A DNA stretch of 64,000 nucleotides from Microbacterium sp. CGR2. GTDB lineage: Bacteria; Actinomycetota; Actinomycetes; Actinomycetales; Microbacteriaceae. Where the stretch lies: positions 3,596,001 through 3,660,000 of the forward strand of contig NZ_RBHX01000001.1 in NCBI RefSeq assembly GCF_003626735.1, given 5' to 3'. The translations under genes were made by a program, and so were the position numbers. Each line of letters starts with the position of its first letter. The stretch's first letter is position 1. Below are positions 1 through 64,000 of the stretch, piece after piece. A model generated the notes under the pieces. That model was not told the DNA's origin. It did no database searches and worked only from the letters and a program-made list of their open reading frames with translations.

Positions 1-205
1 CGGCGATTCTCGTCGCCTCTGCACGCTCCTCGACGTCGAGATACGCAAAAGAGCCAGTGGATCCGAGGGCGGTGATCGAGTCCACGCCGCTCGTCGCCAA
101 TCGACGGATGAGCTTGGCGTAAGCGTCCGCATCCAGTGCGTCGTCGACCAGCGGGGTCAGCGGGAAGGCGCTGACCCCGCTCACCGCGCGGAACGGGGAT
201 GTCAC
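1..205 (-). CDS. DapA-family aldolase (dihydrodipicolinate synthase/N-acetylneuraminate lyase type), N-terminal part
   Basis: Only the first ~68 codons are inside the window; the rest lies beyond position 1. The translation starts with GTG at 203-205 and contains the family's N-terminal barrel strand (SAFPLTPLVDD) and the glycine/serine/threonine loop ITALGSTGSFAYL, which corresponds to the GxTGE-type substrate carboxylate loop of DapA enzymes. The usual Glu of GTTGE is replaced by Ser (GSTGSF), so the enzyme may not be the lysine-pathway DapA but a related pyruvate-dependent aldolase. The start overlaps the stop codon of the upstream PLP enzyme gene, so both were probably one operon. The assignment rests on the N-terminus alone. 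Confidence 0.7.
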   Translation of the reverse strand, partial: MTSPFRAVSGVSAFPLTPLVDDALDADAYAKLIRRLATSGVDSITALGSTGSFAYLDVEERAEATRIA

Positions 206-1432
206 CGCTCCGCCTTCCTGGCTCTGGTGATCTCCGTCTTGTCGAGCGCGTTGCGAATGTCGGCTATGAGGTCACCCACTGACTCGAGACCCACCGCGAG
301 TCGCAGGTGACCGTACTCGAGGAAGCCCGCAGGATAGCTCTCGCTTCCGCCTCGGGCGTCAGGGCCGACGTGCACGATGAGCGTCTCGTCGTGCCCGAGC
401 GACACCGCCGACGTGATCACGCCCAGGTTGTCAACGAAGCGGTTCTGGGAGTCAGAATCTCCGTCCACCGCGAACGCGAGCATGCCGCCGAAGCCTCGTC
501 CGCCGAACTGCCTGGCGGCGAGCTCGTGCTGCCCGTGGTCCGGGAGGCCCGGGTACTCGACGAAAGCGATACGGGGATCGCTCGCGAGGAACTCGGCGAC
601 CTTCTGCGCAGAGGCGAGGTGCTGAGCCAGACGAAGAGGCAGAGTCACCGAGCCTCGCATGATCATCCATGCATTGAACGGCGAGATCACTCCCCCCACA
701 TCGACGACCGCGTCGTGACGGATGCGTTCGACGAGCTCAGCACGACCGATCACGGCGCCGCCCATCGCGTCACCATGGCCGTTGATGTACTTCGTGAGCG
801 AGTGGATCACGAGGTCGGCGCCGTCAGCGAGGGGGCGGCAGAGAGGCGGCGGGGTGAAAGTGCCGTCGACCGTCAGAAGCGCATCGGCGGCGTGCACGAT
901 CTCTGCGATCGCTCGGATGTCCGCGACCTTCGTCGTGGGATTGGCGATCGTCTCCACGTGCACGAGTTTCGTGTTCGGGCGGATCGCCGCCTTCACGGCC
1001 TCCAGATCGCCGACATCGACGAACGTCGCCTCGATGCCGTAACGCTCCGGGAAGAGCTCCGAGAACAACCGCCACACGGCTTCGTACGTGACGTTGGAGA
1101 CGACGACATGATCGCCGCTCCTGAGCAGGGTGAAGAAGACGCCGTGCAGGGCAGCGACACCCGTGGCGAAGGCGGCCGCGGCCTCGCCCCCGTCCATCGC
1201 CGCGAGCTTGATCTCCAGCGCCTGCTGGTTGGCACCGCCGTTGCGCGTAGGTGAGCCGATCGGTCGCAGACCAGTCCATCGACGCAGGGTCCTGCGGCAG
1301 ACGGTATGAGTTGGCCATCACGAGAGGAGTGCGGACCGCGCCGGTGCCCTCATCGATGCTGTTCCCTCCGTGGACCGCCCAGGTGAGGAAGTCGACGGAG
1401 TCGGGATCGTGCTTGTCAGGATGCGTTGCCAT
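202..1432 (-). pseudogene. Cys/Met-metabolism PLP enzyme (cystathionine gamma-synthase/methionine gamma-lyase family), frameshifted
   Basis: The N-terminal ~62 residues (from ATG at 1430-1432, MATHPDKHDPDS...) and the remaining ~345 residues lie in two frames. Joined near 1241-1250 they give a standard ~400-residue enzyme: TYAR-NGGANQQALEIKLAAMDGGE, then the cofactor lysine in VIHSLTKYINGHGDAMGG. The junction reads as a loss of two bases (GCGCGCAAC to GCGCAAC) in a GC repeat. It could be a true null allele or a sequencing/assembly slip. If intact, the enzyme would carry out PLP-dependent gamma-elimination or replacement on sulfur amino acids; the exact substrate cannot be told. It lies directly upstream of, and overlaps, the DapA-like gene. 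Confidence 0.85.
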
Positions 1433-1441
1433 GTTCTTCTC

Positions 1442-2167
1442 CTAGTTCTCGGTGTTCGCCAGCACACGGCGGGCGATGGTGACGGTCGTGCCGAGGTGCA
1501 ACAGCGCGCCCACGAGCTCGTCTGCCGCAGCAGTGAGCTGTTCGTCCGTCAACGGCTCCAGCGCATCGAGGATGAACAGCGCGCTGGTGGTCTCGTCATT
1601 CAGTGCAGTCCGGCGGCCCTGGCGCCAGTTCCAGCGACGGCAGGTGACGCCCACTTCGTCGCCCCAGATGACTTCTCCGGCGTCGGGGTGCTCGATCACG
1701 ATCTCACCCGCGGCAGCGGTGTCGAAATTCTCGGTCCCTTCTGCTCGTGTCAACCGCGGGGATCCGCTGTACTGCAGCAGGTCTTCGCCTCCGAGCGGAA
1801 GCTGATGGATGACCGAGATCGCGTTATAGATGTCGGTGAGGCGGTTGACTCGGGGAAGACCGCTCTCGGCGCGACGGGTCAGCGCCTCGAGGCTGTTTCG
1901 CGTGCGCTGCGGCTTGGCGCCGAACCCGCGGTACGCCTCGCGCCAGGCGGCGATGTGCGGCAGCTCTTCGACGGGGTGGGCGGCGAGCGCTGACGCCGCG
2001 ACGTTCTCTGCTCGGACGAGGAGCGCCTCGCTCCGCTCATCGCTCTCCCCCGGTTCGATGCCGTCGACGGCGATGAGGAGAGCCCGATAGTCGGGTCTCA
2101 GCTGGAAGACCTTCGGCGCGACGAAGGCTTCGTCCAAGAACGCCTGGAGTTCATCATTGGTGGCCAC
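1442..2167 (-). CDS. B3/B4 tRNA-binding domain protein (PheRS beta-like editing domain)
   Basis: About 241 residues from the chosen GTG start at 2165-2167, which has a good RBS (AGAGAGG) five bases upstream; the frame stays open further upstream but overlaps the next gene. The sequence matches stand-alone B3/B4-domain proteins: WREAYRGFGAKPQRTRNSLEALTRR, LPRVNRLTDIYNAISV, LPLGGEDL, and GEVIWGDEVGVTCRRWNWRQ. Relatives are thought to bind or edit amino-acid adducts, and the gene often neighbours an XRE-cupin regulator, as here. It probably forms an operon with the downstream PLP enzyme (9 bp gap) and the upstream regulator (16 bp gap). Confidence 0.8.
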   Translation of the reverse strand: MATNDELQAFLDEAFVAPKVFQLRPDYRALLIAVDGIEPGESDERSEALLVRAENVAASALAAHPVEELPHIAAWREAYRGFGAKPQRTRNSLEALTRRAESGLPRVNRLTDIYNAISVIHQLPLGGEDLLQYSGSPRLTRAEGTENFDTAAAGEIVIEHPDAGEVIWGDEVGVTCRRWNWRQGRRTALNDETTSALFILDALEPLTDEQLTAAADELVGALLHLGTTVTIARRVLANTEN

Positions 2168-2183
2168 AGCAACCTCTCTTTCT

Positions 2184-2765
2184 CTAATGCTTCGTTCTTT
2201 TGGGCTTGAAGACAGCGAGCCGGAAGCTCGCCGGACTGGAGCCGGTGTTGGCATATGCATGGGCGACATCGCCGGCGAAGACGATCGCGTCTCCTGCCGC
2301 CAGGTCCTGCACCTCGTTTCCCGAGCGGACGCTCACCGACCCGCTGTGCACCTGCAGGAGTTCGCGTGTCCCCCTCGCATGGGCATCACTGCTGTGCTCA
2401 TCGTCTGGACCGAGGTTCCATTCCCACAGCTCGACCGAGTCCGGCGTGCGGGTGCCAACGAGAAGCACACCCGATCCCCCGTTGCGTCCGTGCCAGAGAA
2501 CGGATCTCTCGCCACGGCGGGTGACCCTGGTCTCGGAGGCGGTCGGGGCCTCCACGAGACTCGGGAGTCCGATGCCCAGAGCATCGCTGATGCGAACCAG
2601 CGTTGCAACGCTGGGATTGGCTTCGCCCTTCTCCACATTGACGACCATGCGCCGGCTCACTCCTGCAGCCTCCGCGAGTCGATCGAGCGTCCACCGACGC
2701 GCGGTGCGCTCATGCTTCACGCGCCTGCCGATCGCCTGCGACAGGGAACGAGTGGGATCAACCAT
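2184..2765 (-). CDS. XRE-family regulator with C-terminal cupin domain
   Basis: About 193 residues. Residues ~10-65 form an XRE helix-turn-helix (RRWTLDRLAEAAGVSRRMVVNVEKGEANPSVATLVRISDALGIGL); residues ~115-185 form a small cupin (HARGTRELLQVHSGSVSVRSG, DAIVFAGDVAHAYAN). Start: ATG 2763-2765 is preceded at proper distance by a TATTAT -10-like hexamer and no RBS, which suggests a leaderless transcript; an ATG nine bases upstream is the alternative. The promoter sits inside a 32-bp palindrome, so autoregulation and control of the divergent SMR genes are likely. It is a paralogue of the regulator at 3631-4218 (similar HTH and WEW..G..D.HSS motif). Confidence 0.85.
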   Translation of the reverse strand: MVDPTRSLSQAIGRRVKHERTARRWTLDRLAEAAGVSRRMVVNVEKGEANPSVATLVRISDALGIGLPSLVEAPTASETRVTRRGERSVLWHGRNGGSGVLLVGTRTPDSVELWEWNLGPDDEHSSDAHARGTRELLQVHSGSVSVRSGNEVQDLAAGDAIVFAGDVAHAYANTGSSPASFRLAVFKPKRTKH

Positions 2766-2792
2766 GTAGTGCATAATACTGCACTACATGGT
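2761..2792. promoter_or_regulatory. Perfect inverted repeat (13-bp arms) over divergent promoters
   Basis: ACCATGTAGTGCA and TGCACTACATGGT are perfect inverted arms separated by TAATAC. The site spans the start codon and -10 element of the XRE-cupin gene and a TAATAC/CATAAT hexamer for the plus strand (SMR genes). Such an arrangement is typical of an operator for a dimeric autoregulator. That the adjacent XRE protein binds here is inference. Confidence 0.75.
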
Positions 2793-2912
2793 GTAGTCAA
2801 TGTGGAAATCGAGCCAGTGACTCCACTAGGCTCATCGCGGAGCGCAGCACGAGCGCTCGCGGACGAGGGAGCAGTACCCGCATCGGACAAGACTGACTCA
2901 GAAGGGCCTCCT

Positions 2913-3227
2913 GTGGAGTGGCTGATCTTGATCCTGTCCGGCATGTTGGAAGCAGTATGGGCAGCGGCGCTGTCCGCGTCGAAGGGCTTCAAACGATGGC
3001 GTCCGACCGTGCTCTTCTTCGTCTCGATGGGCGCGAGCCTCGCCGGCCTCGCCTGGGCGATGAACACGATCCCGACAGGAACCGCCTACGCGGTGTGGGT
3101 CGGGATCGGCGCCACGCTGACGCTGGTGTGGGGATTCATCACCAAGCAGGAGAAGCCGACCATGGCCAGAGTGCTGCTGCTGCTGCTCCTGATCGGGTCG
3201 GTCATCGGACTCAAGGCGGTCAGCTGA
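2913..3227 (+). CDS. SMR-family efflux subunit (SugE/Gdx-like), first of a pair
   Basis: 104 residues from GTG at 2913, with an AGAAGG-type RBS upstream. Four hydrophobic segments. Family markers: MLEAVWAAALSASKGF (conserved Glu and Trp of helix 1) and LAWAMNTIPTGTAYAVWVGIGATLT (Gdx/SugE subfamily signature). SMR proteins act as dimers in the cytoplasmic membrane, exchanging protons for cations; Gdx members export guanidinium and SugE-like ones some quaternary ammonium compounds. Stop and next start overlap by one base, pointing to a co-translated heterodimer pair. Divergent from the XRE-cupin gene. Confidence 0.88.
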   Translation: MEWLILILSGMLEAVWAAALSASKGFKRWRPTVLFFVSMGASLAGLAWAMNTIPTGTAYAVWVGIGATLTLVWGFITKQEKPTMARVLLLLLLIGSVIGLKAVS

Positions 3228-3583
3228 TGCCCTGGATCGTGCTCTTGATCAGCGCCGTCTTCGAGGCTGTCTGGGCCACCGCGCTCGGCCTGTCCGAGGG
3301 GTTCTCCCAGCCGGCGGCCGTGGCCGTCTTTATCGTGGCCGTCGTCCTCAGCATGACCGGGCTCGGCTGGGCGGTGAAAACCATCCCTATCGGCACGGCC
3401 TATGCCGTTTGGGTCGGTGTCGGCGCCGCCCTCACCGTGGCGTACGCCATGCTCACGGGGACGGAACCCGCCTCCCCAGGGAAGATCATCTTCATCATCG
3501 GGATCATCGCGGCTGTCATCGGGCTCAAGCTCGTTCCTTCGGGAGACGAGAAGACACCGCCTCCGCAAGTGGCCTGGAGCTGA
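3227..3583 (+). CDS. SMR-family efflux subunit (SugE/Gdx-like), second of a pair
   Basis: 118 residues; ATG overlaps the stop of the preceding SMR gene (TGATG). Four hydrophobic segments, FEAVWATALGLSEGF in helix 1 with the ion-coupling Glu, and LGWAVKTIPIGTAYAVWVGVGAALT. The C-terminus carries an extra ~12 polar residues (SGDEKTPPPQVAWS). The pair probably works as an antiparallel heterodimer, as in other two-gene SMR systems. It ends 47 bp before the convergent second XRE-cupin gene. Confidence 0.88.
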   Translation: MPWIVLLISAVFEAVWATALGLSEGFSQPAAVAVFIVAVVLSMTGLGWAVKTIPIGTAYAVWVGVGAALTVAYAMLTGTEPASPGKIIFIIGIIAAVIGLKLVPSGDEKTPPPQVAWS

Positions 3584-3630
3584 CTTCCGCTCGAGGTATC
3601 GGGGGATATTCGCCCCGAAATAAACCCTCG

Positions 3631-4218
3631 TCAGCGGTGGGCGCCACCGGGAACGGGTTCGAACACCGTGAGAGCGAATCGCGCCTCGACGGCGCCCGCG
3701 TTCGCGTAGGCATGCTGCTCATCGCCTCTGAAGGTGATCGCGTCGTGGAGTTCCAGCGTGAAGGTCTCCGCGCCGACGATCACTTCCACAGTGCCGGCGA
3801 GTACCTGCAGGAGCTCCCGCGTGCCGCTCACGTGGGGTTCGCTGCTGTGTCGATCTCCGATTCCCAAGGACCACTCCCAGAGCTCGATCACGTTCGGCGA
3901 CTTCGTGCCGGCGACGAGCACAGCACGTCCGCCATGTTCACCGGTCCAGAGGACAGCACCATCACCGTCGCGCGTCACCCGCGCGAGGTCAAGTTCCGGC
4001 GGTTCGACGAGCTCTGGCAGACCCACGCCAAGAGCGTCGCTCACGCGGAGCAGTGTGCCGATGTTCGGGTTGGTCGAGCCCTGCTCGATGTTCACGATGA
4101 CGCGGCGGCTGACCCCCGCCTGCTCGGCAAGCCTGTCGAGGGTCCACCGCAACATCGTTCGACGTTCCTTGACGCGAACGCCGATCGCCGCAGCCAGAAC
4201 TTTCGGGGTATCGCTCAC
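3631..4218 (-). CDS. XRE-family regulator with C-terminal cupin domain (second copy)
   Basis: 195 residues: HTH at ~10-65 (LRWTLDRLAEQAGVSRRVIVNIEQGSTNPNIGTLLRVSDALGVGLPELV) and cupin at ~115-185 (SGTRELLQVLAGTVEVIVGAETFTLELHDAITFRGDEQHAYAN). Related along its length to the regulator at 2184-2765. It converges on the SMR pair, which is thus bracketed by two related regulators. Upstream lies a 7-bp inverted repeat. Confidence 0.85.
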   Translation of the reverse strand: MSDTPKVLAAAIGVRVKERRTMLRWTLDRLAEQAGVSRRVIVNIEQGSTNPNIGTLLRVSDALGVGLPELVEPPELDLARVTRDGDGAVLWTGEHGGRAVLVAGTKSPNVIELWEWSLGIGDRHSSEPHVSGTRELLQVLAGTVEVIVGAETFTLELHDAITFRGDEQHAYANAGAVEARFALTVFEPVPGGAHR

Positions 4219-4229
4219 CTACGCATCCT

Positions 4230-4255
4230 AGACCGACACTCTTCCTACTCGGTCT
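4230..4255. promoter_or_regulatory. Inverted repeat upstream of the second XRE-cupin gene
   Basis: AGACCGA and TCGGTCT are perfect 7-bp arms with a 12-bp spacer, 11 bp upstream of the start at 4218. Candidate operator for the adjacent regulator. It differs from the operator at 2761-2792, so the two regulators probably have different targets. Confidence 0.45.
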
Positions 4256-4336
4256 GAAAGCGCACGCGGACGGGCGGGCAGGTTGCCAGCCCGCTTGCCT
4301 CATTCCACTTCCCCGAGTTGTTTCCATTTGCGACCG

Positions 4337-4702
4337 TCACTTCTGTTCGATGATCTCGTCAGCGTTGTCAACGATCCATCCGAGCAGGGGGAGCATGAGC
4401 TCCATCAGCTCCCGACCTCGAGGGGTGAGGCTGTATTCCACCTGAGGGGGAACCGTGGAGAAGGACTTCCGGGAGACTAACCCATCAGAAGTGAGTTTTC
4501 TCAGGGTCACCGACAGCATCTTCTCGCTGATGCCCTCGACCTCGTGGCGCAACTCGCCCCATCGCTTCCTCCCGTCCGAGAGCGCGTAGAGCACGAGCAC
4601 CCCCCAACGACTCATCACATGATCGAGTACGGAGCGCAACGGGCAGTCTGCGGAGAATACTCCCGAGCGTGCTGCGCGCAATTCCGCAAAACTAACTGGC
4701 AC
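4337..4702 (-). CDS. HxlR-family transcriptional regulator
   Basis: 121 residues with the winged-helix HxlR signature: CPLRSVLDHVMSRWGVLVLYALSDGRKRWGELRHEVEGISEKMLSVTLRKLTSDGLVSRKSF, then VEYSLTPRGREL. The Cys near residue 20 is where redox-sensing members carry their sensor thiol. Divergent from the QorB-like oxidoreductase gene, the usual arrangement for this regulator-enzyme pair. Length is typical. Confidence 0.9.
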   Translation of the reverse strand: MPVSFAELRAARSGVFSADCPLRSVLDHVMSRWGVLVLYALSDGRKRWGELRHEVEGISEKMLSVTLRKLTSDGLVSRKSFSTVPPQVEYSLTPRGRELMELMLPLLGWIVDNADEIIEQK

Positions 4703-4721
4703 GTATGGACCCTACCAAAAA

Positions 4722-4733
4722 GTGGGTACCCAC
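4722..4733. promoter_or_regulatory. 12-bp palindrome between HxlR and oxidoreductase genes
   Basis: GTGGGTACCCAC is a perfect palindrome lying in the 92-bp divergent intergenic region. It is a reasonable HxlR operator candidate by position and symmetry; no direct evidence of binding. Confidence 0.5.
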
Positions 4734-4794
4734 ATTCTGGAATGCTGTGGAACGGGATCGTCTTGCGTATAGGGAAGCGCTTGAAAGGAGCCTC

Positions 4795-5649
4795 ATGACA
4801 ATCCTCATCACCGCCGCCAGCGGCCACCTCGGCCATCTCATCATCGGCAGCCTCATCGCCCGCGGCACCGCACCGGCCGATATCGTCGCCGGCGCACGCA
4901 CGCCTGACAAGGTCGCCGATCTCGCCGACCTCGGTGTCCGCGTCGTCCCGTTCGACTACGACCGACCCGACACACTCGTCGCAGGCTTCCAAAGTGTCGA
5001 GCGGGTCGTGCTTGTCTCCAGCTCCGAGTTCGGCAAGCGTGCAGTCCAGCATCAGAACGTCATCGACGCTGCGAAGAATGCCGGGGTGAACGCGATCGCC
5101 TATACGAGTGTCTATCAGGCCACGACGAACCCGCTCCCCCTCTCACCTGAGCACGCGGCGACCGAGCAGGCATTGGCTGTGTCCGAGATCCCCCATGTGC
5201 TGCTGCGCAACGGGTGGTACATCGAGAACTACGCACCGGACGTCGAGCGCGCCCGCCAGTCCGGTGTGATCGCTGCCGCGGTGGGCGATGCCCGCGTGGC
5301 TGCCGCGGCGCGAGCTGACTACGCCGAAGCTGCCGCCATCGCGATCACGGATGACGCTTACCTCGGGCGAACACTCGAACTCGTCGGCGACGACGCCTTC
5401 TCATACGAGGAGCTCGCATCCGCCGTCGGTGCTCTCCTCGGCAGCGACGTCAGCTACCAGCCGCTGACCTCTGAGCAGCTCATCCACAGCCTCCGCGCCG
5501 CGGGACTCGATGAGGGCACTGCTGGATTCGTCGCCGGGCTCGACGCCGGCATCGCCGACGGTGCGCTCGATTCGGCAGATCGCACGCTGTCTGGAATCCT
5601 CGGTCGACCTACCACACCACTTCTCGAAGGGCTTCGCGCGATCAGGTAG
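4795..5649 (+). CDS. NmrA-like/QorB-type NAD(P)H oxidoreductase
   Basis: 284 residues; ATG at 4795 has AAAGGAG seven bases upstream and removes an upstream in-frame extension. The N-terminal Rossmann motif is MTILITAASGHLGHLIIGSLI, followed by VAGARTPDKVADLADLGVRVVPFDYDRPDTL, VVLVSSSEFGKRAVQHQNVIDAAKNAGV, and LLRNGWYIENY, all typical of the SDRa/NmrA atypical short-chain family that includes quinone oxidoreductase QorB. Divergent HxlR regulator and palindrome suggest induction by quinones or electrophiles. Confidence 0.85.
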   Translation: MTILITAASGHLGHLIIGSLIARGTAPADIVAGARTPDKVADLADLGVRVVPFDYDRPDTLVAGFQSVERVVLVSSSEFGKRAVQHQNVIDAAKNAGVNAIAYTSVYQATTNPLPLSPEHAATEQALAVSEIPHVLLRNGWYIENYAPDVERARQSGVIAAAVGDARVAAAARADYAEAAAIAITDDAYLGRTLELVGDDAFSYEELASAVGALLGSDVSYQPLTSEQLIHSLRAAGLDEGTAGFVAGLDAGIADGALDSADRTLSGILGRPTTPLLEGLRAIR

Positions 5650-5884
5650 ACCTTCGGAGGCTGGGGCGGACGAGTTGCGGATGGTTCTGGGGGTCACCGC
5701 ATGATCGCTCCGTTCTGGCGACCGCGGGGATTTAGTGCCGAGCCGCTTCCCACGACGCCATGGAGTCGCTCGGTCTTGGTCGACGGATGCCGGATGCCGG
5801 ATGAGTCAACCGCCGCCGCACTGTTGCCTGAATTGCGGATCCGCTCCAGCAAATGACATTCGCCTGGCAGAGGAGAGTACACAG

Positions 5885-6757
5885 ATGATCCATCTAAGCG
5901 CGTCCAAAGTGTTTGGTGACTCCCAGATGCCTCTCAGCGCGCATGACGTCACTTTCTTGGGGGCGACGGAGCGGGTGCGCGTCGAGGCTGTCACTGTTGC
6001 ATTCGTGACCGCCGGCGCAACTCGCCTCAGGCACGCAGGAGGGGTGGCGGATATTTCGCATGGACATATCGTGACCATTCCGGAGAACGCGTGGTGCTCG
6101 TCGGTGCCGCACGGGCACGTGAGCACCGTCTTCCTCCATATCCAGCGCGATTTTCTCGCGCAGCAGATCCGCTGGATCCCGCGGACTCATCCTCTACGAC
6201 GGGGGCTGGAGTTCATGCATCCAGAAGACCGGGACCCTCGGTTCCTTCGTATCACCGCCACGACCATGGACGTACTGAGGCCGAAACTACTCGAGCTCAC
6301 TTCAATGACAGCACTGCGCGACAGGTCGCTGAGAGTCCTACGAACCGCTGCTGAGATCTTCGAGGATCTAGAAAGGTATGCAGAGCACCCCCGGAATGAG
6401 CCGCGAGCGAAGGCAAGCCGCTCGGGCCCAGTGCGGAGCGAGGTTGCCGCAGCTCTCCGCCTTCTCCACAGCGATCTTCGCCGTCCCTGGAGCGTGTCAG
6501 ACCTTGCTCGCGCTGTTTCCCTCTCCGAATCTCAGTTGAGGCGCCTATTTCGTCGAACAGTTGGAGTGGGACCGGCTAGCTTCTTACGCAGCGCGCGACT
6601 CGAATCTATGGCAGCGCTTCTCGCACGAGGAGATGTGACGGTGGCGGAGGCCGCGCGCGCGAGCGGATGGGCCAGCCCATCGGCCGCTAGTCGTGCTTTC
6701 ACGCAAAGGTTCGGGGTCAGCCCCCGCACCTTTTCAGGAGCTCGTACGCAGCCATGA
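5885..6757 (+). CDS. AraC-family regulator
   Basis: About 290 residues from ATG 5885 (GGAGAG upstream). The N-terminal half is a cupin-like sensing domain (VTAGATRLRHAGGVADISHGHIVTIPENAWCSSVPHGHVSTVFLHI); residues ~185-285 hold the two AraC helix-turn-helices (WSVSDLARAVSLSESQLRRLFRRTVGVGPASFLRSARLESMAALL and VAEAARASGWASPSAASRAFTQRFGVSPRTF). It is a paralogue of the AraC gene at 26058. Neighbours give no clear target. The 235 bp before it hold no gene I recognise. Confidence 0.85.
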   Translation: MIHLSASKVFGDSQMPLSAHDVTFLGATERVRVEAVTVAFVTAGATRLRHAGGVADISHGHIVTIPENAWCSSVPHGHVSTVFLHIQRDFLAQQIRWIPRTHPLRRGLEFMHPEDRDPRFLRITATTMDVLRPKLLELTSMTALRDRSLRVLRTAAEIFEDLERYAEHPRNEPRAKASRSGPVRSEVAAALRLLHSDLRRPWSVSDLARAVSLSESQLRRLFRRTVGVGPASFLRSARLESMAALLARGDVTVAEAARASGWASPSAASRAFTQRFGVSPRTFSGARTQP

Positions 6758-6962
6758 TGGCCACTCAGGAACGGCGAGCCGTTTTCGTCCACGCTCAACA
6801 ACCCGCGGTTTAATCGACGACCTAATCCCCGGCGCGGCCATACACCCGTTACGAAGGTCGAGTTTGACCGGGGCGCCGGCGCAGGGCGCGTTCAAACGTG
6901 ATCGGCTCGCGCCTCCGCGCTTGCACCCGGAGCAGGACGCTCACAGGGCCGCAGATGATGAG

Positions 6963-7493
6963 CGGGGCTGCGCTCATCGCTGACCATCAGGGATGGCCGG
7001 TGCGCTGCGCGGCCGAGCGCTTTTAATGCTTGCCATCAACAGGGTAAAATGGCTGACCGCTCTTCGGGTAGGGCTACCCCTGACGCATCGCATCCAGACC
7101 GAATCGCTGCCCCATCGCACCGCGCAGCGAACCGAGCGTGGGATCATTGCTCTCCGTGTCAATCGGGCAGTGGTGGACGCATCGGATCAGGTACCACCTA
7201 CGGATACCCCGCTCCAGGGTCGGAAGCATCCTCGCGCGCTCCACATGCCGCTTCTGCCTCATCTCAATCATTCCACTGGGCTCCCGCTCCGGCCGACAAC
7301 CGGAGCCCGCCATAGTAAGCACGAGACCGGATACGCATACCTGCATCACGCCGCCGATGACCATTTCAGGGTCGCCTGTTCAGAGCTACTCTCCGACGAG
7401 CACAAGGAGACGGCGGTCGCATTCTGGCACAGAGCGCAGGCGTTGTTTCGCGCCGCGGGCGTAGAAGTCACGACCACCACCCACACTCCGTGA
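6963..7493 (+). pseudogene. IS481-family transposase remnant
   Basis: Three blocks of an IS481 transposase in different frames: GWPVRCAAERF followed by a stop (HTH region, ~6975-7025), ADRSSGRATPD (~7049-7085; compare the family's MADRSSRPH), and GYAYLHHAADDHFRVACSELLSDEHKETAVAFWHRAQALF (~7330-7455, the first part of the DDE core). Frameshifts, stops and loss of the distal catalytic part make it inactive. It lies just outside the relaxase end of the conjugative element and marks past IS activity at the island border. No terminal inverted repeats were identified. Confidence 0.75.
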
Positions 7494-7543
7494 TCGGCGG
7501 TCAGGTCCAGCCGCCCGTGTTCACAACGCCTCTGGAATTACGC

Positions 7544-10500
7544 CTAGAGTATTCTCCCGCCCCGTCGCCGCGGGGCTTCTCGGCCATCTTCGCCGGTGTC
7601 CTGTTGCGGGCGGGTGAGTGTGTCTCGGGTGCGTTCGTAGTCGATGCGTTGCGCATCGTCGGCGGGTACCGGCCCCAGCGGACTGGTCGAGGTGATGCTC
7701 CATCGGTCGCGGTACGCAGCAACCGCTCGGACCGCGACCATGCGGGCCTCGGCACCGAGAAGGCCGAGTCCTGCCGTCCAGGGAACAGGCTGCTCGAGCG
7801 CTGCTGTGGTGAGAGCGTTGAGGCGTCGGTCCATAAGGTGTTCGCGTTCTTCGAGCGCTCGCTGCGCCTCGGGATCGGAAATTCCAGTGGCTCGCGGGAT
7901 GACGCCAGCGATGAGCCCTGCGGCACGGCGAGCGCTGGGAGGGTACGTGCTGGTGAGCTTTCGGATCCGGTACCGCAGCAGCGAGCCAAGATCATCGACC
8001 TCGTCAAAGTTCCCTGCGTGCACGACCCGTGGCAGAAGGCTTTCGATGTTGTGGCCGGCGGCTTCGAGACGGCGCAGCTCGGTGGTCAGGACCCCGAATG
8101 ACTCAGTCTGGACGAGTTCATCGACCGCTTCGGTGGCGAGGCCGCCTCGCTCAAGCAGGGCGATCCATCGGTGTTGCTGAGCTTCTTGAGCGATGGTGTC
8201 GTATTCGGCAGCCAACTGCGCCAGCGACCCCCACGCTTCGTGCTCAGCGGTGATCGTGTCGTGAGCGGAATGCTCGGCACCGACGTGTTGGAGAATGCCG
8301 TGGAGGATGCTCCTAGCGGTCACCTGCAGGTCGTCACGGTGCTGATGTTCTTCCAGGTGATGTTGGTCGGTGGCGATGTAGGCACAGTTAGATTCCCGTC
8401 CGCGAGTCATCGCGACGTAGAAAGACTCACGGGTAATTTCTGGTGACGAGACGATCGCGTGCGCGGTATCGACCGTGGAACCTTGTGCGCGGTGCGCAGT
8501 GATCGCGTACCCCAGCTCGACATGTTCGCTCACGTACGCGGCAGGAAGGGTGATGGTGGTGCGCCACTTGGAGTGCGCAAGGCGGACAGTGAGAGATCCG
8601 TCAACGTTCGCGCGGGTCACAGTCCACCGGTCGCCGTTCTTCACCCACCCTCGCCCCATCGCGAGTCGTCGGTCGTTCTTTCGGGTGATGACCAGGTCAC
8701 CGCGGGAGGCTTCGTTCCCGTCATGAAGTCGAACGCCGTCGAAGGCGACGTCGCCTGCAAGGACTCGGTCGGTGCGAGCGCGGGTGTTGAGTTCGGAGAC
8801 GGTGTCGAGAGTCTCGGCGATCAACACCGAGACTTTCCCGTTTGCTTGGTCAGCGCGCCACGCTTGGTACGCGTGCTCGAGGATGTCCTCGTAGCCTCCC
8901 GGCGTGATCCGACCGTGGTCGAGGTACGTGTCGATCACGTCGGTGTCGCCGATACGCAGGCCGAGGGAGGCGTGTTTCTCCCACTCGTTACGGAACCGCC
9001 TCACGTCGGTGAGCTCCGGGGCATCGTCCCGGTCGCGGACGAGCATCCCGAACGCGCCACCGGCGTCCACAGCGGACAGCTGCGCCCAGTCGCCCACGAG
9101 CAACACCTTCGCACCGGCCTCGGCGGCGTGGGCGGCGATGGCGTCGAGGGCGAGCGTTCCTGCGAGGGAGGCTTCGTCGATGATGACGAGTTGGCCTGAT
9201 GTGAGGTTCCAGTTGCCGTGGCGGTGTTCGTAGAGCCACTTCGCCGTGTTCTCCGTCGAGATCCCCAGATCCCCGGCCAGGACATCCGCTGCCGCCGCAG
9301 ACGGCGCGAGACCGATCACAGAACCGCTGCCGTGGCATTTCTCCCACGCTCGCCGCAACGCCGACATAGTCGTCGTCTTCCCGGTTCCTGCTGGACCGAC
9401 CAACACGTCGAGGGTGCGGGCGGAGACGCCGATCTTCGTGATCGCCCGCTCCTGATCCGGTGACAACACATGCCCGTCTCGGTTCTTCTTCCGCGCCGCC
9501 TGCTCGACCCACGTAAGCGGCACCGTCGGAGCGCTCCTGTCGTTCGACGCGGTGAGGAGTCTGTCTTCGGCGGCGAGCACCTGTTCGGATGAGAACACAG
9601 TTGAGGCTTTCGGGCGGAACACGCTCGATGCGTCCGCGCGGCGGAAGGTCGGCGGGCTCGACGCGAGCTCCGGCGGAGTCAACCGCAGCGAGAAGCGTTC
9701 TGCGGCGTCGACGATCTGTTCGGTGACGTGATCGCGGTCAGTCGCGGACGCGAACCGGAGTCCCATCGTCTGCCGGACAGCCTCCGCGTGAAGGTTCCAT
9801 CGTTTCCATGTCGCCCGCCGGTCCCCCACCCGCGCCACCACGCCCTCGGCCACCTGATCGAGATCACCCAGGGGGATGTCGTCCGCGCGCAGCAACGGCT
9901 CCCCCACGCTCTCGGCCAGCAGCGTTGTGGCCCACATTGGAGCATCCTCCCCGAGAAGCTCGGTCGCACGATCTCGCCACCCAATGGTGAGGCTGCTCAG
10001 CGAGTGGTGCTGCTTCGGGGGTCGAGTCTCCAATGTGGCTTGTTGTCGGAGCTGCCACAACAACTTCGGCGACGGCTGCCTCCCATGCTTGGTCACGTAG
10101 TCGGCGACGAGGCGATCCTTGACCTGCTCGATATCGCGAGTGCGGGAGGAGAACTCGTCCATCAGCTCCTGCGGCACGCCGGCGACCTCCCACGCGGTCG
10201 ACCGCCCCACGCCACGCTCTCGCGCTTCCCACCCCACCCCGAGAACCTGGGTAAGGTGGTCGGAGAGGACCGCGTTGTAGTGCTCCGACAGCCCCGTCAC
10301 CGCAGCATGGATCGCCCGGGAGTCGAGGGTTCGCCATTTTCCGTCATGAACGGCCTGGACACGGTTCGCGACGACGACATGGGTGTGGAGCTGCGGATCC
10401 GACGCTCTGGAGTCGTAGTGGTCGTACGCTGTCGCGATCACACCCTGGACTTCGACCTGGGCGACTGCGCCCCGCGGCCCTTTCGCGCCGATCCGGGTCA

Positions 10501-11056
10501 TCGCGGCATCGCGCTCGAACAGCGCGATCACATCTTGGATCGCGGCGTGATGCGCCTGGGCAATCAGTGCCTGTATCCCAGCGTCAGCGACCGCCCAGAG
10601 CGTCGAGACGGACTTCGGGACTGAGAACGTCAGATCGAACCCCGCCACCGGTGCGCCCGTCGGCTTCGCCGCCTCCTCGGCCTCGATCAGCGCGGTCTGG
10701 ATCGCACGCTTCTCGTCGGTGAGAGTGCCGGAGAGTTTCTCGACGCGACGATCGACACGTTCCGCGGCGGTGGCGAATTTCCGGTATGGACGACCCAGTT
10801 GCTCGCCACTGTTCGGGTCCTGCCCGAACCCCATCAAACGCCGCAACTGCTCCTCGCTCACTGCCGTGCCCTCGGCCACACCGCCTTGGAGCCCGACGAG
10901 CCCGGATCCAGTCCATGTGCCCGGTGGTGTCCCCGACTCGAGGTAGTACCTCGTCAGCAAAGAAGCGGCGTCACGATCCCCGTCGCCGGTGACGACGGAG
11001 TTGAGTAGATACCGGTATCCGTCACCGGCGGTCATCACCCTGATGGAGACCGTCAT
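7544..11056 (-). CDS. MobF/TraA-type relaxase-helicase
   Basis: 1170 residues from ATG 11054-11056 (MTVSIRVMTAGDGYRYLL, the usual start of actinobacterial TraA relaxases); the frame stays open 102 bp upstream. The N-terminal TrwC domain carries the metal-binding His cluster LHTHVVVANRV near residue 245. The central/C-terminal RecD-like helicase has Walker A VGPAGTGKTT near residue 560 and Walker B VIIDEAS, plus the HRAQGSTVDTAH motif. It nicks at oriT and unwinds the strand for conjugation. It stands alone on the minus strand, far from the T4SS genes (27-45 kb), because cargo lies between. The catalytic N-terminal Tyr was not pinpointed; YRYLL and RYYLE are candidates. Confidence 0.93.
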   Translation of the reverse strand: MTVSIRVMTAGDGYRYLLNSVVTGDGDRDAASLLTRYYLESGTPPGTWTGSGLVGLQGGVAEGTAVSEEQLRRLMGFGQDPNSGEQLGRPYRKFATAAERVDRRVEKLSGTLTDEKRAIQTALIEAEEAAKPTGAPVAGFDLTFSVPKSVSTLWAVADAGIQALIAQAHHAAIQDVIALFERDAAMTRIGAKGPRGAVAQVEVQGVIATAYDHYDSRASDPQLHTHVVVANRVQAVHDGKWRTLDSRAIHAAVTGLSEHYNAVLSDHLTQVLGVGWEARERGVGRSTAWEVAGVPQELMDEFSSRTRDIEQVKDRLVADYVTKHGRQPSPKLLWQLRQQATLETRPPKQHHSLSSLTIGWRDRATELLGEDAPMWATTLLAESVGEPLLRADDIPLGDLDQVAEGVVARVGDRRATWKRWNLHAEAVRQTMGLRFASATDRDHVTEQIVDAAERFSLRLTPPELASSPPTFRRADASSVFRPKASTVFSSEQVLAAEDRLLTASNDRSAPTVPLTWVEQAARKKNRDGHVLSPDQERAITKIGVSARTLDVLVGPAGTGKTTTMSALRRAWEKCHGSGSVIGLAPSAAAADVLAGDLGISTENTAKWLYEHRHGNWNLTSGQLVIIDEASLAGTLALDAIAAHAAEAGAKVLLVGDWAQLSAVDAGGAFGMLVRDRDDAPELTDVRRFRNEWEKHASLGLRIGDTDVIDTYLDHGRITPGGYEDILEHAYQAWRADQANGKVSVLIAETLDTVSELNTRARTDRVLAGDVAFDGVRLHDGNEASRGDLVITRKNDRRLAMGRGWVKNGDRWTVTRANVDGSLTVRLAHSKWRTTITLPAAYVSEHVELGYAITAHRAQGSTVDTAHAIVSSPEITRESFYVAMTRGRESNCAYIATDQHHLEEHQHRDDLQVTARSILHGILQHVGAEHSAHDTITAEHEAWGSLAQLAAEYDTIAQEAQQHRWIALLERGGLATEAVDELVQTESFGVLTTELRRLEAAGHNIESLLPRVVHAGNFDEVDDLGSLLRYRIRKLTSTYPPSARRAAGLIAGVIPRATGISDPEAQRALEEREHLMDRRLNALTTAALEQPVPWTAGLGLLGAEARMVAVRAVAAYRDRWSITSTSPLGPVPADDAQRIDYERTRDTLTRPQQDTGEDGREAPRRRGGRIL

Positions 11057-11227
11057 ATCCAGCAGGTACGCAACGACCTTCCACCGGACTACGCCGGAGA
11101 AGCGGTGCCTTTCTGCGTTTTGCAGCATGTCAGGGTGGCGCCAGTGAGCGATTGCCATGATCCGAGCCAGGCGTCAATCGCCTATCGAACGGTGTTCGGA
11201 CAACCACCTCCACTGTGAAGGTGTGAC
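11057..11227. other. Region upstream of relaxase, possible oriT
   Basis: The 171 bp between the relaxase start and the divergent methyltransferase contain inverted repeats: CGAAC-ggt-GTTCG at 11186-11198, and CACCT/AGGTG arms around 11204-11222. Origins of transfer often lie beside the relaxase gene and have such repeats, but no known nic consensus was recognised. Confidence 0.2.
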
Positions 11228-11887
11228 GTGCCATGGACAGCAGTGTCCTGGAAGACTGGTGATGTGGGCGACTACTGGAATCACAACACCGCATACCACG
11301 GGTGGATTCTCCGCACCGGCCTACGCGACGACGTGCGTGACGTGCTGGACGTCGGGTGCGGCGACGGATTCCTGCTGCAGCGCCTTGCACCGCACGTCAC
11401 CACAGCCGTCGGCATTGAACCAGATGCGGAGACCATTGGACACGCACGCACCCGACTGCACGGCGCCGAGAACGTTTCGCTGCAGTGCACCAGCTTTGCG
11501 TCTTTCCATCCCGGTGATGCACGGTTCGACCTCATCACCTTTGTAGCGACACTCCACCACATGGAGCTTCAGCCCGCGCTCGAGAAAGCTGCATCGTTGC
11601 TTCGCCCCGGAGGGCACCTGATGGTCGTCGGGCTCGCGGCGAACGACACCCGGGTCGACTGGATCCTCTCGGCAGCGACCCTTCCGCTCGTGAGGATCGG
11701 ATCCCTCATACACCGCGAGACGGCGGACATCGGAGTCCCCATCGCAGAGCCGCAGGAGAACCTCGTGGCAATCCGGCAGATGAGCCGGGATATCCTTCCT
11801 GGACGCACGGTTCGCAGCGGGCTCTACTACCGGTACCTCCTTGCCTGGGAGAAACCCGTCAGCACGTCGCTCACCAGACACGAGTAG
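11228..11887 (+). CDS. Class I SAM-dependent methyltransferase
   Basis: 219 residues. SAM motif I DVLDVGCGDGFLLQRL at ~38-53, acidic end of beta-2 VGIEPD, motif near LITFVATLHHME, and LLRPGGHLMVVGL. This is the generic ubiquinone/biotin-type methyltransferase fold (Methyltransf_11/25). Substrate unknown. The start is ATG 11228 with GAAGGTG upstream; a GTG at 11264 (VGDYWNHN) would also fit the family's usual beginning. Divergent from the relaxase. It may be cargo rather than a transfer gene. Confidence 0.8.
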   Translation: MPWTAVSWKTGDVGDYWNHNTAYHGWILRTGLRDDVRDVLDVGCGDGFLLQRLAPHVTTAVGIEPDAETIGHARTRLHGAENVSLQCTSFASFHPGDARFDLITFVATLHHMELQPALEKAASLLRPGGHLMVVGLAANDTRVDWILSAATLPLVRIGSLIHRETADIGVPIAEPQENLVAIRQMSRDILPGRTVRSGLYYRYLLAWEKPVSTSLTRHE

Positions 11888-12068
11888 CGACAGTCCAGAG
11901 GCCTCACGGTCCCATTAGATCGTTGATTGCCGATCGTGTGTGGGAGATTCGAGGCACTGGGAGTTGACGAGACTCGGCCGGCTCGTCAGATGACACGAAG
12001 CAATCCATAGCGAGTCTCGTGATGCGTCGACCGTGGCGCCGTGAGGGCTCGGGCTGGTCGCTGTGGCC

Positions 12069-12088
12069 CGTACCTGCCAGGTGAGCCA
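12069..12088 (+). promoter_or_regulatory. ICE intergenic motif, copy 1 (before DNA methylase)
   Basis: CGTACCTGCCAGGTGAGCCA, ending 50 bp before the GTG at 12139. It has the dyad ACCT...AGGT flanked by GGC/GCC, one of the best hairpins among the copies. Confidence 0.7.
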
Positions 12089-12138
12089 GTTCGTCGCACA
12101 CAGCGGCGGACAGGCCCCCAACAGCAGGGAGCCCCGCC

Positions 12139-13215
12139 GTGCCCGACCCCACACCACCACCCGCCCCGCGCCTCACCGAACTCTCCGAACCCGTCTTCGC
12201 TGATGACCGGGCCACGCTCCACCTAGGGGACGCTGTCGAGCTCCTCCCTCTCCTACCCGAGGCCAGCATCGACGCCCTCGTCACTGACCCGCCCTACGGC
12301 CTGAGCTTCAACGGGCACGCCTGGGATGACGCAACCGGATTCCGCGAATCACTCCCCCACGTCGACACCAGTGCGATGAGTGCACCCGAAGTGTTCGAAA
12401 CCTGGTGCACCGCCTGGGCTGCAGGAGCGCTATGGGCGCTGAAACCGGGTGCACACCTTGCTGCATTCGGCGGTACACGCACGTGGCACCGGATGGTGCG
12501 CGGGATCGAGAATGCAGGGTTCGAGATCCGAGACCAGATTGCATGGTTACACACCACCGGCATGCCTAAAAGCATGGACCTCTCCCACGCACTCGACAAG
12601 CACGATGGCGCGCAACGCACAGACCGCATCGTGCAGACCAGCAATCATGATGGGGTGCTTGGTGCGACGCGTACTGTTTTGTCGAAAGGCACTCCCGTGA
12701 CTGCGGACGCGAAACGGTGGGAGGGCTGGGGCACAGCCCTGCGGCCCGCGTTCGAGCCGATCATCATCGCCCGCAAACCACCCGGGGGAAAGATCGTAGG
12801 GAACATCCTCAAACATGGAGTCGGCGGGATCAACATCGACGGCGGCAGATTCGCTGACGATCGGTGGCCGACCAATGTCGCATTCGATGCAGACCAGGCG
12901 GACGCGCTAGATGTGCTGACGGGGACCTGGCAGGGCGAATCGTTATCACGGAAGTTCCCAATCTTCCGCTTCGAGCACAAGCCCTCCCCCGCAGAGCGCC
13001 CCCGCGCGTTCGGAATCTCTCACTCAACCGTGAAGCCTCTCGGGCTGATGCGCTGGCTCGTCACACTCGTTACACCGCCGGGCGGGACCGTGTTAGAGCC
13101 TTTCGCGGGTTCGGGTACGACGGTGGAAGCAGCAAAGGGCGTAGGGTTCCACGTCGTCGCGGTAGAGAGGGACCCGTCGTTTGTGCCGCTGATCATTTCC
13201 CGACTCGACCGATGA
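12139..13215 (+). CDS. Site-specific DNA methyltransferase (N6-adenine/N4-cytosine, beta-class order)
   Basis: 358 residues; GTG start with AGGGAG upstream. Catalytic motif IV DALVTDPPYGLSFNGHAWDD (DPPY) precedes motif I/X VLEPFAGSGTTVEAAKGVGFHVVAVERD, the motif order of beta-class enzymes. A HSTVKPLGLMRWLV block before the SAM motif is standard for the family. No restriction endonuclease is beside it, so it looks like an orphan methylase, likely modifying the element's DNA against host restriction. The ICE motif in front of it groups it with the transfer genes. Confidence 0.9.
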   Translation: MPDPTPPPAPRLTELSEPVFADDRATLHLGDAVELLPLLPEASIDALVTDPPYGLSFNGHAWDDATGFRESLPHVDTSAMSAPEVFETWCTAWAAGALWALKPGAHLAAFGGTRTWHRMVRGIENAGFEIRDQIAWLHTTGMPKSMDLSHALDKHDGAQRTDRIVQTSNHDGVLGATRTVLSKGTPVTADAKRWEGWGTALRPAFEPIIIARKPPGGKIVGNILKHGVGGINIDGGRFADDRWPTNVAFDADQADALDVLTGTWQGESLSRKFPIFRFEHKPSPAERPRAFGISHSTVKPLGLMRWLVTLVTPPGGTVLEPFAGSGTTVEAAKGVGFHVVAVERDPSFVPLIISRLDR

Positions 13216-13585
13216 CATCGGCACTCCCCGTCGTGGCTAGGCGTCTCTGACAATCAGCGCGGCGACTCTCGGTCGCTCCGCCGAAGGCAACGGCGATCGC
13301 GACGGTGGCGTCGTCGTCGCGATTGTCCAGCGTCGCCGGCTCCGAGCCGCGCAGGATGCTCAGCGCGCGGGCCTCGACGCCGCCATGGATCAGTGTGAGG
13401 AAAACTAGCCCATCTCTTAACTCGTTCCCTGGATGCGTCACTCGGCTTCGCTAACGAGGCTGCCACCGAACCACCTTCAACGTCGAGCCGTTCCCCCGGC
13501 CACCACGATCCCGTTTCGAACCAACAGGAGATCTTACTAGTTGGTATCATCTGGCAGGTCAACGCCTCAGGAGGGAAGCAACTCA
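13216..13585. other. Intergenic region with no gene recognised
   Basis: Short open frames on the minus strand (for example around 13193-13441) give no recognisable protein. Near 13532-13544 the sequence ACTAGTTGGTATC resembles a half-site of gamma-butyrolactone-receptor operators (GGTTGGTAT type), 42 bp before the TetR gene at 13586. Autoregulation through it is only a suggestion. Confidence 0.3.
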
Positions 13586-14233
13586 ATGCCCGTAGGAGAT
13601 CGAGGTCGCCAGCAACGATCTATCGCAACTCGAGAGGCTTTGGTCCTCGCGGCTGGCCGAGTCTTTGCAAGGATGACCTACGCCGAGGCGCGCCTGAAAG
13701 ATATCTCCGAGGATGCGCAGGTCAGTCCCGGATCGATGTACTTTCACTTCGGCAACAAGAAGGACTTCGCGTTGGCCGTGCTCGACCATGAGCAAGAGCG
13801 TATGAAGCAGGTCCTGACAGAGGTAACGGGCAGCGATGATCGCGGCTTGGACAAGCTCCTCCGTCTCGGCGGTGGACTGGGCGAGCTGATCTCGTCCGAC
13901 GTCGTTGTGCAAGGAGGTATCAAGCTCTCCTCACAACCAGGCACGGATTTCGGTTCTCACTCAAGCGCCCCGTATTTTCAATGGATCGAGATCACGCGCA
14001 CAATCATTGACGCAGGAATCCGCGATGGATCGATCAACCCGGAGATCGACTCACAGGTCTACGCGGTCATATTCAATGAGATGTTCGTCGGCGCACAGGT
14101 CATCGCCGAGCTCGCAGACTCCTGGCAGTCTCTGCCGGCGCGAATCCAGGATCTAAAACCCGTCCTCGAGAAGCTTCTCTCCTCTCCGCGCACAGGTTCG
14201 GCATCTTCGATACCCGGGCGTTCTGCCACATGA
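13586..14233 (+). CDS. TetR-family regulator, gamma-butyrolactone receptor type
   Basis: 215 residues from ATG 13586 (GGAGGGAAG upstream). HTH at ~15-55: TREALVLAAGRVFARMTYAEARLKDISEDAQVSPGSMYFHFGNKKDFALAVLDHEQERM, very like ScbR/ArpA-type receptors. The ligand-binding half contains VVVQGGIKLSSQPG and YFQWIEITRTIIDAGIRDGSINPEID, matching the VRAGIRL...Y..W pattern of that family. It converges on an AfsA-type synthase gene, so it is probably the cognate receptor of the signal made by AfsA and the SDR. Confidence 0.82.
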   Translation: MPVGDRGRQQRSIATREALVLAAGRVFARMTYAEARLKDISEDAQVSPGSMYFHFGNKKDFALAVLDHEQERMKQVLTEVTGSDDRGLDKLLRLGGGLGELISSDVVVQGGIKLSSQPGTDFGSHSSAPYFQWIEITRTIIDAGIRDGSINPEIDSQVYAVIFNEMFVGAQVIAELADSWQSLPARIQDLKPVLEKLLSSPRTGSASSIPGRSAT

Positions 14234-14279
14234 GGTCCTCGTCAGCAGATGTTGCAGATCAGGCATCGGTCGGGTCACG

Positions 14280-15104
14280 CTATAGCGGGCACCGAACGAA
14301 CGCTTGAACGCCCGGGAGCAGGGCCGGGACCATAGAACCTGAGAAGCTTGCCTTGAGTCGTCCGTGCTGCAAGACAGTTCCCTTGAACTGTCCGTTGGTC
14401 ACCGTAGTCAAGGGTATCTCCGGCACGGGATAAGCGTCGATGTAGGTCTCGAAATCCAGTTTGAGGCCACGTAGCGCTGCTTTCGAGGTGTCCGCGACCG
14501 TGCGTTCGATCGCGGACACTACCGTCATCGCCGTCACATGATCGTGCTCATGGTCAAAGAACGGCTGCACCATCGGCCCTGGGGCCGTGGCACCGGTCGT
14601 TGATCCTGAATAGCCGGATGTCGGCAACGCAGCATCCTCACGCGGCAGTGCGGGCGACGCGGAACGAAGACGCGCATAGGTCCCCACGGGCAGAAATCGA
14701 GCAGACAACCGGCCTTCGAGCACCTCGCCACTATCAAGTCTCATTCTGGCGGAGGCTTTGGCGGCGCGAACCACGGAGCGTGTGACGGAGAACACACAGT
14801 CTGAGACGTGCAAGACGCCTTGTCGCGACACGCGGTGCCACGAACCCGGATCGCGCATCTGCAGGGAGATAGAGGCAAGGGCGAACACGTGATCCATGGG
14901 GACGTGCAAAACTCTGTGGGCGAACACGAGACCGGCTTGTCGCCAGACCTCCATCAACGCCGGGAGCTGTGGCGGGGCAGTAGAGCTGGGAAGGCTGAAC
15001 GAGGCTTCCATCTCATCCTCGTCGGTAACCCGATAGGAGGTCAGCCAGGAATTGCTCTCTGCGCGCTTGTGGGTGAGCGCTGGATCGACCGGGGAGGCGA
15101 TCAT
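14280..15104 (-). CDS. AfsA-type gamma-butyrolactone biosynthesis protein
   Basis: 274 residues. N-terminal hotdog signature DPALTHKRAESNSWLTSYRVTDEDEMEASFSLP (HKR...E.FLT of AfsA) and LMEVWRQAGLVFAHRVLHVPMDHVFALASISLQM (E..RQAG...H). A second hotdog repeat follows (QPFFDHEHDHVTAMTVVSAIERTVAD). AfsA condenses a beta-ketoacyl donor with dihydroxyacetone phosphate to start A-factor-type butyrolactones. ATG overlaps the stop of the SDR gene (ATGA), so both are translated together. It is the last gene of a long minus-strand block including the ABC transporter and lasso genes. Confidence 0.82.
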   Translation of the reverse strand: MIASPVDPALTHKRAESNSWLTSYRVTDEDEMEASFSLPSSTAPPQLPALMEVWRQAGLVFAHRVLHVPMDHVFALASISLQMRDPGSWHRVSRQGVLHVSDCVFSVTRSVVRAAKASARMRLDSGEVLEGRLSARFLPVGTYARLRSASPALPREDAALPTSGYSGSTTGATAPGPMVQPFFDHEHDHVTAMTVVSAIERTVADTSKAALRGLKLDFETYIDAYPVPEIPLTTVTNGQFKGTVLQHGRLKASFSGSMVPALLPGVQAFVRCPL

Positions 15105-15907
15105 CGTTCTACTGTACTTTCGAACATGTGCCGCACGCTCGCCTTCTTCCCCAGTCGCGCACCCAACGTGCTACCGCCGGTGACATCGATCGATGATCCG
15201 GTCGTTCGCGACGAACGTTCTGAGATCAGGAAGCTCACTGCGTCCGCCACGTCCGTCGGGTCCGCGACGCCTCCGAGTACCGAGAAGCTCGACATGTACT
15301 CGCGCACCCTCGGATTTTGGAAGGCGGGATGGCCGTTGTCGGTGAATCCCGGAACGACGTTGTTCACTCGAATCCCTTGAGGCGCGAGAGCTTCCGCTGC
15401 GTTCCTCGTTAAGGACTCCAGGGCCGCCTTGCTCATGGCGTACACGATGTCCCCGGGGCTCGAGAAGTGCGCGTTCGCCGACGAGATGTTGACGATGCTT
15501 CCGCCTTGCTCCATGCGCTCCGTCAGTGCTTGTGTCAAGAAGAATGCGGCTTTCGTGTTCACTGCGAAATACTTGTCGAACTGCTCGACCGTGGCCTCCT
15601 TCATCGAGGGGCCGGTCAGGAGGGCCGCATTGTTTACCAGACCGTAGAGGGCGTATCCCCTGTCAGAGACGACGCGGTCCACTGCTTTCACGAGACCGTC
15701 CAGACCGTCTCGACTAGAAAGATCTGAAGATGCGACGTGGAGCGAACGGCCCGAACTCGAGAGTTCGGTGGTCAGCGTCTGGGCGGAGGCGTGGTCCTGG
15801 CCATATGCCGCGAGAACGCTGTAGCCGTCTTCGGTCAGACGGTGGCAGATCGCGCGACCGATCCCACCGGTCGAGCCAGTGACGACGACGAGTTGTGAGC
15901 GATTCAT
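15101..15907 (-). CDS. SDR-family oxidoreductase, probable signal-lactone reductase
   Basis: About 268 residues from ATG 15905-15907, with GGAGAAAAGAAG upstream. Cofactor motif VVVTGSTGGIGRAICHRL, NNAALLTGPS, and catalytic Ser-Tyr-Lys in IVNISSANAHFSSPGDIVYAMSKAAL. Reductases beside AfsA (BprA and relatives) reduce the butenolide or keto intermediate of butyrolactone signals. It shares unusual stretches (NNVVPGFTDNGHPAFQ, SSFSVLGGVA) with the SDR at 50273, which accompanies AvrD; both SDRs are thus specialised for signal synthesis. Overlaps afsA-like start by four bases. Confidence 0.85.
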   Translation of the reverse strand: MNRSQLVVVTGSTGGIGRAICHRLTEDGYSVLAAYGQDHASAQTLTTELSSSGRSLHVASSDLSSRDGLDGLVKAVDRVVSDRGYALYGLVNNAALLTGPSMKEATVEQFDKYFAVNTKAAFFLTQALTERMEQGGSIVNISSANAHFSSPGDIVYAMSKAALESLTRNAAEALAPQGIRVNNVVPGFTDNGHPAFQNPRVREYMSSFSVLGGVADPTDVADAVSFLISERSSRTTGSSIDVTGGSTLGARLGKKASVRHMFESTVER

Positions 15908-15941
15908 GAGCTTCTTTTCTCCGGGGTTGCTTTGTGGCGCG

Positions 15942-16388
15942 TCAGGAGCCATCAGCGAGCTCTTGTTCTCGGCTGGTGATCAGTGCGAGGACAGTGGCGG
16001 TATCCATGTCGATGCGCCGAGCTTCAGACAGGAGGGGTTGCAGGTAGCGATCGGCGAACTGCTCGCGTCGATGCCGACGGAGTCGTTCCCTGGCGCCGGG
16101 TGAGACGAAAGCGCCGATCCCTCTGCGCGTGTGTATGAACCCCTGCGCGCTCAGCAGTCTCAAGGATTTTCCTGTCGTGGAGGGGCTCGAGTCATGGATG
16201 ACGGCGAGTTCCGAGGAGGACGGGAGCGCTTCGTCCTCGGGGTAGTTTCCGACGATGATCTCTGTTTCGATCCACGAGGCCAGGCTTCGACTCAGCGGCG
16301 GTCGGAAGCCGGCCGCAGATGCTGTCCCGAGTGCTGTCATCGAACCAGAATCTCTCTTCAGAACGTGTGAGGACGCCTGGGCGGTCAT
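15942..16388 (-). CDS. GntR-family (YtrA-type) regulator
   Basis: 148 residues from ATG 16386-16388; a second ATG at 16340 would give a 132-residue product closer to the family's length. Winged-helix GntR: RPPLSRSLASWIETEIIVGNYPEDEALPSSSELAVIHDSSPSTTGKSLRLLSAQGFIHTRRGIGAFV, followed by a short C-terminal helix pair (ARERLRRHRREQFADRYLQPLLSEARRIDM) typical of YtrA members, which control ABC transporter operons. It lies directly downstream of such an operon with a 3-bp gap to the small peptide gene. Confidence 0.85.
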   Translation of the reverse strand: MTAQASSHVLKRDSGSMTALGTASAAGFRPPLSRSLASWIETEIIVGNYPEDEALPSSSELAVIHDSSPSTTGKSLRLLSAQGFIHTRRGIGAFVSPGARERLRRHRREQFADRYLQPLLSEARRIDMDTATVLALITSREQELADGS

Positions 16389-16391
16389 TGG

Positions 16392-16481
16392 CTAGCCGCC
16401 GAGGGAGAAGAATGCGATCGCGGCGATGAGAACGACGGCGCCGATGACGATCCAGACGATGGTGCTGCGCTTCTTCTGCAT
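16392..16481 (-). CDS. 29-residue single-pass membrane peptide
   Basis: ATG 16479-16481 has the RBS GGAAGGAACC. The product starts MQKKRSTIVWIVIGAVVLIA and ends AIAFFSLGG: a basic N-terminus followed by one hydrophobic helix. It sits between the second ABC permease gene and the GntR gene in the same operon. It could be a small accessory subunit of the transporter; function unknown. Too short for usual gene finders, but RBS, operon position and amphipathic layout support it. Confidence 0.6.
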   Translation of the reverse strand: MQKKRSTIVWIVIGAVVLIAAIAFFSLGG

Positions 16482-16530
16482 GATGCGGGGTTCCTTCCAG
16501 GTGGTGCGGTGCGGTGAGGGTTTCATGAGG

Positions 16531-17283
16531 TCAGGCGTCGCGGCGGATGAGGGTGACGGTGTACACGACGACGGAGAGGAATGCCCAGGCGAGAAGCACG
16601 AGGGCGGCAATGCCGGGCGGCAGTTCGGTGACGTCGTAGCCGGGTGTTCCGACAAGGCTTAGACTCGCCTGGTCGGGTAGGAACCGGATGCCGTCCGGCC
16701 ATTGCAGGATTCCGGTGGCGACGACGATGGGCAGGGCGATCATGATCGCCAAGGGGGCGATGGTGCCTTTGAGGATCCCTGCAAGCCCGAAGGCAATCAA
16801 GGACATGAGCAGATACACGCCGACCCACTGCGCGCAGTTCAGCGCGAGCTCCCATGGACTCAGGCCGACGGAAACTCCAATGACCAGGCGCGCCGGGACG
16901 ATCGCGATGAGGGCTGCTACGAAGCAGATCGCCACCGTCGCGGTGAGCTTGGCGAACGCGAGGGCGCCGCGGCGAGGAGTGGCGACCAGGCTTATCCGCA
17001 GTTGCCCGCCATGGTGCTCCGTCGCGGCCGCCCACACCGGAATGACGAGGAAGGCGTAGAGCGGTGCGAGCATCACCATGCCGAACGACGACAACCGGGA
17101 GGGCACGACGGCATTGCCGGTGTAGAACAGGAGCCCCGACGCGTCGATCGCGGCCAGAGCAAGGTTCACCGCCAGAGTGATTGCAAGTATGAGGACCGTT
17201 GCGGGATGGCTGATGATCTTCGTGATCTCCGACGCGATCTCATCGCGATGCCGAATATCCGGGTGTCGGGATGCGAGGGTCAT
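16531..17283 (-). CDS. ABC-2 type transporter permease
   Basis: 250 residues from ATG 17281-17283 (overlaps the upstream stop, ATGA). About six hydrophobic segments. Contains WAAATEHHGGQLRISLVATPRRGALAFAKLTATVAICFVAAL, the cytosolic ExxxGQLRxSLVATPRR motif shared with the other permease (TEFKTGQLGLSLVAVPNR). Together with it and the ATPase it forms a heteromeric ABC-2 exporter like those giving self-protection against antimicrobial peptides (LanFEG type). Gene order suggests immunity for the lasso peptide; this is inference. Confidence 0.85.
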   Translation of the reverse strand: MTLASRHPDIRHRDEIASEITKIISHPATVLILAITLAVNLALAAIDASGLLFYTGNAVVPSRLSSFGMVMLAPLYAFLVIPVWAAATEHHGGQLRISLVATPRRGALAFAKLTATVAICFVAALIAIVPARLVIGVSVGLSPWELALNCAQWVGVYLLMSLIAFGLAGILKGTIAPLAIMIALPIVVATGILQWPDGIRFLPDQASLSLVGTPGYDVTELPPGIAALVLLAWAFLSVVVYTVTLIRRDA

Positions 17284-18086
17284 CGGGCATCCCTTCTCCC
17301 GATCGCGATCAGCGCGCACGTGGAGGCGATAACGGCCCACGCCGTCAGGACGAGGGCACCTTGCAATGCGGTCCCGCTGAGCGGCACAGGCACGATCGCG
17401 GCGTCTTGGAACAGGAGGTTGCGTGCGGCGCTGAAGGGGAGGAACGCATCGACAATAGGGGCGATCATCGCGACGACCTGTGAGAACGTCAGCGTAAGAA
17501 GTGCGACCGAAACGATGATCCCGGTGAGCGCCCGTCGAGCGATGAGCGTGATCGCCGCTCCGGTCAGCGTGATGGTCACCACGAAGAGGATCACCCGTCC
17601 GGCCTCTTGCAGCATCGGAGTCGTCCACAGCAGGTCGGGGTCCCAGTCCTTGCTGGAGAGGTAGATCAGCACCAGGGCGATCACGATGAAGACGAGCGCG
17701 AGGCCTGCTGCGTAGAACGCGATGGCGAGGACCTTGCCGATGACGAAGCGCGCCCGGTTTGGCACGGCGACGAGACTCAATCCGAGCTGCCCGGTCTTGA
17801 ACTCGGTGCCCGCGATGATGGCACCGAGGACGGGAAGCAGCAGGCCGGCGTTCACGACCGCGGTGCCGATAGACCCACGCATCTGCGTGGCGACGTGCAC
17901 GGTGCCCAGGAAGGTCTTGGCTGTACCGTCTGGTTGCACGTTCTCGACCATGGAGACGTGGTCTACATACAGGCTGTGCTGCATATAGAGGAAGAGAACG
18001 ACGATGACGGCAGTGACGATCCAGACTCCGGGGAGAGTGACGAACTTCGTGGTTTCAGATCGAATGGTGCTGAGCATGGCTGTCAC
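17280..18086 (-). CDS. ABC-2 type transporter permease
   Basis: 268 residues; ATG overlaps the stop of the ATPase gene. Six hydrophobic segments: WIVTAVIVVLFLYMQHSLYV near residue 20, a first-loop extracellular segment, GLLLPVLGAIIAGTEFKTGQLGLSLVAVPNRARFVIGKVLA, then four more. Partner of the neighbouring permease. A small-peptide or antibiotic exporter is likely. No peptidase or substrate-binding domain. Confidence 0.85.
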   Translation of the reverse strand: MTAMLSTIRSETTKFVTLPGVWIVTAVIVVLFLYMQHSLYVDHVSMVENVQPDGTAKTFLGTVHVATQMRGSIGTAVVNAGLLLPVLGAIIAGTEFKTGQLGLSLVAVPNRARFVIGKVLAIAFYAAGLALVFIVIALVLIYLSSKDWDPDLLWTTPMLQEAGRVILFVVTITLTGAAITLIARRALTGIIVSVALLTLTFSQVVAMIAPIVDAFLPFSAARNLLFQDAAIVPVPLSGTALQGALVLTAWAVIASTCALIAIGRRDAR

Positions 18087-18796
18087 CAGCTCTGCCCTGG
18101 TTCGCTGCCAGTGAGAACGAAGAATGCGGCCTCCAGCGAGGCGTGCCCCTCAGTGATGTCATCCAGGGTGCCGTCTGCGATGATGCGACCTTTGTTGATA
18201 ATCACGATGTCGTCCACCGTCTCGGCGGTCTCGCCCATGAGATGACTGGACAGCAGCACAGTGTTGCCCTGATCGGCATAGCGACGCAAGAAGGTGCGGA
18301 CCGTGCGGATGCCTTCCGGGTCGAGCCCGTTCACGGGTTCATCGAGCACGAGGATGCGCGGCTCGCCAAGGAGCGCGGCCGCAAGACCGAGGCGCTGTTT
18401 CATGCCGAGTGAGTACTTGCGGACGCGAATCTTTGCCGCGTCCGTGAGGCCGACTGTCTCCAGCACCTCGGCGATCCGCTGGGTTGGGATGCGGTTCGAC
18501 TGCGCGATCCACCGAAGATGATCGATGCCGCGCCGCTCGGGCACCGCAGAGGCGCCATCCAGCATCGCGCCGACCGTGCGCAACGGCTGATCGATGCTCG
18601 CGTACGGCTTGCCGTCGATGAGTGCGGTGCCGCCGGTAGCGCGGTCAAGGCCCAACAGGATGCGCAGTGTGCTGGACTTACCGGCACCGTTGGGGCCGAG
18701 GAACCCGGTCACTCGTCCGGGCTTCGCGGTGAAGGTCACCGCGTCGACAGCGGTCTTGGGTCCGTACTTCTTCGTTACGCCGGTGATCTCGATCAC
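18083..18796 (-). CDS. ABC transporter ATP-binding protein
   Basis: 237 residues. Walker A GFLGPNGAGKSSTLRILLGL at ~30-50, signature region KYSLGMKQRLGLAAALLGEPR (SLGMKQR, as in many LanF-like ATPases), Walker B ILVLDEPVNGLDPEG, and H-loop LLSSHLMGETAE. Drives the two permeases encoded next in the operon. It begins 125 bp downstream of the response regulator gene, and a promoter may lie there. Confidence 0.92.
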   Translation of the reverse strand: MIEITGVTKKYGPKTAVDAVTFTAKPGRVTGFLGPNGAGKSSTLRILLGLDRATGGTALIDGKPYASIDQPLRTVGAMLDGASAVPERRGIDHLRWIAQSNRIPTQRIAEVLETVGLTDAAKIRVRKYSLGMKQRLGLAAALLGEPRILVLDEPVNGLDPEGIRTVRTFLRRYADQGNTVLLSSHLMGETAETVDDIVIINKGRIIADGTLDDITEGHASLEAAFFVLTGSEPGQSW

Positions 18797-18921
18797 AGAG
18801 CACGCTCCTCACGATGGTTGGCGGGATGCCGTTACTTCCACCGTGCCGCGCTTGGATCTGCGGTTGTGACCCCCGGAAGTGGACACTTATGACGGCCGGC
18901 AGCGCCGTGTGCCTTCGTCGC

Positions 18922-19578
18922 TCAGCGCCGCTCGTGCAGGAGCCCCGCCTCATGGGCGAGCACCGCGAGCTGCGTTCGATCGCTCACACCGAGCTTCTGG
19001 AACAGCCGCTTCACGTAGGTCTTGATGGTCTCCGTGCTCAGATGCAGCTCCTCCGCGATCCCCGGATTCGTCCGCCCTTGGGCGATGAGCCGGATCAGCT
19101 GGAGTTCACGACGGCTCAGCTGCGCCTCGGTGAAGGCATGGGGCTTCGAGCGGGGACGGGCGCTGAACTGCTCCAGCAGGCGCGACGTGACCTCCGGGGC
19201 AAGGGTGCTATGCCCGGCAGAGACCACCCGGACTGCCTGAAGCACCTCCTGCGCCGATGCGTTCTTCAACAGGAATCCGGCAGCGCCGTGACGCAGCGCT
19301 TCGTCGACGTACTCATCCAGATCGAACGTCGTCAGCACGATGATCCGCGTCCGTAGTCCTTCAGCGCCGCGGACCACGTCGAGACCCGAGCCATTCGGCA
19401 TCTGCACGTCGACCAGCGCTACGTCCGGCGTCCACTCGGACATCAGCTGCAGCGCCTCCTGTCCGGTGCCCGCCTCCGAGACGAGTTGGAACCCAGGAGT
19501 GCCGTGAAAGAGGCGCCGGTAGACGATACGGAAGTCCGCGTCGTCGTCGGCGAGGAGAACGGTGATCGGCCCGGTCAT
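18922..19578 (-). CDS. NarL/LuxR-type response regulator
   Basis: 218 residues from ATG 19576-19578, which overlaps the kinase stop (ATGA). Receiver domain: acidic pocket VLLADDDADFRIVY, phospho-acceptor Asp in PDVALVDVQMPNGSG, conserved Thr in IIVLTTFDLDEYV, Lys in AAGFLLKNAS. C-terminal LuxR helix-turn-helix: LSRRELQLIRLIAQGRTNPGIAEELHLSTETIKTYVKRLFQKLGVSDRTQLAVLA. Likely targets are the adjacent ABC operon or the lasso genes, both on the same strand. Confidence 0.92.
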   Translation of the reverse strand: MTGPITVLLADDDADFRIVYRRLFHGTPGFQLVSEAGTGQEALQLMSEWTPDVALVDVQMPNGSGLDVVRGAEGLRTRIIVLTTFDLDEYVDEALRHGAAGFLLKNASAQEVLQAVRVVSAGHSTLAPEVTSRLLEQFSARPRSKPHAFTEAQLSRRELQLIRLIAQGRTNPGIAEELHLSTETIKTYVKRLFQKLGVSDRTQLAVLAHEAGLLHERR

Positions 19579-20720
19579 ATCTGACCTGCCGCGGGGAGAC
19601 TCACGAGGAGCCGAGTGCCACCCTCGAGGCGGTTCGTCACCGTCATCGAGCCTCCGGCCGTTCCCACCCGCTCCCGCATCCCGGTGAGCCCCATGCCTGG
19701 ACGGTACCGGGCTGGGAGCCCCATGCCGTCGTCGTCGACGCGCACTGTCAACGACCCGTCCTCCTGCCAGATAGCGATCTCGCACCGGGTCGCCTCGGCA
19801 TGGCGCACAGTGTTGCTGAGCGCCTCCTGCACAACTCGTGAGACGATCGCGGTCAGCTCGTCGTTGAGCCCGGTAATGTCCATCTCAGACTGAACTTCTA
19901 GGCCGCTGACCCGCGCTGCGACCACGAGCTGAGGAAGAGGAGTCGCACGGCCCGGTCCCACGTCGCCGCGACGCAGGGACCGCACTAGCTGCTGCACCTC
20001 TTCCAGCGCACCGCGCGCGCGCTGTTCGATATCGGCCAGAGCCGCCCTCAGCTCCGCCTCCCCGAGACCGGTCAAGCTGCGCGACACGTCGGCTTCTGCA
20101 CTGATCACGCTGAGCGCATGGCCGACCACGTCATGCACCTCGCGCGCCATCGAGGTCTCCTGTAACGCCCGCTCGTACGCGGCCCGCCGATCGGCGGACT
20201 CTCTCACGGCCTCCAGGCGCTTCGCTTCGGCTTGTCCCAGCAGCCACACCGTCCCGATCACGACAGCTGAGAAGATGACGCGCTGATTTACCGCCGCTGG
20301 CGACGATGAGCCGTGGGTAAGGGAGACCAACACCATCGTGGCCACCGACGCGCCCCCGATGATCCTGCTCCGGCCTACGCGCTGCAGTGCAAGCGGATAC
20401 AGGCACCAGGCCACAGCCAGCATGGGGTCGGCGCTGACCTGCAGCATCCATCCCGCACCCGTCGCTGCGAGAGCGATGATCGGGGCCGCGCTCGGCAGCC
20501 GCCAGCGCAAGATGACGGCTGCAGCCGAAACGGATGCCAAGCAGATGCCCAGAACGAGGAGGCCGGCGCTAGGAGTGGACAACAGGCCCGGAACCCAGAA
20601 GACGACCACGAGCACGATCGCCACGGCAACATCGGGCCACCGCACCCAGGGCCTTCGCACGGAACGCGCAATTGAACGCGGGGATCTGCGCGTCCCGCGC
20701 GGTCCCTTGACCTCATCCAT
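19575..20720 (-). CDS. Sensor histidine kinase (HisKA_3 type)
   Basis: 381 residues. Four to five membrane segments within residues ~25-165, a coiled linker (ERALQETSMA), dimerisation/phospho-acceptor box REVHDVVGHALSVISAEAD with the phosphorylated His near residue 195, and the HATPase domain with VVQEALSNTVRHA (N box), VRVDDDGMGLP (G1), and GMGLTGMRERV (G2). It has no large extracellular domain, so it may sense a membrane event such as peptide attack. Partner of the response regulator gene, with which it overlaps. Confidence 0.92.
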   Translation of the reverse strand: MDEVKGPRGTRRSPRSIARSVRRPWVRWPDVAVAIVLVVVFWVPGLLSTPSAGLLVLGICLASVSAAAVILRWRLPSAAPIIALAATGAGWMLQVSADPMLAVAWCLYPLALQRVGRSRIIGGASVATMVLVSLTHGSSSPAAVNQRVIFSAVVIGTVWLLGQAEAKRLEAVRESADRRAAYERALQETSMAREVHDVVGHALSVISAEADVSRSLTGLGEAELRAALADIEQRARGALEEVQQLVRSLRRGDVGPGRATPLPQLVVAARVSGLEVQSEMDITGLNDELTAIVSRVVQEALSNTVRHAEATRCEIAIWQEDGSLTVRVDDDGMGLPARYRPGMGLTGMRERVGTAGGSMTVTNRLEGGTRLLVSLPAAGQI

Positions 20721-20847
20721 CCTGATGCTCCTCGGTTGGTCGGCAGGAAGCTGTCGCCGAGCACCATGCTGACATGGCCAAGCCGTCTGTGCACAGGCGC
20801 TGACGTCCGAGCGAGGACATAACGTGCCCGAATATGGAGGCGCGGAT

Positions 20848-21129
20848 CTAGGCCGCCGCCGTGAGGATGCGTACAGCCCGGACTGGGCCGAGACCGAGGC
20901 CGAGTCGGATCACCATCCGTGCTCCGGAGTAGACGCGGACACGTTCGCGTTTGATCGTGACGAGCATCGGCTCCCACTTGGGCTCACTTCGCACCGACGC
21001 CACGAGGCGCTGCATCTCGGGATCAGTCAGGCTACGGCTGACCAAGCGTCCGTCACCGACCTTCTCGACCAACTGAGCGAGATTCCCACACCTGCGGCAA
21101 CTATCGTCATACAGCAAGAATCTCTCCAC
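20848..21129 (-). CDS. DCC/thioredoxin-like thiol-disulfide oxidoreductase, lasso-associated
   Basis: 93 residues from GTG 21127-21129 (AAAGGATG upstream). The N-terminus FLLYDDSCRRCGNLAQLV holds a CxxC redox pair (Cys-Arg-Arg-Cys) in the DxxC context of DCC/DUF393 proteins; RLVSRSLTDPEMQRLV and EPMLVTIKRERVRVYSGARMVIRLGLGLGPVRA follow the same fold. Last gene of the lasso peptide operon, 4 bp after the exporter. The precursor's core has two cysteines, so a role in forming or checking its disulfide is a reasonable inference; comparable redox proteins occur in disulfide-bearing lasso clusters such as sviceucin. Confidence 0.75.
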   Translation of the reverse strand: MERFLLYDDSCRRCGNLAQLVEKVGDGRLVSRSLTDPEMQRLVASVRSEPKWEPMLVTIKRERVRVYSGARMVIRLGLGLGPVRAVRILTAAA

Positions 21130-21133
21130 GCGC

Positions 21134-22969
21134 TCATCCTTTCGTTCCTGGCGCCGACGTCGAAACAGCGTCTTCGGCGTGCCCAGAGGATAGGAACTGG
21201 CGGGCTGCCAGCTCCTGGTACAGGTCACTCGTCACCATGAGGTCGCCGTGCGTACCCTCGGCAACGACCTCGCCGTGATTCAAGACGACGATGCGATCTG
21301 CCGAGGCGACGGTGGACAGTCTGTGCGCGATGATCAGGGTGGTCCGCCCCGTCGCGGAAGGGGCGATGGCATCCTGCACGAGAAGCTCGCTTCTGCCGTC
21401 CAGACTTGACGTCGCCTCGTCCAGCAGCAGGACCGAAGCACGTCCTGCAACCGCCCTCGCGATCGACAGACGCTGTCGTTCCCCACCACTCAGACCTTGT
21501 CCATGTTCTCCCAGGACCTTGTCCAGGTAGGAGGTCGGATTCGTATCGTGCGGGTCGATAAGGCCCACAGATATCAGTGCCGCCACACACTCGGAATCGA
21601 CCAGATCGGATCGGCCGAGTGTCAGGTTCTCTCTAACCGTTCCAGGCAGCACGGCTGAGTCTTGATCGACGTAGGCGAGACGCGAACGCAAACAGTCACG
21701 CGATAACCCCTGCACGTCGCCGCCTTCGAAGTAGATCCGACCGAGCGTCGGCTCGTAGAAGCGCTCCAACAAGGCAAACAGGGTGGACTTTCCGGCTCCA
21801 GACGGTCCTACGAAAGCGACGGTCTCGCCAGCCCGAACCTCGAAAGAGACCCCTCGCAGAGCCCATGCCCGGCTCGGATCATCCGGTGAAGCACCTGACG
21901 GGTAGTCGAAGTGCACATCCTCGAACCGGATTACTCCTCCGTTCTGAGATGTCGCGCCGGTCACCGCATCCGAGGTGATGTCGGGTTCGACTGATTCGGC
22001 CCTGATCCGCAGTACCCGTGAGAGCGAGCCGAATGCTTCACCCAGTGACGCCACGATGCCGCCCACCGTCGCGACGGGTGCAGCCATCATCATGAGGTAC
22101 ATGATGAAGGCGCTGAGTTCGCCGACGCTGGTGACGCCTGCTGCTACGCGAAGAGCGCCTACCCCAACAACGACGATGAGGAGGGTCTGGATGGACACTC
22201 CTGAGACGGTCTGGAGAATCGCTCTGAGCCTCGCGGCCGTGTAGCCGGCGGATCGCACCGAGGCAGCGTGGTCCGCAGCCCGAGAACTCTCATGCTCTGT
22301 AGCCCGGGCCGCCCTAACGGTTCGGATAGCACCGAGAGTTAGTGACACGCGTTCGGCAAGCGAGCCCAGTGCGTTCTGCATGCGCAACCCGACGGGTCGC
22401 GTTCTCTTCCCGATTGCCAGCAGGACCATCAGTATGACGACTACAGCGACGAGAGATACCGCCATGAGGGTGAGGTCGATCACGGCCATCATGACGAGTG
22501 AAGCAAGAACGGTGAGCGAACTGACAGCCAGGTCTACGAGTCCGGACGTAAAGAAGTGCCTGGTCTCAGACACATCCGTCGTGACACGCGAGACCATGTC
22601 GGCTCGCTGCCTGCTCTCAACCCGGGCGATCGGAAGACGGTAGATATGCGCGATCAACCCTTTTCGCGCCTCGAACGCGTAGCGTTCTCCGGTTCGCTCG
22701 ATCAGCAGTTCCCGGATCGCTGTGAGCCCGGCGCCGAGGAGAAGCAACGAGACCAAGATGACCACCTGCCCGGTGGGGAGTTCACCATCGAAAGTGTCGA
22801 CGATCGTCGAAATGACGATGGGTTGGACCAACGACGCCGCGGCCGCGAACAGTCCTATGACGAATGCGACTGAGAGTGGTCGCCAGTACGGGCGGACGAG
22901 ATCCAAGACGTCGCGGAACCCCGCTGAAATTTCCTCGCCTGCGGCCGGCACTGCATCATTGTCATTCAT
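21134..22969 (-). CDS. Lasso peptide ABC exporter (fused membrane-ATPase)
   Basis: 611 residues. N-terminal ~330 residues form a six-helix ABC exporter membrane domain; the ATPase follows with Walker A FVGPSGAGKSTLFALLERFY, signature LSGGERQRLSIARAVAGRASVLLLDEATSSLD, and the H-loop LIIAHRLSTV. This is the D protein of lasso clusters: export and self-immunity. Its ATG overlaps the B2 stop. No peptidase C39 domain is present, in keeping with leader removal by B2. Confidence 0.93.
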   Translation of the reverse strand: MNDNDAVPAAGEEISAGFRDVLDLVRPYWRPLSVAFVIGLFAAAASLVQPIVISTIVDTFDGELPTGQVVILVSLLLLGAGLTAIRELLIERTGERYAFEARKGLIAHIYRLPIARVESRQRADMVSRVTTDVSETRHFFTSGLVDLAVSSLTVLASLVMMAVIDLTLMAVSLVAVVVILMVLLAIGKRTRPVGLRMQNALGSLAERVSLTLGAIRTVRAARATEHESSRAADHAASVRSAGYTAARLRAILQTVSGVSIQTLLIVVVGVGALRVAAGVTSVGELSAFIMYLMMMAAPVATVGGIVASLGEAFGSLSRVLRIRAESVEPDITSDAVTGATSQNGGVIRFEDVHFDYPSGASPDDPSRAWALRGVSFEVRAGETVAFVGPSGAGKSTLFALLERFYEPTLGRIYFEGGDVQGLSRDCLRSRLAYVDQDSAVLPGTVRENLTLGRSDLVDSECVAALISVGLIDPHDTNPTSYLDKVLGEHGQGLSGGERQRLSIARAVAGRASVLLLDEATSSLDGRSELLVQDAIAPSATGRTTLIIAHRLSTVASADRIVVLNHGEVVAEGTHGDLMVTSDLYQELAARQFLSSGHAEDAVSTSAPGTKG

Positions 22970-23412
22970 GACCTGAGCTCGCCCACTGCCGCGTCGTATC
23001 GCGGTGCCGCCCGTAGCATGACGCGCAGACCCTCAAGCGATGTGACTTCACCGACGGGCGTGCGGTCGACCTCGACCCAGGCGTGCGCCAAGAACGGCTG
23101 TTCCCTGATTCCGGTGCACCAGGTAAGGCCGTGCCCGTGAAGTCGCGCCAGTGTCGCGCTCGCCACCGACCGCGGGAGACAGCCCTCGCCCGCGCACAGC
23201 GTGCTCACTGAGACGACCAGTGTCCGATAGCGCTCCGCACGCTCTGGCGTTGGTCGCTTCCCTCCTGAAACGACAACCCGCATGGTCGATCGAAGCAGCC
23301 GAGGGGGTAACAGGCACAAAATGAACGCGACACCAACGGAGAGACGGGCAAGAAATGACTCCCCACGCGATCTGTCGGTCGCACCTGGTTCTGGCAGTAC
23401 GGCGCTACTCAC
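22966..23412 (-). CDS. Lasso peptide leader peptidase (B2, transglutaminase-like)
   Basis: 148 residues. The cysteine-protease motif CLPRSVASATLARLHGHGLTWCTGIREQPFLAHAWVEVD supplies catalytic Cys (GCLPRS, near residue 78) and His (AHAW, near residue 113) typical of B2 proteins (transglut_core3). B2 cuts the leader bound by B1. Overlaps B1 by eight bases and the exporter start by four bases. Confidence 0.92.
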   Translation of the reverse strand: MSSAVLPEPGATDRSRGESFLARLSVGVAFILCLLPPRLLRSTMRVVVSGGKRPTPERAERYRTLVVSVSTLCAGEGCLPRSVASATLARLHGHGLTWCTGIREQPFLAHAWVEVDRTPVGEVTSLEGLRVMLRAAPRYDAAVGELRS

Positions 23413-23671
23413 CGCGCACCTCGATCAGTCGCGCCTTCTTCAGGTCCCTCAGCAACGCGTCGATATCGCGCTTCATTGTCTCTGGATCGACGTTATAGTG
23501 CTCCGCGATGAGTGCGGTCACCTGGTTGAGGGACTTGCCTTCCTGGATGCCGCGGACGAACTGCGCGCCGACGCCGTTGAGATGCCAATAGACACCGCGA
23601 GCAGTGTCGAGAAGGATCGATCCGTCTTCAGACTCAGTCAGCTCCACCGAACGTCTGAGAACGACTGTCAT
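23405..23671 (-). CDS. Lasso peptide RiPP recognition element (B1, PqqD-like)
   Basis: 88 residues with the PqqD/RRE pattern: VELTESEDGSILLDTARGVYWHLNGVGAQFVRGIQEGKSLNQVTALIAEHYNVDPETMKRDIDALLRDLKKARLIE. B1 binds the precursor's leader (the YxxPxLxxxGxF stretch) and delivers it to B2. ATG overlaps the cyclase stop (ATGA). Length is typical. Confidence 0.93.
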   Translation of the reverse strand: MTVVLRRSVELTESEDGSILLDTARGVYWHLNGVGAQFVRGIQEGKSLNQVTALIAEHYNVDPETMKRDIDALLRDLKKARLIEVRGE

Positions 23672-25488
23672 TGCATACTCCCCACAGCGATCTTCGCCTT
23701 TTCATCTGCCAAGGAGCGGAGCCAGCGTTCCGCGAACTCGAGGTCCAATATGTCGGTGTAGGCCGCGCCGTCGGGAGAGTACGAGTTGGCGACGCGAATG
23801 ACCTCATGATCTTCGATGAGGCCCAGCTCTCCGAGGAAAGACCCCCCTCCAAAGAGATCCTTTACGCTGGACCTGATCTGCTGGTGCTGAGAGAAGACCT
23901 CTGCCGTGTAGTCACCCTTGTCGCGTCGAAAGAAGTACTCGATACTCATCGCAGGCGGTCGCCCCGCTGCGAGGAGCGGTTTCGTCGGCGACTGACGTGT
24001 GCGGTCAGCGTGGTTCAGGGACAGCGCCACGTCGATTACTCGTCTATCCAGGAAAGGGCTGTCGAAGACGATCTGCGGTGAGAGAGCGTTCATCCTCCGG
24101 ACCACTGCCCCGTGGACACTGAGATACGAGAGGATCTGGTGCTGGGTGCGATCAGGGCTCAACGACGTGACGCCGGACTCAAGCTCGGTCAGGCAGAGCG
24201 AGCTGAAACGCTGTCGCGCAGTCGCCGTATGCATGGGGCCGAAGTTGGGGATCTCGAGCCAATCTGCATAGCCGGCAAGGCTTCCCCGCTGTTTCGTGAA
24301 CTCACCCCTCGCCATCGAGCGCAGCTCATCGGCAAATGTTGACCGAGCTCCCAGCATCCGAAGCATGTCGAGCGTGGGGATGCGGTTCACCTTCCGGTAC
24401 TTCCGCAGCCACCGGAATCTCCTTCGGGTGTTCGTTCGGAGGAATGACCACGGCAGACTCGACACCTGCCCGAATAGGGCGTCTCCCGCGTGGCCGTTCA
24501 GATGCAGGCGGCTGCCGCTCGCGCCCAAAATCCGCTGAAGCGGAATAGCTGACGCCGCTGTTTTCGCCATAGCGCTAGGACCCTCGGGGAAGGCGCCCAC
24601 CGTTGCCGGTACAGCTTCGTCGATCTCCTCCAGCATCTGAAGGTAGGGCACGCGGACATGTCGAGACGCAATCTCGGTGGCAGCGCGATCTGACCATTTT
24701 GAGTCGTTGTTGAGGTCGTTGGCGCTGCTCATGTAGAAGGTGGTGAGATCAACACCGAGTTCCGCGAGAGCGAAGCACAGCGTTGTGGAGTCGAGTCCTC
24801 CTGAGAGATCAGCGCTGACCCTGTCCTGGTCAGCAACGCGGAGCATCAGGGCCTGGAGCATGGCGATCTTCAGTCCCGGCCCCGTTGAATCGAGGTCTTC
24901 GGTTGGCGACGGAGGCATCCACCACCGAGACGAGGCAGTGCGGCCATCGTCGTGAATCGTGACTTCCTCGCCGAAGCCCAGGGCATGCACATTGCGCCAG
25001 ATCGGCCTCCGCAAAAACGGATGCGTGACTTCAGAGTTCGCCAGCCTGCCAGCCAGGGAACCCAGATCGAGCTCGAACTGGTTCAGTGCGGCCAGCGGAT
25101 ACTGACTATCGGCTGCGAGGACGATCTCGTCGATTCGCGTCCAGAAAACAGAACGTCGCTGCGATACCGGTGCATAGATGCGTGTTTTCGTCCCGTCCCG
25201 CCCGATCAGAAGCGTGTCGAACTCGACGAATCGATGTGCAAGGGCTGCAAGCCCATCCATCCGATCTTGCTTCACCGCGCTTGAGAGGGGCTCATCGCTT
25301 TTGAGCTGGGAACCGACCATGACGACATCGACGTTGCGTCCCCGCGTGTGCACAAACTGCTCATCACCCAGCACCCACGGACGCCCAGACCTATGCGTGA
25401 GCACAGTTGCTCCGACGAGATCGTGGAGCGCGGCTTCAATTCGAGGCTCGATATCTCTGTCGGGCATTATCGCGAAAGCCATGGGCAT
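23668..25488 (-). CDS. Lasso peptide cyclase (asparagine synthetase homologue, C)
   Basis: 606 residues from ATG 25486-25488 (GAGGTGAG upstream); a second in-frame ATG follows two codons later. The ATP-PPi loop is DRVSADLSGGLDSTTLCFAL near residue 225. The N-terminal domain is degenerate relative to glutamine-hydrolysing AsnB (no N-terminal Cys), as usual for lasso cyclases. It adenylates the side-chain carboxylate of the ring Asp/Glu and joins it to the core's N-terminus. First gene after the precursor (111 bp apart). Confidence 0.93.
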   Translation of the reverse strand: MPMAFAIMPDRDIEPRIEAALHDLVGATVLTHRSGRPWVLGDEQFVHTRGRNVDVVMVGSQLKSDEPLSSAVKQDRMDGLAALAHRFVEFDTLLIGRDGTKTRIYAPVSQRRSVFWTRIDEIVLAADSQYPLAALNQFELDLGSLAGRLANSEVTHPFLRRPIWRNVHALGFGEEVTIHDDGRTASSRWWMPPSPTEDLDSTGPGLKIAMLQALMLRVADQDRVSADLSGGLDSTTLCFALAELGVDLTTFYMSSANDLNNDSKWSDRAATEIASRHVRVPYLQMLEEIDEAVPATVGAFPEGPSAMAKTAASAIPLQRILGASGSRLHLNGHAGDALFGQVSSLPWSFLRTNTRRRFRWLRKYRKVNRIPTLDMLRMLGARSTFADELRSMARGEFTKQRGSLAGYADWLEIPNFGPMHTATARQRFSSLCLTELESGVTSLSPDRTQHQILSYLSVHGAVVRRMNALSPQIVFDSPFLDRRVIDVALSLNHADRTRQSPTKPLLAAGRPPAMSIEYFFRRDKGDYTAEVFSQHQQIRSSVKDLFGGGSFLGELGLIEDHEVIRVANSYSPDGAAYTDILDLEFAERWLRSLADEKAKIAVGSMQ

Positions 25489-25599
25489 CTCACCTCGTGG
25501 AATCTTCGGGTCTATCGGGTGTACCAGACAGACGTGGATTGAGTGGAAGAGTTCGGGGCGGCGCGAATCGTGCGCTGCCCCGAACTCCTGCTCCGTGGC

Positions 25600-25734
25600 T
25601 TACCAGCAGTTAGGGTCGAGGCTCCACAGCGAGCGAGCCTGGAAGATGTCCAGACAGCGCTGCTGCCCAAGCGATCGCGTCATCTTCCGGAAGGATCCGA
25701 CCTTCGTGAGGGCCGGCGCCTGGTACTGGTTCAT
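25600..25734 (-). CDS. Lasso peptide precursor (A)
   Basis: 44 residues, ATG 25732-25734 with AAAGGGAAC upstream. The leader (residues 1-20) has the diagnostic YQAPALTKVGSFRKMTR: Y-x-x-P-x-L-x-x-x-G-x-F and the Thr two before cleavage. The core is then residues 21-44, starting SLGQQRCLD and ending LWSLDPNCW. Asp at core position 9 predicts a nine-membered macrolactam with Ser1. Cys at core 7 (in the ring) and 23 (in the tail) could form one disulfide, a class III-like layout. A 24-residue core with Ser1 is unlike the lasso peptides I remember. It is followed by the cyclase, B1, B2 and exporter genes. Confidence 0.9.
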   Translation of the reverse strand: MNQYQAPALTKVGSFRKMTRSLGQQRCLDIFQARSLWSLDPNCW

Positions 25735-26057
25735 GCTGTTCCCTTTCTTCGATGAATGGGTTGACGTTCAGGTCCGCTTTGACCGACGCGTTGTCCATGA
25801 CCCCATCGCAGTGAGGTCGCCATAGTTTCGTGGACACTGCTGGCCGATCTCCCGACTGTTGCGTCATCCATCCAGTGCTTCGGCCGAAGCAAAGTACTTC
25901 CGCCGCCGGCGGAGTGCCCGCCTGAGGTCGATAATAGGTGGGGAGTCCTACTTTTTACAAGCACCCAGGGTGGAGTCGTCAGCGGCGTATCTGTCGAAGG
26001 TGTCACCGCAACGCCATTGCTCAGTCTTAAGCCGTCACATCGTGACGGGGTGAAGTT
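25735..26057. other. Divergent region between lasso precursor and AraC gene
   Basis: About 320 bp. It holds the lasso operon's RBS and presumably its promoter, but I see no convincing -35/-10 pair. An alternative minus-strand frame (25610-25867) runs through the precursor in another frame and shows no family features. The AraC gene reads away from here, so its product may control the lasso operon. Confidence 0.35.
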
Positions 26058-26954
26058 GTGGGGTGGCGGACGTCTCGGAGGGAGGACGGCCCGTTGGAAT
26101 TCCCAGTGTGCGTGAACCGCGCTGCGTACACCTCTGCTACCAGACGCGTCGTCTGCGATGAGAGCCAGCTCCTTCTGGTGAACACTGGCGCCACGCTCTT
26201 GAACTTCGAGAGCGGGGAGCTGGAGGCAAACGCAGGCGATGTGATTCTGCTGCCGCGCAGGCAACGGTATGAGGGGACACCTCTAGGACATGTGACGATC
26301 ACGACGGCCCGCATCGACACGACGTTTCTTCGAGATCAAGCCAGATGGCTACCCGAAGATAACGCGTTGATCTCAGCGCTCGTCGCTCCCGACTCAGACG
26401 TCGCACCCCTCGTCGTGAATCCACCGTTGCGGGAGGTCCCCCGTATCGATGCCGCGCTGCGCCAATTGATGCAAGGTCAGCTTCGCTACACTTCTCCGTT
26501 CCGCCGATTCCGTCACGTTGCCGACCTTTTCGACGCACTGACCGCCCCTTCGAGCGCACCTTCCACGCACGACTCAGTGCGTCGGGCGGTGGCCCTGCTG
26601 GTGGAGCACTCCGAGCACGCCTGGACGATGCAATCGCTCGCGGAAGCAGTACTGCTCTCCCGATCTCAGCTGAATCGCCTTTTTCAAAGGGACGTCGGAA
26701 TGGGACCGGCGGGGTTCCTCCGACACCAACGCGTACGCCGGATGGCTGCACTCCTCACCGCAACATCGGAAACGGTAGAAACTATCGCCCGCCAAGTCGG
26801 ATGGACGAATCCGAGCCATGCAGCACGGGCATTCCGCACCGTCACTGGAGTATCGCCACGCCACTATCGGAGGCACCATCGGGATGACCCCAGACCTCCC
26901 GAAAGGACGGATATGGGGTTTGCCCCGGCCGGGGCCCGGTCGGCGATGAGGTAA
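26058..26954 (+). CDS. AraC-family regulator, divergent to lasso operon
   Basis: Up to 298 residues from GTG 26058; a TTG at 26094, 3 bp after GGAGGACGG, is an alternative start. N-terminal cupin-like sensor (VNTGATLLNFESGELEANAGDVILLPRRQRYEGTPLGHVTI), C-terminal AraC HTH pair (WTMQSLAEAVLLSRSQLNRLFQRDVGMGPAGFLRHQRVRRMAALL; VETIARQVGWTNPSHAARAFRTVTGVSPRHYRRH). Same subfamily as the AraC gene at 5885. Position next to the lasso precursor makes it a candidate cluster regulator. Confidence 0.83.
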   Translation: MGWRTSRREDGPLEFPVCVNRAAYTSATRRVVCDESQLLLVNTGATLLNFESGELEANAGDVILLPRRQRYEGTPLGHVTITTARIDTTFLRDQARWLPEDNALISALVAPDSDVAPLVVNPPLREVPRIDAALRQLMQGQLRYTSPFRRFRHVADLFDALTAPSSAPSTHDSVRRAVALLVEHSEHAWTMQSLAEAVLLSRSQLNRLFQRDVGMGPAGFLRHQRVRRMAALLTATSETVETIARQVGWTNPSHAARAFRTVTGVSPRHYRRHHRDDPRPPERTDMGFAPAGARSAMR

Positions 26955-27407
26955 TGGCATCGGCGAAGTTCCCACCGCGGAGCAGCGCCCTGGAGCACAA
27001 CCACCCACGCCTTGGAACAAGGTGCTGAACAGCATGACCAGGCGACGGTCCTTGACCGGATCGGCGTTGACGCAGCTTGCTGCGGAGCGCAGCACACCGA
27101 CATCGAGCCGGACGGCCTAGATCCTTCTATTCCCGCCCGTGGTCGCACTCAAAGGATGGTGCAGGGAATCCACTTCGCGCCGCTGGAGGTGGGCACCTGC
27201 TACTTGACGATTTGGCGCATGTTCTTGACGAAACGGCGCAATCTCCCCGAGAACTCTCGCAGTATCCGTTGGGGTTCGAGTAGGGGTTGAGGATCAGAAG
27301 GGGAACGCTCACGAGCGGATTCTGCTGGCAGCCGGCTGCTGCCGCACCTTCCCGGTGACTCCGCGCACGAGCACCCAGGCCCGTGCCGTGTCCTGAAGGA
27401 GGTGCAC
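26955..27407. other. Junction between cargo and T4SS block, no gene recognised
   Basis: About 450 bp. Open frames on both strands give no recognisable protein. The right end carries ICE motif copy 2 and the RBS of the prim-pol gene, so the conjugative backbone resumes by ~27.34 kb. Confidence 0.4.
27343..27362 (+). promoter_or_regulatory. ICE intergenic motif, copy 2
   Basis: CGCACCTTCCCGGTGACTCC, ending 45 bp before the prim-pol start. Same consensus and distance as the other copies. Confidence 0.65.
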
Positions 27408-28295
27408 ATGACTATCACCGACCCCTCTACCTGGCCGATGCCGGCACACCTCCACGGGGGGCTCGCACATGCTGCTGCCACGTATGCCGCCGCGGGCATC
27501 CTGGTGTTCCCGTGCGCGCCTGGTCAGAAACGTCCGCTGACCGAGCATGGGTTCCGGGACGCCAGCACCGACCTCGTGCAGATCGATGCGTGGTGGGGTC
27601 GGCATCCGGACGCGAACATCGGCATCCCTACCGGGACGGTCGTGAACGTGCTGGATGTGGATGTGCACGCCACCGGCACCGGATACCCGATTCTCCGCAC
27701 GCTCCATCGCGAGGGCCTGATCGGCGGGTGGGGGCAGGCCGTGCGCTCTCCGTCGGGTGGGCTGCACCTGTACTACCCGACCGACTCGGACCGGCAGGTG
27801 GGGTCGTGGTCTCGGGGGCGGGCGCATGTGGATTTCCGCGGCACCGGCGGCTATATCATCGCTCCGCCCTCCGGCATCACCGCCGGCCACGGAAACCGCC
27901 GCTACGAGATCATCGCCCGAGGCCGTGGCCCGCGCCCGGTTGATGCGGATGCGATCCGCGAACTGCTGACGCCCCAGCGTGAGCAAACGCTACGCCCGCT
28001 CAACCCGGTAATTTTGCGGGAGCGGGCGGTGGAGAAGCTCGTGGGGTGGGTCGCTACATTGCCGGAGGGGAACCGGAACGCGGGTCTGTTCTGGGCAGCA
28101 TGCCGGCTCGCTGAGGCCGGCCTCGCTGAGCCGGACACTTTCGGGGTGCTCAAGCCTGCCGCGTCGGCCGCTGGGCTCGAGGCGCGAGAGATCGCGGCGA
28201 CGATCCGCTCTGCCCACCGTGCCACGCGGATCACTGAGGTGCCGGACGATCCTGTCGCGGATGAGGTTCGCTTCTTCTCGGGGATCGGGAGGTAG
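27408..28295 (+). CDS. Bifunctional DNA primase/polymerase (prim-pol) domain protein
   Basis: 295 residues from ATG 27408, preceded by a very strong RBS (AAGGAGGTG). Prim-pol features: FPCAPGQKRPLTEHGFRDASTDLVQIDAWWGRHPDANIGIPTG, catalytic VLDVDVHATG (DxD), SPSGGLHLYYP, and HVDFRGTGGYIIAPPS. A C-terminal ~100-residue helical part (AVEKLVGWVATLPEGNRNAGLFWAACRLAEAGL) is common in actinobacterial element primases. Likely supports replication or priming of the transferred strand. Confidence 0.88.
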   Translation: MTITDPSTWPMPAHLHGGLAHAAATYAAAGILVFPCAPGQKRPLTEHGFRDASTDLVQIDAWWGRHPDANIGIPTGTVVNVLDVDVHATGTGYPILRTLHREGLIGGWGQAVRSPSGGLHLYYPTDSDRQVGSWSRGRAHVDFRGTGGYIIAPPSGITAGHGNRRYEIIARGRGPRPVDADAIRELLTPQREQTLRPLNPVILRERAVEKLVGWVATLPEGNRNAGLFWAACRLAEAGLAEPDTFGVLKPAASAAGLEAREIAATIRSAHRATRITEVPDDPVADEVRFFSGIGR

Positions 28296-28297
28296 CC

Positions 28298-29122
28298 ATG
28301 ACCCGCCCGGCAGTGACAGCTCGCACCCGATGTGATCCTGATCTGAGCCTGGGCGAACAGATACCCGACGTCCCGTCATCGGGAGGGGTGTCGCCGTTCG
28401 TCGTCGGACTCGCAGTCACCGGGACGATCCTGCTCGCGTTAGGAGCGTTCTGGCTGTCTTTCACCACTCTCCGTGACCTCGCCGTCCTCTCCGGGATCTC
28501 CGAGGGGCAGGCGTGGATGTGGCCGTTGATCGTGGACGGCGTGATCCTGGAAGCCACAATCAGTGTCGTCACGCTGCGGGATTCTGCCCGCAGCGCGCGG
28601 CAGTTCGCGTGGCTGCTGCTTGGTGCGGGCGCCGGAGTGAGCGTGGCGGCGAACAGCACCCACGCGGTAGTGGCCGCCGACACGCGAGTGCCCGCCGTGA
28701 TCGCTGCGTTGGTCGCGTCGGTACCACCGCTGGTGCTCCTCGCGATGACGCATCTCACTGTCGAGCTCACCCGGAACAGCACAGCCGCCCCCACTGTCCG
28801 AGAATCGGCAACTCCCCCACCAACGGTCGACGAAAACACTACCTCCGTGGCAGCCAAGGAATCAGATCGTATCGAGCAAGTCATGATGTCTGAACCGTTC
28901 GAAGCGACGGTCCCGGCGCGACCAAATGAGCACCCCACTGTCCGGCCGATCACGATGCGTGCAGAGAAAGAGCGACGAGATGCCCGCGCTCAAGCGCTCG
29001 CGCTCAACACGGAGGGCGTGTCGAAGAGGGAGATCGCCGCGCAGCTTGGCGTGCATCCCACCACGGTCGGGCGGTGGGTGAACGCACCTGACCGGCAACA
29101 GGACGGAGACCCCAATGGCTGA
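28298..29122 (+). CDS. DUF2637-like membrane protein with C-terminal HTH
   Basis: 274 residues. Four hydrophobic segments within ~30-165 (VVGLAVTGTILLALGAFWLSF, WMWPLIVDGVILEATISVV, QFAWLLLGAGAGVSVAANSTHA, VPAVIAALVASVPPLVLLAM), the DUF2637/SpdB-like pattern found on actinobacterial conjugative elements. The C-terminal ~60 residues hold a helix-turn-helix (AQALALNTEGVSKREIAAQLGVHPTTVGRWV). In SpdB-like cases these proteins assist spread through mycelium or sit with transfer genes. Starts 2 bp after prim-pol. Confidence 0.8.
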   Translation: MTRPAVTARTRCDPDLSLGEQIPDVPSSGGVSPFVVGLAVTGTILLALGAFWLSFTTLRDLAVLSGISEGQAWMWPLIVDGVILEATISVVTLRDSARSARQFAWLLLGAGAGVSVAANSTHAVVAADTRVPAVIAALVASVPPLVLLAMTHLTVELTRNSTAAPTVRESATPPPTVDENTTSVAAKESDRIEQVMMSEPFEATVPARPNEHPTVRPITMRAEKERRDARAQALALNTEGVSKREIAAQLGVHPTTVGRWVNAPDRQQDGDPNG

Positions 29123-29564
29123 CCCCACCGACGACCCCAACCCTCGACACATCGATGTGCTGCCTCTCCAAGAGAGTCACGACCAGCAGGCGAATCAGGA
29201 TCGACGCAGCGACACCGCAGCGACGCCAACGCCCGGTGAGGTCGAGGGTGCGCGGGCGTCGGAGTTCGCGACTCGCGGCGATTTCACTCTCATTCGAGGA
29301 GGCGGCGCCAGCCCGGTCTCGACTAGCCCGGGCGTGCAGTGGGTGGGACCCACAGATCTCGCCGCACGTGGAGGGGCCGTTGTCCTGGACCGTGGTGCCG
29401 AACTGAGCACGCACCTACGTGATGCGGTCCTCGACGGGGTCCGTGAAGGCCGAGCCCACTTGCAGGAGCATCTGGCCCGCAGGCAGGAATCTCTGAATCC
29501 GGATGTGAGCAGTCCGACCAGTGCGCGGGAGCGTGTGGTCGGGAGGACGGGGGTGAGCCGGTGA
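29115..29564 (+). CDS. Hypothetical ICE protein
   Basis: 149 residues, ATG overlapping the preceding stop by eight bases. Largely polar and disordered in composition (PTDDPNPRHIDVLPLQESHDQQANQDRR), with a helical segment near the C-terminus (TDLAARGGAVVLDRGAELSTHLRDAVLDGVREGRAHLQEHLARRQE). No family recognised. Translational coupling and plus-strand operon position support it being real. Confidence 0.55.
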   Translation: MADPTDDPNPRHIDVLPLQESHDQQANQDRRSDTAATPTPGEVEGARASEFATRGDFTLIRGGGASPVSTSPGVQWVGPTDLAARGGAVVLDRGAELSTHLRDAVLDGVREGRAHLQEHLARRQESLNPDVSSPTSARERVVGRTGVSR

Positions 29565-29782
29565 CCGCTGCCTGTCCCGGCACCACCCGAGTGCCGCACG
29601 ACACCCACACTTCCTAAACGACCGGCGTACTCGCCGCCCGGCTGCTCACTGGCGCACCGGACGGCACACACACAGACCCGCACCCGCCGGGCGGATCTGC
29701 CGGTCTCCTCATGCCTCCGCACGGCCCTTGTGCGCGTGGTGGACGGTCGGCGACCCCGGGCGGGGTTCGTCGGGATGGGTGT

Positions 29783-29802
29783 CGCACCTATCTGTTGACG
29801 GA
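29783..29802 (+). promoter_or_regulatory. ICE intergenic motif, copy 3
   Basis: CGCACCTATCTGTTGACGGA, ending 23 bp before the ATG at 29826. The right half is weaker (GTTGAC instead of GGTGAC). Confidence 0.55.
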
Positions 29803-29825
29803 TCTCATCACAATCAGGAGTCGCT

Positions 29826-30671
29826 ATGAACCATCACCCATCCACCCGCACGGCGGCGGCATCACCGCTGCCGGACTTCACTACCAGCGAGGGGCTGCGC
29901 GAGCTGCTCACGGAGTTGAACGAGCACAACGCCTGGGCGACCAGCCCCGTTGCCGCCGAGCTCATGGTCTACGCGACGCAGAAGTATGCGCCGATCGCGA
30001 AGGCCTGGCACCGCGACCCGGACGACGCCGCGTATGAGGCGTTCCTCGCCATGCGGCAACCCACGACCCTGCGGTCGGATGATCCGTGGGCGGTGATCAC
30101 TCGTGCGGTCGCGCTCGGCATTGCCGCCGAAGTCCACGCCGACCGCAACATGACTTCGCAGGACAAGGCCCGCCGTCCGTCGAAGAGGCCGGCGGAGGAG
30201 CCAATGCGAGCCGGGCACTACGAGGAGTTCTTCTACGATGTCCACCCCCACGCCCACTCCCTCCACACCAGCGGAAACGGGGAGGACACGTCGGTGGATC
30301 GAGTGATCCGCGCAACCTGCGTGTTCCTCGTCCTCACCAACTGGCCCGCCCGCCCCGTCGAGCAAGCGGTGGACTACATCGCCCACCGCATCACCGGCCT
30401 GTCCTCCGGCAGCTCCGCACTTGAGATCGTTGCGAAGGAGCTGCACATCGCGATCCGCCTCGGTTACACCCCCGACGAATGGGCAAGCCTGGTGCGCCTG
30501 GTCGTCGGCACCAAGACAGGGAAACGGAAAGCCGGGGACTACGGGCTGTTCGCCCGGGTGCTGCTCGGTGACGATGTCGGCGACCTCCTCCGCGACGAGA
30601 CCCTCGTGGAAACCTCCCGCCGGATGGCCTCCGTACCTGACAGGCAGGAAGGCAACGGGGGCGCGCTGTGA
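29826..30671 (+). CDS. Hypothetical ICE protein
   Basis: 281 residues; AGGAG upstream of ATG 29826. Alpha-helical and soluble: LRELLTELNEHNAWATSPVAAELMVYATQKYAPIAKAWHRDPDDAAYEAFLAMRQPTTLRSDDPWAVITRAVALGIAAE. The spread of helices recalls sigma-factor-like region 2 in ICE proteins, but I cannot assign it. The C-terminal half includes a conserved-looking VFLVLTNWPARPVEQAVDYIAHRI. It overlaps the ParB-like start by four bases, so both are one operon. Confidence 0.7.
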   Translation: MNHHPSTRTAAASPLPDFTTSEGLRELLTELNEHNAWATSPVAAELMVYATQKYAPIAKAWHRDPDDAAYEAFLAMRQPTTLRSDDPWAVITRAVALGIAAEVHADRNMTSQDKARRPSKRPAEEPMRAGHYEEFFYDVHPHAHSLHTSGNGEDTSVDRVIRATCVFLVLTNWPARPVEQAVDYIAHRITGLSSGSSALEIVAKELHIAIRLGYTPDEWASLVRLVVGTKTGKRKAGDYGLFARVLLGDDVGDLLRDETLVETSRRMASVPDRQEGNGGAL

Positions 30672-31801
30672 GTCGGGGTCATTTGGTGTTGGAGCATGCG
30701 ACGGATCAGATCATCGATGGCCAGTCCTACCGGCGTGACCTCGGCGATCTGGAGGAGCTGACGGAGTCGATCCGCCGGTTCGGGTTGCTGTCGCCGATCG
30801 TGATCACCACCGGCAACGTCCTCATCTCCGGCAACCGCCGCCTCGCCGTCATGCGCGCCCTCGGACACCGCACCGTGCCCGTGTGGGTTGTGCAGGGCGT
30901 CTCCGACAAGCTCTCCACCGTCCTCGCAATCCAGGACGAGAACACCCTTCACAAGATGCTCACCCCCATGGAACAAGCACAGCTCTACGAGGAACTCAAA
31001 CAGCTCTACGCCGATGAGAACGCCCGCAAGCAGGAGAGCACCCAGTTCGGCTCCCTCGCTCGCACCTCCGACGCCGATGGTGCTGAGGGTGGGGAGGAGG
31101 CGAGTGTTCGCGGGAGTGAACACGGTGGTGTAGATTCAACACCACCGCAACCGGCGGGTGCCGGGGCCGGTGGGAAGACGCGCATCCAAGCAGCGAAAGC
31201 GGTGACCGGGCGGGACTCGCATTCGATGCTCGACCAGGTCGTTGAACTCAAACAGATCGCCGCGTCCGACGCCGAGCACCCGGAGGTGCGGCAGGCTGCC
31301 GCCGAAGCCCTGCTCGAGTTGAACACGGACGGGAAGGTCAACGGCCGCTACCTACGGGTGATGCTCCTCCAAGCGCTCAACACCCTGCAGCGATGGGCAC
31401 TCGACCCCGACGGGCCCGACGCAGTCCGAGAGGCGGCCGCAGCGGAGCTCGAGCTGGTGAAGGCGCAAGAGCATCCCAAGGAGGCGATGAAGGAAGCAAC
31501 GCGCGCGCTGGGGCGGGTGGATCAGTTGCGGAAGGATGCCGCAGCTCTCGCGCCGCGGGAGGGGTGGAAGGACGCGGACCCGTTGCTGCGGCAGAAACAC
31601 GCCATCCGCAAGCTCGTCGATCTGCTGCGCCGGGAACACGGCTGGTGGGACCGCTACAACCCCGAAGACTTCGGAAGGTACGCCGACGCCGAGCAGTGGG
31701 AACTCGTCGAGACCTACATCGCCGAAGCCAGCCGGTTCCTCGACCAGGCCCGCACCGCACGAATGACCACCAGTGAGGACAGCGCTGATGCCCACGTATG
31801 A
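30668..31801 (+). CDS. ParB N-domain protein
   Basis: 377 residues; GTG overlaps the stop of the upstream gene (GTGA). ParB/Spo0J nuclease-like domain at ~10-110: IDGQSYRRDLGDLEELTESIRRFGLLSPIVIT, LISGNRRLAVMRALGHRTVPVWVV, DENTLHKMLTPMEQAQLYEEL (the GxRR box with Asn is NRRLAV). A long helical C-terminal part follows. Role could be partition, stability or regulation of the excised element. It ends 14 bp past the next start. Confidence 0.88.
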   Translation: MSRGHLVLEHATDQIIDGQSYRRDLGDLEELTESIRRFGLLSPIVITTGNVLISGNRRLAVMRALGHRTVPVWVVQGVSDKLSTVLAIQDENTLHKMLTPMEQAQLYEELKQLYADENARKQESTQFGSLARTSDADGAEGGEEASVRGSEHGGVDSTPPQPAGAGAGGKTRIQAAKAVTGRDSHSMLDQVVELKQIAASDAEHPEVRQAAAEALLELNTDGKVNGRYLRVMLLQALNTLQRWALDPDGPDAVREAAAAELELVKAQEHPKEAMKEATRALGRVDQLRKDAAALAPREGWKDADPLLRQKHAIRKLVDLLRREHGWWDRYNPEDFGRYADAEQWELVETYIAEASRFLDQARTARMTTSEDSADAHV

Positions 31802-32264
31802 GGACCCGTCCCGGGACGCGGACGAACTCGCTGAGGCTGCGCGCGGGCTCGCGTATGCAACCCGGCAGATCAAGACCCCAGAGGACACGTATGAGGTGCT
31901 CGGGTCGCTGCATCTGACATTGTCGCGGCTCCAACAAGGCCTGCAACAGCTTGCGGCCTGGCACCAACGTCACGGACAGTTCGCCTCCACCGACGATGGA
32001 GACCGAGCCGCGGGGCACGCTCACGCGGTCAGAGCATCCGCGTTATTGACGGCAGCGGCGTTGAGCGTGGAGAACGCGACCGGGCAGGTGATGGCCGCGC
32101 ACTCCGAGAACGGGCGCATCGCCTGGCAACCCGACCGGCACATCGCTGCCGCCCCGAACCAGCTCACCGCCCTCGCCGACATCCCCGCCGAACGGGAAGA
32201 GACCCTCGACCCCGAACCCCCAGCAAACGGACACAGCAACCAGAGCAGGGGCCTCTCCCGCTGA
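31788..32264 (+). CDS. Hypothetical ICE protein (short helical)
   Basis: 158 residues from ATG 31788 (GAGGACAGC upstream), overlapping the ParB-like gene by 14 bases. Helical and acidic (DADELAEAARGLAYATRQIKTPEDTYEVLGSLHLTLSRLQQGLQQLAAWHQRHG). No known family recognised. Likely a partner of the ParB-like protein from gene coupling. Confidence 0.65.
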   Translation: MPTYEDPSRDADELAEAARGLAYATRQIKTPEDTYEVLGSLHLTLSRLQQGLQQLAAWHQRHGQFASTDDGDRAAGHAHAVRASALLTAAALSVENATGQVMAAHSENGRIAWQPDRHIAAAPNQLTALADIPAEREETLDPEPPANGHSNQSRGLSR

Positions 32265-32290
32265 GCGCGGAGCAGACGGCGGGCGGGCGG

Positions 32291-32310
32291 CGCACCTATC
32301 GGGTGACCCC
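32291..32310 (+). promoter_or_regulatory. ICE intergenic motif, copy 4
   Basis: CGCACCTATCGGGTGACCCC, ending 31 bp before ATG 32342. GC-rich arms on both sides (GGGCGGGCGG and CGCCCGCCC) enlarge the hairpin. Confidence 0.75.
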
Positions 32311-32341
32311 GCCCGCCCCTCCTGTTGGAAGGCCCCACCCC

Positions 32342-33043
32342 ATGTCCTCTCCTCACACCGACGACCAGCAACGCCATCGTCGCCGCCGTCTGATCATCAC
32401 CCTCACCGCGACCGGTCTCGTCATCGCGGTGCTCGCCGGGATCGGCATCTACGGCCTCATCACCGGACCCCGCGGCAGCGACGATCCCGGGGAGCGCACA
32501 CCCAGCTTGTCCACGACACCTCTCGACCCCACCGACCCGACTGGGCAGCCGGGCGAAGCCGAACTGCCGGAACTACCGCGCACGAATAACCCCGAGGCCT
32601 ACGTGCGTGCGGTCGCGGAGGCGTTGTTCAACTGGGACACTTTCACCCTCCTGACCCCTTCGGATCACCGGGCAGTGTTGATCGAGGACGCCGACCCGTC
32701 CGGCACCGAGACCCCGGGGCTGATCGCGGACCTCGACGGGTACTTCCCATCGACATCCACGTGGCGGAACCTTGCCGAGTACCGCACCCGCCAACACATT
32801 GAGATCGACCGGGTATTCGTCCCCGCGCAGTGGGAGGAAGCCGTCGTCGCCTCCGGCGGACACATCACCGACGGCACCGTCGCGTACACGGTCGAAGGCA
32901 TCAGGCACCGGGACGGCGTCTGGTACGACGACCCCGTCACTTCTGAGCATGCGGTTGCGTTCACGGTGTTCGTGTCCTGTCAGCCGGTGTTCGACCGGTG
33001 CCATCTGCTGCGCCTGTCCGAACTCGACAACCCCCTCCGATAG
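32342..33043 (+). CDS. Single-pass membrane protein, VirB8/TcpC-like candidate
   Basis: 233 residues. Short basic N-terminus (DDQQRHRRRR), one membrane helix at ~17-38 (LIITLTATGLVIAVLAGIGIYGLI), a Pro/Asp/Thr linker, then an extracellular ~150-residue domain (EAYVRAVAEALFNWDTFT...HIEIDRVFVPAQWEEAVV) that fits the NTF2-like layout of VirB8/TcpC proteins. Position before the M23 peptidase and small membrane proteins agrees with a T4SS scaffold role. Confidence 0.7.
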   Translation: MSSPHTDDQQRHRRRRLIITLTATGLVIAVLAGIGIYGLITGPRGSDDPGERTPSLSTTPLDPTDPTGQPGEAELPELPRTNNPEAYVRAVAEALFNWDTFTLLTPSDHRAVLIEDADPSGTETPGLIADLDGYFPSTSTWRNLAEYRTRQHIEIDRVFVPAQWEEAVVASGGHITDGTVAYTVEGIRHRDGVWYDDPVTSEHAVAFTVFVSCQPVFDRCHLLRLSELDNPLR

Positions 33044-33056
33044 GCCGGAGGCGGTG

Positions 33057-34226
33057 ATGAAGAAACTCCTTGCTGCCGCAGCCACCCTCGTTCTGCTCGC
33101 CCCGATGCTCGGGCTACTCAGCATCGGCGTGCTCGTAAACCCGGCCGTCCTCAACCAAGGGAACTGCATCGCCAGCGGTGTGATCCTCGGGCCAATACCG
33201 GACTCGCTGGAAGTGACGATGAAAGACGGATACACCTTCACGCTCAACAAGCAGCAGCTCACCCACGCCGGGACCATCATCACCGTCGGCAGCAGCATCC
33301 CCGGCGTAGGGCGGGACGGGATTTTGATCGCGTTGATGGCGGCGCTGACGGAGTCGACACTGCGGCAGCTCGCCAACACCGGCACCTACCCCGAGAGCGG
33401 CACCTACCCGAACGATGGGAACGGCTCCGACCACGACAGCTTGGGTCTGTTCCAGATGCGCCCGCAGTCCGGGTGGGGCACCGTCGCCGACCTCATGGAC
33501 ACGACCTATCAGGCGCGGGCGTTCTACGGCGGGCCCGACGGACCGAACTATCCCTCACCGCGTGGGCTGCTTGATATTCCGGGGTGGCAGCAGATGGACA
33601 AGGGCGAAGCCGCCCAAGCCGTCGAAGTGTCCGCCTACCCGGACCGGTACCAGAACTACGAACCCGTCGCCCGCACCATCCTCGACACCCTCACCCGCAA
33701 CAACAGCGGCGGCGGGAGCGGGGTGCCCGGGGACACGAACATTCCCGAGACGAGCCGGCTGGTGTTCCCGCTGCCGACAGGCAGCTATGTGCACACGTCG
33801 TCGTTCGGTCCGCGGATCGACCCCATCACCGGTGAGGCACGCCTCCACGCGGGGACGGACTGGGCAGCCCCCGACGGCACCCCGATCTTTGCCCTCGCCG
33901 ACGGCCTGGTCACCTATGCGGGGATGGTCGATGGGTATTCGGGGCAGATCACTATCGAGCACACCATCGGCGGCGAGAAGATCGCAACGAAGTACATCCA
34001 CATGTGGGCACACGGCATCCACGTCACCACTGGCGACCGGGTCACCGCCGGTCAACACATCGGTGATGTCGGCAGCAGCGGCCACTCGACCGGCCCGCAC
34101 CTGCACTTCCAGGTCCACCCCGGCGGCGCGAACGCCCTCGCCGTCGACGCGCAGCCGTGGCTCGCAGAGCGCGGCGTCGAGGGCATCGACGCACCCGTCG
34201 GTGGCGGGCCAGGCTGCACCGGCTGA
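33057..34226 (+). CDS. Secreted M23 endopeptidase with lysozyme-like part (T4SS cell-wall enzyme)
   Basis: 389 residues from ATG 33057 (GGAGG upstream; GTG 33054 is in frame too). Signal peptide MKKLLAAAATLVLLAPMLGLL. Residues ~80-200 include ALMAALTESTLRQLANTGTYPESG and DHDSLGLFQMRPQSGWGT, the lytic transglycosylase-like segment of actinobacterial T4SS hydrolases. The C-terminal M23 domain has the zinc ligands RLHAGTDWAAPDGTP and GHSTGPHLHFQVHPGG. It opens peptidoglycan for the transfer channel. Confidence 0.92.
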   Translation: MKKLLAAAATLVLLAPMLGLLSIGVLVNPAVLNQGNCIASGVILGPIPDSLEVTMKDGYTFTLNKQQLTHAGTIITVGSSIPGVGRDGILIALMAALTESTLRQLANTGTYPESGTYPNDGNGSDHDSLGLFQMRPQSGWGTVADLMDTTYQARAFYGGPDGPNYPSPRGLLDIPGWQQMDKGEAAQAVEVSAYPDRYQNYEPVARTILDTLTRNNSGGGSGVPGDTNIPETSRLVFPLPTGSYVHTSSFGPRIDPITGEARLHAGTDWAAPDGTPIFALADGLVTYAGMVDGYSGQITIEHTIGGEKIATKYIHMWAHGIHVTTGDRVTAGQHIGDVGSSGHSTGPHLHFQVHPGGANALAVDAQPWLAERGVEGIDAPVGGGPGCTG

Positions 34227-34249
34227 GGGAGGCCTGGCGGGGTGGGCGG

Positions 34250-34269
34250 CGCACCTGACCGGTGCCCGC
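34250..34269 (+). promoter_or_regulatory. ICE intergenic motif, copy 5
   Basis: CGCACCTGACCGGTGCCCGC, ending 27 bp before ATG 34297. Embedded in a near-perfect hairpin with GTGGGCGG and CCGCCCAC outer arms. Confidence 0.75.
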
Positions 34270-34296
34270 CCACCCCGTTGTCGTGAGGAGAACCGT

Positions 34297-34596
34297 ATGC
34301 CTGCCATCACCTTGGCCCTGCTACAGGCTGAGAACGTCTACCCCGATCTCTCCGGTGTCGGAGGTCGCTCCACCCTCATCGAGATCGTCGGCGCGCTGCT
34401 CACGATCGTGTTGATCGTTTCGGTGCTCATGCTCGTCGTCTCTGGGATCGTGTGGGCAGTGTCGTCCACGACCGGGAACCCGCAGACCGCTGCGAAAGGA
34501 AAAGTCGGGGTGTTCGTCGCCCTCGGAACCGCTGTCCTCGCAGGTGCCGGTGTGGCATGGATGAACTTCCTCCTGAACCTCGGCGACACCCTCTGA
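34297..34596 (+). CDS. Small two-helix membrane protein (DUF6112-like, VirB2-like candidate)
   Basis: 99 residues from ATG 34297 (GAGGAG upstream). Two hydrophobic helices (IVGALLTIVLIVSVLMLVVSGIVWAV and GKVGVFVALGTAVLAGAGVAWMNFLLNL) joined by a short basic loop containing GNPQTAAKGK, the arrangement of small pilin-like T4SS proteins. Related to the gene at 34683 in loop and second helix. Whether it forms a pilus-like structure is unknown. Confidence 0.78.
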   Translation: MPAITLALLQAENVYPDLSGVGGRSTLIEIVGALLTIVLIVSVLMLVVSGIVWAVSSTTGNPQTAAKGKVGVFVALGTAVLAGAGVAWMNFLLNLGDTL

Positions 34597-34618
34597 GCCC
34601 GGTCGCACGTTCCGGCGT

Positions 34619-34638
34619 CGCACCTGTCCCAGTGACCC
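34619..34638 (+). promoter_or_regulatory. ICE intergenic motif, copy 6
   Basis: CGCACCTGTCCCAGTGACCC, ending 44 bp before ATG 34683. The inner right arm is AGTGAC, pairing with GTCGCAC. Confidence 0.65.
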
Positions 34639-34682
34639 CGCACGACCGGATACGGGGCGATCGCTTGTGAAGGAGCCCACCC

Positions 34683-35006
34683 ATGCTTGCCATTCTCGAC
34701 ACTCTCACCACCATCGTCGCGGTGCTGCCCGCGAATGTGAACATCACCCCGAACGACTCCGGACTCCCCGGCATCGCCGCGCTGCGCACGGTGGTGGGTG
34801 CGGTGATGACGATCGGGCTGATCCTGTCCGTCCTCGCCCTCACCATCTCCGCGATCGTGTGGGGCTTCGGCTCCAACAGCAGCAACCCGCATCTGGCGTC
34901 GCGGGGAAAGGTCGGGGTGCTGATCTCCTGCGGGGCGGCGATCATCACCGGCGCATCGGTGACGCTGATCAACTTCTTCTGGAACGTCGGCCAGACCGTC
35001 TCCTAA
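34683..35006 (+). CDS. Small two-helix membrane protein (DUF6112-like), paralogue
   Basis: 107 residues. Same plan as the preceding protein: a periplasmic-type N-terminus with NVNITPNDSGLPGIAALR, helix 1 VVGAVMTIGLILSVLALTISAIVWGF, loop SNSSNPHLASRGKVG, helix 2 VLISCGAAIITGASVTLINFFW. Two diverged copies in tandem suggest different subunits of one structure, or a duplication. RBS GAAGGAG precedes ATG 34683. Confidence 0.78.
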   Translation: MLAILDTLTTIVAVLPANVNITPNDSGLPGIAALRTVVGAVMTIGLILSVLALTISAIVWGFGSNSSNPHLASRGKVGVLISCGAAIITGASVTLINFFWNVGQTVS

Positions 35007-35043
35007 CCCACCACCATCTCGACCCGTAGAAGGGAGGGGTGTT

Positions 35044-36468
35044 GTGGCTGGTATCTGTGACGTCCCCATCATCAGCAACGTCTGCGACGCCGTCGGCGAA
35101 GGCGCAGCCACCCTCGTCGCTGCACCATTCGACTGGCTCGCCCAAGCAATCGGAGCAGCTGCGTCCTGGATCTTCCAAGGCGTCTGGGCGCTATTCGACT
35201 CCACCACCCTGGTCGACATCACCGGGGCCGGGTATGTCGGCGTGTACAACGTGATCTTTGGGATCGCGATTTTCGTCATGTTGATCTTCTTCTGCCTGCA
35301 ACTCATCACCGGCCTCATCCGCCGCGACCCCACCGCCCTCTCCCGCGCCGCCCTCGGCTTAGCGAAGTCGGTGCTCGGGTCGTTCCTGGTCATCACGTTG
35401 ACGGCAACACTGCTCGAGATCGTCGATCAACTGTCGATTGGGATCATCCAGGCCACCGGAACGACGTTGGAGGAGATGGGCGGGAAGATCGGGGTCCTCG
35501 TCGCCGGGCTCACCGCGATCAACCTCACCGCCCCCGGAGCCGGCGCGATCATCACCATCTTCCTGTCCTTCCTCGCGATCTGCGCGGCAGCGATCGTCTG
35601 GTTCTCGCTACTCATCCGCAAGGCCCTAATCCTGGTCGCCGTCGTGATGGCACCCATCGCCCTATCGGGAGCGAGTTGGGATGCGACGAAGGGCTGGTTC
35701 GGGAAATGGGCGTCGTTCGTGCTCGCGCTGATCTTCTCCAAACTCGTCATCGTCGTGGTGTTCCTCGTAGCGATCAATCAGGTCAACGCGCCGATCGATA
35801 TGGACCTCAGTTCGATTGCGGATCCGATCGCGGGGATCGTGCTGATGTTCATCGCCGCGTTCGCTCCCTACATGGTCTACAAGTTCATCTCCTTCGTCGG
35901 CTTCGACATGTACCACGTCATGAGTGCGGAGCAGGAGTCGAAGCAGGCCATGAACCGGCCCATGCCGCTCCCCGGGAAGCCCGACGGTGGCGGGCCGCAG
36001 AAGATCCTCGACGGCGGGGACGGCGGCAAGAACGATGGTGGTGGAGGGAATCCTCCGCCCCCTCCAGGGGGTGGGCCCAAAGCCCCACCGGGCGGTGGAG
36101 GTGGTGCCGGAGCGGCAGGGAGCAGCGCAGGCGGTAGTGCTGCCGGAGGTGGTGCAGGCGCGGGAGCCGGGGCGGGCGCTGCAGCGGCAGGTCCGGTCGG
36201 GATCGCCGCAGTCGCCGGAGCGAAGATCGCCAAGGGCGCAGCGGAGGCCGGCCCGAAGCTCGGCGACGCGATCGGACGCGCCGCCGACGGCCACGCCGGA
36301 GCCGCCAGTGAGGGGCATTCCGTGCCACCACCACCTGACCAGTCAGTCCCGCCCACCCAGCCCACCACACCGGCGCCGAGCGCGCCTGCGCCGAAGCCGC
36401 AAACCCCGCCCGCGAAGAACGGTGGCGGGCAGGTGCCACCGCCGCCGAAGCCCACACCAAAGACCTGA
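35044..36468 (+). CDS. VirB6/TrbL-like polytopic T4SS membrane protein
   Basis: 474 residues from GTG 35044 (GGGAGGGG upstream). At least six hydrophobic segments within ~30-295, including VYNVIFGIAIFVMLIFFCLQLITGLI, IITIFLSFLAICAAAIVWFSLLIRKALILVAVVMAPIALSG and IAGIVLMFIAAFAPYMVYKFIS. The C-terminal ~160 residues are low complexity (Gly/Pro/Ala-rich) and cytosolic. The LLIRKALILVAVVMAPIALSG block is characteristic of VirB6/TrbL homologues in actinobacterial ICEs. Confidence 0.85.
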   Translation: MAGICDVPIISNVCDAVGEGAATLVAAPFDWLAQAIGAAASWIFQGVWALFDSTTLVDITGAGYVGVYNVIFGIAIFVMLIFFCLQLITGLIRRDPTALSRAALGLAKSVLGSFLVITLTATLLEIVDQLSIGIIQATGTTLEEMGGKIGVLVAGLTAINLTAPGAGAIITIFLSFLAICAAAIVWFSLLIRKALILVAVVMAPIALSGASWDATKGWFGKWASFVLALIFSKLVIVVVFLVAINQVNAPIDMDLSSIADPIAGIVLMFIAAFAPYMVYKFISFVGFDMYHVMSAEQESKQAMNRPMPLPGKPDGGGPQKILDGGDGGKNDGGGGNPPPPPGGGPKAPPGGGGGAGAAGSSAGGSAAGGGAGAGAGAGAAAAGPVGIAAVAGAKIAKGAAEAGPKLGDAIGRAADGHAGAASEGHSVPPPPDQSVPPTQPTTPAPSAPAPKPQTPPAKNGGGQVPPPPKPTPKT

Positions 36469-36601
36469 CCGGAGAGATCCACCACTGAAAGGAGGCGACA
36501 TTCCGTCGTCTGGGCGGCGGCCCGCGAACAACACACCCCGAGTGGTCAGAAGCGACCCGACCCCCGGGAGTGGTTCACGGGCCACCGCCCACTGTGGTGT
36601 C

Positions 36602-36621
36602 CGTACCTGACCGGCGACCCC
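36602..36621 (+). promoter_or_regulatory. ICE intergenic motif, copy 7
   Basis: CGTACCTGACCGGCGACCCC, ending 28 bp before ATG 36650. Confidence 0.7.
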
Positions 36622-36649
36622 GATCCGTTCGCCTGTTCAGGAGCACACT

Positions 36650-38113
36650 ATGGCCAGCACTGCGTCCACCCGCACCGAGTTCGAGCTGTCAGTGGTGAAG
36701 TTCTCCCGCCTCACCCGGCGAGGCATCATCCTCGGACTCTCCCTCCCACAAGTCATCGCCCTCTCCGTCGCGGTCGCCGTGTTCATCGTCTCCCTCTACA
36801 CCGGAGGCCCGGCCGCGTTGTACACGTCCCCGATATGGGGTACCGGCACTGCCCTCGCCTGGGTACCGGTCGGTGGGCGGAAGCTCGTCGATTGGATTCC
36901 CATCGCCCTCCACTGGGTGCTCCGGCAGGCGCTCCGCCAGACGAGGTATCGACGTCGGATTGTGAAGCCACGCCCTGCGGGGACTCTCGCGCTGCCTGGA
37001 GATGCGGCGCCGTTGCGTCAGTACGAGGACCCCGAGAGCGGGGCGGTGATGGTGCATGACCCGCACGGGCAGACCCTGACGGCGTTGGTGGAGGTGACCC
37101 ATCCCTCGTTCATTCTGTTGGATCCGGGTGAGCAGGAGCGGCGCGTTCGCGCCTGGGGCCGTGTACTGTCTACCGCGTGCCGGTCCACCAGGATCGCCCG
37201 CCTCCAAGTCCTCGAGCGCACCGTCCCCGACTCCGGGTCGGGGCTCGCGCAGTGGTGGGCTGAGCACGGCAACGACGACGACTCCTGGGTCGCGAAGACG
37301 TACCGGGAGCTCATCGACCGGGCAGGCCCTGCCGGGGAACGCCACATCTCGACCATCTCCCTGAGCCTGGACATGCGGGCCGCGTCCCGCGCCATCCGCA
37401 CTGCCGGCGGTGGCCCCAAAGGTGCCGCGGTGGTGCTCAAGCAGGAGATGGAGACCCTCACCACCGCGCTCCGCACCGCAGACCTGAAACCCTCCGATTG
37501 GTACACGCCAGGACAGCTCGCCATCATGCTCCGCTCCGCCTACGACCCCGCCATCGCCGCGACCCTGGAACGGTCCGGGGAGATCGGGCAGGACCTCGCC
37601 ACCGCGGGCCCGGTCGCGGTCGAAGAGACCTGGGACCAGCTGCGGTCGGACTCCGCGCATCATGCGGTGTTGTGGATCAGTGAGTGGCCGCGCTCACTCG
37701 TCTACCCAGGCTTCCTCGCCCCCGTGCTCCTGAGCTCAGGGATCCGGCGGGCGTTCACGCTGTTGTGCGATCCGATCCGTTCTGATCAGGCGGCGCGGGA
37801 TATCCGGAAGAAGAAGACCGAGTACATCAGTGATGCGGCGCAACGGCAAAAGGTCGGGCAGATCGAAGACGCCCAACAATCCGCCGAATACCAAGACGTG
37901 CTGCAACAGGAAGCCGACCTCACCAGCGGCCACGGAGTCCTGCGCTACACCGGACTCCTCGCCGTCTCCGCACCCACCACCGATGAGCTCGAAGCTGCGG
38001 TATCGGCGATCGAACAGGCGGCGATCCAGGCGTCGTGCGAAACCAGGCGGCTGGTCGGGCAGCAGGCACAGGCGTTCGTCGCGGCAGCGCTGCCGCTGTG
38101 CCGAGGCATCTGA
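36650..38113 (+). CDS. SCO6880-like T4SS protein
   Basis: 487 residues. N-terminal pair of hydrophobic segments at ~30-75 (PQVIALSVAVAVFIVSLYTGGPAALYTSPIWGTGTALAWVP), PrgI/VirB3-like, then a long soluble domain (VMVHDPHGQTLTALVEVTHPSFILLDPGEQERRVRAWGRVL...TARLQVLERTVPD) resembling the N-terminal part of VirB4. Streptomyces SCO6880-type proteins have the same layout and always precede VirB4. It probably forms the inner-membrane base with VirB4. Confidence 0.85.
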   Translation: MASTASTRTEFELSVVKFSRLTRRGIILGLSLPQVIALSVAVAVFIVSLYTGGPAALYTSPIWGTGTALAWVPVGGRKLVDWIPIALHWVLRQALRQTRYRRRIVKPRPAGTLALPGDAAPLRQYEDPESGAVMVHDPHGQTLTALVEVTHPSFILLDPGEQERRVRAWGRVLSTACRSTRIARLQVLERTVPDSGSGLAQWWAEHGNDDDSWVAKTYRELIDRAGPAGERHISTISLSLDMRAASRAIRTAGGGPKGAAVVLKQEMETLTTALRTADLKPSDWYTPGQLAIMLRSAYDPAIAATLERSGEIGQDLATAGPVAVEETWDQLRSDSAHHAVLWISEWPRSLVYPGFLAPVLLSSGIRRAFTLLCDPIRSDQAARDIRKKKTEYISDAAQRQKVGQIEDAQQSAEYQDVLQQEADLTSGHGVLRYTGLLAVSAPTTDELEAAVSAIEQAAIQASCETRRLVGQQAQAFVAAALPLCRGI

Positions 38114-38122
38114 GACATGAGG

Positions 38123-38142
38123 CGTACCTGACGGGTGTCACT
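38123..38142 (+). promoter_or_regulatory. ICE intergenic motif, copy 8
   Basis: CGTACCTGACGGGTGTCACT, ending 27 bp before ATG 38170. Confidence 0.7.
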
Positions 38143-38169
38143 GCACACTCCGTCGGAAGGCCACCCCTC

Positions 38170-39699
38170 ATGGAACAGCACACCAGCCCGAAGAAGCTCT
38201 ACTCCACCGTCCTCGTCGAAGACGGCACCGGCCGGAAAAACCGCAAGACCCGGGAACGTGCCGCCCGGCAAGTCATCGCCCGCGAGCACGCCGAGCAACG
38301 CGCCGCCGAGAAGGCGAAACTCGCCGCGGAACGGGCAGAAGCACGCTCGACGAACTACCTCCCCCGGAGCGGCGAGCCAGGTCCCGCGGGATTGCGGTCG
38401 TATCGGGGGTTTCGGGTACCCGCGCATCAGGACACCTCAGCCGCGCTGCAGGGCGCGTACCCGTTCCTCGCCGAAGGAGGCCTCGGCTCCCAAGGAGTGT
38501 TCGTCGGGCAGGACATGTACTCCGGCGGATCCTTCGTCTACGACCCGTGGGTGCTGTACCAACGAGGCATCATCACCGCCCCCAACCTCGTCCTCGCCGG
38601 CATCGTCGGCAGCGGGAAGTCGTCGCTGGCCAAGTCGCTCTACACCCGCAGCATCCCGTTCGGGCGTCGCGTGTACGTCCCCGGCGATCCAAAGGGTGAG
38701 CACACGGCGGTTGCGGAGGCAGTGGGTGGGAAAGCGATCGTCCTCGGGCATGGCCTCTCGAACCGTCTCAATCCGCTCGACGAGGGCTACCGGCCCGGCG
38801 GGCTCTCCGACGCCGAATGGGCGTCCACAGTTGCGTCGCGTCGCCGTGACCTGATCGGTGCCCTTGCCGAGACGGTGTTGGAGCGGTCGTTGTCGCCGCT
38901 GGAGCACACGGTCATCGATATCGCCCTCCAGGCCGTGGTCGCCAGTAACGATGTGCCGATCCTGCCGATGGTCGTTGACCGCATCCTCACTCCCGACCCC
39001 ACAGATGACGACCGCCTTGCCGAGGACGGCCGCATGGTCGGGCACGCCCTGCGCCGTCTCGTCTCCGGCGACCTCCAAGGCCTGTTCGACGGACCATCGA
39101 CCGTGACGTTCGACCCGACGTTGCCGATGATCACCCTCGACCTGTCCCGCGTCGTCGAAAACTCCACATTGATCTCGGTGCTGATGACGTGCTCGTCCGC
39201 GTGGATGGAATCCGCACTGCTGGACCCGAACGGTGGGCAACGCTGGGTTGTCTATGACGAGGCGTGGCGGCTCATGTCCCACCCGGCGTTGTTGAAGCGG
39301 ATGGACGCGCACTGGCGGCTCGCCCGCCACTACGGGATCGCGAACCTGCTCATCTTCCACAAGCTCACCGACCTCGACAACGTCGGCGACCACGGCTCCG
39401 CCATGCGATCCCTCGCCAACAGCCTGCTGGCCAATGCGGAGTCGCGGATCATCTACCGACAAGAGTCCGATCAGATCGGCACCACAGGGAAGACCCTCGG
39501 CCTCACCGGCACCGAGCAGAAACTCCTCCCATCCTTGGGGACCGGACAGGGGCTGTGGCGGATCAAAGAATCGTCATACGTCGTCCAGCATCAGTTGCAC
39601 CCTGATGAGCTGCGGGCCTTCGATACCACCCAAAGAATGACCCAGAATCCCCGCGAGTTCACGAATCCTGAGCGCTCCGGAAACCTGTCTGGAGCGTAG
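38170..39699 (+). CDS. VirB4-type T4SS ATPase
   Basis: 509 residues from ATG 38170. Coiled basic N-terminus (AARQVIAREHAEQRAAEKAKLAAERAEA), Walker A APNLVLAGIVGSGKSSLAKSLYTRSI near residue 150, VPGDPKGEHTAVAEAVGG, Walker B RWVVYDEAWRLMSHPALLKRMDAHWRLARHYGIANLLIFHKLTDLDNVGDHGS, the conserved helicase-like VirB4 block, and ADQIGTTGKTLGLTGTEQKLLPSLGTGQGLW-type ending. Energises assembly of the channel. Confidence 0.93.
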   Translation: MEQHTSPKKLYSTVLVEDGTGRKNRKTRERAARQVIAREHAEQRAAEKAKLAAERAEARSTNYLPRSGEPGPAGLRSYRGFRVPAHQDTSAALQGAYPFLAEGGLGSQGVFVGQDMYSGGSFVYDPWVLYQRGIITAPNLVLAGIVGSGKSSLAKSLYTRSIPFGRRVYVPGDPKGEHTAVAEAVGGKAIVLGHGLSNRLNPLDEGYRPGGLSDAEWASTVASRRRDLIGALAETVLERSLSPLEHTVIDIALQAVVASNDVPILPMVVDRILTPDPTDDDRLAEDGRMVGHALRRLVSGDLQGLFDGPSTVTFDPTLPMITLDLSRVVENSTLISVLMTCSSAWMESALLDPNGGQRWVVYDEAWRLMSHPALLKRMDAHWRLARHYGIANLLIFHKLTDLDNVGDHGSAMRSLANSLLANAESRIIYRQESDQIGTTGKTLGLTGTEQKLLPSLGTGQGLWRIKESSYVVQHQLHPDELRAFDTTQRMTQNPREFTNPERSGNLSGA

Positions 39700-39743
39700 A
39701 CGGACCCGTCCCAGAGCACCAGGGGTCGGGTGGTTCGAGCGGG

Positions 39744-40202
39744 GTGTCGGAGGAGGAGCTGGTGCGGAACATGATGACCCTCGATGACGGGTTGCATCGG
39801 ATCGAGCAGCAATCCCAGGATCAGTTGATCCTGTTGTATGAGGATCCGGAGACGTTCGGAGCTGGGCATTTCGTGCTGTATCCCTTGCACGGGCCTTCGC
39901 CGCGGTTCGCGATCGAGGAGCAGTACCCGGCCGGAGTCGGCTGGGCCGATGAAGACCGTGTTCCGGTGTCTTGGACGTGGGCATCCGAAGCTCGGCTTCC
40001 ACAGCCGGATGGGAGCTGGCCGTGGGTGACGCTTTCCGAGGGTGAAGTCGTCTCCGCCGACTACGAGACGCTGCTGCACATCACCGGTGGGTGGGCGGAT
40101 GCGCTGTGCGAGCTCATTGCCCGGGAGGAAGCCCTCACCACCGACCCCGTCGCAGACGACGGGGTGGGGCGTTCGGGGCCGGGTCGCACCTTCCTGGCAT
40201 GA
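39744..40202 (+). CDS. Hypothetical ICE protein
   Basis: 152 residues from GTG 39744. Acidic soluble protein (DGLHRIEQQSQDQLILLYEDPETFGAGHFVLYPLHGPSPRFAIEEQYPAGVGW). No family recognised. The next gene overlaps it (ATGA). Location between VirB4 and VirD4 suggests an accessory T4SS role. Confidence 0.65.
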   Translation: MSEEELVRNMMTLDDGLHRIEQQSQDQLILLYEDPETFGAGHFVLYPLHGPSPRFAIEEQYPAGVGWADEDRVPVSWTWASEARLPQPDGSWPWVTLSEGEVVSADYETLLHITGGWADALCELIAREEALTTDPVADDGVGRSGPGRTFLA

Positions 40203-40744
40203 CCCTTCGACGCCGTCGCCAGAACAGCACCCAGACACACCCCGTGGCCCCGAAATCGAGGTTGGTGGTGCCTGCGGTGCTGCCGCAGATTCTCCTCGAA
40301 GCCGTGAACGCGGACACTCTCGTCGTGACCGTGAACGGTAACCGCCTTTCCGCTACCCCGATCCGCCGAGACGAGATCACAGCCACGGTGACGGAGCTCG
40401 TCGGGCGCTTCGGCTCACCAACCCGGGTGGAGGTGCGAGAGATGGACGGCAGCGTCCACGCAGACATCCTCACGCCACCTGCGTCTGAGCCGCGGTCGCT
40501 GTTCGCTCCACCAGAAGACGCCGCACTCGCACTGGTAGCACTGCCGAGCCTTCTGGAGTTCACCGCGGACGGGTTCGTCCCCGGTGAAGACGTCGCCCTC
40601 GCCCTGATCCTCCGCCACAGCTCGGCTGGCCCGACCGGTGCCGCCCGCGCGCTCGTCGACTGCGGCGAGATCCCTCGCGTGAGGGGTGAGGTGATCTTGC
40701 TGGGGCGAATCTCTGGCACCGCCTCGGTGCAGCGCATCGACTGA
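40199..40744 (+). CDS. Hypothetical ICE protein
   Basis: 181 residues; ATG overlaps the upstream stop (ATGA). An N-terminal basic stretch, then a likely alpha/beta domain (LVVPAVLPQILLEAVNADTLVVTVNGNRLSATPIRRDEITATVTELVGRFGSPTRVEVREMDGSVHADIL) and a helical C-terminal part. No family recognised. Confidence 0.65.
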   Translation: MTLRRRRQNSTQTHPVAPKSRLVVPAVLPQILLEAVNADTLVVTVNGNRLSATPIRRDEITATVTELVGRFGSPTRVEVREMDGSVHADILTPPASEPRSLFAPPEDAALALVALPSLLEFTADGFVPGEDVALALILRHSSAGPTGAARALVDCGEIPRVRGEVILLGRISGTASVQRID

Positions 40745-40767
40745 CCGTCCGCTTGTCCGCTCGTCGT

Positions 40768-40787
40768 CGTACCTGTTGTCCTGACCC
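40768..40787 (+). promoter_or_regulatory. ICE intergenic motif, copy 9
   Basis: CGTACCTGTTGTCCTGACCC, ending 38 bp before ATG 40826. The inner right arm is degenerate, the flanks CGTACCTG and TGACCC are kept. Confidence 0.6.
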
Positions 40788-40825
40788 CGCGCATGTGCCT
40801 TGTGCGGGATCAGAAAGGTGCCGAC

Positions 40826-42592
40826 ATGTCTGGTCCTGTGCAGGCGAAACCCGCCAACGACCTCTTCATCAACCTCGCCCTCGGAGCCCTCATCACCGCC
40901 GCCGTGTTCACCGGGATACTAAGGGTCGCGGGCTCCGTGACCGCATTCCTCACCGGCCTGCCCGAACCGTCCGGCAGTTTCACCTCTGGGATGAGTGTCC
41001 TTGCCACTCCAACGGACCCCGGGGCGGCGCTTGGCGCGGAAGGCTTGAACCCGTTCGTCTACTGGGCAGTCGTCGCCGTGGTTCTTGGCGTGCTCGGAAC
41101 ATCGGGCCTCTTCGTGGTTCGGGCGGTTCACCGTTCCCGGTCGAAATCAGACCCGCACCGGCTCGCCGGGACCGCCACTGCCGCCGAGGTCGCCCGGGTC
41201 GTCTCACCGAAGACCCTGGTGAAGAAGGCTGCGACGTTGCGGCCCTCGCTCACCGGAACGCCCGCCCCGGAAGACGTGGGGTATCTGCTCGGTACCGGGA
41301 AAGGCGGGCAGATCTGGGCGACCGTCGAAGACTCGATCCTACTGATCGGCCCGCCCCGCTCGGGGAAAGGGCTGCATGTGGTGATCAACGCGATCCTCGA
41401 CGCCCCCGGAGCCGTCATCACCACCAGCACCCGTCCGGACAACCTCACCGCGACCTTGAAAGCGCGCGCGAAGAAGGGGAAGGTCGCGGTGTTCGACCCG
41501 CAGCAGCTCGCCCCGGGGCTCCCGGCGGGGATGCGGTGGTCACCGGTGCGTGGCTGCCAGGACCCGCTCACGGCGATGATCCGCGCGAAAGGCCTCGCCA
41601 CCGCCACAGGGTTCGGTGGCGTCCAGGACGCAGGGTTTTGGGAAGGGAAGACGACCGCCGCGATCCAAGCCCTTCTCCATGCCGCCGCTCTCGACGGTAG
41701 GGATGCGAAGACCCTGTACCAGTGGGCGCTGAACCCGACTCTGGCTGCCGACGCCGTCCGTATCCTCTCCTCGCATTCGGGAGCTGCAGAAGGGTGGGCG
41801 GACAGTTTGGATGCGATGGTGCAAGCCGACCCCCGCACGCGCGACTCGATCTGGCAGGGCGTGTCCCTCGCGTTCTCTGCCCTCGCCGACCCTCGCGTTC
41901 TGGACGCCGTCTCCCCAGGGCCGGGTGAGGAGTTCGATCCGGAGGAGTTTCTCCTCGGCAACGGCACCCTCTACTTCCTGGCGACCGGTGCCGGCGCCGG
42001 GGCGTCGTCGGCGTTGGTGGCGGCGTTCATTGAAGATCTCGTTGAAACTGCCCGGAAGATAGCTGCACGCTCGCCTGGCGCACGCATGGATCCGCCTTTG
42101 TTGCTGGCGTTGGATGAGATTGGGAACCTTGCCCCGCTGCCGTCGCTGCCGACGTTGATGGCGGAAGGTGGCGGCACCGGCATCACCCCACTCCCGGTGT
42201 TGCAGTCCCTTGCCCAGGCGCGGGAGAAGTGGGGTGAGAATCAGGCGAACGCGATCTGGGACGCCTCCATCGTGAAAATCATCCTCGGCGGAGCCTCCAA
42301 CAGTCGAGACCTGCAAGACCTCTCCACGCTAATCGGCGACCGCGACGAAACCACCGACAGCATGACGACGGACGCGTATGGGGCGCACTCATCGCAACGG
42401 TCGATCCGACGGGTCCCGATCCTCCCACCCGACATGTTGCGCACGCTCCCCTTCGGGACGGGTGTGGTGATGCTCCGCACCGCCCGCCCCATCATCACGA
42501 ACCTGCGCCCGTGGCCATCCCGGGCGGATGCGAAACAGCTCCGGACGGACCGGGGCGAGGTCGAGGAGCTGCTCCAGGGCGGTGCCCGGTAG
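40826..42592 (+). CDS. VirD4/TraD-type coupling ATPase
   Basis: 588 residues from ATG 40826. Two membrane helices at ~18-110 (LALGALITAAVFTGILRV, FVYWAVVAVVLGVLGTSGLFVVRAV), Walker A ILLIGPPRSGKGLHVVINAI near residue 170, Walker B LLLALDEIGNLAPLPSLPTLMAEGGGTGITPLPVLQSLAQAREKWGE (VirD4 DEAxNLxxLxxL block), VKIILGGASNSRDLQDLSTLIGDRDE. Delivers the relaxase-DNA complex to the channel. Confidence 0.94.
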   Translation: MSGPVQAKPANDLFINLALGALITAAVFTGILRVAGSVTAFLTGLPEPSGSFTSGMSVLATPTDPGAALGAEGLNPFVYWAVVAVVLGVLGTSGLFVVRAVHRSRSKSDPHRLAGTATAAEVARVVSPKTLVKKAATLRPSLTGTPAPEDVGYLLGTGKGGQIWATVEDSILLIGPPRSGKGLHVVINAILDAPGAVITTSTRPDNLTATLKARAKKGKVAVFDPQQLAPGLPAGMRWSPVRGCQDPLTAMIRAKGLATATGFGGVQDAGFWEGKTTAAIQALLHAAALDGRDAKTLYQWALNPTLAADAVRILSSHSGAAEGWADSLDAMVQADPRTRDSIWQGVSLAFSALADPRVLDAVSPGPGEEFDPEEFLLGNGTLYFLATGAGAGASSALVAAFIEDLVETARKIAARSPGARMDPPLLLALDEIGNLAPLPSLPTLMAEGGGTGITPLPVLQSLAQAREKWGENQANAIWDASIVKIILGGASNSRDLQDLSTLIGDRDETTDSMTTDAYGAHSSQRSIRRVPILPPDMLRTLPFGTGVVMLRTARPIITNLRPWPSRADAKQLRTDRGEVEELLQGGAR

Positions 42593-42620
42593 CACCCGGC
42601 GTGTAGGTCGGGGGCGTGGT

Positions 42621-42640
42621 CGTACCTGTCTGGTGAGCCC
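42621..42640 (+). promoter_or_regulatory. ICE intergenic motif, copy 10
   Basis: CGTACCTGTCTGGTGAGCCC, ending 41 bp before ATG 42682 (17 bp before the alternative ATG 42658). Confidence 0.7.
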
Positions 42641-42681
42641 GCGGCTGCGGGATTGACATGGACATGTTGGGAGATATCACG

Positions 42682-43173
42682 ATGACTATTCGCACGAAGG
42701 AATCCCTGTCGGGGTTTGTCGCGTCCGACCCGGAGCTGACGTTCACCAGCAAGGGCGATGCCCGCCTCTATGCCCGGATCGGGCAGCCCCAGGCACGGGT
42801 CGAAGACGACGGGACGTTCACCCCGTTGGAGCCGACGTTCACGGACTTGGTGATGTTCCGGCGCTCCGCGGAGCTCGCGCATGAGCAGTTCCAGAAGGGT
42901 GACAACTTCCTCGCCGAGGGCGAGACCCGCACCTACACGGGCAGCGACGGCACCGAACGTGAGCAGTTCGTCGCGTCCCGGATCGGACACGACAACAACA
43001 TCACCCGCTACGCCGTCGACCGCACCCCGCCTGAACGAGAAACCCCGCAGCAGGAGACCCCGGTGCGCGAACAGGTGCAGCAGGCCCTCGCCGACCGCGA
43101 AGCACAGCTCGACCCGGAACCACCCGCCGCGACCCGCGCTGCGTCCGTGCAGCGCGACGTGGTCGCCCGATAA
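42682..43173 (+). CDS. Single-stranded DNA-binding protein (element-encoded)
   Basis: 163 residues from ATG 42682; ATG 42658 would add eight residues. OB-fold SSB features: LSGFVASDPELTFTSKGDARLYARIGQPQARV, FTDLVMFRRSAELAHEQFQKGDNFLAEGETRTYTGSDGTEREQFVASRIGHDNNITRYAVDR. The C-terminus has Arg/Glu/Pro-rich sequence and lacks the DDDIPF tail of host SSB. Would coat the transferred strand. Confidence 0.85.
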   Translation: MTIRTKESLSGFVASDPELTFTSKGDARLYARIGQPQARVEDDGTFTPLEPTFTDLVMFRRSAELAHEQFQKGDNFLAEGETRTYTGSDGTEREQFVASRIGHDNNITRYAVDRTPPERETPQQETPVREQVQQALADREAQLDPEPPAATRAASVQRDVVAR

Positions 43174-43297
43174 GCCGCGGGTGCGGCGACCAGCCACCCC
43201 ACCACCACCTCCGTCTGGTCGCCGCACCCGCCTCCTTCCTTCGCCGCATCCTTCGCGGCTCTCCTTCTTCGCCTCGCCAGGTTCCGGGAGTTTTCTG

Positions 43298-43969
43298 ATG
43301 ACCACCAACAGCCCCACCCCACCCGATCTGCCCGACGCGGGTTCGACCGTGTCGGAGCCTGACTTCGATGGGATTGATCTGTCCGGGCTCCCCGCAGACG
43401 TCGCTGAGAAAGCGAAGAAGTTCGCGAAGCAAACGTTCCAGGCGGACCTGGCGAAGTCGCTCACCGCGGTGGCACGCCCTATCAACTGGCGCACCCTCCC
43501 ACCCACCGACCTCGAGCACGAGCTTCTCGAGCTGAACGGATGGGTCGACTGGCTCCGCCACACCTACGGCCTCCCCGCCCAAGTTGTCCCGCCGATGTGG
43601 CATCGCCACCCCGAGCTCCTCTGGGAGCTGTCCGCCCTGCGCCAGCACTGGCTGTTCTGCTTCGACCCGCAAGCCAAAGGCAACCAGGCACTCGCCTGGC
43701 ACCACGATTTCAGCGTCGCCCGCGAACGATTGCGGGACTGGGTCACGATCTCCGGCACCCGCCTGGACCGCGACCGCCCCACCCGCATCACAGTGTGGCC
43801 AGGAGGCGAAGCCGAAGACTGGACAGAACCCGACACCACCGAACGCGCCGTCGCGAAGCGCACGGACGATTTCCTCGCGTTCGTCGAGGAGCAGGTCAAG
43901 GCCCGGATTGCGGAGCAGGACGCGACGATCCGGGAAATCGTGAAGATCGATTGGAGCGAGCAGTCATGA
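43298..43969 (+). CDS. Hypothetical ICE protein
   Basis: 223 residues from ATG 43298 (CGGGAG upstream). Helical, soluble, Trp-rich central region (WRTLPPTDLEHELLELNGWVDWLRHTYGLPAQVVPPMWHRHPELLWELSALRQHWLFCFDPQAKGNQALAWHHDFSVARERLRDW), a pattern often annotated as DUF4913-like in actinobacterial elements. It overlaps the next gene (ATGA). Function unknown. Confidence 0.7.
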   Translation: MTTNSPTPPDLPDAGSTVSEPDFDGIDLSGLPADVAEKAKKFAKQTFQADLAKSLTAVARPINWRTLPPTDLEHELLELNGWVDWLRHTYGLPAQVVPPMWHRHPELLWELSALRQHWLFCFDPQAKGNQALAWHHDFSVARERLRDWVTISGTRLDRDRPTRITVWPGGEAEDWTEPDTTERAVAKRTDDFLAFVEEQVKARIAEQDATIREIVKIDWSEQS

Positions 43970-44175
43970 CCGAACAGACCGGTGACGTCCTCGTTTCACC
44001 GTTGCGGGACAGCCGGGAGATCGCGGCGTTCCTGCGGGTGTCGGAATCGACGCTGTCGAGGTGGCGGGCCGAGAAGAAAGGGCCCCCGTTCATCCGGATC
44101 GGTGGGGTGACGAGGTACCGCATCGAACAGGTCGAGCACTGGCTCGCCTCCCTCGGCACCGATGAGCACGCCTGA
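43966..44175 (+). CDS. HTH DNA-binding protein, excisionase candidate
   Basis: 69 residues, ATG overlapping the upstream stop. MerR/HTH_17-like: VSPLRDSREIAAFLRVSESTLSRWRAEKKGPPFIRIGGVTRYRIEQVEHWLASLG. Such small proteins next to a tyrosine integrase are usually the excisionase (Xis). Overlaps the integrase start by 14 bases. Confidence 0.8.
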   Translation: MTEQTGDVLVSPLRDSREIAAFLRVSESTLSRWRAEKKGPPFIRIGGVTRYRIEQVEHWLASLGTDEHA

Positions 44176-45406
44176 ACCGACCGCGCCTCTGCCGGTGCCG
44201 CCGATCGGGGTGAAGGTCACCACCGACCTTGAACACCGTGCCTCGGGGATCCGTGCTCGTGCCCGCTGGATCGACCCCCACACCCGCAAACGGGTCACCC
44301 GCGCCCTCGTCGTCCCCGACGAGGACGCCGCGGACGAGTTCTTTCAATACCTGCAGGCCTCCGCCGAACTGGGGATCGACAAACGCATCCTGTTCTCCGA
44401 CTATGTCGAGATGATCGGCGACCGGTGGCAGCGGGGCCTGGACCCGACGTCCACCGTCGACGGCTACAAGCTCGGACTCCGCCTCCGCGTCCTCCCCGCC
44501 CTCGGGCACCTGCCACTGTCGCAGATCACGGCCGGGATGATCGATCGCACCATCGACCAGTGGGAAACCCAGCACTCGGCGTCGACCATCAAGAACACCA
44601 TCGCGCCTCTCGTCCGCGTCCTCGACGAAGCCGTCCGCGACGACCTCCTGCTCAGCAACCCCGCCCGCAACCGGTCCCGACGCTCGCTCGGGAAATCGGC
44701 CCTCAACCTGAACGAGGATGACCAGTCACCGCGCCTGCACGCGCTCAAGGATCTCGCGGCCCTCACGACGTTGGCGGATCGGTGTGGGGCGGTGCATCAG
44801 AGCTATTCCGACTTCGTGATGCTCTGCGCGCTCCTCGCGGCCCGCGGCTCCGAGATCTCCGGCCTCCAAGTCGGCGACATCGACTGGGACCAACGGATCG
44901 TCACGATCCGCCGCCAAACCTACCCAGGCGCAGGCGGGCTCGTCACCAAACGAACCAAGGGACGAGACATCCGGCACGTCCCCATCCTGCAAGCGCTCGC
45001 CCCCGTGCTTGAGCGCCTCACCGCAGACCGTGAGCCTGACGAACGGCTACTGACCGGACCCCGCGGTGGCGTGCTCACTACCGCCTCCGTGCGGGACGCG
45101 ACGAAATGGGATCAGCTCGTCACCGATCTTGAACTGACGAGCCTCACCCGGCACGGCCTCCGTCACACCGGAGCAACCTGGCTCGCCGACGCCGGCATCC
45201 CCCTCCACGTCCTCCAAGGCATCCTCGGCCACAAATCCATCGAGACCACCCGCGGCTACTTGCACCCGGACACCAGGCACCTCACCGACGCCGCCGCCCG
45301 CGCGAACGCGTTCCTCAACGAACAAGAAAATCCCCACTCCGCGACACCGCGCCTCTCTCCCCGAGCGGGATCAATGGCCCGCGCCGAGCACCGTAGATGG
45401 ACGTAG
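44162..45406 (+). CDS. Tyrosine recombinase (ICE integrase)
   Basis: 414 residues. N-terminal arm-binding part, SAM-like core binding (FSDYVEMIGDRWQRGLDPTSTVDGYKLGLRLRVLPALG), catalytic domain with Arg in AARGSEISGLQVGD, HxLRH in LTRHGLRHTGATWLADAGIPL, GHKSIETTRGYLH with the nucleophilic Tyr. A decayed relative at 58083-58487 keeps the SLTRHGLRH/LQGILGH pattern. Together with it, integration at tRNA-Pro is likely, but no tRNA or att sequence was found within ~350 bp downstream of this gene. Confidence 0.93.
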   Translation: MSTPEPTAPLPVPPIGVKVTTDLEHRASGIRARARWIDPHTRKRVTRALVVPDEDAADEFFQYLQASAELGIDKRILFSDYVEMIGDRWQRGLDPTSTVDGYKLGLRLRVLPALGHLPLSQITAGMIDRTIDQWETQHSASTIKNTIAPLVRVLDEAVRDDLLLSNPARNRSRRSLGKSALNLNEDDQSPRLHALKDLAALTTLADRCGAVHQSYSDFVMLCALLAARGSEISGLQVGDIDWDQRIVTIRRQTYPGAGGLVTKRTKGRDIRHVPILQALAPVLERLTADREPDERLLTGPRGGVLTTASVRDATKWDQLVTDLELTSLTRHGLRHTGATWLADAGIPLHVLQGILGHKSIETTRGYLHPDTRHLTDAAARANAFLNEQENPHSATPRLSPRAGSMARAEHRRWT

Positions 45407-45784
45407 CAACGCCATGAATGCAAACGCCCTGTCACCCGACGCGCCCTTCGTACAGCTGATGCGCGCCGTCTCTTCCGATGCGGACATGAACTCAACGTCG
45501 AACTCGTTCGGCTGGTAGGCAGTGTCGAAACGACCCATGTCGACGACAATGCATCATCCTCGTTGGTGCCCATGCGGCCCGCGTCGACCAGCCGGCGCGG
45601 AGGCCAACCGCGCGTTCCTGGGTGGACCCGGGCCCTATAGCGCGCGGGGTGAGCCGTCTCACAGGACGATTCCCCGGAGCAGCGTCACGCTCAATGCAAT
45701 CACTCGCCCGGAGCGAGGCGCGGTTTCAGGATCGGTCCGTTAGACAAGTGGACTCGCCTGCTGACCCGTGCCGTCCGTCTCGCG
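45407..45784. other. Region after integrase, no gene recognised
   Basis: No open frame here resembles a known family, and no tRNA 3'-end or att-like direct repeat is evident. This is where an attachment site would be expected if the element ended at its integrase. Confidence 0.35.
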
Positions 45785-45847
45785 ATGGACGGGAGCGTCT
45801 CAGAGTTCGGAAATGTCCACCCCGCGGGGGATCTCATCGGAGCGGCT

Positions 45848-46090
45848 ATGCGATCGGATGGAGTCATGCCCAGTCACGCAGAGAATGCTTGGTCCGAGAA
45901 CGATGAGACGGTGCTCAGGATCGTCCAGACGCTCATTGAGGTCAAGGTCGCGGTTCATGCCCTCGGCGAGAACCTCCCGGCGTCCGAGCGTGCGTTACAG
46001 CGCTGCCTCACGATTGACTCCCTCGATCAGACGATCGAGTACGCGCGTCAGCACTATCTAATCCCCAGAGGCATCGACGTCAGCATGTAG
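45848..46090 (+). CDS. Hypothetical small helical protein
   Basis: About 80 residues from ATG 45848 (CGGAGCGG upstream); other starts at 45785 and 45866 are possible. Composition is protein-like and helical (SENDETVLRIVQTLIEVKVAVHALGENLPASERALQRCLTIDSLDQTIEYARQHYLIPRG). No family recognised. It converges on and overlaps the lanB tail by 33 bp, which lowers confidence. Confidence 0.4.
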   Translation: MRSDGVMPSHAENAWSENDETVLRIVQTLIEVKVAVHALGENLPASERALQRCLTIDSLDQTIEYARQHYLIPRGIDVSM

Positions 46091-48778
46091 GGCAGAGCAG
46101 TCGTCGCGTGAGAGGAAAGCGCGCCGACTCCGCCGCGCTGCGTCGATCGGATGGATGGCCCGATGCGCCGTCGTCTCGTGTTCCCCAATGCAACCTGCTC
46201 GGTTAAGCGAGAGGTGGCCCAGCGACTCGAGGACTTGGTCGGAGAGCGGTCCACGAGCGGCGGCAAACCTGGTGATCGCGCTCCGGAGGTCCGCGACGGG
46301 CTCCTGGAGTCTAGTGTCAAGCAGCTCGAGCAGCGAGCATTCGCCATCCCAGCGCTTAGCGAGGGTGCTGAGTCGAGAGCGGAACGTCTTGAGCCTGGCG
46401 CGCTCGCCGTCGCTCGGTTCACCGAGGTCCCGTCTTCGTTCACTCAACCGCTGGTATTCCCAGAGGAGAGCGGCATGGCAGAGCATGTCGCCTTCTGAGT
46501 CGTGGTGGAGGCCCGGCAGCGTGGCGGTTGCGAGGGCGAGACGAGCGTCCGCCCCGAAAACGCTGAAGAGTTCTTCCGCACCCCGGTCGGCCACCTCGTA
46601 TCGCTGTAGTTCGGGGTAGTACGGCTCGATCACGAACCGGCGGACGATCGGAACTTCGTCTGCGATTTCCGCGCCCAGCTCGTAGAGTTCCTGTGCTGCG
46701 TCTGCTGACCGCTGCCTACGACACCTCACTCGCAGGTGGCTGTCCGGGTCTTTGTAGCGCAGGAAGAATGCCGGGCTGTCGGCAGCCCATTTCTCGCTGA
46801 ACCACGTGCCCAGACGACCGCGGAGTAGGGAGTTGTGAGCAGTCGACGGTGCATAAAGCTTCAACGTGGCCCATCCAGGCGCTGCCTGCGTCTTCGCCGA
46901 TGCAGGTGAACCTGGAGTGGATCGGACTGCGGGTTGGGCAGTGCTCTCCGCTCGGATGGCAGGTATGTGAGTGAGAACGATCTCGCTCACATACCGTCGC
47001 GAACCCGCGTCGCGCGCCAGCGGGTGAACGCCGTCAACGAAGGCCTCCGAAAGGGCCAGGCTCGAGCGCCGGGCAAGGCTCGCGAGATAGCTGCGCCCTG
47101 CAGATGATCTGGAGTCGACGACCACCTTGCGATCGCCATCTTGGACTGTGAGATAGCGCGGCAGTCCGTTCAGCCGTCCCCATTCAGTGAAGTCATCGGA
47201 GGTGCGAACTGACTTCGGAACTCGCCACTGCGCCGCGGCGACGATGTCCTCTCCGAAGCGAACACGCGGCATCGATGACTGGTTGGTGGCCGCTACGCCC
47301 CAATCGAAGGCGGAAACCTGTCGGACGTGTTGCTGATGCAGGGCGGCGAGAAATTCGTATGCCGGGTGGAGAAGCGCAGGATTGTAAGCAGAGAAGTGAA
47401 GAGGAAGCACGCGCTCTCCGCTTCGTCCATCGACCGCCCTCAAATGCACACCATCGAATTCGACGAGAAGGTCCGCGAGTTCGATCTGACGTGCGCCGCC
47501 CCCTGCCCCGACGACGATCTCGCGAGAGAGTTCTCGGGGGCGTGCGACGAGATCCAGGTGCTCGCCGAGCTGTGGAACCACCGAAAGGTCTGCGACCCTG
47601 TGACCCAGTCGCTTCCACCAACGTTCGATGGCCTGGCCAGCTGTGACTGTGCTTGAATCCTGCCCGAGCATGAGTCGAGCACTTGTGGTCCTCGCTTGGC
47701 GGAACGCGGTAGCCGGTAGGTACCAAAGGGGGCGCCCGTCGGAGTCCTCAAGCGGTTCGAGTACAACATCGAGCGGCATTGTCGCCTCGGTGCCATCCCA
47801 TTCCGAAGCTGCACGAAACCGGTCGATCCATTCCCTGGTGAGGTGCGCTTCGCCATTGACCGCGGTCGCGGAGAACCTCGCTAGCTCCGCGACGAGTTCG
47901 CGTTCTGAGGTCTGGAGGTGGCGAGCACGGAAGGCCGCATCGTAGGCACCGATGCCGCGTGGGGCGACCACCTCACGTAGGGGTATCAGTTCGTCAGGGC
48001 CGAAACGCTCGACGAACCGGTCGGTGTAGGCGCCCAGTGCCTTCTGGTCGCCTGTCGCAGACCTGTAGTCGAGCGCCTCGATGAGCCCCGAAGCCCGGTC
48101 GGCCATCTGCCAGGAAAGCCGCAGCGGGACCGTATGAACCAAGGAAGGCACCGGGCTGGTGGGAACGATCTGCGTGGCGTTCCGTGCATCCACCAGGAAC
48201 CCCTGGTCGCAGAGGTCGTCTACAGCGGCACGCACCCGCTCAGAGCTCGACGATGGAAACAAGCCGACAAGATGGGAGACCAGGTCTGCGACACTCCTCG
48301 GCGAAGAGGCGTGCCGTGCGACTTCTTCGATCACGCGTGTCCTCGGCACGCTCACGCTCTCCCTTGCCGATCGTCCCGCGGTAGACACCGTCTTCTCGAC
48401 CCAGATCCGTTCCGCGCTTTCCAGAGCGAAAGGGGACCAGCGGAGCATAGGAACCAACTGCTCACCCACCACCGGTGCGCGTCGCAGCGGAGGCGCAGTG
48501 ACAAGCTGAGTTGGCTCATCGGTGACCCTCCCTGCGTCGACGCCGGAGGCTTCCCCCAAAGGGGTCGCTCGCGAGATCGAACGTGCGAGCCACATTCGCA
48601 CGGCGCGTATCTGAGCGGGATCTGGCTTCTCCGGCACTTCGACACCAACGCTGTCAGCCACGCGACTGAACCACGGCTCCTGGGCCAACGAAAGCATGGT
48701 CTCTTCGGAAGTCCAGACAGAAGGAAGATCAGCCACACTGCCGGCAGCCCTACGCATCAGGAAGACGTCATGGATCAC
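46058..48778 (-). CDS. lanB: Class I lanthipeptide dehydratase (LanB)
   Basis: 906 residues. The N-terminal ~650 residues follow the glutamylation (lant_dehydr_N) domain: VRMWLARSISRATPLGEASGVDAGRV, PLRLSWQMADRASGLIEAL, FVERFGPDELIPLREVVAPRGIGAYDAAF, RARHLQTSERELVAELARFSATAVNGEAHLT, HFSAYNPALLHPAYEFLAALHQQ. The C-terminal SpaB_C elimination domain is present too: LYAPSTAHNSLLRGRLGTWFSEKW...PAFFLRYKDPDSHLRVRCR, RRFVIEPYYPELQRYEV. It uses glutamyl-tRNA to dehydrate Ser/Thr of the precursor. ATG overlaps the LanC stop. Confidence 0.88.
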   Translation of the reverse strand: MIHDVFLMRRAAGSVADLPSVWTSEETMLSLAQEPWFSRVADSVGVEVPEKPDPAQIRAVRMWLARSISRATPLGEASGVDAGRVTDEPTQLVTAPPLRRAPVVGEQLVPMLRWSPFALESAERIWVEKTVSTAGRSARESVSVPRTRVIEEVARHASSPRSVADLVSHLVGLFPSSSSERVRAAVDDLCDQGFLVDARNATQIVPTSPVPSLVHTVPLRLSWQMADRASGLIEALDYRSATGDQKALGAYTDRFVERFGPDELIPLREVVAPRGIGAYDAAFRARHLQTSERELVAELARFSATAVNGEAHLTREWIDRFRAASEWDGTEATMPLDVVLEPLEDSDGRPLWYLPATAFRQARTTSARLMLGQDSSTVTAGQAIERWWKRLGHRVADLSVVPQLGEHLDLVARPRELSREIVVGAGGGARQIELADLLVEFDGVHLRAVDGRSGERVLPLHFSAYNPALLHPAYEFLAALHQQHVRQVSAFDWGVAATNQSSMPRVRFGEDIVAAAQWRVPKSVRTSDDFTEWGRLNGLPRYLTVQDGDRKVVVDSRSSAGRSYLASLARRSSLALSEAFVDGVHPLARDAGSRRYVSEIVLTHIPAIRAESTAQPAVRSTPGSPASAKTQAAPGWATLKLYAPSTAHNSLLRGRLGTWFSEKWAADSPAFFLRYKDPDSHLRVRCRRQRSADAAQELYELGAEIADEVPIVRRFVIEPYYPELQRYEVADRGAEELFSVFGADARLALATATLPGLHHDSEGDMLCHAALLWEYQRLSERRRDLGEPSDGERARLKTFRSRLSTLAKRWDGECSLLELLDTRLQEPVADLRSAITRFAAARGPLSDQVLESLGHLSLNRAGCIGEHETTAHRAIHPIDAARRSRRAFLSRDDCSALHADVDASGD

Positions 48779-49867
48779 GCGACACTCCTACCCGGGACAC
48801 CAAGCAGCAGCTCCACGAGACGTTGCGCCTGAGCGCTGTTTGAAAGACACAGAGCTACCAGCGCGCCGGTGACACCTGAGGCCAGCTCGATGTTCGTGTC
48901 GGGCTTGACCTCGAATTGTTCGACCTCAACCATGAGCCTGGTCGTCAGCGACCGGAACATGGCGTCGGCATCGGCGTTATCCATGTGGTTGGCGAACGCA
49001 CCTGCCATTGCCACGGAGCCACCGAGCCCGTGACAGAGCGAGAGTGGGTCCTTCTCAGGCGTACCCGCATCCATCCCGTACCGAAACAGATCCCAGGCCA
49101 ATTTGAGCAGTTCGGTGTCATCCGTCTCGATCGCGGTGCGGAGAACTGCAATCGAAACACCTGCATGTCCGGCGCACCAACTCGAGGGCACCCATTTCAA
49201 CGGACCACCGCTGGTCTGATAGCTCAACTCAACGATCCGTCGAGCCGCCTGCGGAAGCGCTGGGTCGGCTGGGGCCAGGGACGCCAGAGCGGAAAGGGTG
49301 CCGGCCAGACCGTGCGCGTAGCTAAGCGGCCGCATGTCCTGAGGCGGCTCAATCGTCAACCGCTCGAGACCGTTCGTCAAAGTCAATCGCAGTGTTTCAG
49401 CGACGGAAACAGAAGGTGGAAGCTCCTCAGTGATGCATGAGATGAGCGATACCCGGCAGGCCTGCAACCCAGTCGGCCGGGAGGCTCCTATCCCATCCTT
49501 CTAGCGACGTAGTGCGAGCACGAGCGACTGATTCAAGTCCGGCCGCACTTGGTGCGACAGCGCTCACGATTCGAGCGGCGATGAGGAGCCCCGAGGACCC
49601 AATGAAAAGACCCGGACCTCGCACGGGGATCTCCCTGCCCTTCTCGAGGCCAGCCCGCAACAGAGTTGAAGCGACATCCGCATCCGCCGTGACCACGGCA
49701 TGCATGCACGCAAGGCCGGGGAGACCACGACCAAGCGTGACTGGTTCGTAAGACCCGCCTTCGCGAGAAGAAGTAGCCACCAGCATTTGCAAGGCGTCAC
49801 CGGCATCGCTCAGATCCACCGTCTTCGCTCGCGCAACATCGGCTGCGCTCGAGTCAACGAGCCTCAT
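48775..49867 (-). pseudogene. lanC: LanC-like lanthionine cyclase, split by a frameshift
   Basis: Two adjacent frames together give a LanC of about 364 residues. The first (49427-49867) has three GxxG helices (GRGLPGLACM, GSSGLLIAAR, DWVAGLPGIAHLM) and ends in a TGA at 49427; the second continues with ITEELPPSVSVAETL, then SYAHGLAGTLSAL, zinc ligands SSWCAGHAGVS and LCHGLGGSVAMAGA, and ASGVTGALVAL. The break lies near 49427-49440; the total length leaves one extra base. Either LanC is inactive, is made as two parts (a TTG at 49467 is possible), or the sequence has an error. Zinc-binding Cys/Cys/His are all in the second part. Confidence 0.83.
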
Positions 49868-49924
49868 GCGATCAACTTCCTCGTCGCTCCTTACGATCTG
49901 CGCTGGCCCATTCAGCGTGAAGAA

Positions 49925-49972
49925 GCGCCCAGCCGGTCGTGCCCCAGATGCGAGCGGCGACCGGCTGGGCGC
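49925..49972 (-). terminator. Attenuator/partial terminator between lanA and lanC
   Basis: A perfect 15-bp inverted repeat (GCGCCCAGCCGGTCG and its complement) with an 18-nt loop, just after the lanA stop. On the minus strand it is followed by TTCTTCAC rather than a run of T. Such hairpins set a high ratio of precursor to enzyme transcripts in lanthipeptide operons. Confidence 0.75.
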
Positions 49973-49978
49973 TTGTGG

Positions 49979-50146
49979 TTACGCGCACGAAGGGCGCGTA
50001 ACGCCGCAGAAGATCGTCGGCAACGTGATACCTGTGCTCGCCTGTGGGCGAAGGTCATCCTCGGTCATCGAGGCGACGTCGAAATCGAACGAGAATTCGT
50101 CGACGGCCACCTCTTCGTGCTCAAGAACAGCAGAACCGGTGTTCAT
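49979..50146 (-). CDS. lanA: Class I lanthipeptide precursor (LanA)
   Basis: 55 residues, ATG 50144-50146 with an excellent RBS (GAGGAGGTG). Leader: acidic, with FSFDFDVASM resembling the F-N/D-L-D box of class I leaders (FDFDV at residues 20-24), ending near DDLRPQ. Core: ASTGITLPTIF then CGVTRPSCA, with Thr/Ser at several positions and two Cys (residues 47 and 54), so at most two (methyl)lanthionine rings. No known lanthipeptide core is recognised. Followed by an attenuator, then lanC and lanB. No dedicated LanP or LanT is in the operon. Confidence 0.85.
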   Translation of the reverse strand: MNTGSAVLEHEEVAVDEFSFDFDVASMTEDDLRPQASTGITLPTIFCGVTRPSCA

Positions 50147-50188
50147 TTTTCACCTCCTCTCCGAACAGGTTTGGCAGGGTATGCCCAT

Positions 50189-50217
50189 AACATAACCGTT
50201 ACGACCAGGCGTGTAAA
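50189..50217 (-). promoter_or_regulatory. lanA promoter (shared with SDP operon)
   Basis: Minus strand: -35 TTTACA at 50212-50217 and -10 TATGTT at 50189-50194 with a 17-bp spacer. The spacer ends in CGTAACGGT; with the -10 it forms TAACGGTTA, a nine-base dyad (TAAC-G-GTTA). Over 41 bp the region is 36/41 identical to 54571-54607-type sequence before the SdpC-like gene. Likely operator for a shared regulator. Confidence 0.82.
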
Positions 50218-50272
50218 GTAATGGACGGCGTCGTCTTAAACGGTGGGGCGCCTTCCGTTCGGGCGGTCGGCG

Positions 50273-51076
50273 TCAGTGTCCTCTCGCGATGTCGCGCAGG
50301 CTCAGCCCGCCCGCTGCGCGCGCGCCCAGCGCCCCTCCCCCACTCACGTCGAGTGTTGTGCCAGTCGTTCGTGCTGACGCCTCTGAGAGCAGGAAGGCCA
50401 CGGCATCAGCAACTGCACGGGACTCTGCAACGCCACCGAGGACGGAGAACGAGGAAAGGTGTTGCTGCACCTCCGTCAACTGGAACGCGGGGTGGCCGTT
50501 GTCAGTAAAACCGGGAACGACGGTGTTGATGCGAATGCCACGCTCGGCGAGAGCGGGGGCAGCATGCCGCGCGAACGCCTCGATCGCGGTCTTGCTCATC
50601 GCATAGACGATGTCGCTGGGGCTGGCGAAGTGCGCGGCCACTGACGAGACATTCACGATGCTCGAACCCTCCCCCATCCTCTCTGACAGTCGCTGGCCGA
50701 GGAAGAACGGGGCACGCACGTTGACGGCGAAGTACTCGTCGAAGTCTTCCGGTCGGGCTTTTCGCAGGCTCGGGCCCAACATGAGCGCGGCATTGTTGAC
50801 GAGTCCAGCCAGACGCACAGAGCGGTGCTCGGAAAGCGCCGTCGACACGGACGCGATGATCTCTTCGATACCTTCGACGCTCCGGAGATCGCTCCGCACC
50901 ACATCGAGCACCGAAGGCCCGAGCTCACGCTGGACGCGAATCGCCCGAGAGACGTCGGCCACATGATGAAGGACAAGCTTGTAACCGTCGGTTGCAAGCC
51001 TGCGCGCGATCGCCGTCCCGATGCCTCCCGTGCCCCCGGTGACCACCGCTAGCCTGCCCATGGGGTCCGCCATCAT
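50273..51076 (-). CDS. SDR-family oxidoreductase, AvrD-associated
   Basis: 267 residues from ATG 51074-51076, overlapping the upstream stop (ATGA). Cofactor motif LAVVTGGTGGIGTAIARRL, NNAALMLGPS, catalytic IVNVSSVAAHFASPSDIVYAMSKTAI. It is a close paralogue of the SDR at 15101: both contain VVPGFTDNGHPAFQ, SSFSVLGGVA and the same Ser/Tyr/Lys surroundings, a similarity much stronger than between ordinary SDRs. It probably reduces the product of the AvrD-like enzyme. Confidence 0.85.
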   Translation of the reverse strand: MMADPMGRLAVVTGGTGGIGTAIARRLATDGYKLVLHHVADVSRAIRVQRELGPSVLDVVRSDLRSVEGIEEIIASVSTALSEHRSVRLAGLVNNAALMLGPSLRKARPEDFDEYFAVNVRAPFFLGQRLSERMGEGSSIVNVSSVAAHFASPSDIVYAMSKTAIEAFARHAAPALAERGIRINTVVPGFTDNGHPAFQLTEVQQHLSSFSVLGGVAESRAVADAVAFLLSEASARTTGTTLDVSGGGALGARAAGGLSLRDIARGH

Positions 51077-51609
51077 GCAGCCTCGAGCAGTCCGAGAATG
51101 GACGCCGCGGTTCGATTGAGGGTCTCGGATGTCTCGGCCCAACGCTGCTCATGGACGATGATGGTCAGCTGCCCGAGGGCCGCCGACACGAGAACGTCTG
51201 ACGCTTCGTCGACCCGTGTCCCCTCCCGCAAAAGGCCCTGCTCCGACGCCCGCGAGAGCTGCATCCGGACGAACCCGAGCCAGGTTCGGTATGGGCTGAG
51301 TCGGCGTTCGGGGAAGAACGTCCTCGACTCGAAGGTCATGCGCACCCCTGCTCGAACGCGGAGGTCCTGCTCGATGAGCCCTCCGACGGCAGAGAACGCT
51401 GCAACGATGGATTCTAGGGGTGGGACATCATCGATCAACAGCGCTTTCTGCATGTCGTGCATCTTCGAGCGCTCATATTCGAACAGGGCGGTGGCAACCG
51501 GGTGCATCTCTTTGAACTCAGGGCTGTTGCGGGCGGCGGGCACGAGATCGACCACGGCTAACATGGCCAGCTGCTCCTGCAGAGAATCATTCGCGGTCGG
51601 CACGCTCAC
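51073..51609 (-). CDS. Butyrolactone-receptor-like protein without an HTH domain
   Basis: 178 residues, coupled at both ends (ATGA overlaps with AvrD-like and SDR genes). The body matches the ligand-binding domain of gamma-butyrolactone receptors: VPPLESIVAAFSAVGGLIEQDLRVRAGVRMTFESR and SPYRTWLGFVRMQLSRASEQGLLREG, followed by VLVSAALGQLTIIV. The N-terminal ~45 residues (MSVPTANDSLQEQLAMLAVVDLVPAARNSPEFKEMHPVATALFEYERSKM) retain only a trace of the HTH's tail (ATALFEYERSKM). It lacks a DNA-binding domain, so it could sequester signal or form inactive heterodimers with a TetR partner. Confidence 0.7.
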   Translation of the reverse strand: MSVPTANDSLQEQLAMLAVVDLVPAARNSPEFKEMHPVATALFEYERSKMHDMQKALLIDDVPPLESIVAAFSAVGGLIEQDLRVRAGVRMTFESRTFFPERRLSPYRTWLGFVRMQLSRASEQGLLREGTRVDEASDVLVSAALGQLTIIVHEQRWAETSETLNRTAASILGLLEAA

Positions 51610-52481
51610 CGTGCTTCCCTTTCGATGTATGCCGCTCTGGCATTGGCACTCGCGCCGGCCGTCGCATGCGCGGCGACGTGGACATCGTGGACGACGCCAC
51701 GTGCAGTCCGATGCACGCGATCACGCGTCAGCTGGGCGAAGGCTCTCAGATGTGTCGGGCCGTGATCAGGAGCCGGTATGCCCGTCATTTGGATGCGTCG
51801 CATCCACAGCACCTCGGCGTCCTCCCGCCGAAGCCCAGCGTGGTGATAGGCGATCGCCTGAGTGAGCTGACCGAAGGTCGCTATGTAGTCGATCGCCGTC
51901 AACCCCGAATCGAAGTGCCACTCAGCGTCGACGCGCTGGTCGGAGAACTCGATCGCGCTCGGCACAGCGGTCGGGGACTCACGAAGAGAACGCTGAGGCA
52001 CTGGTTCGGCCGCCTCTCCCCCGCGCGCGGGAACCGGCTCGTCAGCGGCGACGCCAAGGCGGACGTGCATCGTCCCGACGTCGGCCTCGATCGTGACCTG
52101 ATGGGACGACGCCTGCAATCGTGCGGCGACACTCACGCGTTCGAGATCCGTGGTTGGCTGCCGGCCCGCGCGAAGGTCGAGGCTTCGAACCCATGAACGG
52201 CGCAACCAGCGAGTGAGATCGGGTGGCGACGTGTCCATGATCGCGAAACGAGCGAGGGCGACAGCGTCGATAGAGGTCAGGTGCCAATCCGTCGGCTGTT
52301 GGGGCAGATGAACGGAATAGGTGACATCGCCGGACGATGAGTCGGACAGAAAAGCGTACTCCGTCTCCCGGTATCTGCCGGCGAAGTATCGATCCCGGGC
52401 CGGGCCGAGCAGTTCCTCCCATCGACGCTCTCCGCCTCTGCGTGGCTCGTGTACGGACACTGAACTCGCTACCCCCGCCAT
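51606..52481 (-). CDS. AvrD-family signal-biosynthesis protein
   Basis: 291 residues. N-terminus RRWEELLGPARDRYFAGRYRETEYAF (compare AvrD's LGPA..RFFG.G), DWHLTSIDAVALARFAIMDT, WVRSLDLRAGRQPTTDLERVSVAARL, and a C-terminal QLTQAIAYHHAGLRREDAEVLWMRRIQMTG. In Pseudomonas syringae AvrD directs synthesis of syringolides from a sugar and beta-ketoacyl chain, a reaction akin to AfsA's. ATG 52479-52481 has no clear RBS and may be leaderless. It is first in the AvrD-receptor-like-SDR operon. Assignment rests on recalled family motifs. Confidence 0.65.
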   Translation of the reverse strand: MAGVASSVSVHEPRRGGERRWEELLGPARDRYFAGRYRETEYAFLSDSSSGDVTYSVHLPQQPTDWHLTSIDAVALARFAIMDTSPPDLTRWLRRSWVRSLDLRAGRQPTTDLERVSVAARLQASSHQVTIEADVGTMHVRLGVAADEPVPARGGEAAEPVPQRSLRESPTAVPSAIEFSDQRVDAEWHFDSGLTAIDYIATFGQLTQAIAYHHAGLRREDAEVLWMRRIQMTGIPAPDHGPTHLRAFAQLTRDRVHRTARGVVHDVHVAAHATAGASANARAAYIEREAR

Positions 52482-52568
52482 GCTAGTTACGTTACATGCC
52501 GTTGTGTATTGCTGGGGTGGCGGTGTGCCCCACTAGGACGTGATGGGGTCCGCTGATATCGTCAGCGC

Positions 52569-53171
52569 ATGAGTCAGAACCGTGTCGGACGGCCGCCCCA
52601 AGCGGGCATCAGCGTTGCGCTGATCAGCGCTGCGGAAAGCGTCATGACATCACTGGGTTACTCGGCACTCACCGTCGACGCACTGGTGACCGTGGTGGGC
52701 ACCACGCGTCCGACGTTCTACCGCCGTTATCCCAGCGTTGCACACCTCGCCCTCGAAGTGATCATCAATCGTTTCGGCACCGGGCTGGAAGTCGATAACG
52801 GCAACCTGGTGGACGACTTGATCGAGTTGCAAAGGGCGGAATTGGAGATGTTCCGCAGCCACCTCATGCGGCGGAATCTTCCAGGGCTTCTGGAGAGCAT
52901 CCGGCTCCACCCCGACGTCGCCGAGAGTTATTTCGCGCGCTTCATCGCACCGCGACGGGAGAACGTCCTTCGCGTTCTAGAACTGGCGCGTGCCCGTGGT
53001 GAGATCAGCGAGAGCCGCGACGACGATGAGCTCGCCTGCGATCTGCTCCTCGGGCCAATGCTTGCACGTGCGATCGTGCCGACCGGGGTGGGGCTCGATG
53101 ATGCCCTCGCTGTCAACACCGCGCGAGCTGTCGTCCACCATTTGGCTGCTCAGCACTCACGCGTCGGATGA
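52569..53171 (+). CDS. TetR-family regulator, divergent to AvrD operon
   Basis: 200 residues. HTH at ~15-60 (VALISAAESVMTSLGYSALTVDALVTVVGTTRPTFYRRYPSVAHLALEVI). The C-terminal domain (LPGLLESIRLHPDVAESYFARFIAPRRENVLRVLELARARGEIS) is of the common TetR_C_11/33 kind rather than butyrolactone-receptor type. Likely controls the AvrD operon across the 87-bp divergent region; an obvious operator palindrome was not found there. It could bind the shared promoter dyad too. Confidence 0.87.
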   Translation: MSQNRVGRPPQAGISVALISAAESVMTSLGYSALTVDALVTVVGTTRPTFYRRYPSVAHLALEVIINRFGTGLEVDNGNLVDDLIELQRAELEMFRSHLMRRNLPGLLESIRLHPDVAESYFARFIAPRRENVLRVLELARARGEISESRDDDELACDLLLGPMLARAIVPTGVGLDDALAVNTARAVVHHLAAQHSRVG

Positions 53172-53189
53172 GCACGCGCACACATCACT

Positions 53190-53226
53190 CCCCGCGGAGC
53201 AGTTGAGAGTTCCTCAACTGGCGGGG
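53190..53226. terminator. Bidirectional terminator between TetR and lipoprotein genes
   Basis: CCCCGC-GGAG-CAGTTGAG-agttc-CTCAACTG-GCGGGG: a perfect 8-bp inner stem with matching GC-rich outer arms. It includes the lipoprotein stop codon. No long T-run, but position between convergent genes and symmetry make a terminator likely. Confidence 0.7.
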
Positions 53227-53618
53227 CTGAAGAAGATGCCCTCGATATCGCCGTTGTCAGTAGTCGAGATGCTCAACGAAATCTCCTCCTCAGCGCCCTG
53301 GAGAGTGGTCACCGCGTCAGGGCCCGCCGCTTCGAAGCGGACAATCTCGAACGGCCCCTCGGGTCGCAGATCCTCGTTGATGAGCGCCGCCATTTCGTCC
53401 GCGGACATCTGCTCAAGGAAGCTCTCATCGAGCACCGATTCCCATTGACTGCCGGTGGTATCCGACTCGTCGTTCAGGATCTCCACGACCCAGCTCGTCC
53501 GTTCGCCAACGGCTGTGGACTCATCGATCTCGCCTTCGACGACAACCCCCGGTGCACAACCCACAAGGAGTGCGATCGGTGCCAGGAAGGCAAGGAAACG
53601 AATACGGCTAAACGACAT
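53214..53618 (-). CDS. Small lipoprotein
   Basis: 134 residues from ATG 53616-53618. Lipoprotein signal MSFSRIRFLAFLAPIALLVGC with Cys at 21 as lipobox (LVGC). The mature part is acidic and soluble, with EGEIDESTAVGERTSWVVEILND and DGDIEGIFFSPAS-type ending. No family recognised. Its neighbours (CPBP protease, toxin operons) suggest a surface-bound immunity protein as in LanI; unproven. It overlaps the CPBP gene's end by 11 bp. Confidence 0.75.
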   Translation of the reverse strand: MSFSRIRFLAFLAPIALLVGCAPGVVVEGEIDESTAVGERTSWVVEILNDESDTTGSQWESVLDESFLEQMSADEMAALINEDLRPEGPFEIVRFEAAGPDAVTTLQGAEEEISLSISTTDNGDIEGIFFSPAS

Positions 53619-54549
53619 GGTGTGTCCTTTCGTTGGTATCAATGTCGAATCGCGTCGCGGTTGCCGGAGACTGGAATGAGCCGCTGGCGATGAGCGCCAC
53701 CACGAGGACGGCCGGCACGATCCAGCCTGACCAGCCGAGAATGGTCGCCTGCGTGGTGTCAACGGTCACCCCGTCAGCGGCGAACAAGTACAATGTTCCG
53801 CTCGCCGCGGCGTTCAATCCGCCGTGCGCGAGAGCCGGCGGCCACACCGACCCGGACCGTACCCTCAACCAGCCAAGGAGTGAACCCACGATCGTGCACA
53901 TGCCGATCATCAGGAGGACGGCCATCCACCCGGGCGCCGCGGGGTAGTTGTAGCCGAGCAGGAGCAGCGGCGCGTGCCATGTGCCCCACAGCACACCAGA
54001 CACCAGAACCGCGGGGACTATCCCCGACGGCAGGAGCTTCGGTAGCAGCCATCCTCGCCATCCGATCTCTTCCCCGAGAGCGGGCAGTAAGTTCACGAAC
54101 GAGGCGAGGATGATTGCGCCGAATTGCGTCAGCACAAGCGGCCAGACGGACTCGGTGTCTCCTATGGCAGTGTTTGCTCGAAGTTCAGAAAGGCCCGCGA
54201 AGTCGCCGGGGTACGCCCCGATCAACGTGCCGACCACGAGAGCGACGACACACAGCAGAAGCATCCCCATCAGCCCGAGGAACGCGTATCCGAGAGTCCG
54301 CCGCCAGGGACGAATCGGGCGCAGCCCCAACGCCACCAACCTCTGGCGGGGGCGCTCGATAAACACGACGATGACGAGCGCTACCGCTGCAGGCGTCATC
54401 ATCATCGCGAGAGCAGTGAGGCCGAACCAAGGGCTGAGCAGTCCCGAGCCGTTCCATAGCGGAAGAGCGACAGCCCAAGCGATCACCAGGACCGCGACGG
54501 CGTACAGCGCGATCAACATCCAGCGACTCCTGCGCGTCTCCATGATCAC
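53608..54549 (-). CDS. CPBP-family intramembrane metalloprotease
   Basis: Up to 313 residues (a second ATG two codons in). Eight or so membrane segments; ABI/CAAX motif 1 LLPALGEEIGWRGWLLPKL near residue 155, motif 2 VSGVLWGTWHAPLLLLGYN, motif 3 PALAHGGLNAAA. CPBP proteases often occur in bacteriocin loci as immunity or processing proteins. The divergent promoter is shared with the SDP operon's intergenic region. It may serve the lanthipeptide or the SDP-like toxin, or both. Confidence 0.88.
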   Translation of the reverse strand: MIMETRRSRWMLIALYAVAVLVIAWAVALPLWNGSGLLSPWFGLTALAMMMTPAAVALVIVVFIERPRQRLVALGLRPIRPWRRTLGYAFLGLMGMLLLCVVALVVGTLIGAYPGDFAGLSELRANTAIGDTESVWPLVLTQFGAIILASFVNLLPALGEEIGWRGWLLPKLLPSGIVPAVLVSGVLWGTWHAPLLLLGYNYPAAPGWMAVLLMIGMCTIVGSLLGWLRVRSGSVWPPALAHGGLNAAASGTLYLFAADGVTVDTTQATILGWSGWIVPAVLVVALIASGSFQSPATATRFDIDTNERTHHVV

Positions 54550-54572
54550 CTCCGGCAGTGGCTAACAATTAC

Positions 54573-54601
54573 TTTACACACCCTGCCGTAACGGTTATGT
54601 T
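54573..54601 (+). promoter_or_regulatory. SDP-operon promoter (shared with lanA)
   Basis: -35 TTTACA at 54573-54578, -10 TATGTT at 54596-54601, 17-bp spacer ending CCGTAACGGT. Nearly identical to the lanA promoter (50189-50217), including the TAACGGTTA dyad over the -10 and the GTGGGCA downstream flank. Confidence 0.82.
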
Positions 54602-54637
54602 GTGGGCACAGTCACACCCACCTGGAAAGGACCAGAC

Positions 54638-55351
54638 ATGAAGAACCACCTCGGCCGCGCCTTACCGAAAACACTCCTCGGCGTCGTCCTCACCGGTGCG
54701 CTCACCGCGAGCACCGGACACATGGCCTCGGCGACGGAGAACGCGTCGGAAAGTGCGACGGTCTCCGTGGAGTCCAACTCTTCCCGTGCGACAGCGATCA
54801 GCGCCGATCAGATCAGCAAGTACTCCGATCGTGAGGTGCTTGAGCTCCTTCTCGCGGGCAAGGGTGCCATCGCTGAGGCGAACCCGAAGATCGTGGACGT
54901 GCTCGGTTTCGCACCCGATCGCGCTGAAATCTCCGACGAGGACCTCGCGCTGGTCGTCGACGCGTATCTCGCGTTCAACCCCAACTTCCGGGATCAGGTC
55001 CTGCCTGGCCTCACCTCAGGGGCGCCCAACGTGGTGAGCGAGTCCCTCGGCAACTTCTACAAGTCGGTCGTGGAATTCTGGGAGACCGACCCCATCTTCG
55101 CTGAGGCCCGAGAGGTCGTCGGCGACGAACCGCTGGTCACCACGAACGCCACCGGACAGGCGGTCCAGAACGTGAACTTCGTCGTGAACATCAACGTTCT
55201 CGCGAACATCAATGTCGCGGCTGTCGCGATCGGAGGCGCCGTCGTCCTCGCGTTCGCGTACGTCTACACGCGCTACCTCGATGACCCGAACACGCTGTAC
55301 GAAGTCGACCAGGCGAACATGGTCCGAGACGTCACAGCCGCCCTCGCCTAA
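54638..55351 (+). CDS. SdpC-like toxin precursor
   Basis: 237 residues from ATG 54638 (GAAAGGA upstream). Signal peptide (RALPKTLLGVVLTGALTAST), then the SdpC-family block YSDREVLELLLAGKGAIAEANPKIVDVLGF (compare YTGEELFEGIFFGxGxVA), and a C-terminal hydrophobic hairpin (VNFVVNINVLANINVAAVAIGGAVVLAFAYVYTRYL) where the SDP peptide resides in Bacillus. No Cys in that part, unlike the B. subtilis disulfide SDP. Members need SdpA and SdpB for maturation; both follow. Likely a membrane-acting toxin. Confidence 0.78.
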   Translation: MKNHLGRALPKTLLGVVLTGALTASTGHMASATENASESATVSVESNSSRATAISADQISKYSDREVLELLLAGKGAIAEANPKIVDVLGFAPDRAEISDEDLALVVDAYLAFNPNFRDQVLPGLTSGAPNVVSESLGNFYKSVVEFWETDPIFAEAREVVGDEPLVTTNATGQAVQNVNFVVNINVLANINVAAVAIGGAVVLAFAYVYTRYLDDPNTLYEVDQANMVRDVTAALA

Positions 55352-55363
55352 GAACGATCAAAA

Positions 55364-55912
55364 GTGACGAAGCAGACGATCATTGCGCTCGTCTCGTCCG
55401 TCGTCACAGCCGCCGTGCTGGGTATCGCGATCTTCGTATCGATGCCCAGCACGGTGCTGCATCCGAGGGATGGGTCGCCGTTGCGCGATGTAATGACAAC
55501 GGTACTCCCAGAGAGCTGGCCGTTCTTCACCAAGCCGCCGTCCGACACGGAGATCACCGCCTACGTCCTGGACGACGGTACGCTCCGCTCAGCGTCGGCC
55601 TTTCCGAACGCGCATCCCGACAACTGGTTCGGCGTCTTGCGCACCCAACGAGCGCAAGGACCCGAGATGGCCAATCTCACCAGTCCGCTTCCGGCAGAGA
55701 ACTGGGTCGAGTGTGCAGAAGACCGCTCCCGCGACTGTCTCGTGATCGCGGCGGAGACCGAGCCGGTCTCCATCGTCAACGACTATCCGACTCAGACGCT
55801 GTGCGGGAACGTCATCATCGTGGAGACCGCACCAGTCGCCTTCTCGTATCGAGACATGTACGAAGGATGGCGCCTCGATGAAAACGCCGTGCACTTGGAT
55901 ATCGAATGCTGA
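55364..55912 (+). CDS. SdpA-family protein
   Basis: 182 residues from GTG 55364 with only a weak RBS. One N-terminal membrane helix (IIALVSSVVTAAVLGIAIFVSM), then an extracytoplasmic domain with the SdpA signature LPESWPFFTKPPSDTEITAYVLDDG. SdpA works with SdpB in maturing the toxin. Two cysteine pairs in the distal part (WVECAEDRSRDCL, TLCGNVII) are typical of exported proteins. It overlaps the SdpB start by seven bases. Confidence 0.78.
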   Translation: MTKQTIIALVSSVVTAAVLGIAIFVSMPSTVLHPRDGSPLRDVMTTVLPESWPFFTKPPSDTEITAYVLDDGTLRSASAFPNAHPDNWFGVLRTQRAQGPEMANLTSPLPAENWVECAEDRSRDCLVIAAETEPVSIVNDYPTQTLCGNVIIVETAPVAFSYRDMYEGWRLDENAVHLDIEC

Positions 55913-56850
55913 GCCGGTTAGAACGCGCCTTTCTGGCGCAGATCGCAGCGTTCCCCGGGTGGCACCTGCCGCTCGCGGCGGGACGGACCATTATCGCGCT
56001 CGCGCAGATATCCATCTTGCTCTTCACGCCGGCGGCAGCTCTGTTTGTCCCCATCGCCAACGGCCAGGCGGAGTCCCCCTGCATACGCCCACTCCTCGCC
56101 ATCTCCCCCTACTGCTGGTTCCCCGACGACCGCCAACTCGTGAGCACAGTGGTCATCGTCGTACTCCTGTGGGTGGCGAGCGGGTTCCTTCCTCAGGTCA
56201 CAGGCTTCGTCCACGCATGGCTGTCGTTTTCGTTCGCTCAGACGATCTCACTCCCTGACGGCGGCGACTACGTCGCACAGGTCACCACCCTCTTCCTCGC
56301 GTTCGTCTCGATCGGTCACCGGCGCTGGTGGTACTGGCAACGCTCTCCCGCTGCCCCGCCCCGAGCCTTGAACGTCCCGATAGCGGTCGGTGCAATGTGG
56401 GCAGTTCGCGCGCAGGTCGCCTGGATCTACCTGAACAGCGGCCTCTCGAAGGTCTCCGTGTCCGAGTGGCAGGAAGGCTCCGCGATCTACTACGTAGCCC
56501 GGATGGAGTGGTTCGGCGCCAGTGGACCCATCGGCGATCTGTTCCTCTGGGCCACCTCTATCCCTGCCGTCGCTCTCGCCATATCTTGGGGAACCATTAT
56601 CGGAGAATGCGCGATCGCGGTATTCATCTTGATGCCTGGGCGGTGGCCGACGGTCGCTTTCGCGATCAGCGCCGCACTCCATCTGGCGATCATCGTCGCC
56701 ATCGGGCTGTTCTCCTTCGGTTGGATCATGATCGGTGCTGTCATGTCAGCTGCAGCCCCTGCGCTCTCGACATTCCTTCCTTCATCACCGCCGACAGAGG
56801 ACACCCAGACAAGCGACGATGAGCTCGCCGAATCCAGAACTGGAGTATGA
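55906..56850 (+). CDS. SdpB-like HTTM-domain membrane protein
   Basis: 314 residues, ATG overlapping the upstream stop. Six or more hydrophobic segments, HTTM/VKGC-like pattern: GRTIIALAQISILLFTPAAALF, AQVAWIYLNSGLSKVSVSEWQEGSAIYYVARMEWFG, GTIIGECAIAVFILMPGRWPTVAFAISAALHLAIIVAIGLFSFGWIMIGAV. The YLNSGLSKVSVSEWQEGSAIYY block is the characteristic SdpB/HTTM motif. Acts in SDP maturation in the membrane. Confidence 0.8.
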   Translation: MLSRLERAFLAQIAAFPGWHLPLAAGRTIIALAQISILLFTPAAALFVPIANGQAESPCIRPLLAISPYCWFPDDRQLVSTVVIVVLLWVASGFLPQVTGFVHAWLSFSFAQTISLPDGGDYVAQVTTLFLAFVSIGHRRWWYWQRSPAAPPRALNVPIAVGAMWAVRAQVAWIYLNSGLSKVSVSEWQEGSAIYYVARMEWFGASGPIGDLFLWATSIPAVALAISWGTIIGECAIAVFILMPGRWPTVAFAISAALHLAIIVAIGLFSFGWIMIGAVMSAAAPALSTFLPSSPPTEDTQTSDDELAESRTGV

Positions 56851-56853
56851 ACG

Positions 56854-57768
56854 ATGTCACTCGCACGCCGCACCCTTGCAGCCCTGGCCAGCCTCCTGCC
56901 CGCCATCGCCATCGCGGTGACATACCTCTTCTGGAAAGAGGGACTCGGCTCGCAGGTCGCGTTCCACTGGGACGCTCGAGGCAGAGTCGACGGTGTCATC
57001 GAGACAGGTGGAGCCTTCGGACTCGCCCTGGGCATCGCCGCGACCGCCGGCGCAGTTGCCGCCATCGTCGTCCTGCTGAAGTCTCCGAGCTTGCGCACGA
57101 AGCGGGATGTCCTCACCTGGACAGGGTTCTTCGCCGGAATCGGAATGGCACTGTGGCTCGTCCCCGCAGGACTCACGTACGCCGCGGGAAACGCCCAAGA
57201 CGCCGAACTCAACGGATGGCTGGCCCTCCTCGCCGCACTGTTGCTCTATGGCGTGCTTCTGCGCACCTGCGTCCCGTGCACAGAACAGCGTGAGATCGAC
57301 CAAGAGTCCTCCGCGCGGACGATCACTACGGGCTGGGCAGCGACGGTCTACTCCCCTCAGATCGGTATTGCGTTCGCTATCTTCCTCGGCGCCGGCGCCG
57401 GCGGGCTCGCTGCAGCCCAGGAGGCACCGGTCATCGTGCGCGTGCTCATCTGGGCTGTCCTCGCAGTCGCGGCTGTTGCGCTGGTCGCGTTCGTCGGCAT
57501 CAACGTACGGGTCGATCAGCGAGGGCTCCGCATCCGCTCAGCCCTTCTCCGGTTCCCGTTCAAGCAGGTTCCCGCCGACAAGCTCGGCGACATCCGGACA
57601 ACAACCGTGCACGCATCGGACTGGGGTGGCTGGGGCATACGCAAGCGCAGCGGTTCGACGGCATTCATCGTCAACGGCCACCACGCAGTGAGCGCATCCC
57701 TCCGGGACGGTGGCGAAGTGCTCGTGACGGTACCCGAGCAGAAACTCCCGCGCGAACTGTCGGCCTGA
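56854..57768 (+). CDS. DUF1648 membrane protein, SdpI-like immunity candidate
   Basis: 304 residues, ATG 56854. N-terminal DUF1648 domain (LASLLPAIAIAVTYLFWKEGLGSQVAFHWDARGRVDGVIETGGAFGL), the module that begins SdpI-type immunity proteins, then three more membrane segments and a C-terminal soluble PH-like part (INVRVDQRGLRIRSALLRFPFKQVPADKLGDIRTTTVHASDWGGWGIRKRSGSTAFIV). Last of the four-gene operon; immunity to the SdpC-like toxin is inferred from domain and place. Confidence 0.75.
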   Translation: MSLARRTLAALASLLPAIAIAVTYLFWKEGLGSQVAFHWDARGRVDGVIETGGAFGLALGIAATAGAVAAIVVLLKSPSLRTKRDVLTWTGFFAGIGMALWLVPAGLTYAAGNAQDAELNGWLALLAALLLYGVLLRTCVPCTEQREIDQESSARTITTGWAATVYSPQIGIAFAIFLGAGAGGLAAAQEAPVIVRVLIWAVLAVAAVALVAFVGINVRVDQRGLRIRSALLRFPFKQVPADKLGDIRTTTVHASDWGGWGIRKRSGSTAFIVNGHHAVSASLRDGGEVLVTVPEQKLPRELSA

Positions 57769-58082
57769 CCTGATCGAGCACCGCCAGCGTGTATCGATCC
57801 ATCGATCTCGGTCGGGCCGTGGTGGTGGCACGCGGACGGTTTTGCGGGCCACAGCAGGCCGTCGCCGACGCCGACGCATTCAGAGAATCGGTGATCGTAA
57901 TCACACTCACCCAGACCCGAGAGCTGGACCACACATCCGTAGCGGAGCACAAACGACACGCATCGGCGACGCCAGGCGCAGACCTGCACGCAGGTGATGC
58001 CGCCCGCGCGCCTAGACGGGCCAAACGGGCACCTTCCTGTCGCGGAACCCACGTCGACAAGAACCCCTTACAGAACGTGCCC

Positions 58083-58487
58083 ACGACTGCCTCTGCGCGA
58101 GACACCGCGAAGTGGAATCAGATGGTCACTGAATTCGGGCTGCCGACCCTCACCAGGCACGGTCTCCGTCAATCCGGAGCGACGCGACTCGCCAACCCCG
58201 GCATCCCACTCCACTTCCTCCAAGGCATTCTCGGTCACAGATCGATCGAGACCAACCGCGATACCTCTACCCTGAGCACCAGGCCCCTCGACGACGCACG
58301 CACCGCCGCGATCATCGACCTGCAAGAAACGATCGCAGATCGGAGCGAAAAGTGGGCTCCAGGTCCCGGCCAGGTCCCGGCCAGGTCCCGGCTCGCGACA
58401 GCAGCCACGGACGAGGCATCGAACGGGGCACCAGCAACGGCACGCAGCCGCTTCCACACACCACTTCGAAGAGGACCGCAAGAATAA
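58083..58487 (+). pseudogene. Decayed tyrosine integrase (C-terminal remnant)
   Basis: Reads TASARDTAKWNQMVTEFGLPTLTRHGLRQSGATRLANPGIPLHFLQGILGHRSIETNRDT, about 60-65% identical by eye to residues ~310-375 of the integrase at 44162. The catalytic His of HxLRH is Gln, and the Tyr region (TTRGYLH) is replaced by TNRDTSTLS, so it is inactive. The N-terminal half is missing. It ends 4 bp before the terminator next to tRNA-Pro, where an ICE integrase is expected, so an older related element once used this tRNA. Confidence 0.85.
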
Positions 58488-58490
58488 CGA

Positions 58491-58526
58491 AGCCCAGGCG
58501 AGGAACACTCACTCACCTGGGCTTTT
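58491..58526. terminator. Bidirectional terminator at tRNA-Pro
   Basis: AGCCCAGG and CCTGGGCT form a perfect 8-bp stem (with 17-nt loop) followed by TTTT on the plus strand. It would end the tRNA-Pro transcript (minus) and any island transcript (plus). Confidence 0.75.
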
Positions 58527-58529
58527 CTG

Positions 58530-58603
58530 TCGGGATGACAGGATTTGAACCTGCGACCCCCTGACCCCCAGTCAGGTGCGCTACCAAGCTGCGCCACATC
58601 CCG
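58530..58603 (-). tRNA. tRNA-Pro(GGG)
   Basis: 74 nt: acceptor stem CGGGATG/CATCCCG, D arm (GCGCAGCTTGGTAGCGC), anticodon arm CTGAC-TGGGGGT-style loop with anticodon GGG, T arm GCAGGTTCAAATCCTGT, discriminator A. No encoded CCA. A 3'-truncated copy lies 36 bp upstream. A common ICE attachment site. Confidence 0.9.
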
Positions 58604-58639
58604 TTGTTCACTTTTCAGGCTGAACCAGCCGCTACCGCA

Positions 58640-58683
<44 letters not shown>

Positions 58684-58790
58684 TTCTCCTGCACTCTCGC
58701 GCAGGCAACTCACCCATCTTAGCCTGAGCTGGCGGCGCTCCGCGAACCGGGGCGTTGCGGGTGTCGGATGCTCCGCGTAGCGTCACTTTC

Positions 58791-59375
58791 ATGGCGACGA
58801 TCACGACCGAGGTGGCGACGACCGCTCGATGGGACGACGTTCAGCACGCGCTCACGGGAGGAGGCGATGGGGCGAGCTGCCAGTGCATCTGGCCCGTCCT
58901 CGCCAACAAAGACTGGAACGAGACGACCACACCGCAGCGCACGGAGATGTTCCGGGCCGAGATCGATGCGGGCCCTCCCCCTGGGCTCATCGCGTACGTC
59001 GACGGCGAGGCGGCGGGATGGATCCGGATCGGCCCCCGCACCCGGCAGGCGCGCATTCCACGAACACGCATGATCGCCGCGGCGACGCCTGAGTCGTTCG
59101 AGGACGAGTCCGTGTGGGCCGTGACCTGCTTCGTGGTTCGCCGCGAGCATCGCGGCACGGGGCTCAACCTCGCGCTCCTGCGCGCCGGAATCGACTACGC
59201 CAAGAAGTCCGGCGCCCGCCTGATCGAGGGCTACCCCGTCGACACCGCCGGCGACAAGAAGCGCACCAACGACCTGTTCCACGGAACGCTCGGCACATTC
59301 CTCACCGCCGGCTTCACTCAGACGGCCGAGCTGAGGCCGGGGCGCACCCTCGTCACACTGGATCTTGCCCGATGA
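58791..59375 (+). CDS. GNAT-family acetyltransferase
   Basis: 194 residues from ATG 58791. Acetyl-CoA-binding motif A VTCFVVRREHRGTGLNLALLRAGIDYAKKSGARLIEGYPVD, with the R-x-x-G-x-G/A core slightly altered (REHRGTGLN). N-terminal CQCIWPVLANKDWNE has the CxCxW sequence common in a GNAT subgroup. Substrate unknown. Next gene starts in its stop codon. Confidence 0.88.
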   Translation: MATITTEVATTARWDDVQHALTGGGDGASCQCIWPVLANKDWNETTTPQRTEMFRAEIDAGPPPGLIAYVDGEAAGWIRIGPRTRQARIPRTRMIAAATPESFEDESVWAVTCFVVRREHRGTGLNLALLRAGIDYAKKSGARLIEGYPVDTAGDKKRTNDLFHGTLGTFLTAGFTQTAELRPGRTLVTLDLAR

Positions 59376-59569
59376 CAGCCGACTCAGAGCTGCCCGCAGC
59401 GATGGGTAAAGTCGCCCTTCGCGAACTCGCCCTTCACGGACTCACACGCCTCGACCAATTCGACGGAGCATCCGCAAAGGAACTGCTCTCGATGCACGGG
59501 GTGGGACCGAAAGCGATCCGCATCGTCCGCGAACATGTCGAGGCAGAAGGCCTGCACCTTTCGCCATGA
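59372..59569 (+). CDS. Small helix-hairpin-helix protein
   Basis: 65 residues, ATGA overlap with the GNAT gene. The two-helix HhH motif is GLTRLDQFDGASAKELLSMHGVGPKAIRIVREHVEAEGLHLSP, with MHGVGPKA as the DNA-binding hairpin. Typical of small DNA-binding proteins in the Microbacteriaceae; function unknown. Confidence 0.78.
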   Translation: MTADSELPAAMGKVALRELALHGLTRLDQFDGASAKELLSMHGVGPKAIRIVREHVEAEGLHLSP

Positions 59570-59589
59570 CAGCGCACTAGCGTGAAGAC

Positions 59590-60045
59590 ATGAGCGACGA
59601 GCATCCGACCATCGAAGATCCAGAACTCGGCAGCCTCACGCGGGCGGCATCAGAACTGACCGATGGCACGGCCCTCACTCACGACTGGTACGTCGGCACG
59701 ACCACCACCGACGGCGGCGAGATCGAGCTCATGATCGAAGGCGCCGACCCCGCGGAAGTCTCCACGCTCCTCCCCTCAGTACGCAAGACCATCGCTGATC
59801 TCACGGAACGACGAAGGACCGCCTCGGATGCCGTCGTCACCACCTTCAGCAACGGCGAACCCGAACAGCACGAACTCGACGATGCAGCGTCCGACCTGGT
59901 ACTCGACACGATCGAAGCCGCTGCCGACGGCACCATCATCCTGCACTTCACCGACAGCTGCGGTGAACACTTCCCGGAGGGGTACTGGCCCGCGGTGCAC
60001 TTCCGGGCCGACGGTGCCGTGGAGCAGGTCACTGTCGAATCCTGA
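59590..60045 (+). CDS. Conserved hypothetical protein
   Basis: 151 residues. Acidic, with a likely alpha/beta domain: ELMIEGADPAEVSTLLPSVRKTIADLTERRRTASDAVVTTFSNGEPEQHELDDAASDLVLDTIEAAADGTIILHFTDSCGEHFPEGYWPAVHFRADG. The EGYWPAVHF ending resembles DUF2262/DUF6985-like proteins, but I cannot assign it. GTGAAGACATG start context. Confidence 0.7.
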   Translation: MSDEHPTIEDPELGSLTRAASELTDGTALTHDWYVGTTTTDGGEIELMIEGADPAEVSTLLPSVRKTIADLTERRRTASDAVVTTFSNGEPEQHELDDAASDLVLDTIEAAADGTIILHFTDSCGEHFPEGYWPAVHFRADGAVEQVTVES

Positions 60046-60082
60046 GCCAGGCGATGCGCGCTCGCGACCATACGATGGGGAG

Positions 60083-60751
60083 ATGCAGCGCCGCACCCTT
60101 CCCCCGCCGATCTTGTGGGCGTTCGTCCCCTATATCGTTGCGGCGGCCGTCCACATTACGCTGCTGGCGCTGGACAGCCCCGGAGCCGGACCGACCAAAC
60201 TCCTGTTGATGCCGCTGCTGGCGTTGCCGGTACTGCTGTCCGCTCCTCGCCTTGTTTCGCGTACGACGCTCATCCTGCTACTGGGCGCTCTGCTGTTCTC
60301 CTGGCTGGGCGACGGTGCAGGAGCCTTCTTTCCCACCGCGCCGGAGCTGCCCCTGATGCTCCTCTTCTTCGGCATCGCGCATCTGGCATATATCCTGCTG
60401 TTCGCTCGGCACCTGGCACGACGACGGATGCCGTGGTGGGCGCTCGTGTATGCCGTCTGGTGGGTGGCGATGCTCGCTGTTCTCGGCCCACACACTGGCG
60501 GCCTGCTCATCGCTGTCGCTCTGTACGGCCTACTTCTCGGCGGGACTGCCGCGTTCGCGGCCCGTTGCAACCGGCTCGTCGCGGTCGGAGGCGCGTTCTT
60601 CCTTCTCAGCGACACGGTCCTTGCCGTGCGGCTGTTTCTTCCGGACGTCCTCCCGTCGTGGAGCAGCCCCGCGGTGATGCTCACCTACACGATCGGGCAG
60701 GGGCTGATCATCGCGGGCGCTCTCGCGACTCTACGAAAGAAGGACGGATGA
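60083..60751 (+). CDS. Lysoplasmalogenase (YhhN/TMEM86 family)
   Basis: 222 residues from ATG 60083 (GGGGAG upstream). About seven membrane helices; family motifs LLFSWLGDGAGAFFP (F..SLxGD), GIAHLAYILLFARHL, GGAFFLLSDTVLAVRLFLP, VMLTYTIGQGLIIAGAL. Cleaves lysoplasmalogens or related ether lipids. Overlaps the S4 gene (ATGATG). Confidence 0.88.
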   Translation: MQRRTLPPPILWAFVPYIVAAAVHITLLALDSPGAGPTKLLLMPLLALPVLLSAPRLVSRTTLILLLGALLFSWLGDGAGAFFPTAPELPLMLLFFGIAHLAYILLFARHLARRRMPWWALVYAVWWVAMLAVLGPHTGGLLIAVALYGLLLGGTAAFAARCNRLVAVGGAFFLLSDTVLAVRLFLPDVLPSWSSPAVMLTYTIGQGLIIAGALATLRKKDG

Positions 60752-61125
60752 TGGCGGATGCTGCGCGAGTCGACAGCTGGCTCTGGGCGATTCGCGTCTA
60801 CAAGACTCGCTCGGCCGCGACGACCGCATGCCGCGCGGGGCATGTCCGCGTCAACGGCGACAAGGTGAAGGCGGCGCAGTCGATCCGCATCGGCGACGAA
60901 CTCCGCGTCCGGATCGCAGGATTCGACCGGATCCTCGTGGTCCGGCAGATCCTGGTCAAACGCGTGGGTGCGCCGGTCGCCGCCCTCGCATACGAGGACC
61001 GCACGCCGGAACGGGAGCCGCAAGCCGCTCTGGGTCTTCGCGATCGCGGGGCCGGTCGGCCGACGAAGCGGGAACGTCGCGACATCGACAAGCTGCGCGG
61101 ACGGGATGAATTCTTCGCGGATTGA
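60748..61125 (+). CDS. S4-domain RNA-binding protein (Hsp15/HslR-like)
   Basis: 125 residues, ATG in the upstream stop. S4 fold: RVDSWLWAIRVYKTRSAATTACRAGHVRVNGDKVKAAQSIRIGDELRVRIAGFDRILVVRQILVKRVGAPVAALAYEDRTPE, then a basic C-terminus (GRPTKRERRDIDKLRG) as in Hsp15, which rescues stalled 50S subunits. Coupled to the lysoplasmalogenase. Confidence 0.92.
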   Translation: MMADAARVDSWLWAIRVYKTRSAATTACRAGHVRVNGDKVKAAQSIRIGDELRVRIAGFDRILVVRQILVKRVGAPVAALAYEDRTPEREPQAALGLRDRGAGRPTKRERRDIDKLRGRDEFFAD

Positions 61126-61136
61126 CCTTCCCAGAT

Positions 61137-61152
61137 TCGAACATATGTTCCA
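61137..61152 (+). promoter_or_regulatory. Actinobacterial SOS (LexA) box
   Basis: TCGAACATATGTTCCA matches the consensus TCGAAC-N4-GTTCGA except one base; its core GAACATATGTTC is a perfect palindrome. It lies 11 bp before the HNH gene's ATG, so LexA could block it until DNA damage. In Mycobacterium similar 13E12-type HNH genes carry such boxes. Confidence 0.72.
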
Positions 61153-61162
61153 TACTGGAGGC

Positions 61163-62575
61163 ATGACCCAGCGAACCGATCTCGACTTCGAAATCGAGGA
61201 GCGGCGCCGCGTCCTCGACTCCTGGGTCGCGAAGCGTCGGCAGATCGCTGCGCTGGAATCCGAGGCGTCCGAGCTTCTTGTGGAGCAGATCGCCCTCCAC
61301 GACGCCGACGTGGCCGAGAACTCGCACCACCGCGACGCGATCTACCGATCGATGGTCGCGGAGTTCTCCGCGGCGGGCCACATCCCGAAGGGCTCGATCG
61401 AGTTCGCATTCAGCGACGCCCGCTCGCTGAGCACGGAGTTGCCCGCTGTACGCGCGGCTTTCGCGGCCGGGAGGATCAGCGCGGGCCATGTTCGTGAGAT
61501 TGTTCGCGCGAGTGCCATCGTGTCCGAGGCGATCCGCAACAAGAAGGTCGACGCCGGCGTGATGGATCTCTACGAGACCGCCGTTCTCGTCGTCGCCGAA
61601 GACGACACCGCCGCTCGCACAGGAGCCCATGCCAAGCAGGTCGCCGCGGCACTCGTCGGCGAAACCGTCGTAGAGCGGCACCGACGCGCGGCCGGCGAAC
61701 GTTCCGTGAAGGTGCGCTCCGTCGGTGATGGCCTCGCCCTTCTCACCGCTGTGCTGCCGGAATGGGTCGCCACGGCGATCTTCGACCGCCTGACGCAGAT
61801 GACTCGCCAGGTCGTCTCCGCTCGCGACGAGCGCGAACCGGTTCTCGACCCGTGGACGGCGGACGAAAGCGGAGACTCCCTCTTCCTTGAAGACTTCGCC
61901 CTCGACGACCCCTCCTTCGATCCCTACGAAGGTGTGATCTTCGGCGACGACACCTTCGCGACCGACCCAGAGCTCGAGCACGTCTCCACAGACACGCGCA
62001 CGTGGGACCAGATCCACGCAGACCTGTTCGCCGATCTCCTGCTCACCGCCGACCCCAGCGCCGCACAGGGCGATGGGCTCGACAACATCAACGCTCGTAT
62101 CCAGGTGACCGTGTCCGCGAGCACACTCAGCGGTGCGGACGACCGTCCCGCGGAGCTCGACGGACACGGACCACTGCACCCCGACGTCGCCCGCAAGCTG
62201 GCGGGGCGCAACACCGGATGGAGCCGCCTCTTCCTATCCCCGACCGGAATGGTGACGGAAACCGACACCTACACCCCGACAGAAGGCATGCGCCGGTTCC
62301 TCCGCTCCCGCGATCAGCACTGCCGGTTCCCAGGGTGCCGGATGCCAGTGCACCGCTGCGACGTCGACCACAACAGGGACTATGCCAAAGGCGGAAAGAC
62401 CCGGCTCGACAACCTCGCCCACTTCTGTCGCTCACATCACGTGCTCAAGCATCCCGACAACCCGGCTCCGCATCGCTGGACGGCGCAGCAGCGCCAAGAC
62501 GGGACGATCACGTGGTTCAGCCCGCTCGGACGCGCATACCCCGACCGTCCGTCACAGCGAGTGATGTTCGTCTGA
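61163..62575 (+). CDS. DUF222 HNH endonuclease (13E12-repeat family)
   Basis: 470 residues from ATG 61163 (GGAGG upstream). N-terminal DUF222 with VLDSWVAKRRQIAALESEASELLVEQIALH, and central LSTELPAVRAAFAAGRISAGHVREIVRA. C-terminal HNH: TEGMRRFLRSRDQHCRFPGCRMPVHRCDVDHNRDYAKGGKTRLDNLAHFCRSHHVLKHP, with Cys zinc ligands and HNH residues. Often repeated in actinobacterial genomes; damage-inducible by the SOS box. Confidence 0.92.
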   Translation: MTQRTDLDFEIEERRRVLDSWVAKRRQIAALESEASELLVEQIALHDADVAENSHHRDAIYRSMVAEFSAAGHIPKGSIEFAFSDARSLSTELPAVRAAFAAGRISAGHVREIVRASAIVSEAIRNKKVDAGVMDLYETAVLVVAEDDTAARTGAHAKQVAAALVGETVVERHRRAAGERSVKVRSVGDGLALLTAVLPEWVATAIFDRLTQMTRQVVSARDEREPVLDPWTADESGDSLFLEDFALDDPSFDPYEGVIFGDDTFATDPELEHVSTDTRTWDQIHADLFADLLLTADPSAAQGDGLDNINARIQVTVSASTLSGADDRPAELDGHGPLHPDVARKLAGRNTGWSRLFLSPTGMVTETDTYTPTEGMRRFLRSRDQHCRFPGCRMPVHRCDVDHNRDYAKGGKTRLDNLAHFCRSHHVLKHPDNPAPHRWTAQQRQDGTITWFSPLGRAYPDRPSQRVMFV

Positions 62576-62723
62576 CGGATGCCGGGTCTGAGCGGGATGC
62601 TCGTCCGAGACGGATGCTGGTCTGAGCGGGATGCTCGTCTGAGCGGGAGGACCGCCTAAGCGGGGCGAGGACCGTCTGAGGGTGATATTCGCCTGTGACA
62701 GACACCGGCAGCGAGCAGAGAGG
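62576..62723. repeat. Imperfect tandem repeat downstream of HNH gene
   Basis: A perfect 21-bp unit recurs at 62585-62605 and 62619-62639 (period 34 bp), with degenerate partial copies on both sides (GAC/GTC-GGATGC and GTCTGAGCGGG). The pattern reads as slipped or repetitive extragenic DNA; no gene lies here. Confidence 0.7.
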
Positions 62724-63635
62724 TCAGGCGTCGTTGCGCTCGAGCAGCGCCAAGAGCCAGCCCGCCGAGCGAACCTGCGTACGGTCCACGGCCTCAACGC
62801 GGTCTCGAAGCCCGCGGTCGCTGGTGACGGCGAGGACACTCTGGCCGGCATCGACGCGCCGCTGCACCTCGGCGACGATCGCGTCATCTCCCTCAGCGTC
62901 CGCTTTGACGACCCTCACCGAACCTGTCGTCCCCGCATCGGGCGCTTTCGCCTGGCCCTCGACGACCATCGACACTTCGGGAAACCAGAGATCCCCGTCG
63001 AGCCCGAACTCGTCCGCCGCGACCGCCAGTCCATCCAGCCGCGCCCGCAGCCGAGCGGCAGCGCCCGCGCGATCCTTCCACCAGCTATCCGGCACCGAAC
63101 CGACGACATTCGCGGCATCCACCACCACCGCCGGGAACAGGTCCAGCTGCGCACGAAGCGCCGGCCATGCCGCCCCGAATCCCGGATGCAGCGGCCGAGA
63201 CTCGACCTCGGCCACCGGGACCCATTCGAGTGCCACGCTCTCGGGGTCGCTGATCACCGGGTCGAACGGCACCTGCACATCGGCGACGACCGTCGTGTAC
63301 GACCAGACGTCCAGATCGAGCACACTGATGAACCTCGGGCGAACAGCTCCATCCGGAACGCCCGCCTCTTCCTGCGACTCGCGGACCGCTCCGACGATCG
63401 CACTCTCACCCTGATGCAGAGCCCCACCGGGAAGGCCCCACGTACCCCCGAAGTGGCTCCAGGAGACGCGGTGCTGCAGCAGGATCCCCCGGTGCGGATC
63501 GACGGCGAGGAGACCGGCGGCGCCGAAGCGCCCCCAGTACTTCTCCCCCGATGCCGCGACAACCCAGGCATCACCCGGATCCCGCGGCCCCTCAGGGCGA
63601 CGCGGCTCACCGGCGGGAGGAGGTACGACAGTCAC
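62724..63635 (-). CDS. NUDIX hydrolase fused to a NYN/PIN-like nuclease domain
   Basis: 303 residues. NUDIX box GALHQGESAIVGAVRESQEEAGV at ~70-92 (G-x5-E-x7-REUxEExGU) within an N-terminal domain (AAGLLAVDPHRGILLQHRVSWSHFGGTWGLPGG). The C-terminal ~130 residues start FPAVVVDAANVVGSVPDSWWKDRAGAAARLRARLDGLA and end VLAVTSDRGLRDRVEAV, with Asp residues and the VTSDRGLR motif of NYN/YacP-type RNases. A fused pair is found in actinobacteria; substrate unknown. Confidence 0.85.
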   Translation of the reverse strand: MTVVPPPAGEPRRPEGPRDPGDAWVVAASGEKYWGRFGAAGLLAVDPHRGILLQHRVSWSHFGGTWGLPGGALHQGESAIVGAVRESQEEAGVPDGAVRPRFISVLDLDVWSYTTVVADVQVPFDPVISDPESVALEWVPVAEVESRPLHPGFGAAWPALRAQLDLFPAVVVDAANVVGSVPDSWWKDRAGAAARLRARLDGLAVAADEFGLDGDLWFPEVSMVVEGQAKAPDAGTTGSVRVVKADAEGDDAIVAEVQRRVDAGQSVLAVTSDRGLRDRVEAVDRTQVRSAGWLLALLERNDA

Positions 63636-63697
63636 CCCTTCAGCTTTTCACAGCATCCGGGCATCGGCACCATCGAGCCGTCACGAGCCGGAATGGA

Positions 63698-64000
63698 TCA
63701 GCGCTGGCGCTTCTCGCGCACGCGCATGTTGATGACGATCGGCGTGCCCTCGAACGAATAGATCTCGCGCAGCCGGCGCTGAATGAACCGACGGTAACCC
63801 GGGTCGAGGAAGCCGGTCGTGAACAGCACGAACGTCGGCGGACGCGTCGACGCCTGAGTTCCGAACAGGATCCTCGGCTGCTTGCCACCACGCAACGGGT
63901 GCGGGTGCTCGGCGACGAGTTCCGCCAGGAAGGCGTTGAACTTGCCGGTCGGGATGCGGCGATCCCAGTTCTCCAGCGCCGTCTCCAGCGCGGGAACGAG
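63698..64000 (-). CDS. der: GTPase Der (EngA), C-terminal part
   Basis: Only the last ~100 residues are within the window. The end contains the KH-like domain: [61 protein letters not shown], which matches Der's conserved C-terminus (basic NMRVREKR end). Der is a double GTPase for 50S ribosome assembly. Gene order near tRNA-Pro is common in Microbacteriaceae. Confidence 0.92.

Follow-up and report, generated by a model that had tools for sequence, protein, structure and literature searches.

A streptomonomicin-type lasso peptide cluster of Microbacterium sp. CGR2 with a predicted ring–tail disulfide and a linked DCC-like CxxC gene

The question raised by this locus is whether a small CxxC protein, encoded directly beside the genes for a lasso peptide with two cysteines, takes part in forming the disulfide of that peptide. 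Lasso disulfide formation is described differently in three reviews: one terms the mechanism unknown (PMC13352647), according to a second the matter is controversial and the reaction perhaps spontaneous (PMC9266682), and a third states that oxidoreductases form these bonds (PMC12427821). Having analysed the window, i.e. the whole stretch of 64000 nucleotides of Microbacterium sp. CGR2 DNA, we propose that positions 25734–16531 form a streptomonomicin-type lasso cluster, whose product would have a Ser1–Asp9 ring and a tail clipped by a likely Cys7–Cys23 disulfide, with a DCC-like CxxC protein acting on both cysteines (a probability of roughly 0.6).

The initial annotation had described a complete lasso peptide cluster, and such a cluster is indeed present: the genes for the precursor (A), C, B1, B2, D and the CxxC protein follow one another in the same orientation, all on the minus strand (Table 1), with overlapping gene ends at C/B1, B1/B2 and B2/D. 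The annotated order A-C-B1-B2-D-CxxC stands, but its end at 20848 does not, as further genes with homologues beside the nearest relatives lie beyond it, to approx. 16531: those of a kinase, a regulator and an ABC exporter made up of three genes. B1 reaches NF033530 (72.3 against a cut-off of 70), B2 reaches NF033537 (87.3 against 33) and C reaches PF00733 (76 against 21), with an SGGxDS motif that is invariant across 31 alignment rows; none of the NCBIfam cyclase models was at its cut-off for C. The lasso assignment is strong and we regard the cluster as real. The divergent AraC-type regulator found a single weak match among loci L038–L045, in L039 (34% over 83 aa). A consensus scan upstream of the precursor picked out a single minus-strand site resembling a promoter, at 25960–25931 (0.2 expected), from which nothing is drawn here.

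Table 1 Features of the cluster and its surroundings (window coordinates)
Feature	Position	Strand	Basis
Precursor A, 44 aa	25600..25734	-	ORF; NF033521; PF19397
Leader of precursor A	25675-25734	-	
Core of precursor A, 24 aa; Cys7, Cys23, Asp9	25603-25674	-	
C, macrolactam synthetase, asparagine-synthetase type, SGGLDS motif, 606 aa	23668..25488	-	PF00733; alignment; tree
B1, PqqD-like leader-recognition protein, 88 aa	23405..23671	-	NF033530; PF05402
B2, transglutaminase-like leader peptidase, 148 aa	22966..23412	-	NF033537; PF13471
D, ABC exporter, membrane and ATPase domains fused, 611 aa	21134..22969	-	PF00005; PF00664
DCC-like CxxC protein, 93 aa; GTG start at 21129, picked from 93-aa relatives	20848..21129	-	Relatives P0002-P0006; alignment; predicted thioredoxin-like model
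Sensor histidine kinase, HisKA_3/HATPase_c	19575..20720	-	Pfam; homologue 47-51% identity in L038/L039, divergent from A there
LuxR-type response regulator; start inferred from domain	18922..19578	-	PF00072, PF00196; homologues in L038-L041, L043
ABC exporter ATPase, predicted self-protection	18083..18796	-	PF00005; 83-86% identity to L038/L039
ABC membrane protein 1	17280..18086	-	48-51% identity to L038/L039; no Pfam match
ABC membrane protein 2; approximate start	16531..17283	-	53-60% identity to L038/L039; no Pfam match
Divergent AraC-type regulator; cluster membership uncertain	26058..26954	+	PF12833

The precursor leader, MNQYQAPALTKVGSFRKMTR, carries the hallmarks that had been claimed for it (YxxPxLxxxGxF and Thr at −2), and its match is not a chance one, because it exceeds the curated cut-offs of both NF033521 (24.9 bits against 19) and PF19397 (30 against 22.6). 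Over 43 aa, the precursor is 49–56% identical to its relatives in L038 and L039. The gene overlaps longer ORFs in other frames, as annotated, but it is not too short for standard calls: the protein collection already lists these 44 aa as a predicted protein carrying PF19397 (P0001). The core, SLGQQRCLDIFQARSLWSLDPNCW, contains Asp9 as the putative acceptor for the predicted Ser1–Asp9 ring. It has exactly two cysteines, Cys7 in the ring and Cys23 in the tail, the pattern expected of class III, and lacks that of class I (Cys1 and two disulfides), as it starts with Ser1 and has one Cys pair; a Cys7–Cys23 bridge in the predicted product is probable. Ser as residue 1 had been taken as unprecedented, a claim that we reject, since streptomonomicin and five other relatives (L038–L041 and L044) also start with Ser. 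The core was rightly called unrecognised in so far as it was not found in open-licence PMC literature, from which the strings SLGQQRCLD, SLGQQRC, SLGRLPCND and SLGRLSCND were likewise absent, and a PDB search with it returned 0 matches. It also differs from the core of BI-32169.

To place the cluster, we compared its cyclase with other sequences, with scoring confined to the 7996 candidates sharing most words; C grouped with 42 listed proteins at 38–96% identity, the next best being at 34%. In the tree, the window C falls with streptomonomicin C in a 49-row clade (support 100/99), from which 15 siamycin-like and related rows are excluded and outside of which L045 also lies; the streptomonomicin locus (L043) is within the clade, its own position being supported at 96/37 only. 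Streptomonomicin, a class II peptide of Streptomonospora alba with the core SLGSSPYNDILGYPALIVIYP (confirmed in a table of PMC12427821), shares the A-C-B1-B2-D order, the SLG...DI core start with Ser1 and Asp9, and a linked regulator and second ABC exporter. However, it has 21 residues without Cys, and its 21.8-kb locus has no CxxC gene of the window's family. The loci of Streptomonospora nanhaiensis 12A09 (L038) and Nocardiopsis halophila DSM 44494 (L039) share the gene set including the CxxC gene, and Cys7/Cys23 cores, although these cores have 23 residues and end in Cys, the regulator directly follows D, the kinase is divergent, the CxxC gene lies at the far end and C is 47–50% identical to that of the window. 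More CxxC-bearing lasso clusters were sought in the L039 and L038 groups, where C matched in 30/297 genomes, the five best being loci already in the set and the others ≤30% identical; further searches of these groups matched 1/6 and 2/40 genomes, again only at loci already in the set. A C-only scan of genome contigs gave no relative, a search for an Actinomyces respiraculi-type cluster in the family of L083 matched 4/213 genomes (best 29% identity), and a plasmid search with C returned six records, all <28% identical.

Among the nearest loci, the CxxC gene is present in three (window, L038 and L039), whose cores all have Cys7 and Cys23 and no further Cys (3/3), whereas none of the six relatives without the gene (L040–L045) has Cys in its core (0/6). 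The Fisher value for this association, 0.012, takes no account of shared descent, and the three co-occurrences possibly represent one event plus shared descent, because all lie on one side of one branch. As the gene is in the cluster with the Cys pair in 3/3 genomes where both are readable, it likely helps the ring–tail clip, and, as far as sequence can indicate, a gene dedicated to the disulfide, as initially annotated, is plausible. In addition, the CxxC-protein relatives P0005 and P0006 are on contigs of 10441 and 5873, equal in size to those of the C relatives P0009 and P0010, which suggests two more linked cases of CxxC gene and C.

Among 80 C-loci, at least two Cys were found in 39 of the 75 assigned precursors (the counts omit the five loci without an assigned precursor, L074, L079, L089, L105 and L114). 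The CxxC gene is missing from 37 of these 39 loci, including some with the ring–tail patterns Cys7/Cys18 and Cys6/Cys19, where absence means absence within the DNA examined, the 80 loci spanning 3.2–21.9 kb, several with little flanking DNA. Disulfide lasso peptides evidently manage without this gene, and we reject the idea of a general lasso disulfide enzyme. All 19 readable four-Cys loci lack the CxxC gene, including the 17 with class I spacing 1/7/13/19 (0/17 with the CxxC domain); the other two, L046 and L111, do not have this spacing and the L046 core is perhaps mis-assigned. Fourteen loci of the window's own family (L017–L030) stand outside the Cys counts. They have precursor-like ORFs in 11/14, none with Cys, an in-frame stop in the A match of L019, and the CxxC gene in 0/14.

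Both cysteines of the CxxC motif are invariant in 10/10 aligned rows. The gathering score of PF04134 (DCC1-like), 27.8, was reached neither by the window protein (19.0 bits) nor by P0004 (16.5) or the L035 protein (19.4), and the CxxC proteins of L038, L039 and L036 gave no match to this model. The predicted structural model (pLDDT 83.9) has its best PDB matches mostly among thioredoxins and PDI domains, with a top Foldseek match of probability 0.99, E 3.4e-3 and TM 0.46, TM values of 0.38–0.51 in the first 30 rows and none at E ≤0.001. By eye, the protein has no signal peptide. A profile search for the CxxC domain gave 22 places among 394 genomes of the class, and, unexpectedly, the domain proved to be elsewhere mostly the N-terminal part of proteins ending in a Cys-rich, bacteriocin-like tail. 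Sixteen of the 22 were whole proteins with an N-terminal CxxC domain and 4–17 Cys in the last 70 residues (at least eight in 13/16), compared with 41 control ORFs out of 966 with at least four and four with at least eight. Two fused rows are among the ten of the profile, and one of the 16 fused matches (L156) is such a row; fused relatives were, however, likewise recovered when P0004, which is of the lasso type, served as the sole query. The remaining six places were two lasso-linked ones (the window, and S. nanhaiensis again at identical coordinates), two distant ones without a Cys-rich tail (L170 and L171) and two fragments from one genome (L161 and L174). A strict twin-arginine motif occurs in 6/16 fused proteins only. 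The domain also matched in eight plasmid records, and in five of these the name given to the gene under the match is ‘bacteriocin fulvocin C-related protein’; these proteins share the N-terminal CxxC domain, but have a many-Cys tail fused to it, and the two regions examined have no lasso genes annotated (the gene tables being incomplete). We infer a redox role and read the CxxC gene of the window as encoding a stand-alone version of a disulfide-maturation domain, which would act on the predicted Cys7–Cys23 bridge.

A parallel with sviceucin-type clusters had also been drawn, and this did not hold beyond a loose resemblance. According to PMC9266682, SviF is an oxidoreductase with a thioredoxin domain, encoded beside the DoxX-type SviE, and a sviF deletion still makes oxidized sviceucin, although in mycelia only. 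Given this and the absence of the window's gene from the four-Cys loci, we do not accept a SviF-type gene as an established identity. No SviF homologue was identified when sought among the CxxC genes of the siamycin-type loci L047, L051, L055 and L061. The siamycin/sviceucin-type class I peptides have Cys1 and four Cys (PMC9266682), but share the Cys at ring position 7 and another close to the C-terminus, and the pairing predicted here parallels the Cys7–Cys19 bridge of siamycins (PMC12427821); L047–L049 of the siamycin type also have similar regulator and ABC ATPase neighbours. The class III peptides BI-32169 and 9401-LP1 have one ring–tail disulfide (PMC9266682 and PMC5974421), as is predicted here, although 9401-LP1 starts with Ala (PMC5974421), and its cluster is reportedly without extra genes (PMC9266682).

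The sequence itself establishes the genes, their order, their matches to known motifs and, in three clusters, a Cys pair together with a linked CxxC gene. In the mechanism that we propose, the leader would be held by B1 and cleaved by B2 after ...MTR, C would close the ring by joining Ser1 to Asp9 around the tail, and D would export the product. The CxxC protein would be an intracellular one, acting on the peptide no later than its export, and might either close the bridge or keep both thiols free until threading is complete; we think it more likely to assist correct pairing than to carry out bulk oxidation. The kinase/regulator pair and the second ABC exporter are a predicted sensing and self-protection module.

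The most serious competitor to this reading, although we consider it the less likely one, is that the disulfide forms spontaneously and that the CxxC protein assists export or stability, the role published for SviF, in which case the peptide would be oxidized but cell-bound without it. The restriction of sviceucin to mycelia in the sviF mutant is in line with this, as are mslE and mslF deletions, which lowered yield without thiol forms or intermediates being seen; against our own reading, bridges also formed in stlassin double-Cys variants (all in PMC9266682). The 37/39 Cys-bearing loci without the gene point the same way, as does the position of the domain in the fused relatives, ahead of an often hydrophobic, export-like segment. 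Against it, the CxxC gene tracks the Cys pair among the nearest relatives, while D is common to all six Cys-free relatives and a second-exporter ATPase lies beside four of them.

It is improbable that the CxxC protein plays no part in peptide maturation and that its gene is an unrelated redox gene of a single lineage: the single-branch distribution of the gene and its shifting position (immediately following D in the window, but beyond the second exporter in L038 and L039) would fit, but it was retained in the cluster despite this shift and a C identity of only 47–50%, and in other genomes its domain forms part of proteins with Cys-rich tails. We give equally little credence to a free-thiol or dimeric, class II-like lasso with no intramolecular bridge, as Cys7 and Cys23 are constant in three cores with many differences elsewhere, and Cys7 is a ring partner in siamycins too (PMC12427821, as above). 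That the cluster is silent or broken, with no product, is very unlikely, the core genes all being open and either passing family cut-offs or matching relatives over most of their length.

Returning to the DCC-like protein as a factor acting on both cysteines, a more far-reaching proposal, which we put forward tentatively and would not yet back, is that it is a domain for peptide-disulfide maturation that works in trans here but is built into the N-terminus of Cys-rich bacteriocin precursors in other actinobacteria. Its recruitment together with Cys7/Cys23 may have converted a class II peptide of the streptomonomicin type into one of class III with its own disulfide helper. Clusters that are related but differ in whether they have the Cys pair also differ in a single candidate gene, and removing that gene would thus be a clean way of addressing the disulfide question. 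In addition, the association of the CxxC domain with Cys-rich bacteriocin-like proteins provides a search handle for unrecognized disulfide-rich peptides of actinobacteria.

The lasso cluster in the window is complete and belongs to a kind already known; what appears to be new is its core, SLGQQRCLDIFQARSLWSLDPNCW, and a candidate redox partner of the cluster, a small protein with a CxxC motif.

Lasso genes of the window and the models that they match
Feature	Coordinates	Strand	Evidence
Precursor A, 44 residues	25600-25734	-	ORF; NF033521, PF19397
C (macrolactam synthetase)	23668-25488	-	PF00733
B1 (leader-recognition protein)	23405-23671	-	NF033530
B2 (leader peptidase)	22966-23412	-	NF033537
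D (ABC exporter)	21134-22969	-	
CxxC protein, 93 residues	20848-21129	-	

Gene ends overlap at C/B1, B1/B2 and B2/D, and the CxxC gene starts four bases past D, so that the genes from precursor to CxxC look, by their arrangement, like one operon. The precursor leader scores 24.9 bits against NF033521 (cut-off 19) and 30 bits against PF19397 (cut-off 22.6), B1 and B2 exceed their NCBIfam cut-offs, and C matches PF00733, with no NCBIfam cyclase model reaching its cut-off. These ORFs, their order and their family matches bear out the initial annotation, which had read a lasso cluster from the sequence; its statement that the precursor is missed by standard calls was mistaken, as an existing predicted entry, P0001, covers it and carries a Pfam label. 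A protein search with the precursor found nothing besides P0001 at E ≤ 1, this being the sole candidate scored, since the method needs shared exact words. The computed mass of the predicted product is 2815.332 ([M+2H]2+ 1408.673, [M+3H]3+ 939.451).

The cluster also extends further than first annotated, with genes for a histidine kinase, a LuxR-type regulator, an ABC ATPase and two membrane proteins below the CxxC gene, which we read as serving sensing and self-protection. All five have homologues beside the Streptomonospora nanhaiensis (L038) and Nocardiopsis halophila (L039) clusters, where the ATPases are 83-86% identical to that of the window. The related loci L040, L041 and L043 share the regulator, the ATPase and one or both membrane proteins; L045 has the ATPase together with weak matches to the membrane proteins, L044 has only distant kinase and regulator matches, and L042 has none of the five. 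A gamma-butyrolactone-type signalling module (13541-15952) adjoins the cluster and comprises an ScbR-like TetR regulator (141.5 bits, just below the cut-off of 150), a short-chain dehydrogenase and a protein whose AfsA domain passes the PF03756 cut-off.

B2 is matched in 15 of 398 sampled genomes of the window's family, its own included (14 over the cut-off), and in none of eight other same-genus genomes among those listed. On one side of the lasso cluster lies a MobF/TrwC relaxase (7544-11158) that shares 77% identity with a relaxase from a Glutamicibacter protophormiae plasmid, and on the other a Prim-Pol gene (27402-28295). These neighbours suggest that the cluster lies within or beside a mobile element, and make its recent transfer plausible.

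A protein search with C, in which only the 7996 candidates with most shared words were scored, returned 42 proteins (P0007-P0048) at 38-96% identity, the next being at ≤34% (best 120 of 148 matches listed). An alignment of C with 30 of these proteins was used to search named genomes and gave 80 loci (best 80 of 397). One of these, L043 from Streptomonospora alba, encodes SLGSSPYNDILGYPALIVIYP, which is the streptomonomicin core given in a published table (PMC12427821), so the initial claim that Ser1 with this pattern was not known does not hold. In a tree built from 69 C proteins, one branch with support of 100/100 separates the window, L038 and L039 from the six other labelled relatives; streptomonomicin C sits beside these three with weak support (96/37), and the L045 protein lies outside the 49-row clade. 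On Streptococcus suis contigs (L050 and L056) the encoded core, GAGGARERDLLGFRALIVIHWPWL, resembles that of streptomonomicin; the cyclase there shares 27-28% identity with the window's C and sits on a long tree branch.

The cores of the window, L038 (SLGRLSCNDILGFRALWTTSPAC) and L039 (SLGRLPCNDIFGQKALWTTSPNC) have cysteine only at positions 7 and 23 and Asp9 in all three, and the cores of the six relatives without a CxxC gene (L040-L045) have no cysteine. When a profile of ten CxxC sequences was run against all ORFs of the 80 loci (best 80 of 397), the family was found, besides the window, in L038 and L039 only. A search of the eight genomes of L038-L045 with the lasso-type relative P0004 recovered both lasso copies; the genome of L040 gave two longer fused proteins and that of L043 a weak match, and four of the eight had no match. 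The association of Cys pair and CxxC gene is perfect but small (one-sided Fisher test, which ignores descent, 0.012, or 0.018 without L045) and may be one inherited event. Two further linked CxxC-C cases (P0005/P0009 and P0006/P0010) are likely, because the paired proteins sit on equally long contigs.

In the mechanism that we propose, leader removal and ring closure would come first, the CxxC protein would act afterwards inside the cell, either assisting Cys7-Cys23 pairing or keeping both apart while the tail is being threaded, and the finished peptide would then leave via D. A comparable arrangement is seen in the siamycins, where the same published table (PMC12427821) has ring Cys7 bridged to Cys19 near the C-terminus. 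Against a dedicated disulfide role stands the wider sample (best 80 of 397 loci): a precursor was assignable in 75 of the 80 loci, 39 of these precursors have at least two cysteines (two in 20 of them, four in 19), and the CxxC gene is absent from 37 of these 39 within the locus DNA examined. According to a review (PMC9266682), deletion of sviF leaves the disulfides in place with the peptide retained in the mycelium, deletion of mslE or mslF lowers the yield with no thiol forms seen, and the class III 9401-LP1 cluster has no extra genes. Taken together, the CxxC gene is therefore dispensable for lasso disulfides in general. Four Streptomyces loci (L052, L054, L060 and L063) hold two or three lasso precursors each, with cores such as GAGPTDCVDWWGGDAWIC that have a predicted Cys7/Cys18 ring-tail pair, without a CxxC gene of this family.

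The AlphaFold2 model of the CxxC protein (10 rows; pLDDT 83.9, pTM 0.72) runs strand-helix-strand-helix-strand-strand-helix-helix, the first helix starting with CxxC. Thioredoxins and PDI domains make up most of the top Foldseek rows (highest probability 0.99, best E 3.4e-3, TM about 0.4-0.5), and we take the predicted fold to be probably thioredoxin-like. As PF04134 is below its cut-off or unmatched in every family member scanned, we call the protein DCC-like and keep it out of PF04134.

A CxxC-domain profile of ten rows, two of them fused proteins, found 22 places in 18 of 394 genomes of the class. Two of these places correspond to the lasso-linked genes in the window and in S. nanhaiensis, and 16 are whole proteins with the domain N-terminal and a Cys-rich tail; P0004 as sole query also finds such fused relatives. 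These 16 have 4-17 cysteines in their last 70 residues (at least eight in 13), many have a hydrophobic stretch between domain and tail, and six a strict twin-arginine motif. Among 966 control ORFs taken from the fetched loci (250 residues or longer, spurious ORFs included), the same tail count gives at least four cysteines in 41 and at least eight in 4. The fused type is widespread (L035:10639-11547, L036:7188-8396, L120, L122 and 16 loci among L156-L175). Among eight plasmid records that carry the domain, five annotate the gene under the match as 'bacteriocin fulvocin C-related protein', one (Thermomicrobium) calls it 'hypothetical' and two leave it unannotated. Fulvocin C itself is a small bacteriocin of myxobacteria, rich in disulfides. 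Neither of the two fused proteins scanned was matched by an NCBIfam model, so the fulvocin label derives solely from the plasmid annotations. That the CxxC domain recurs in Cys-rich bacteriocin-like proteins was unexpected.
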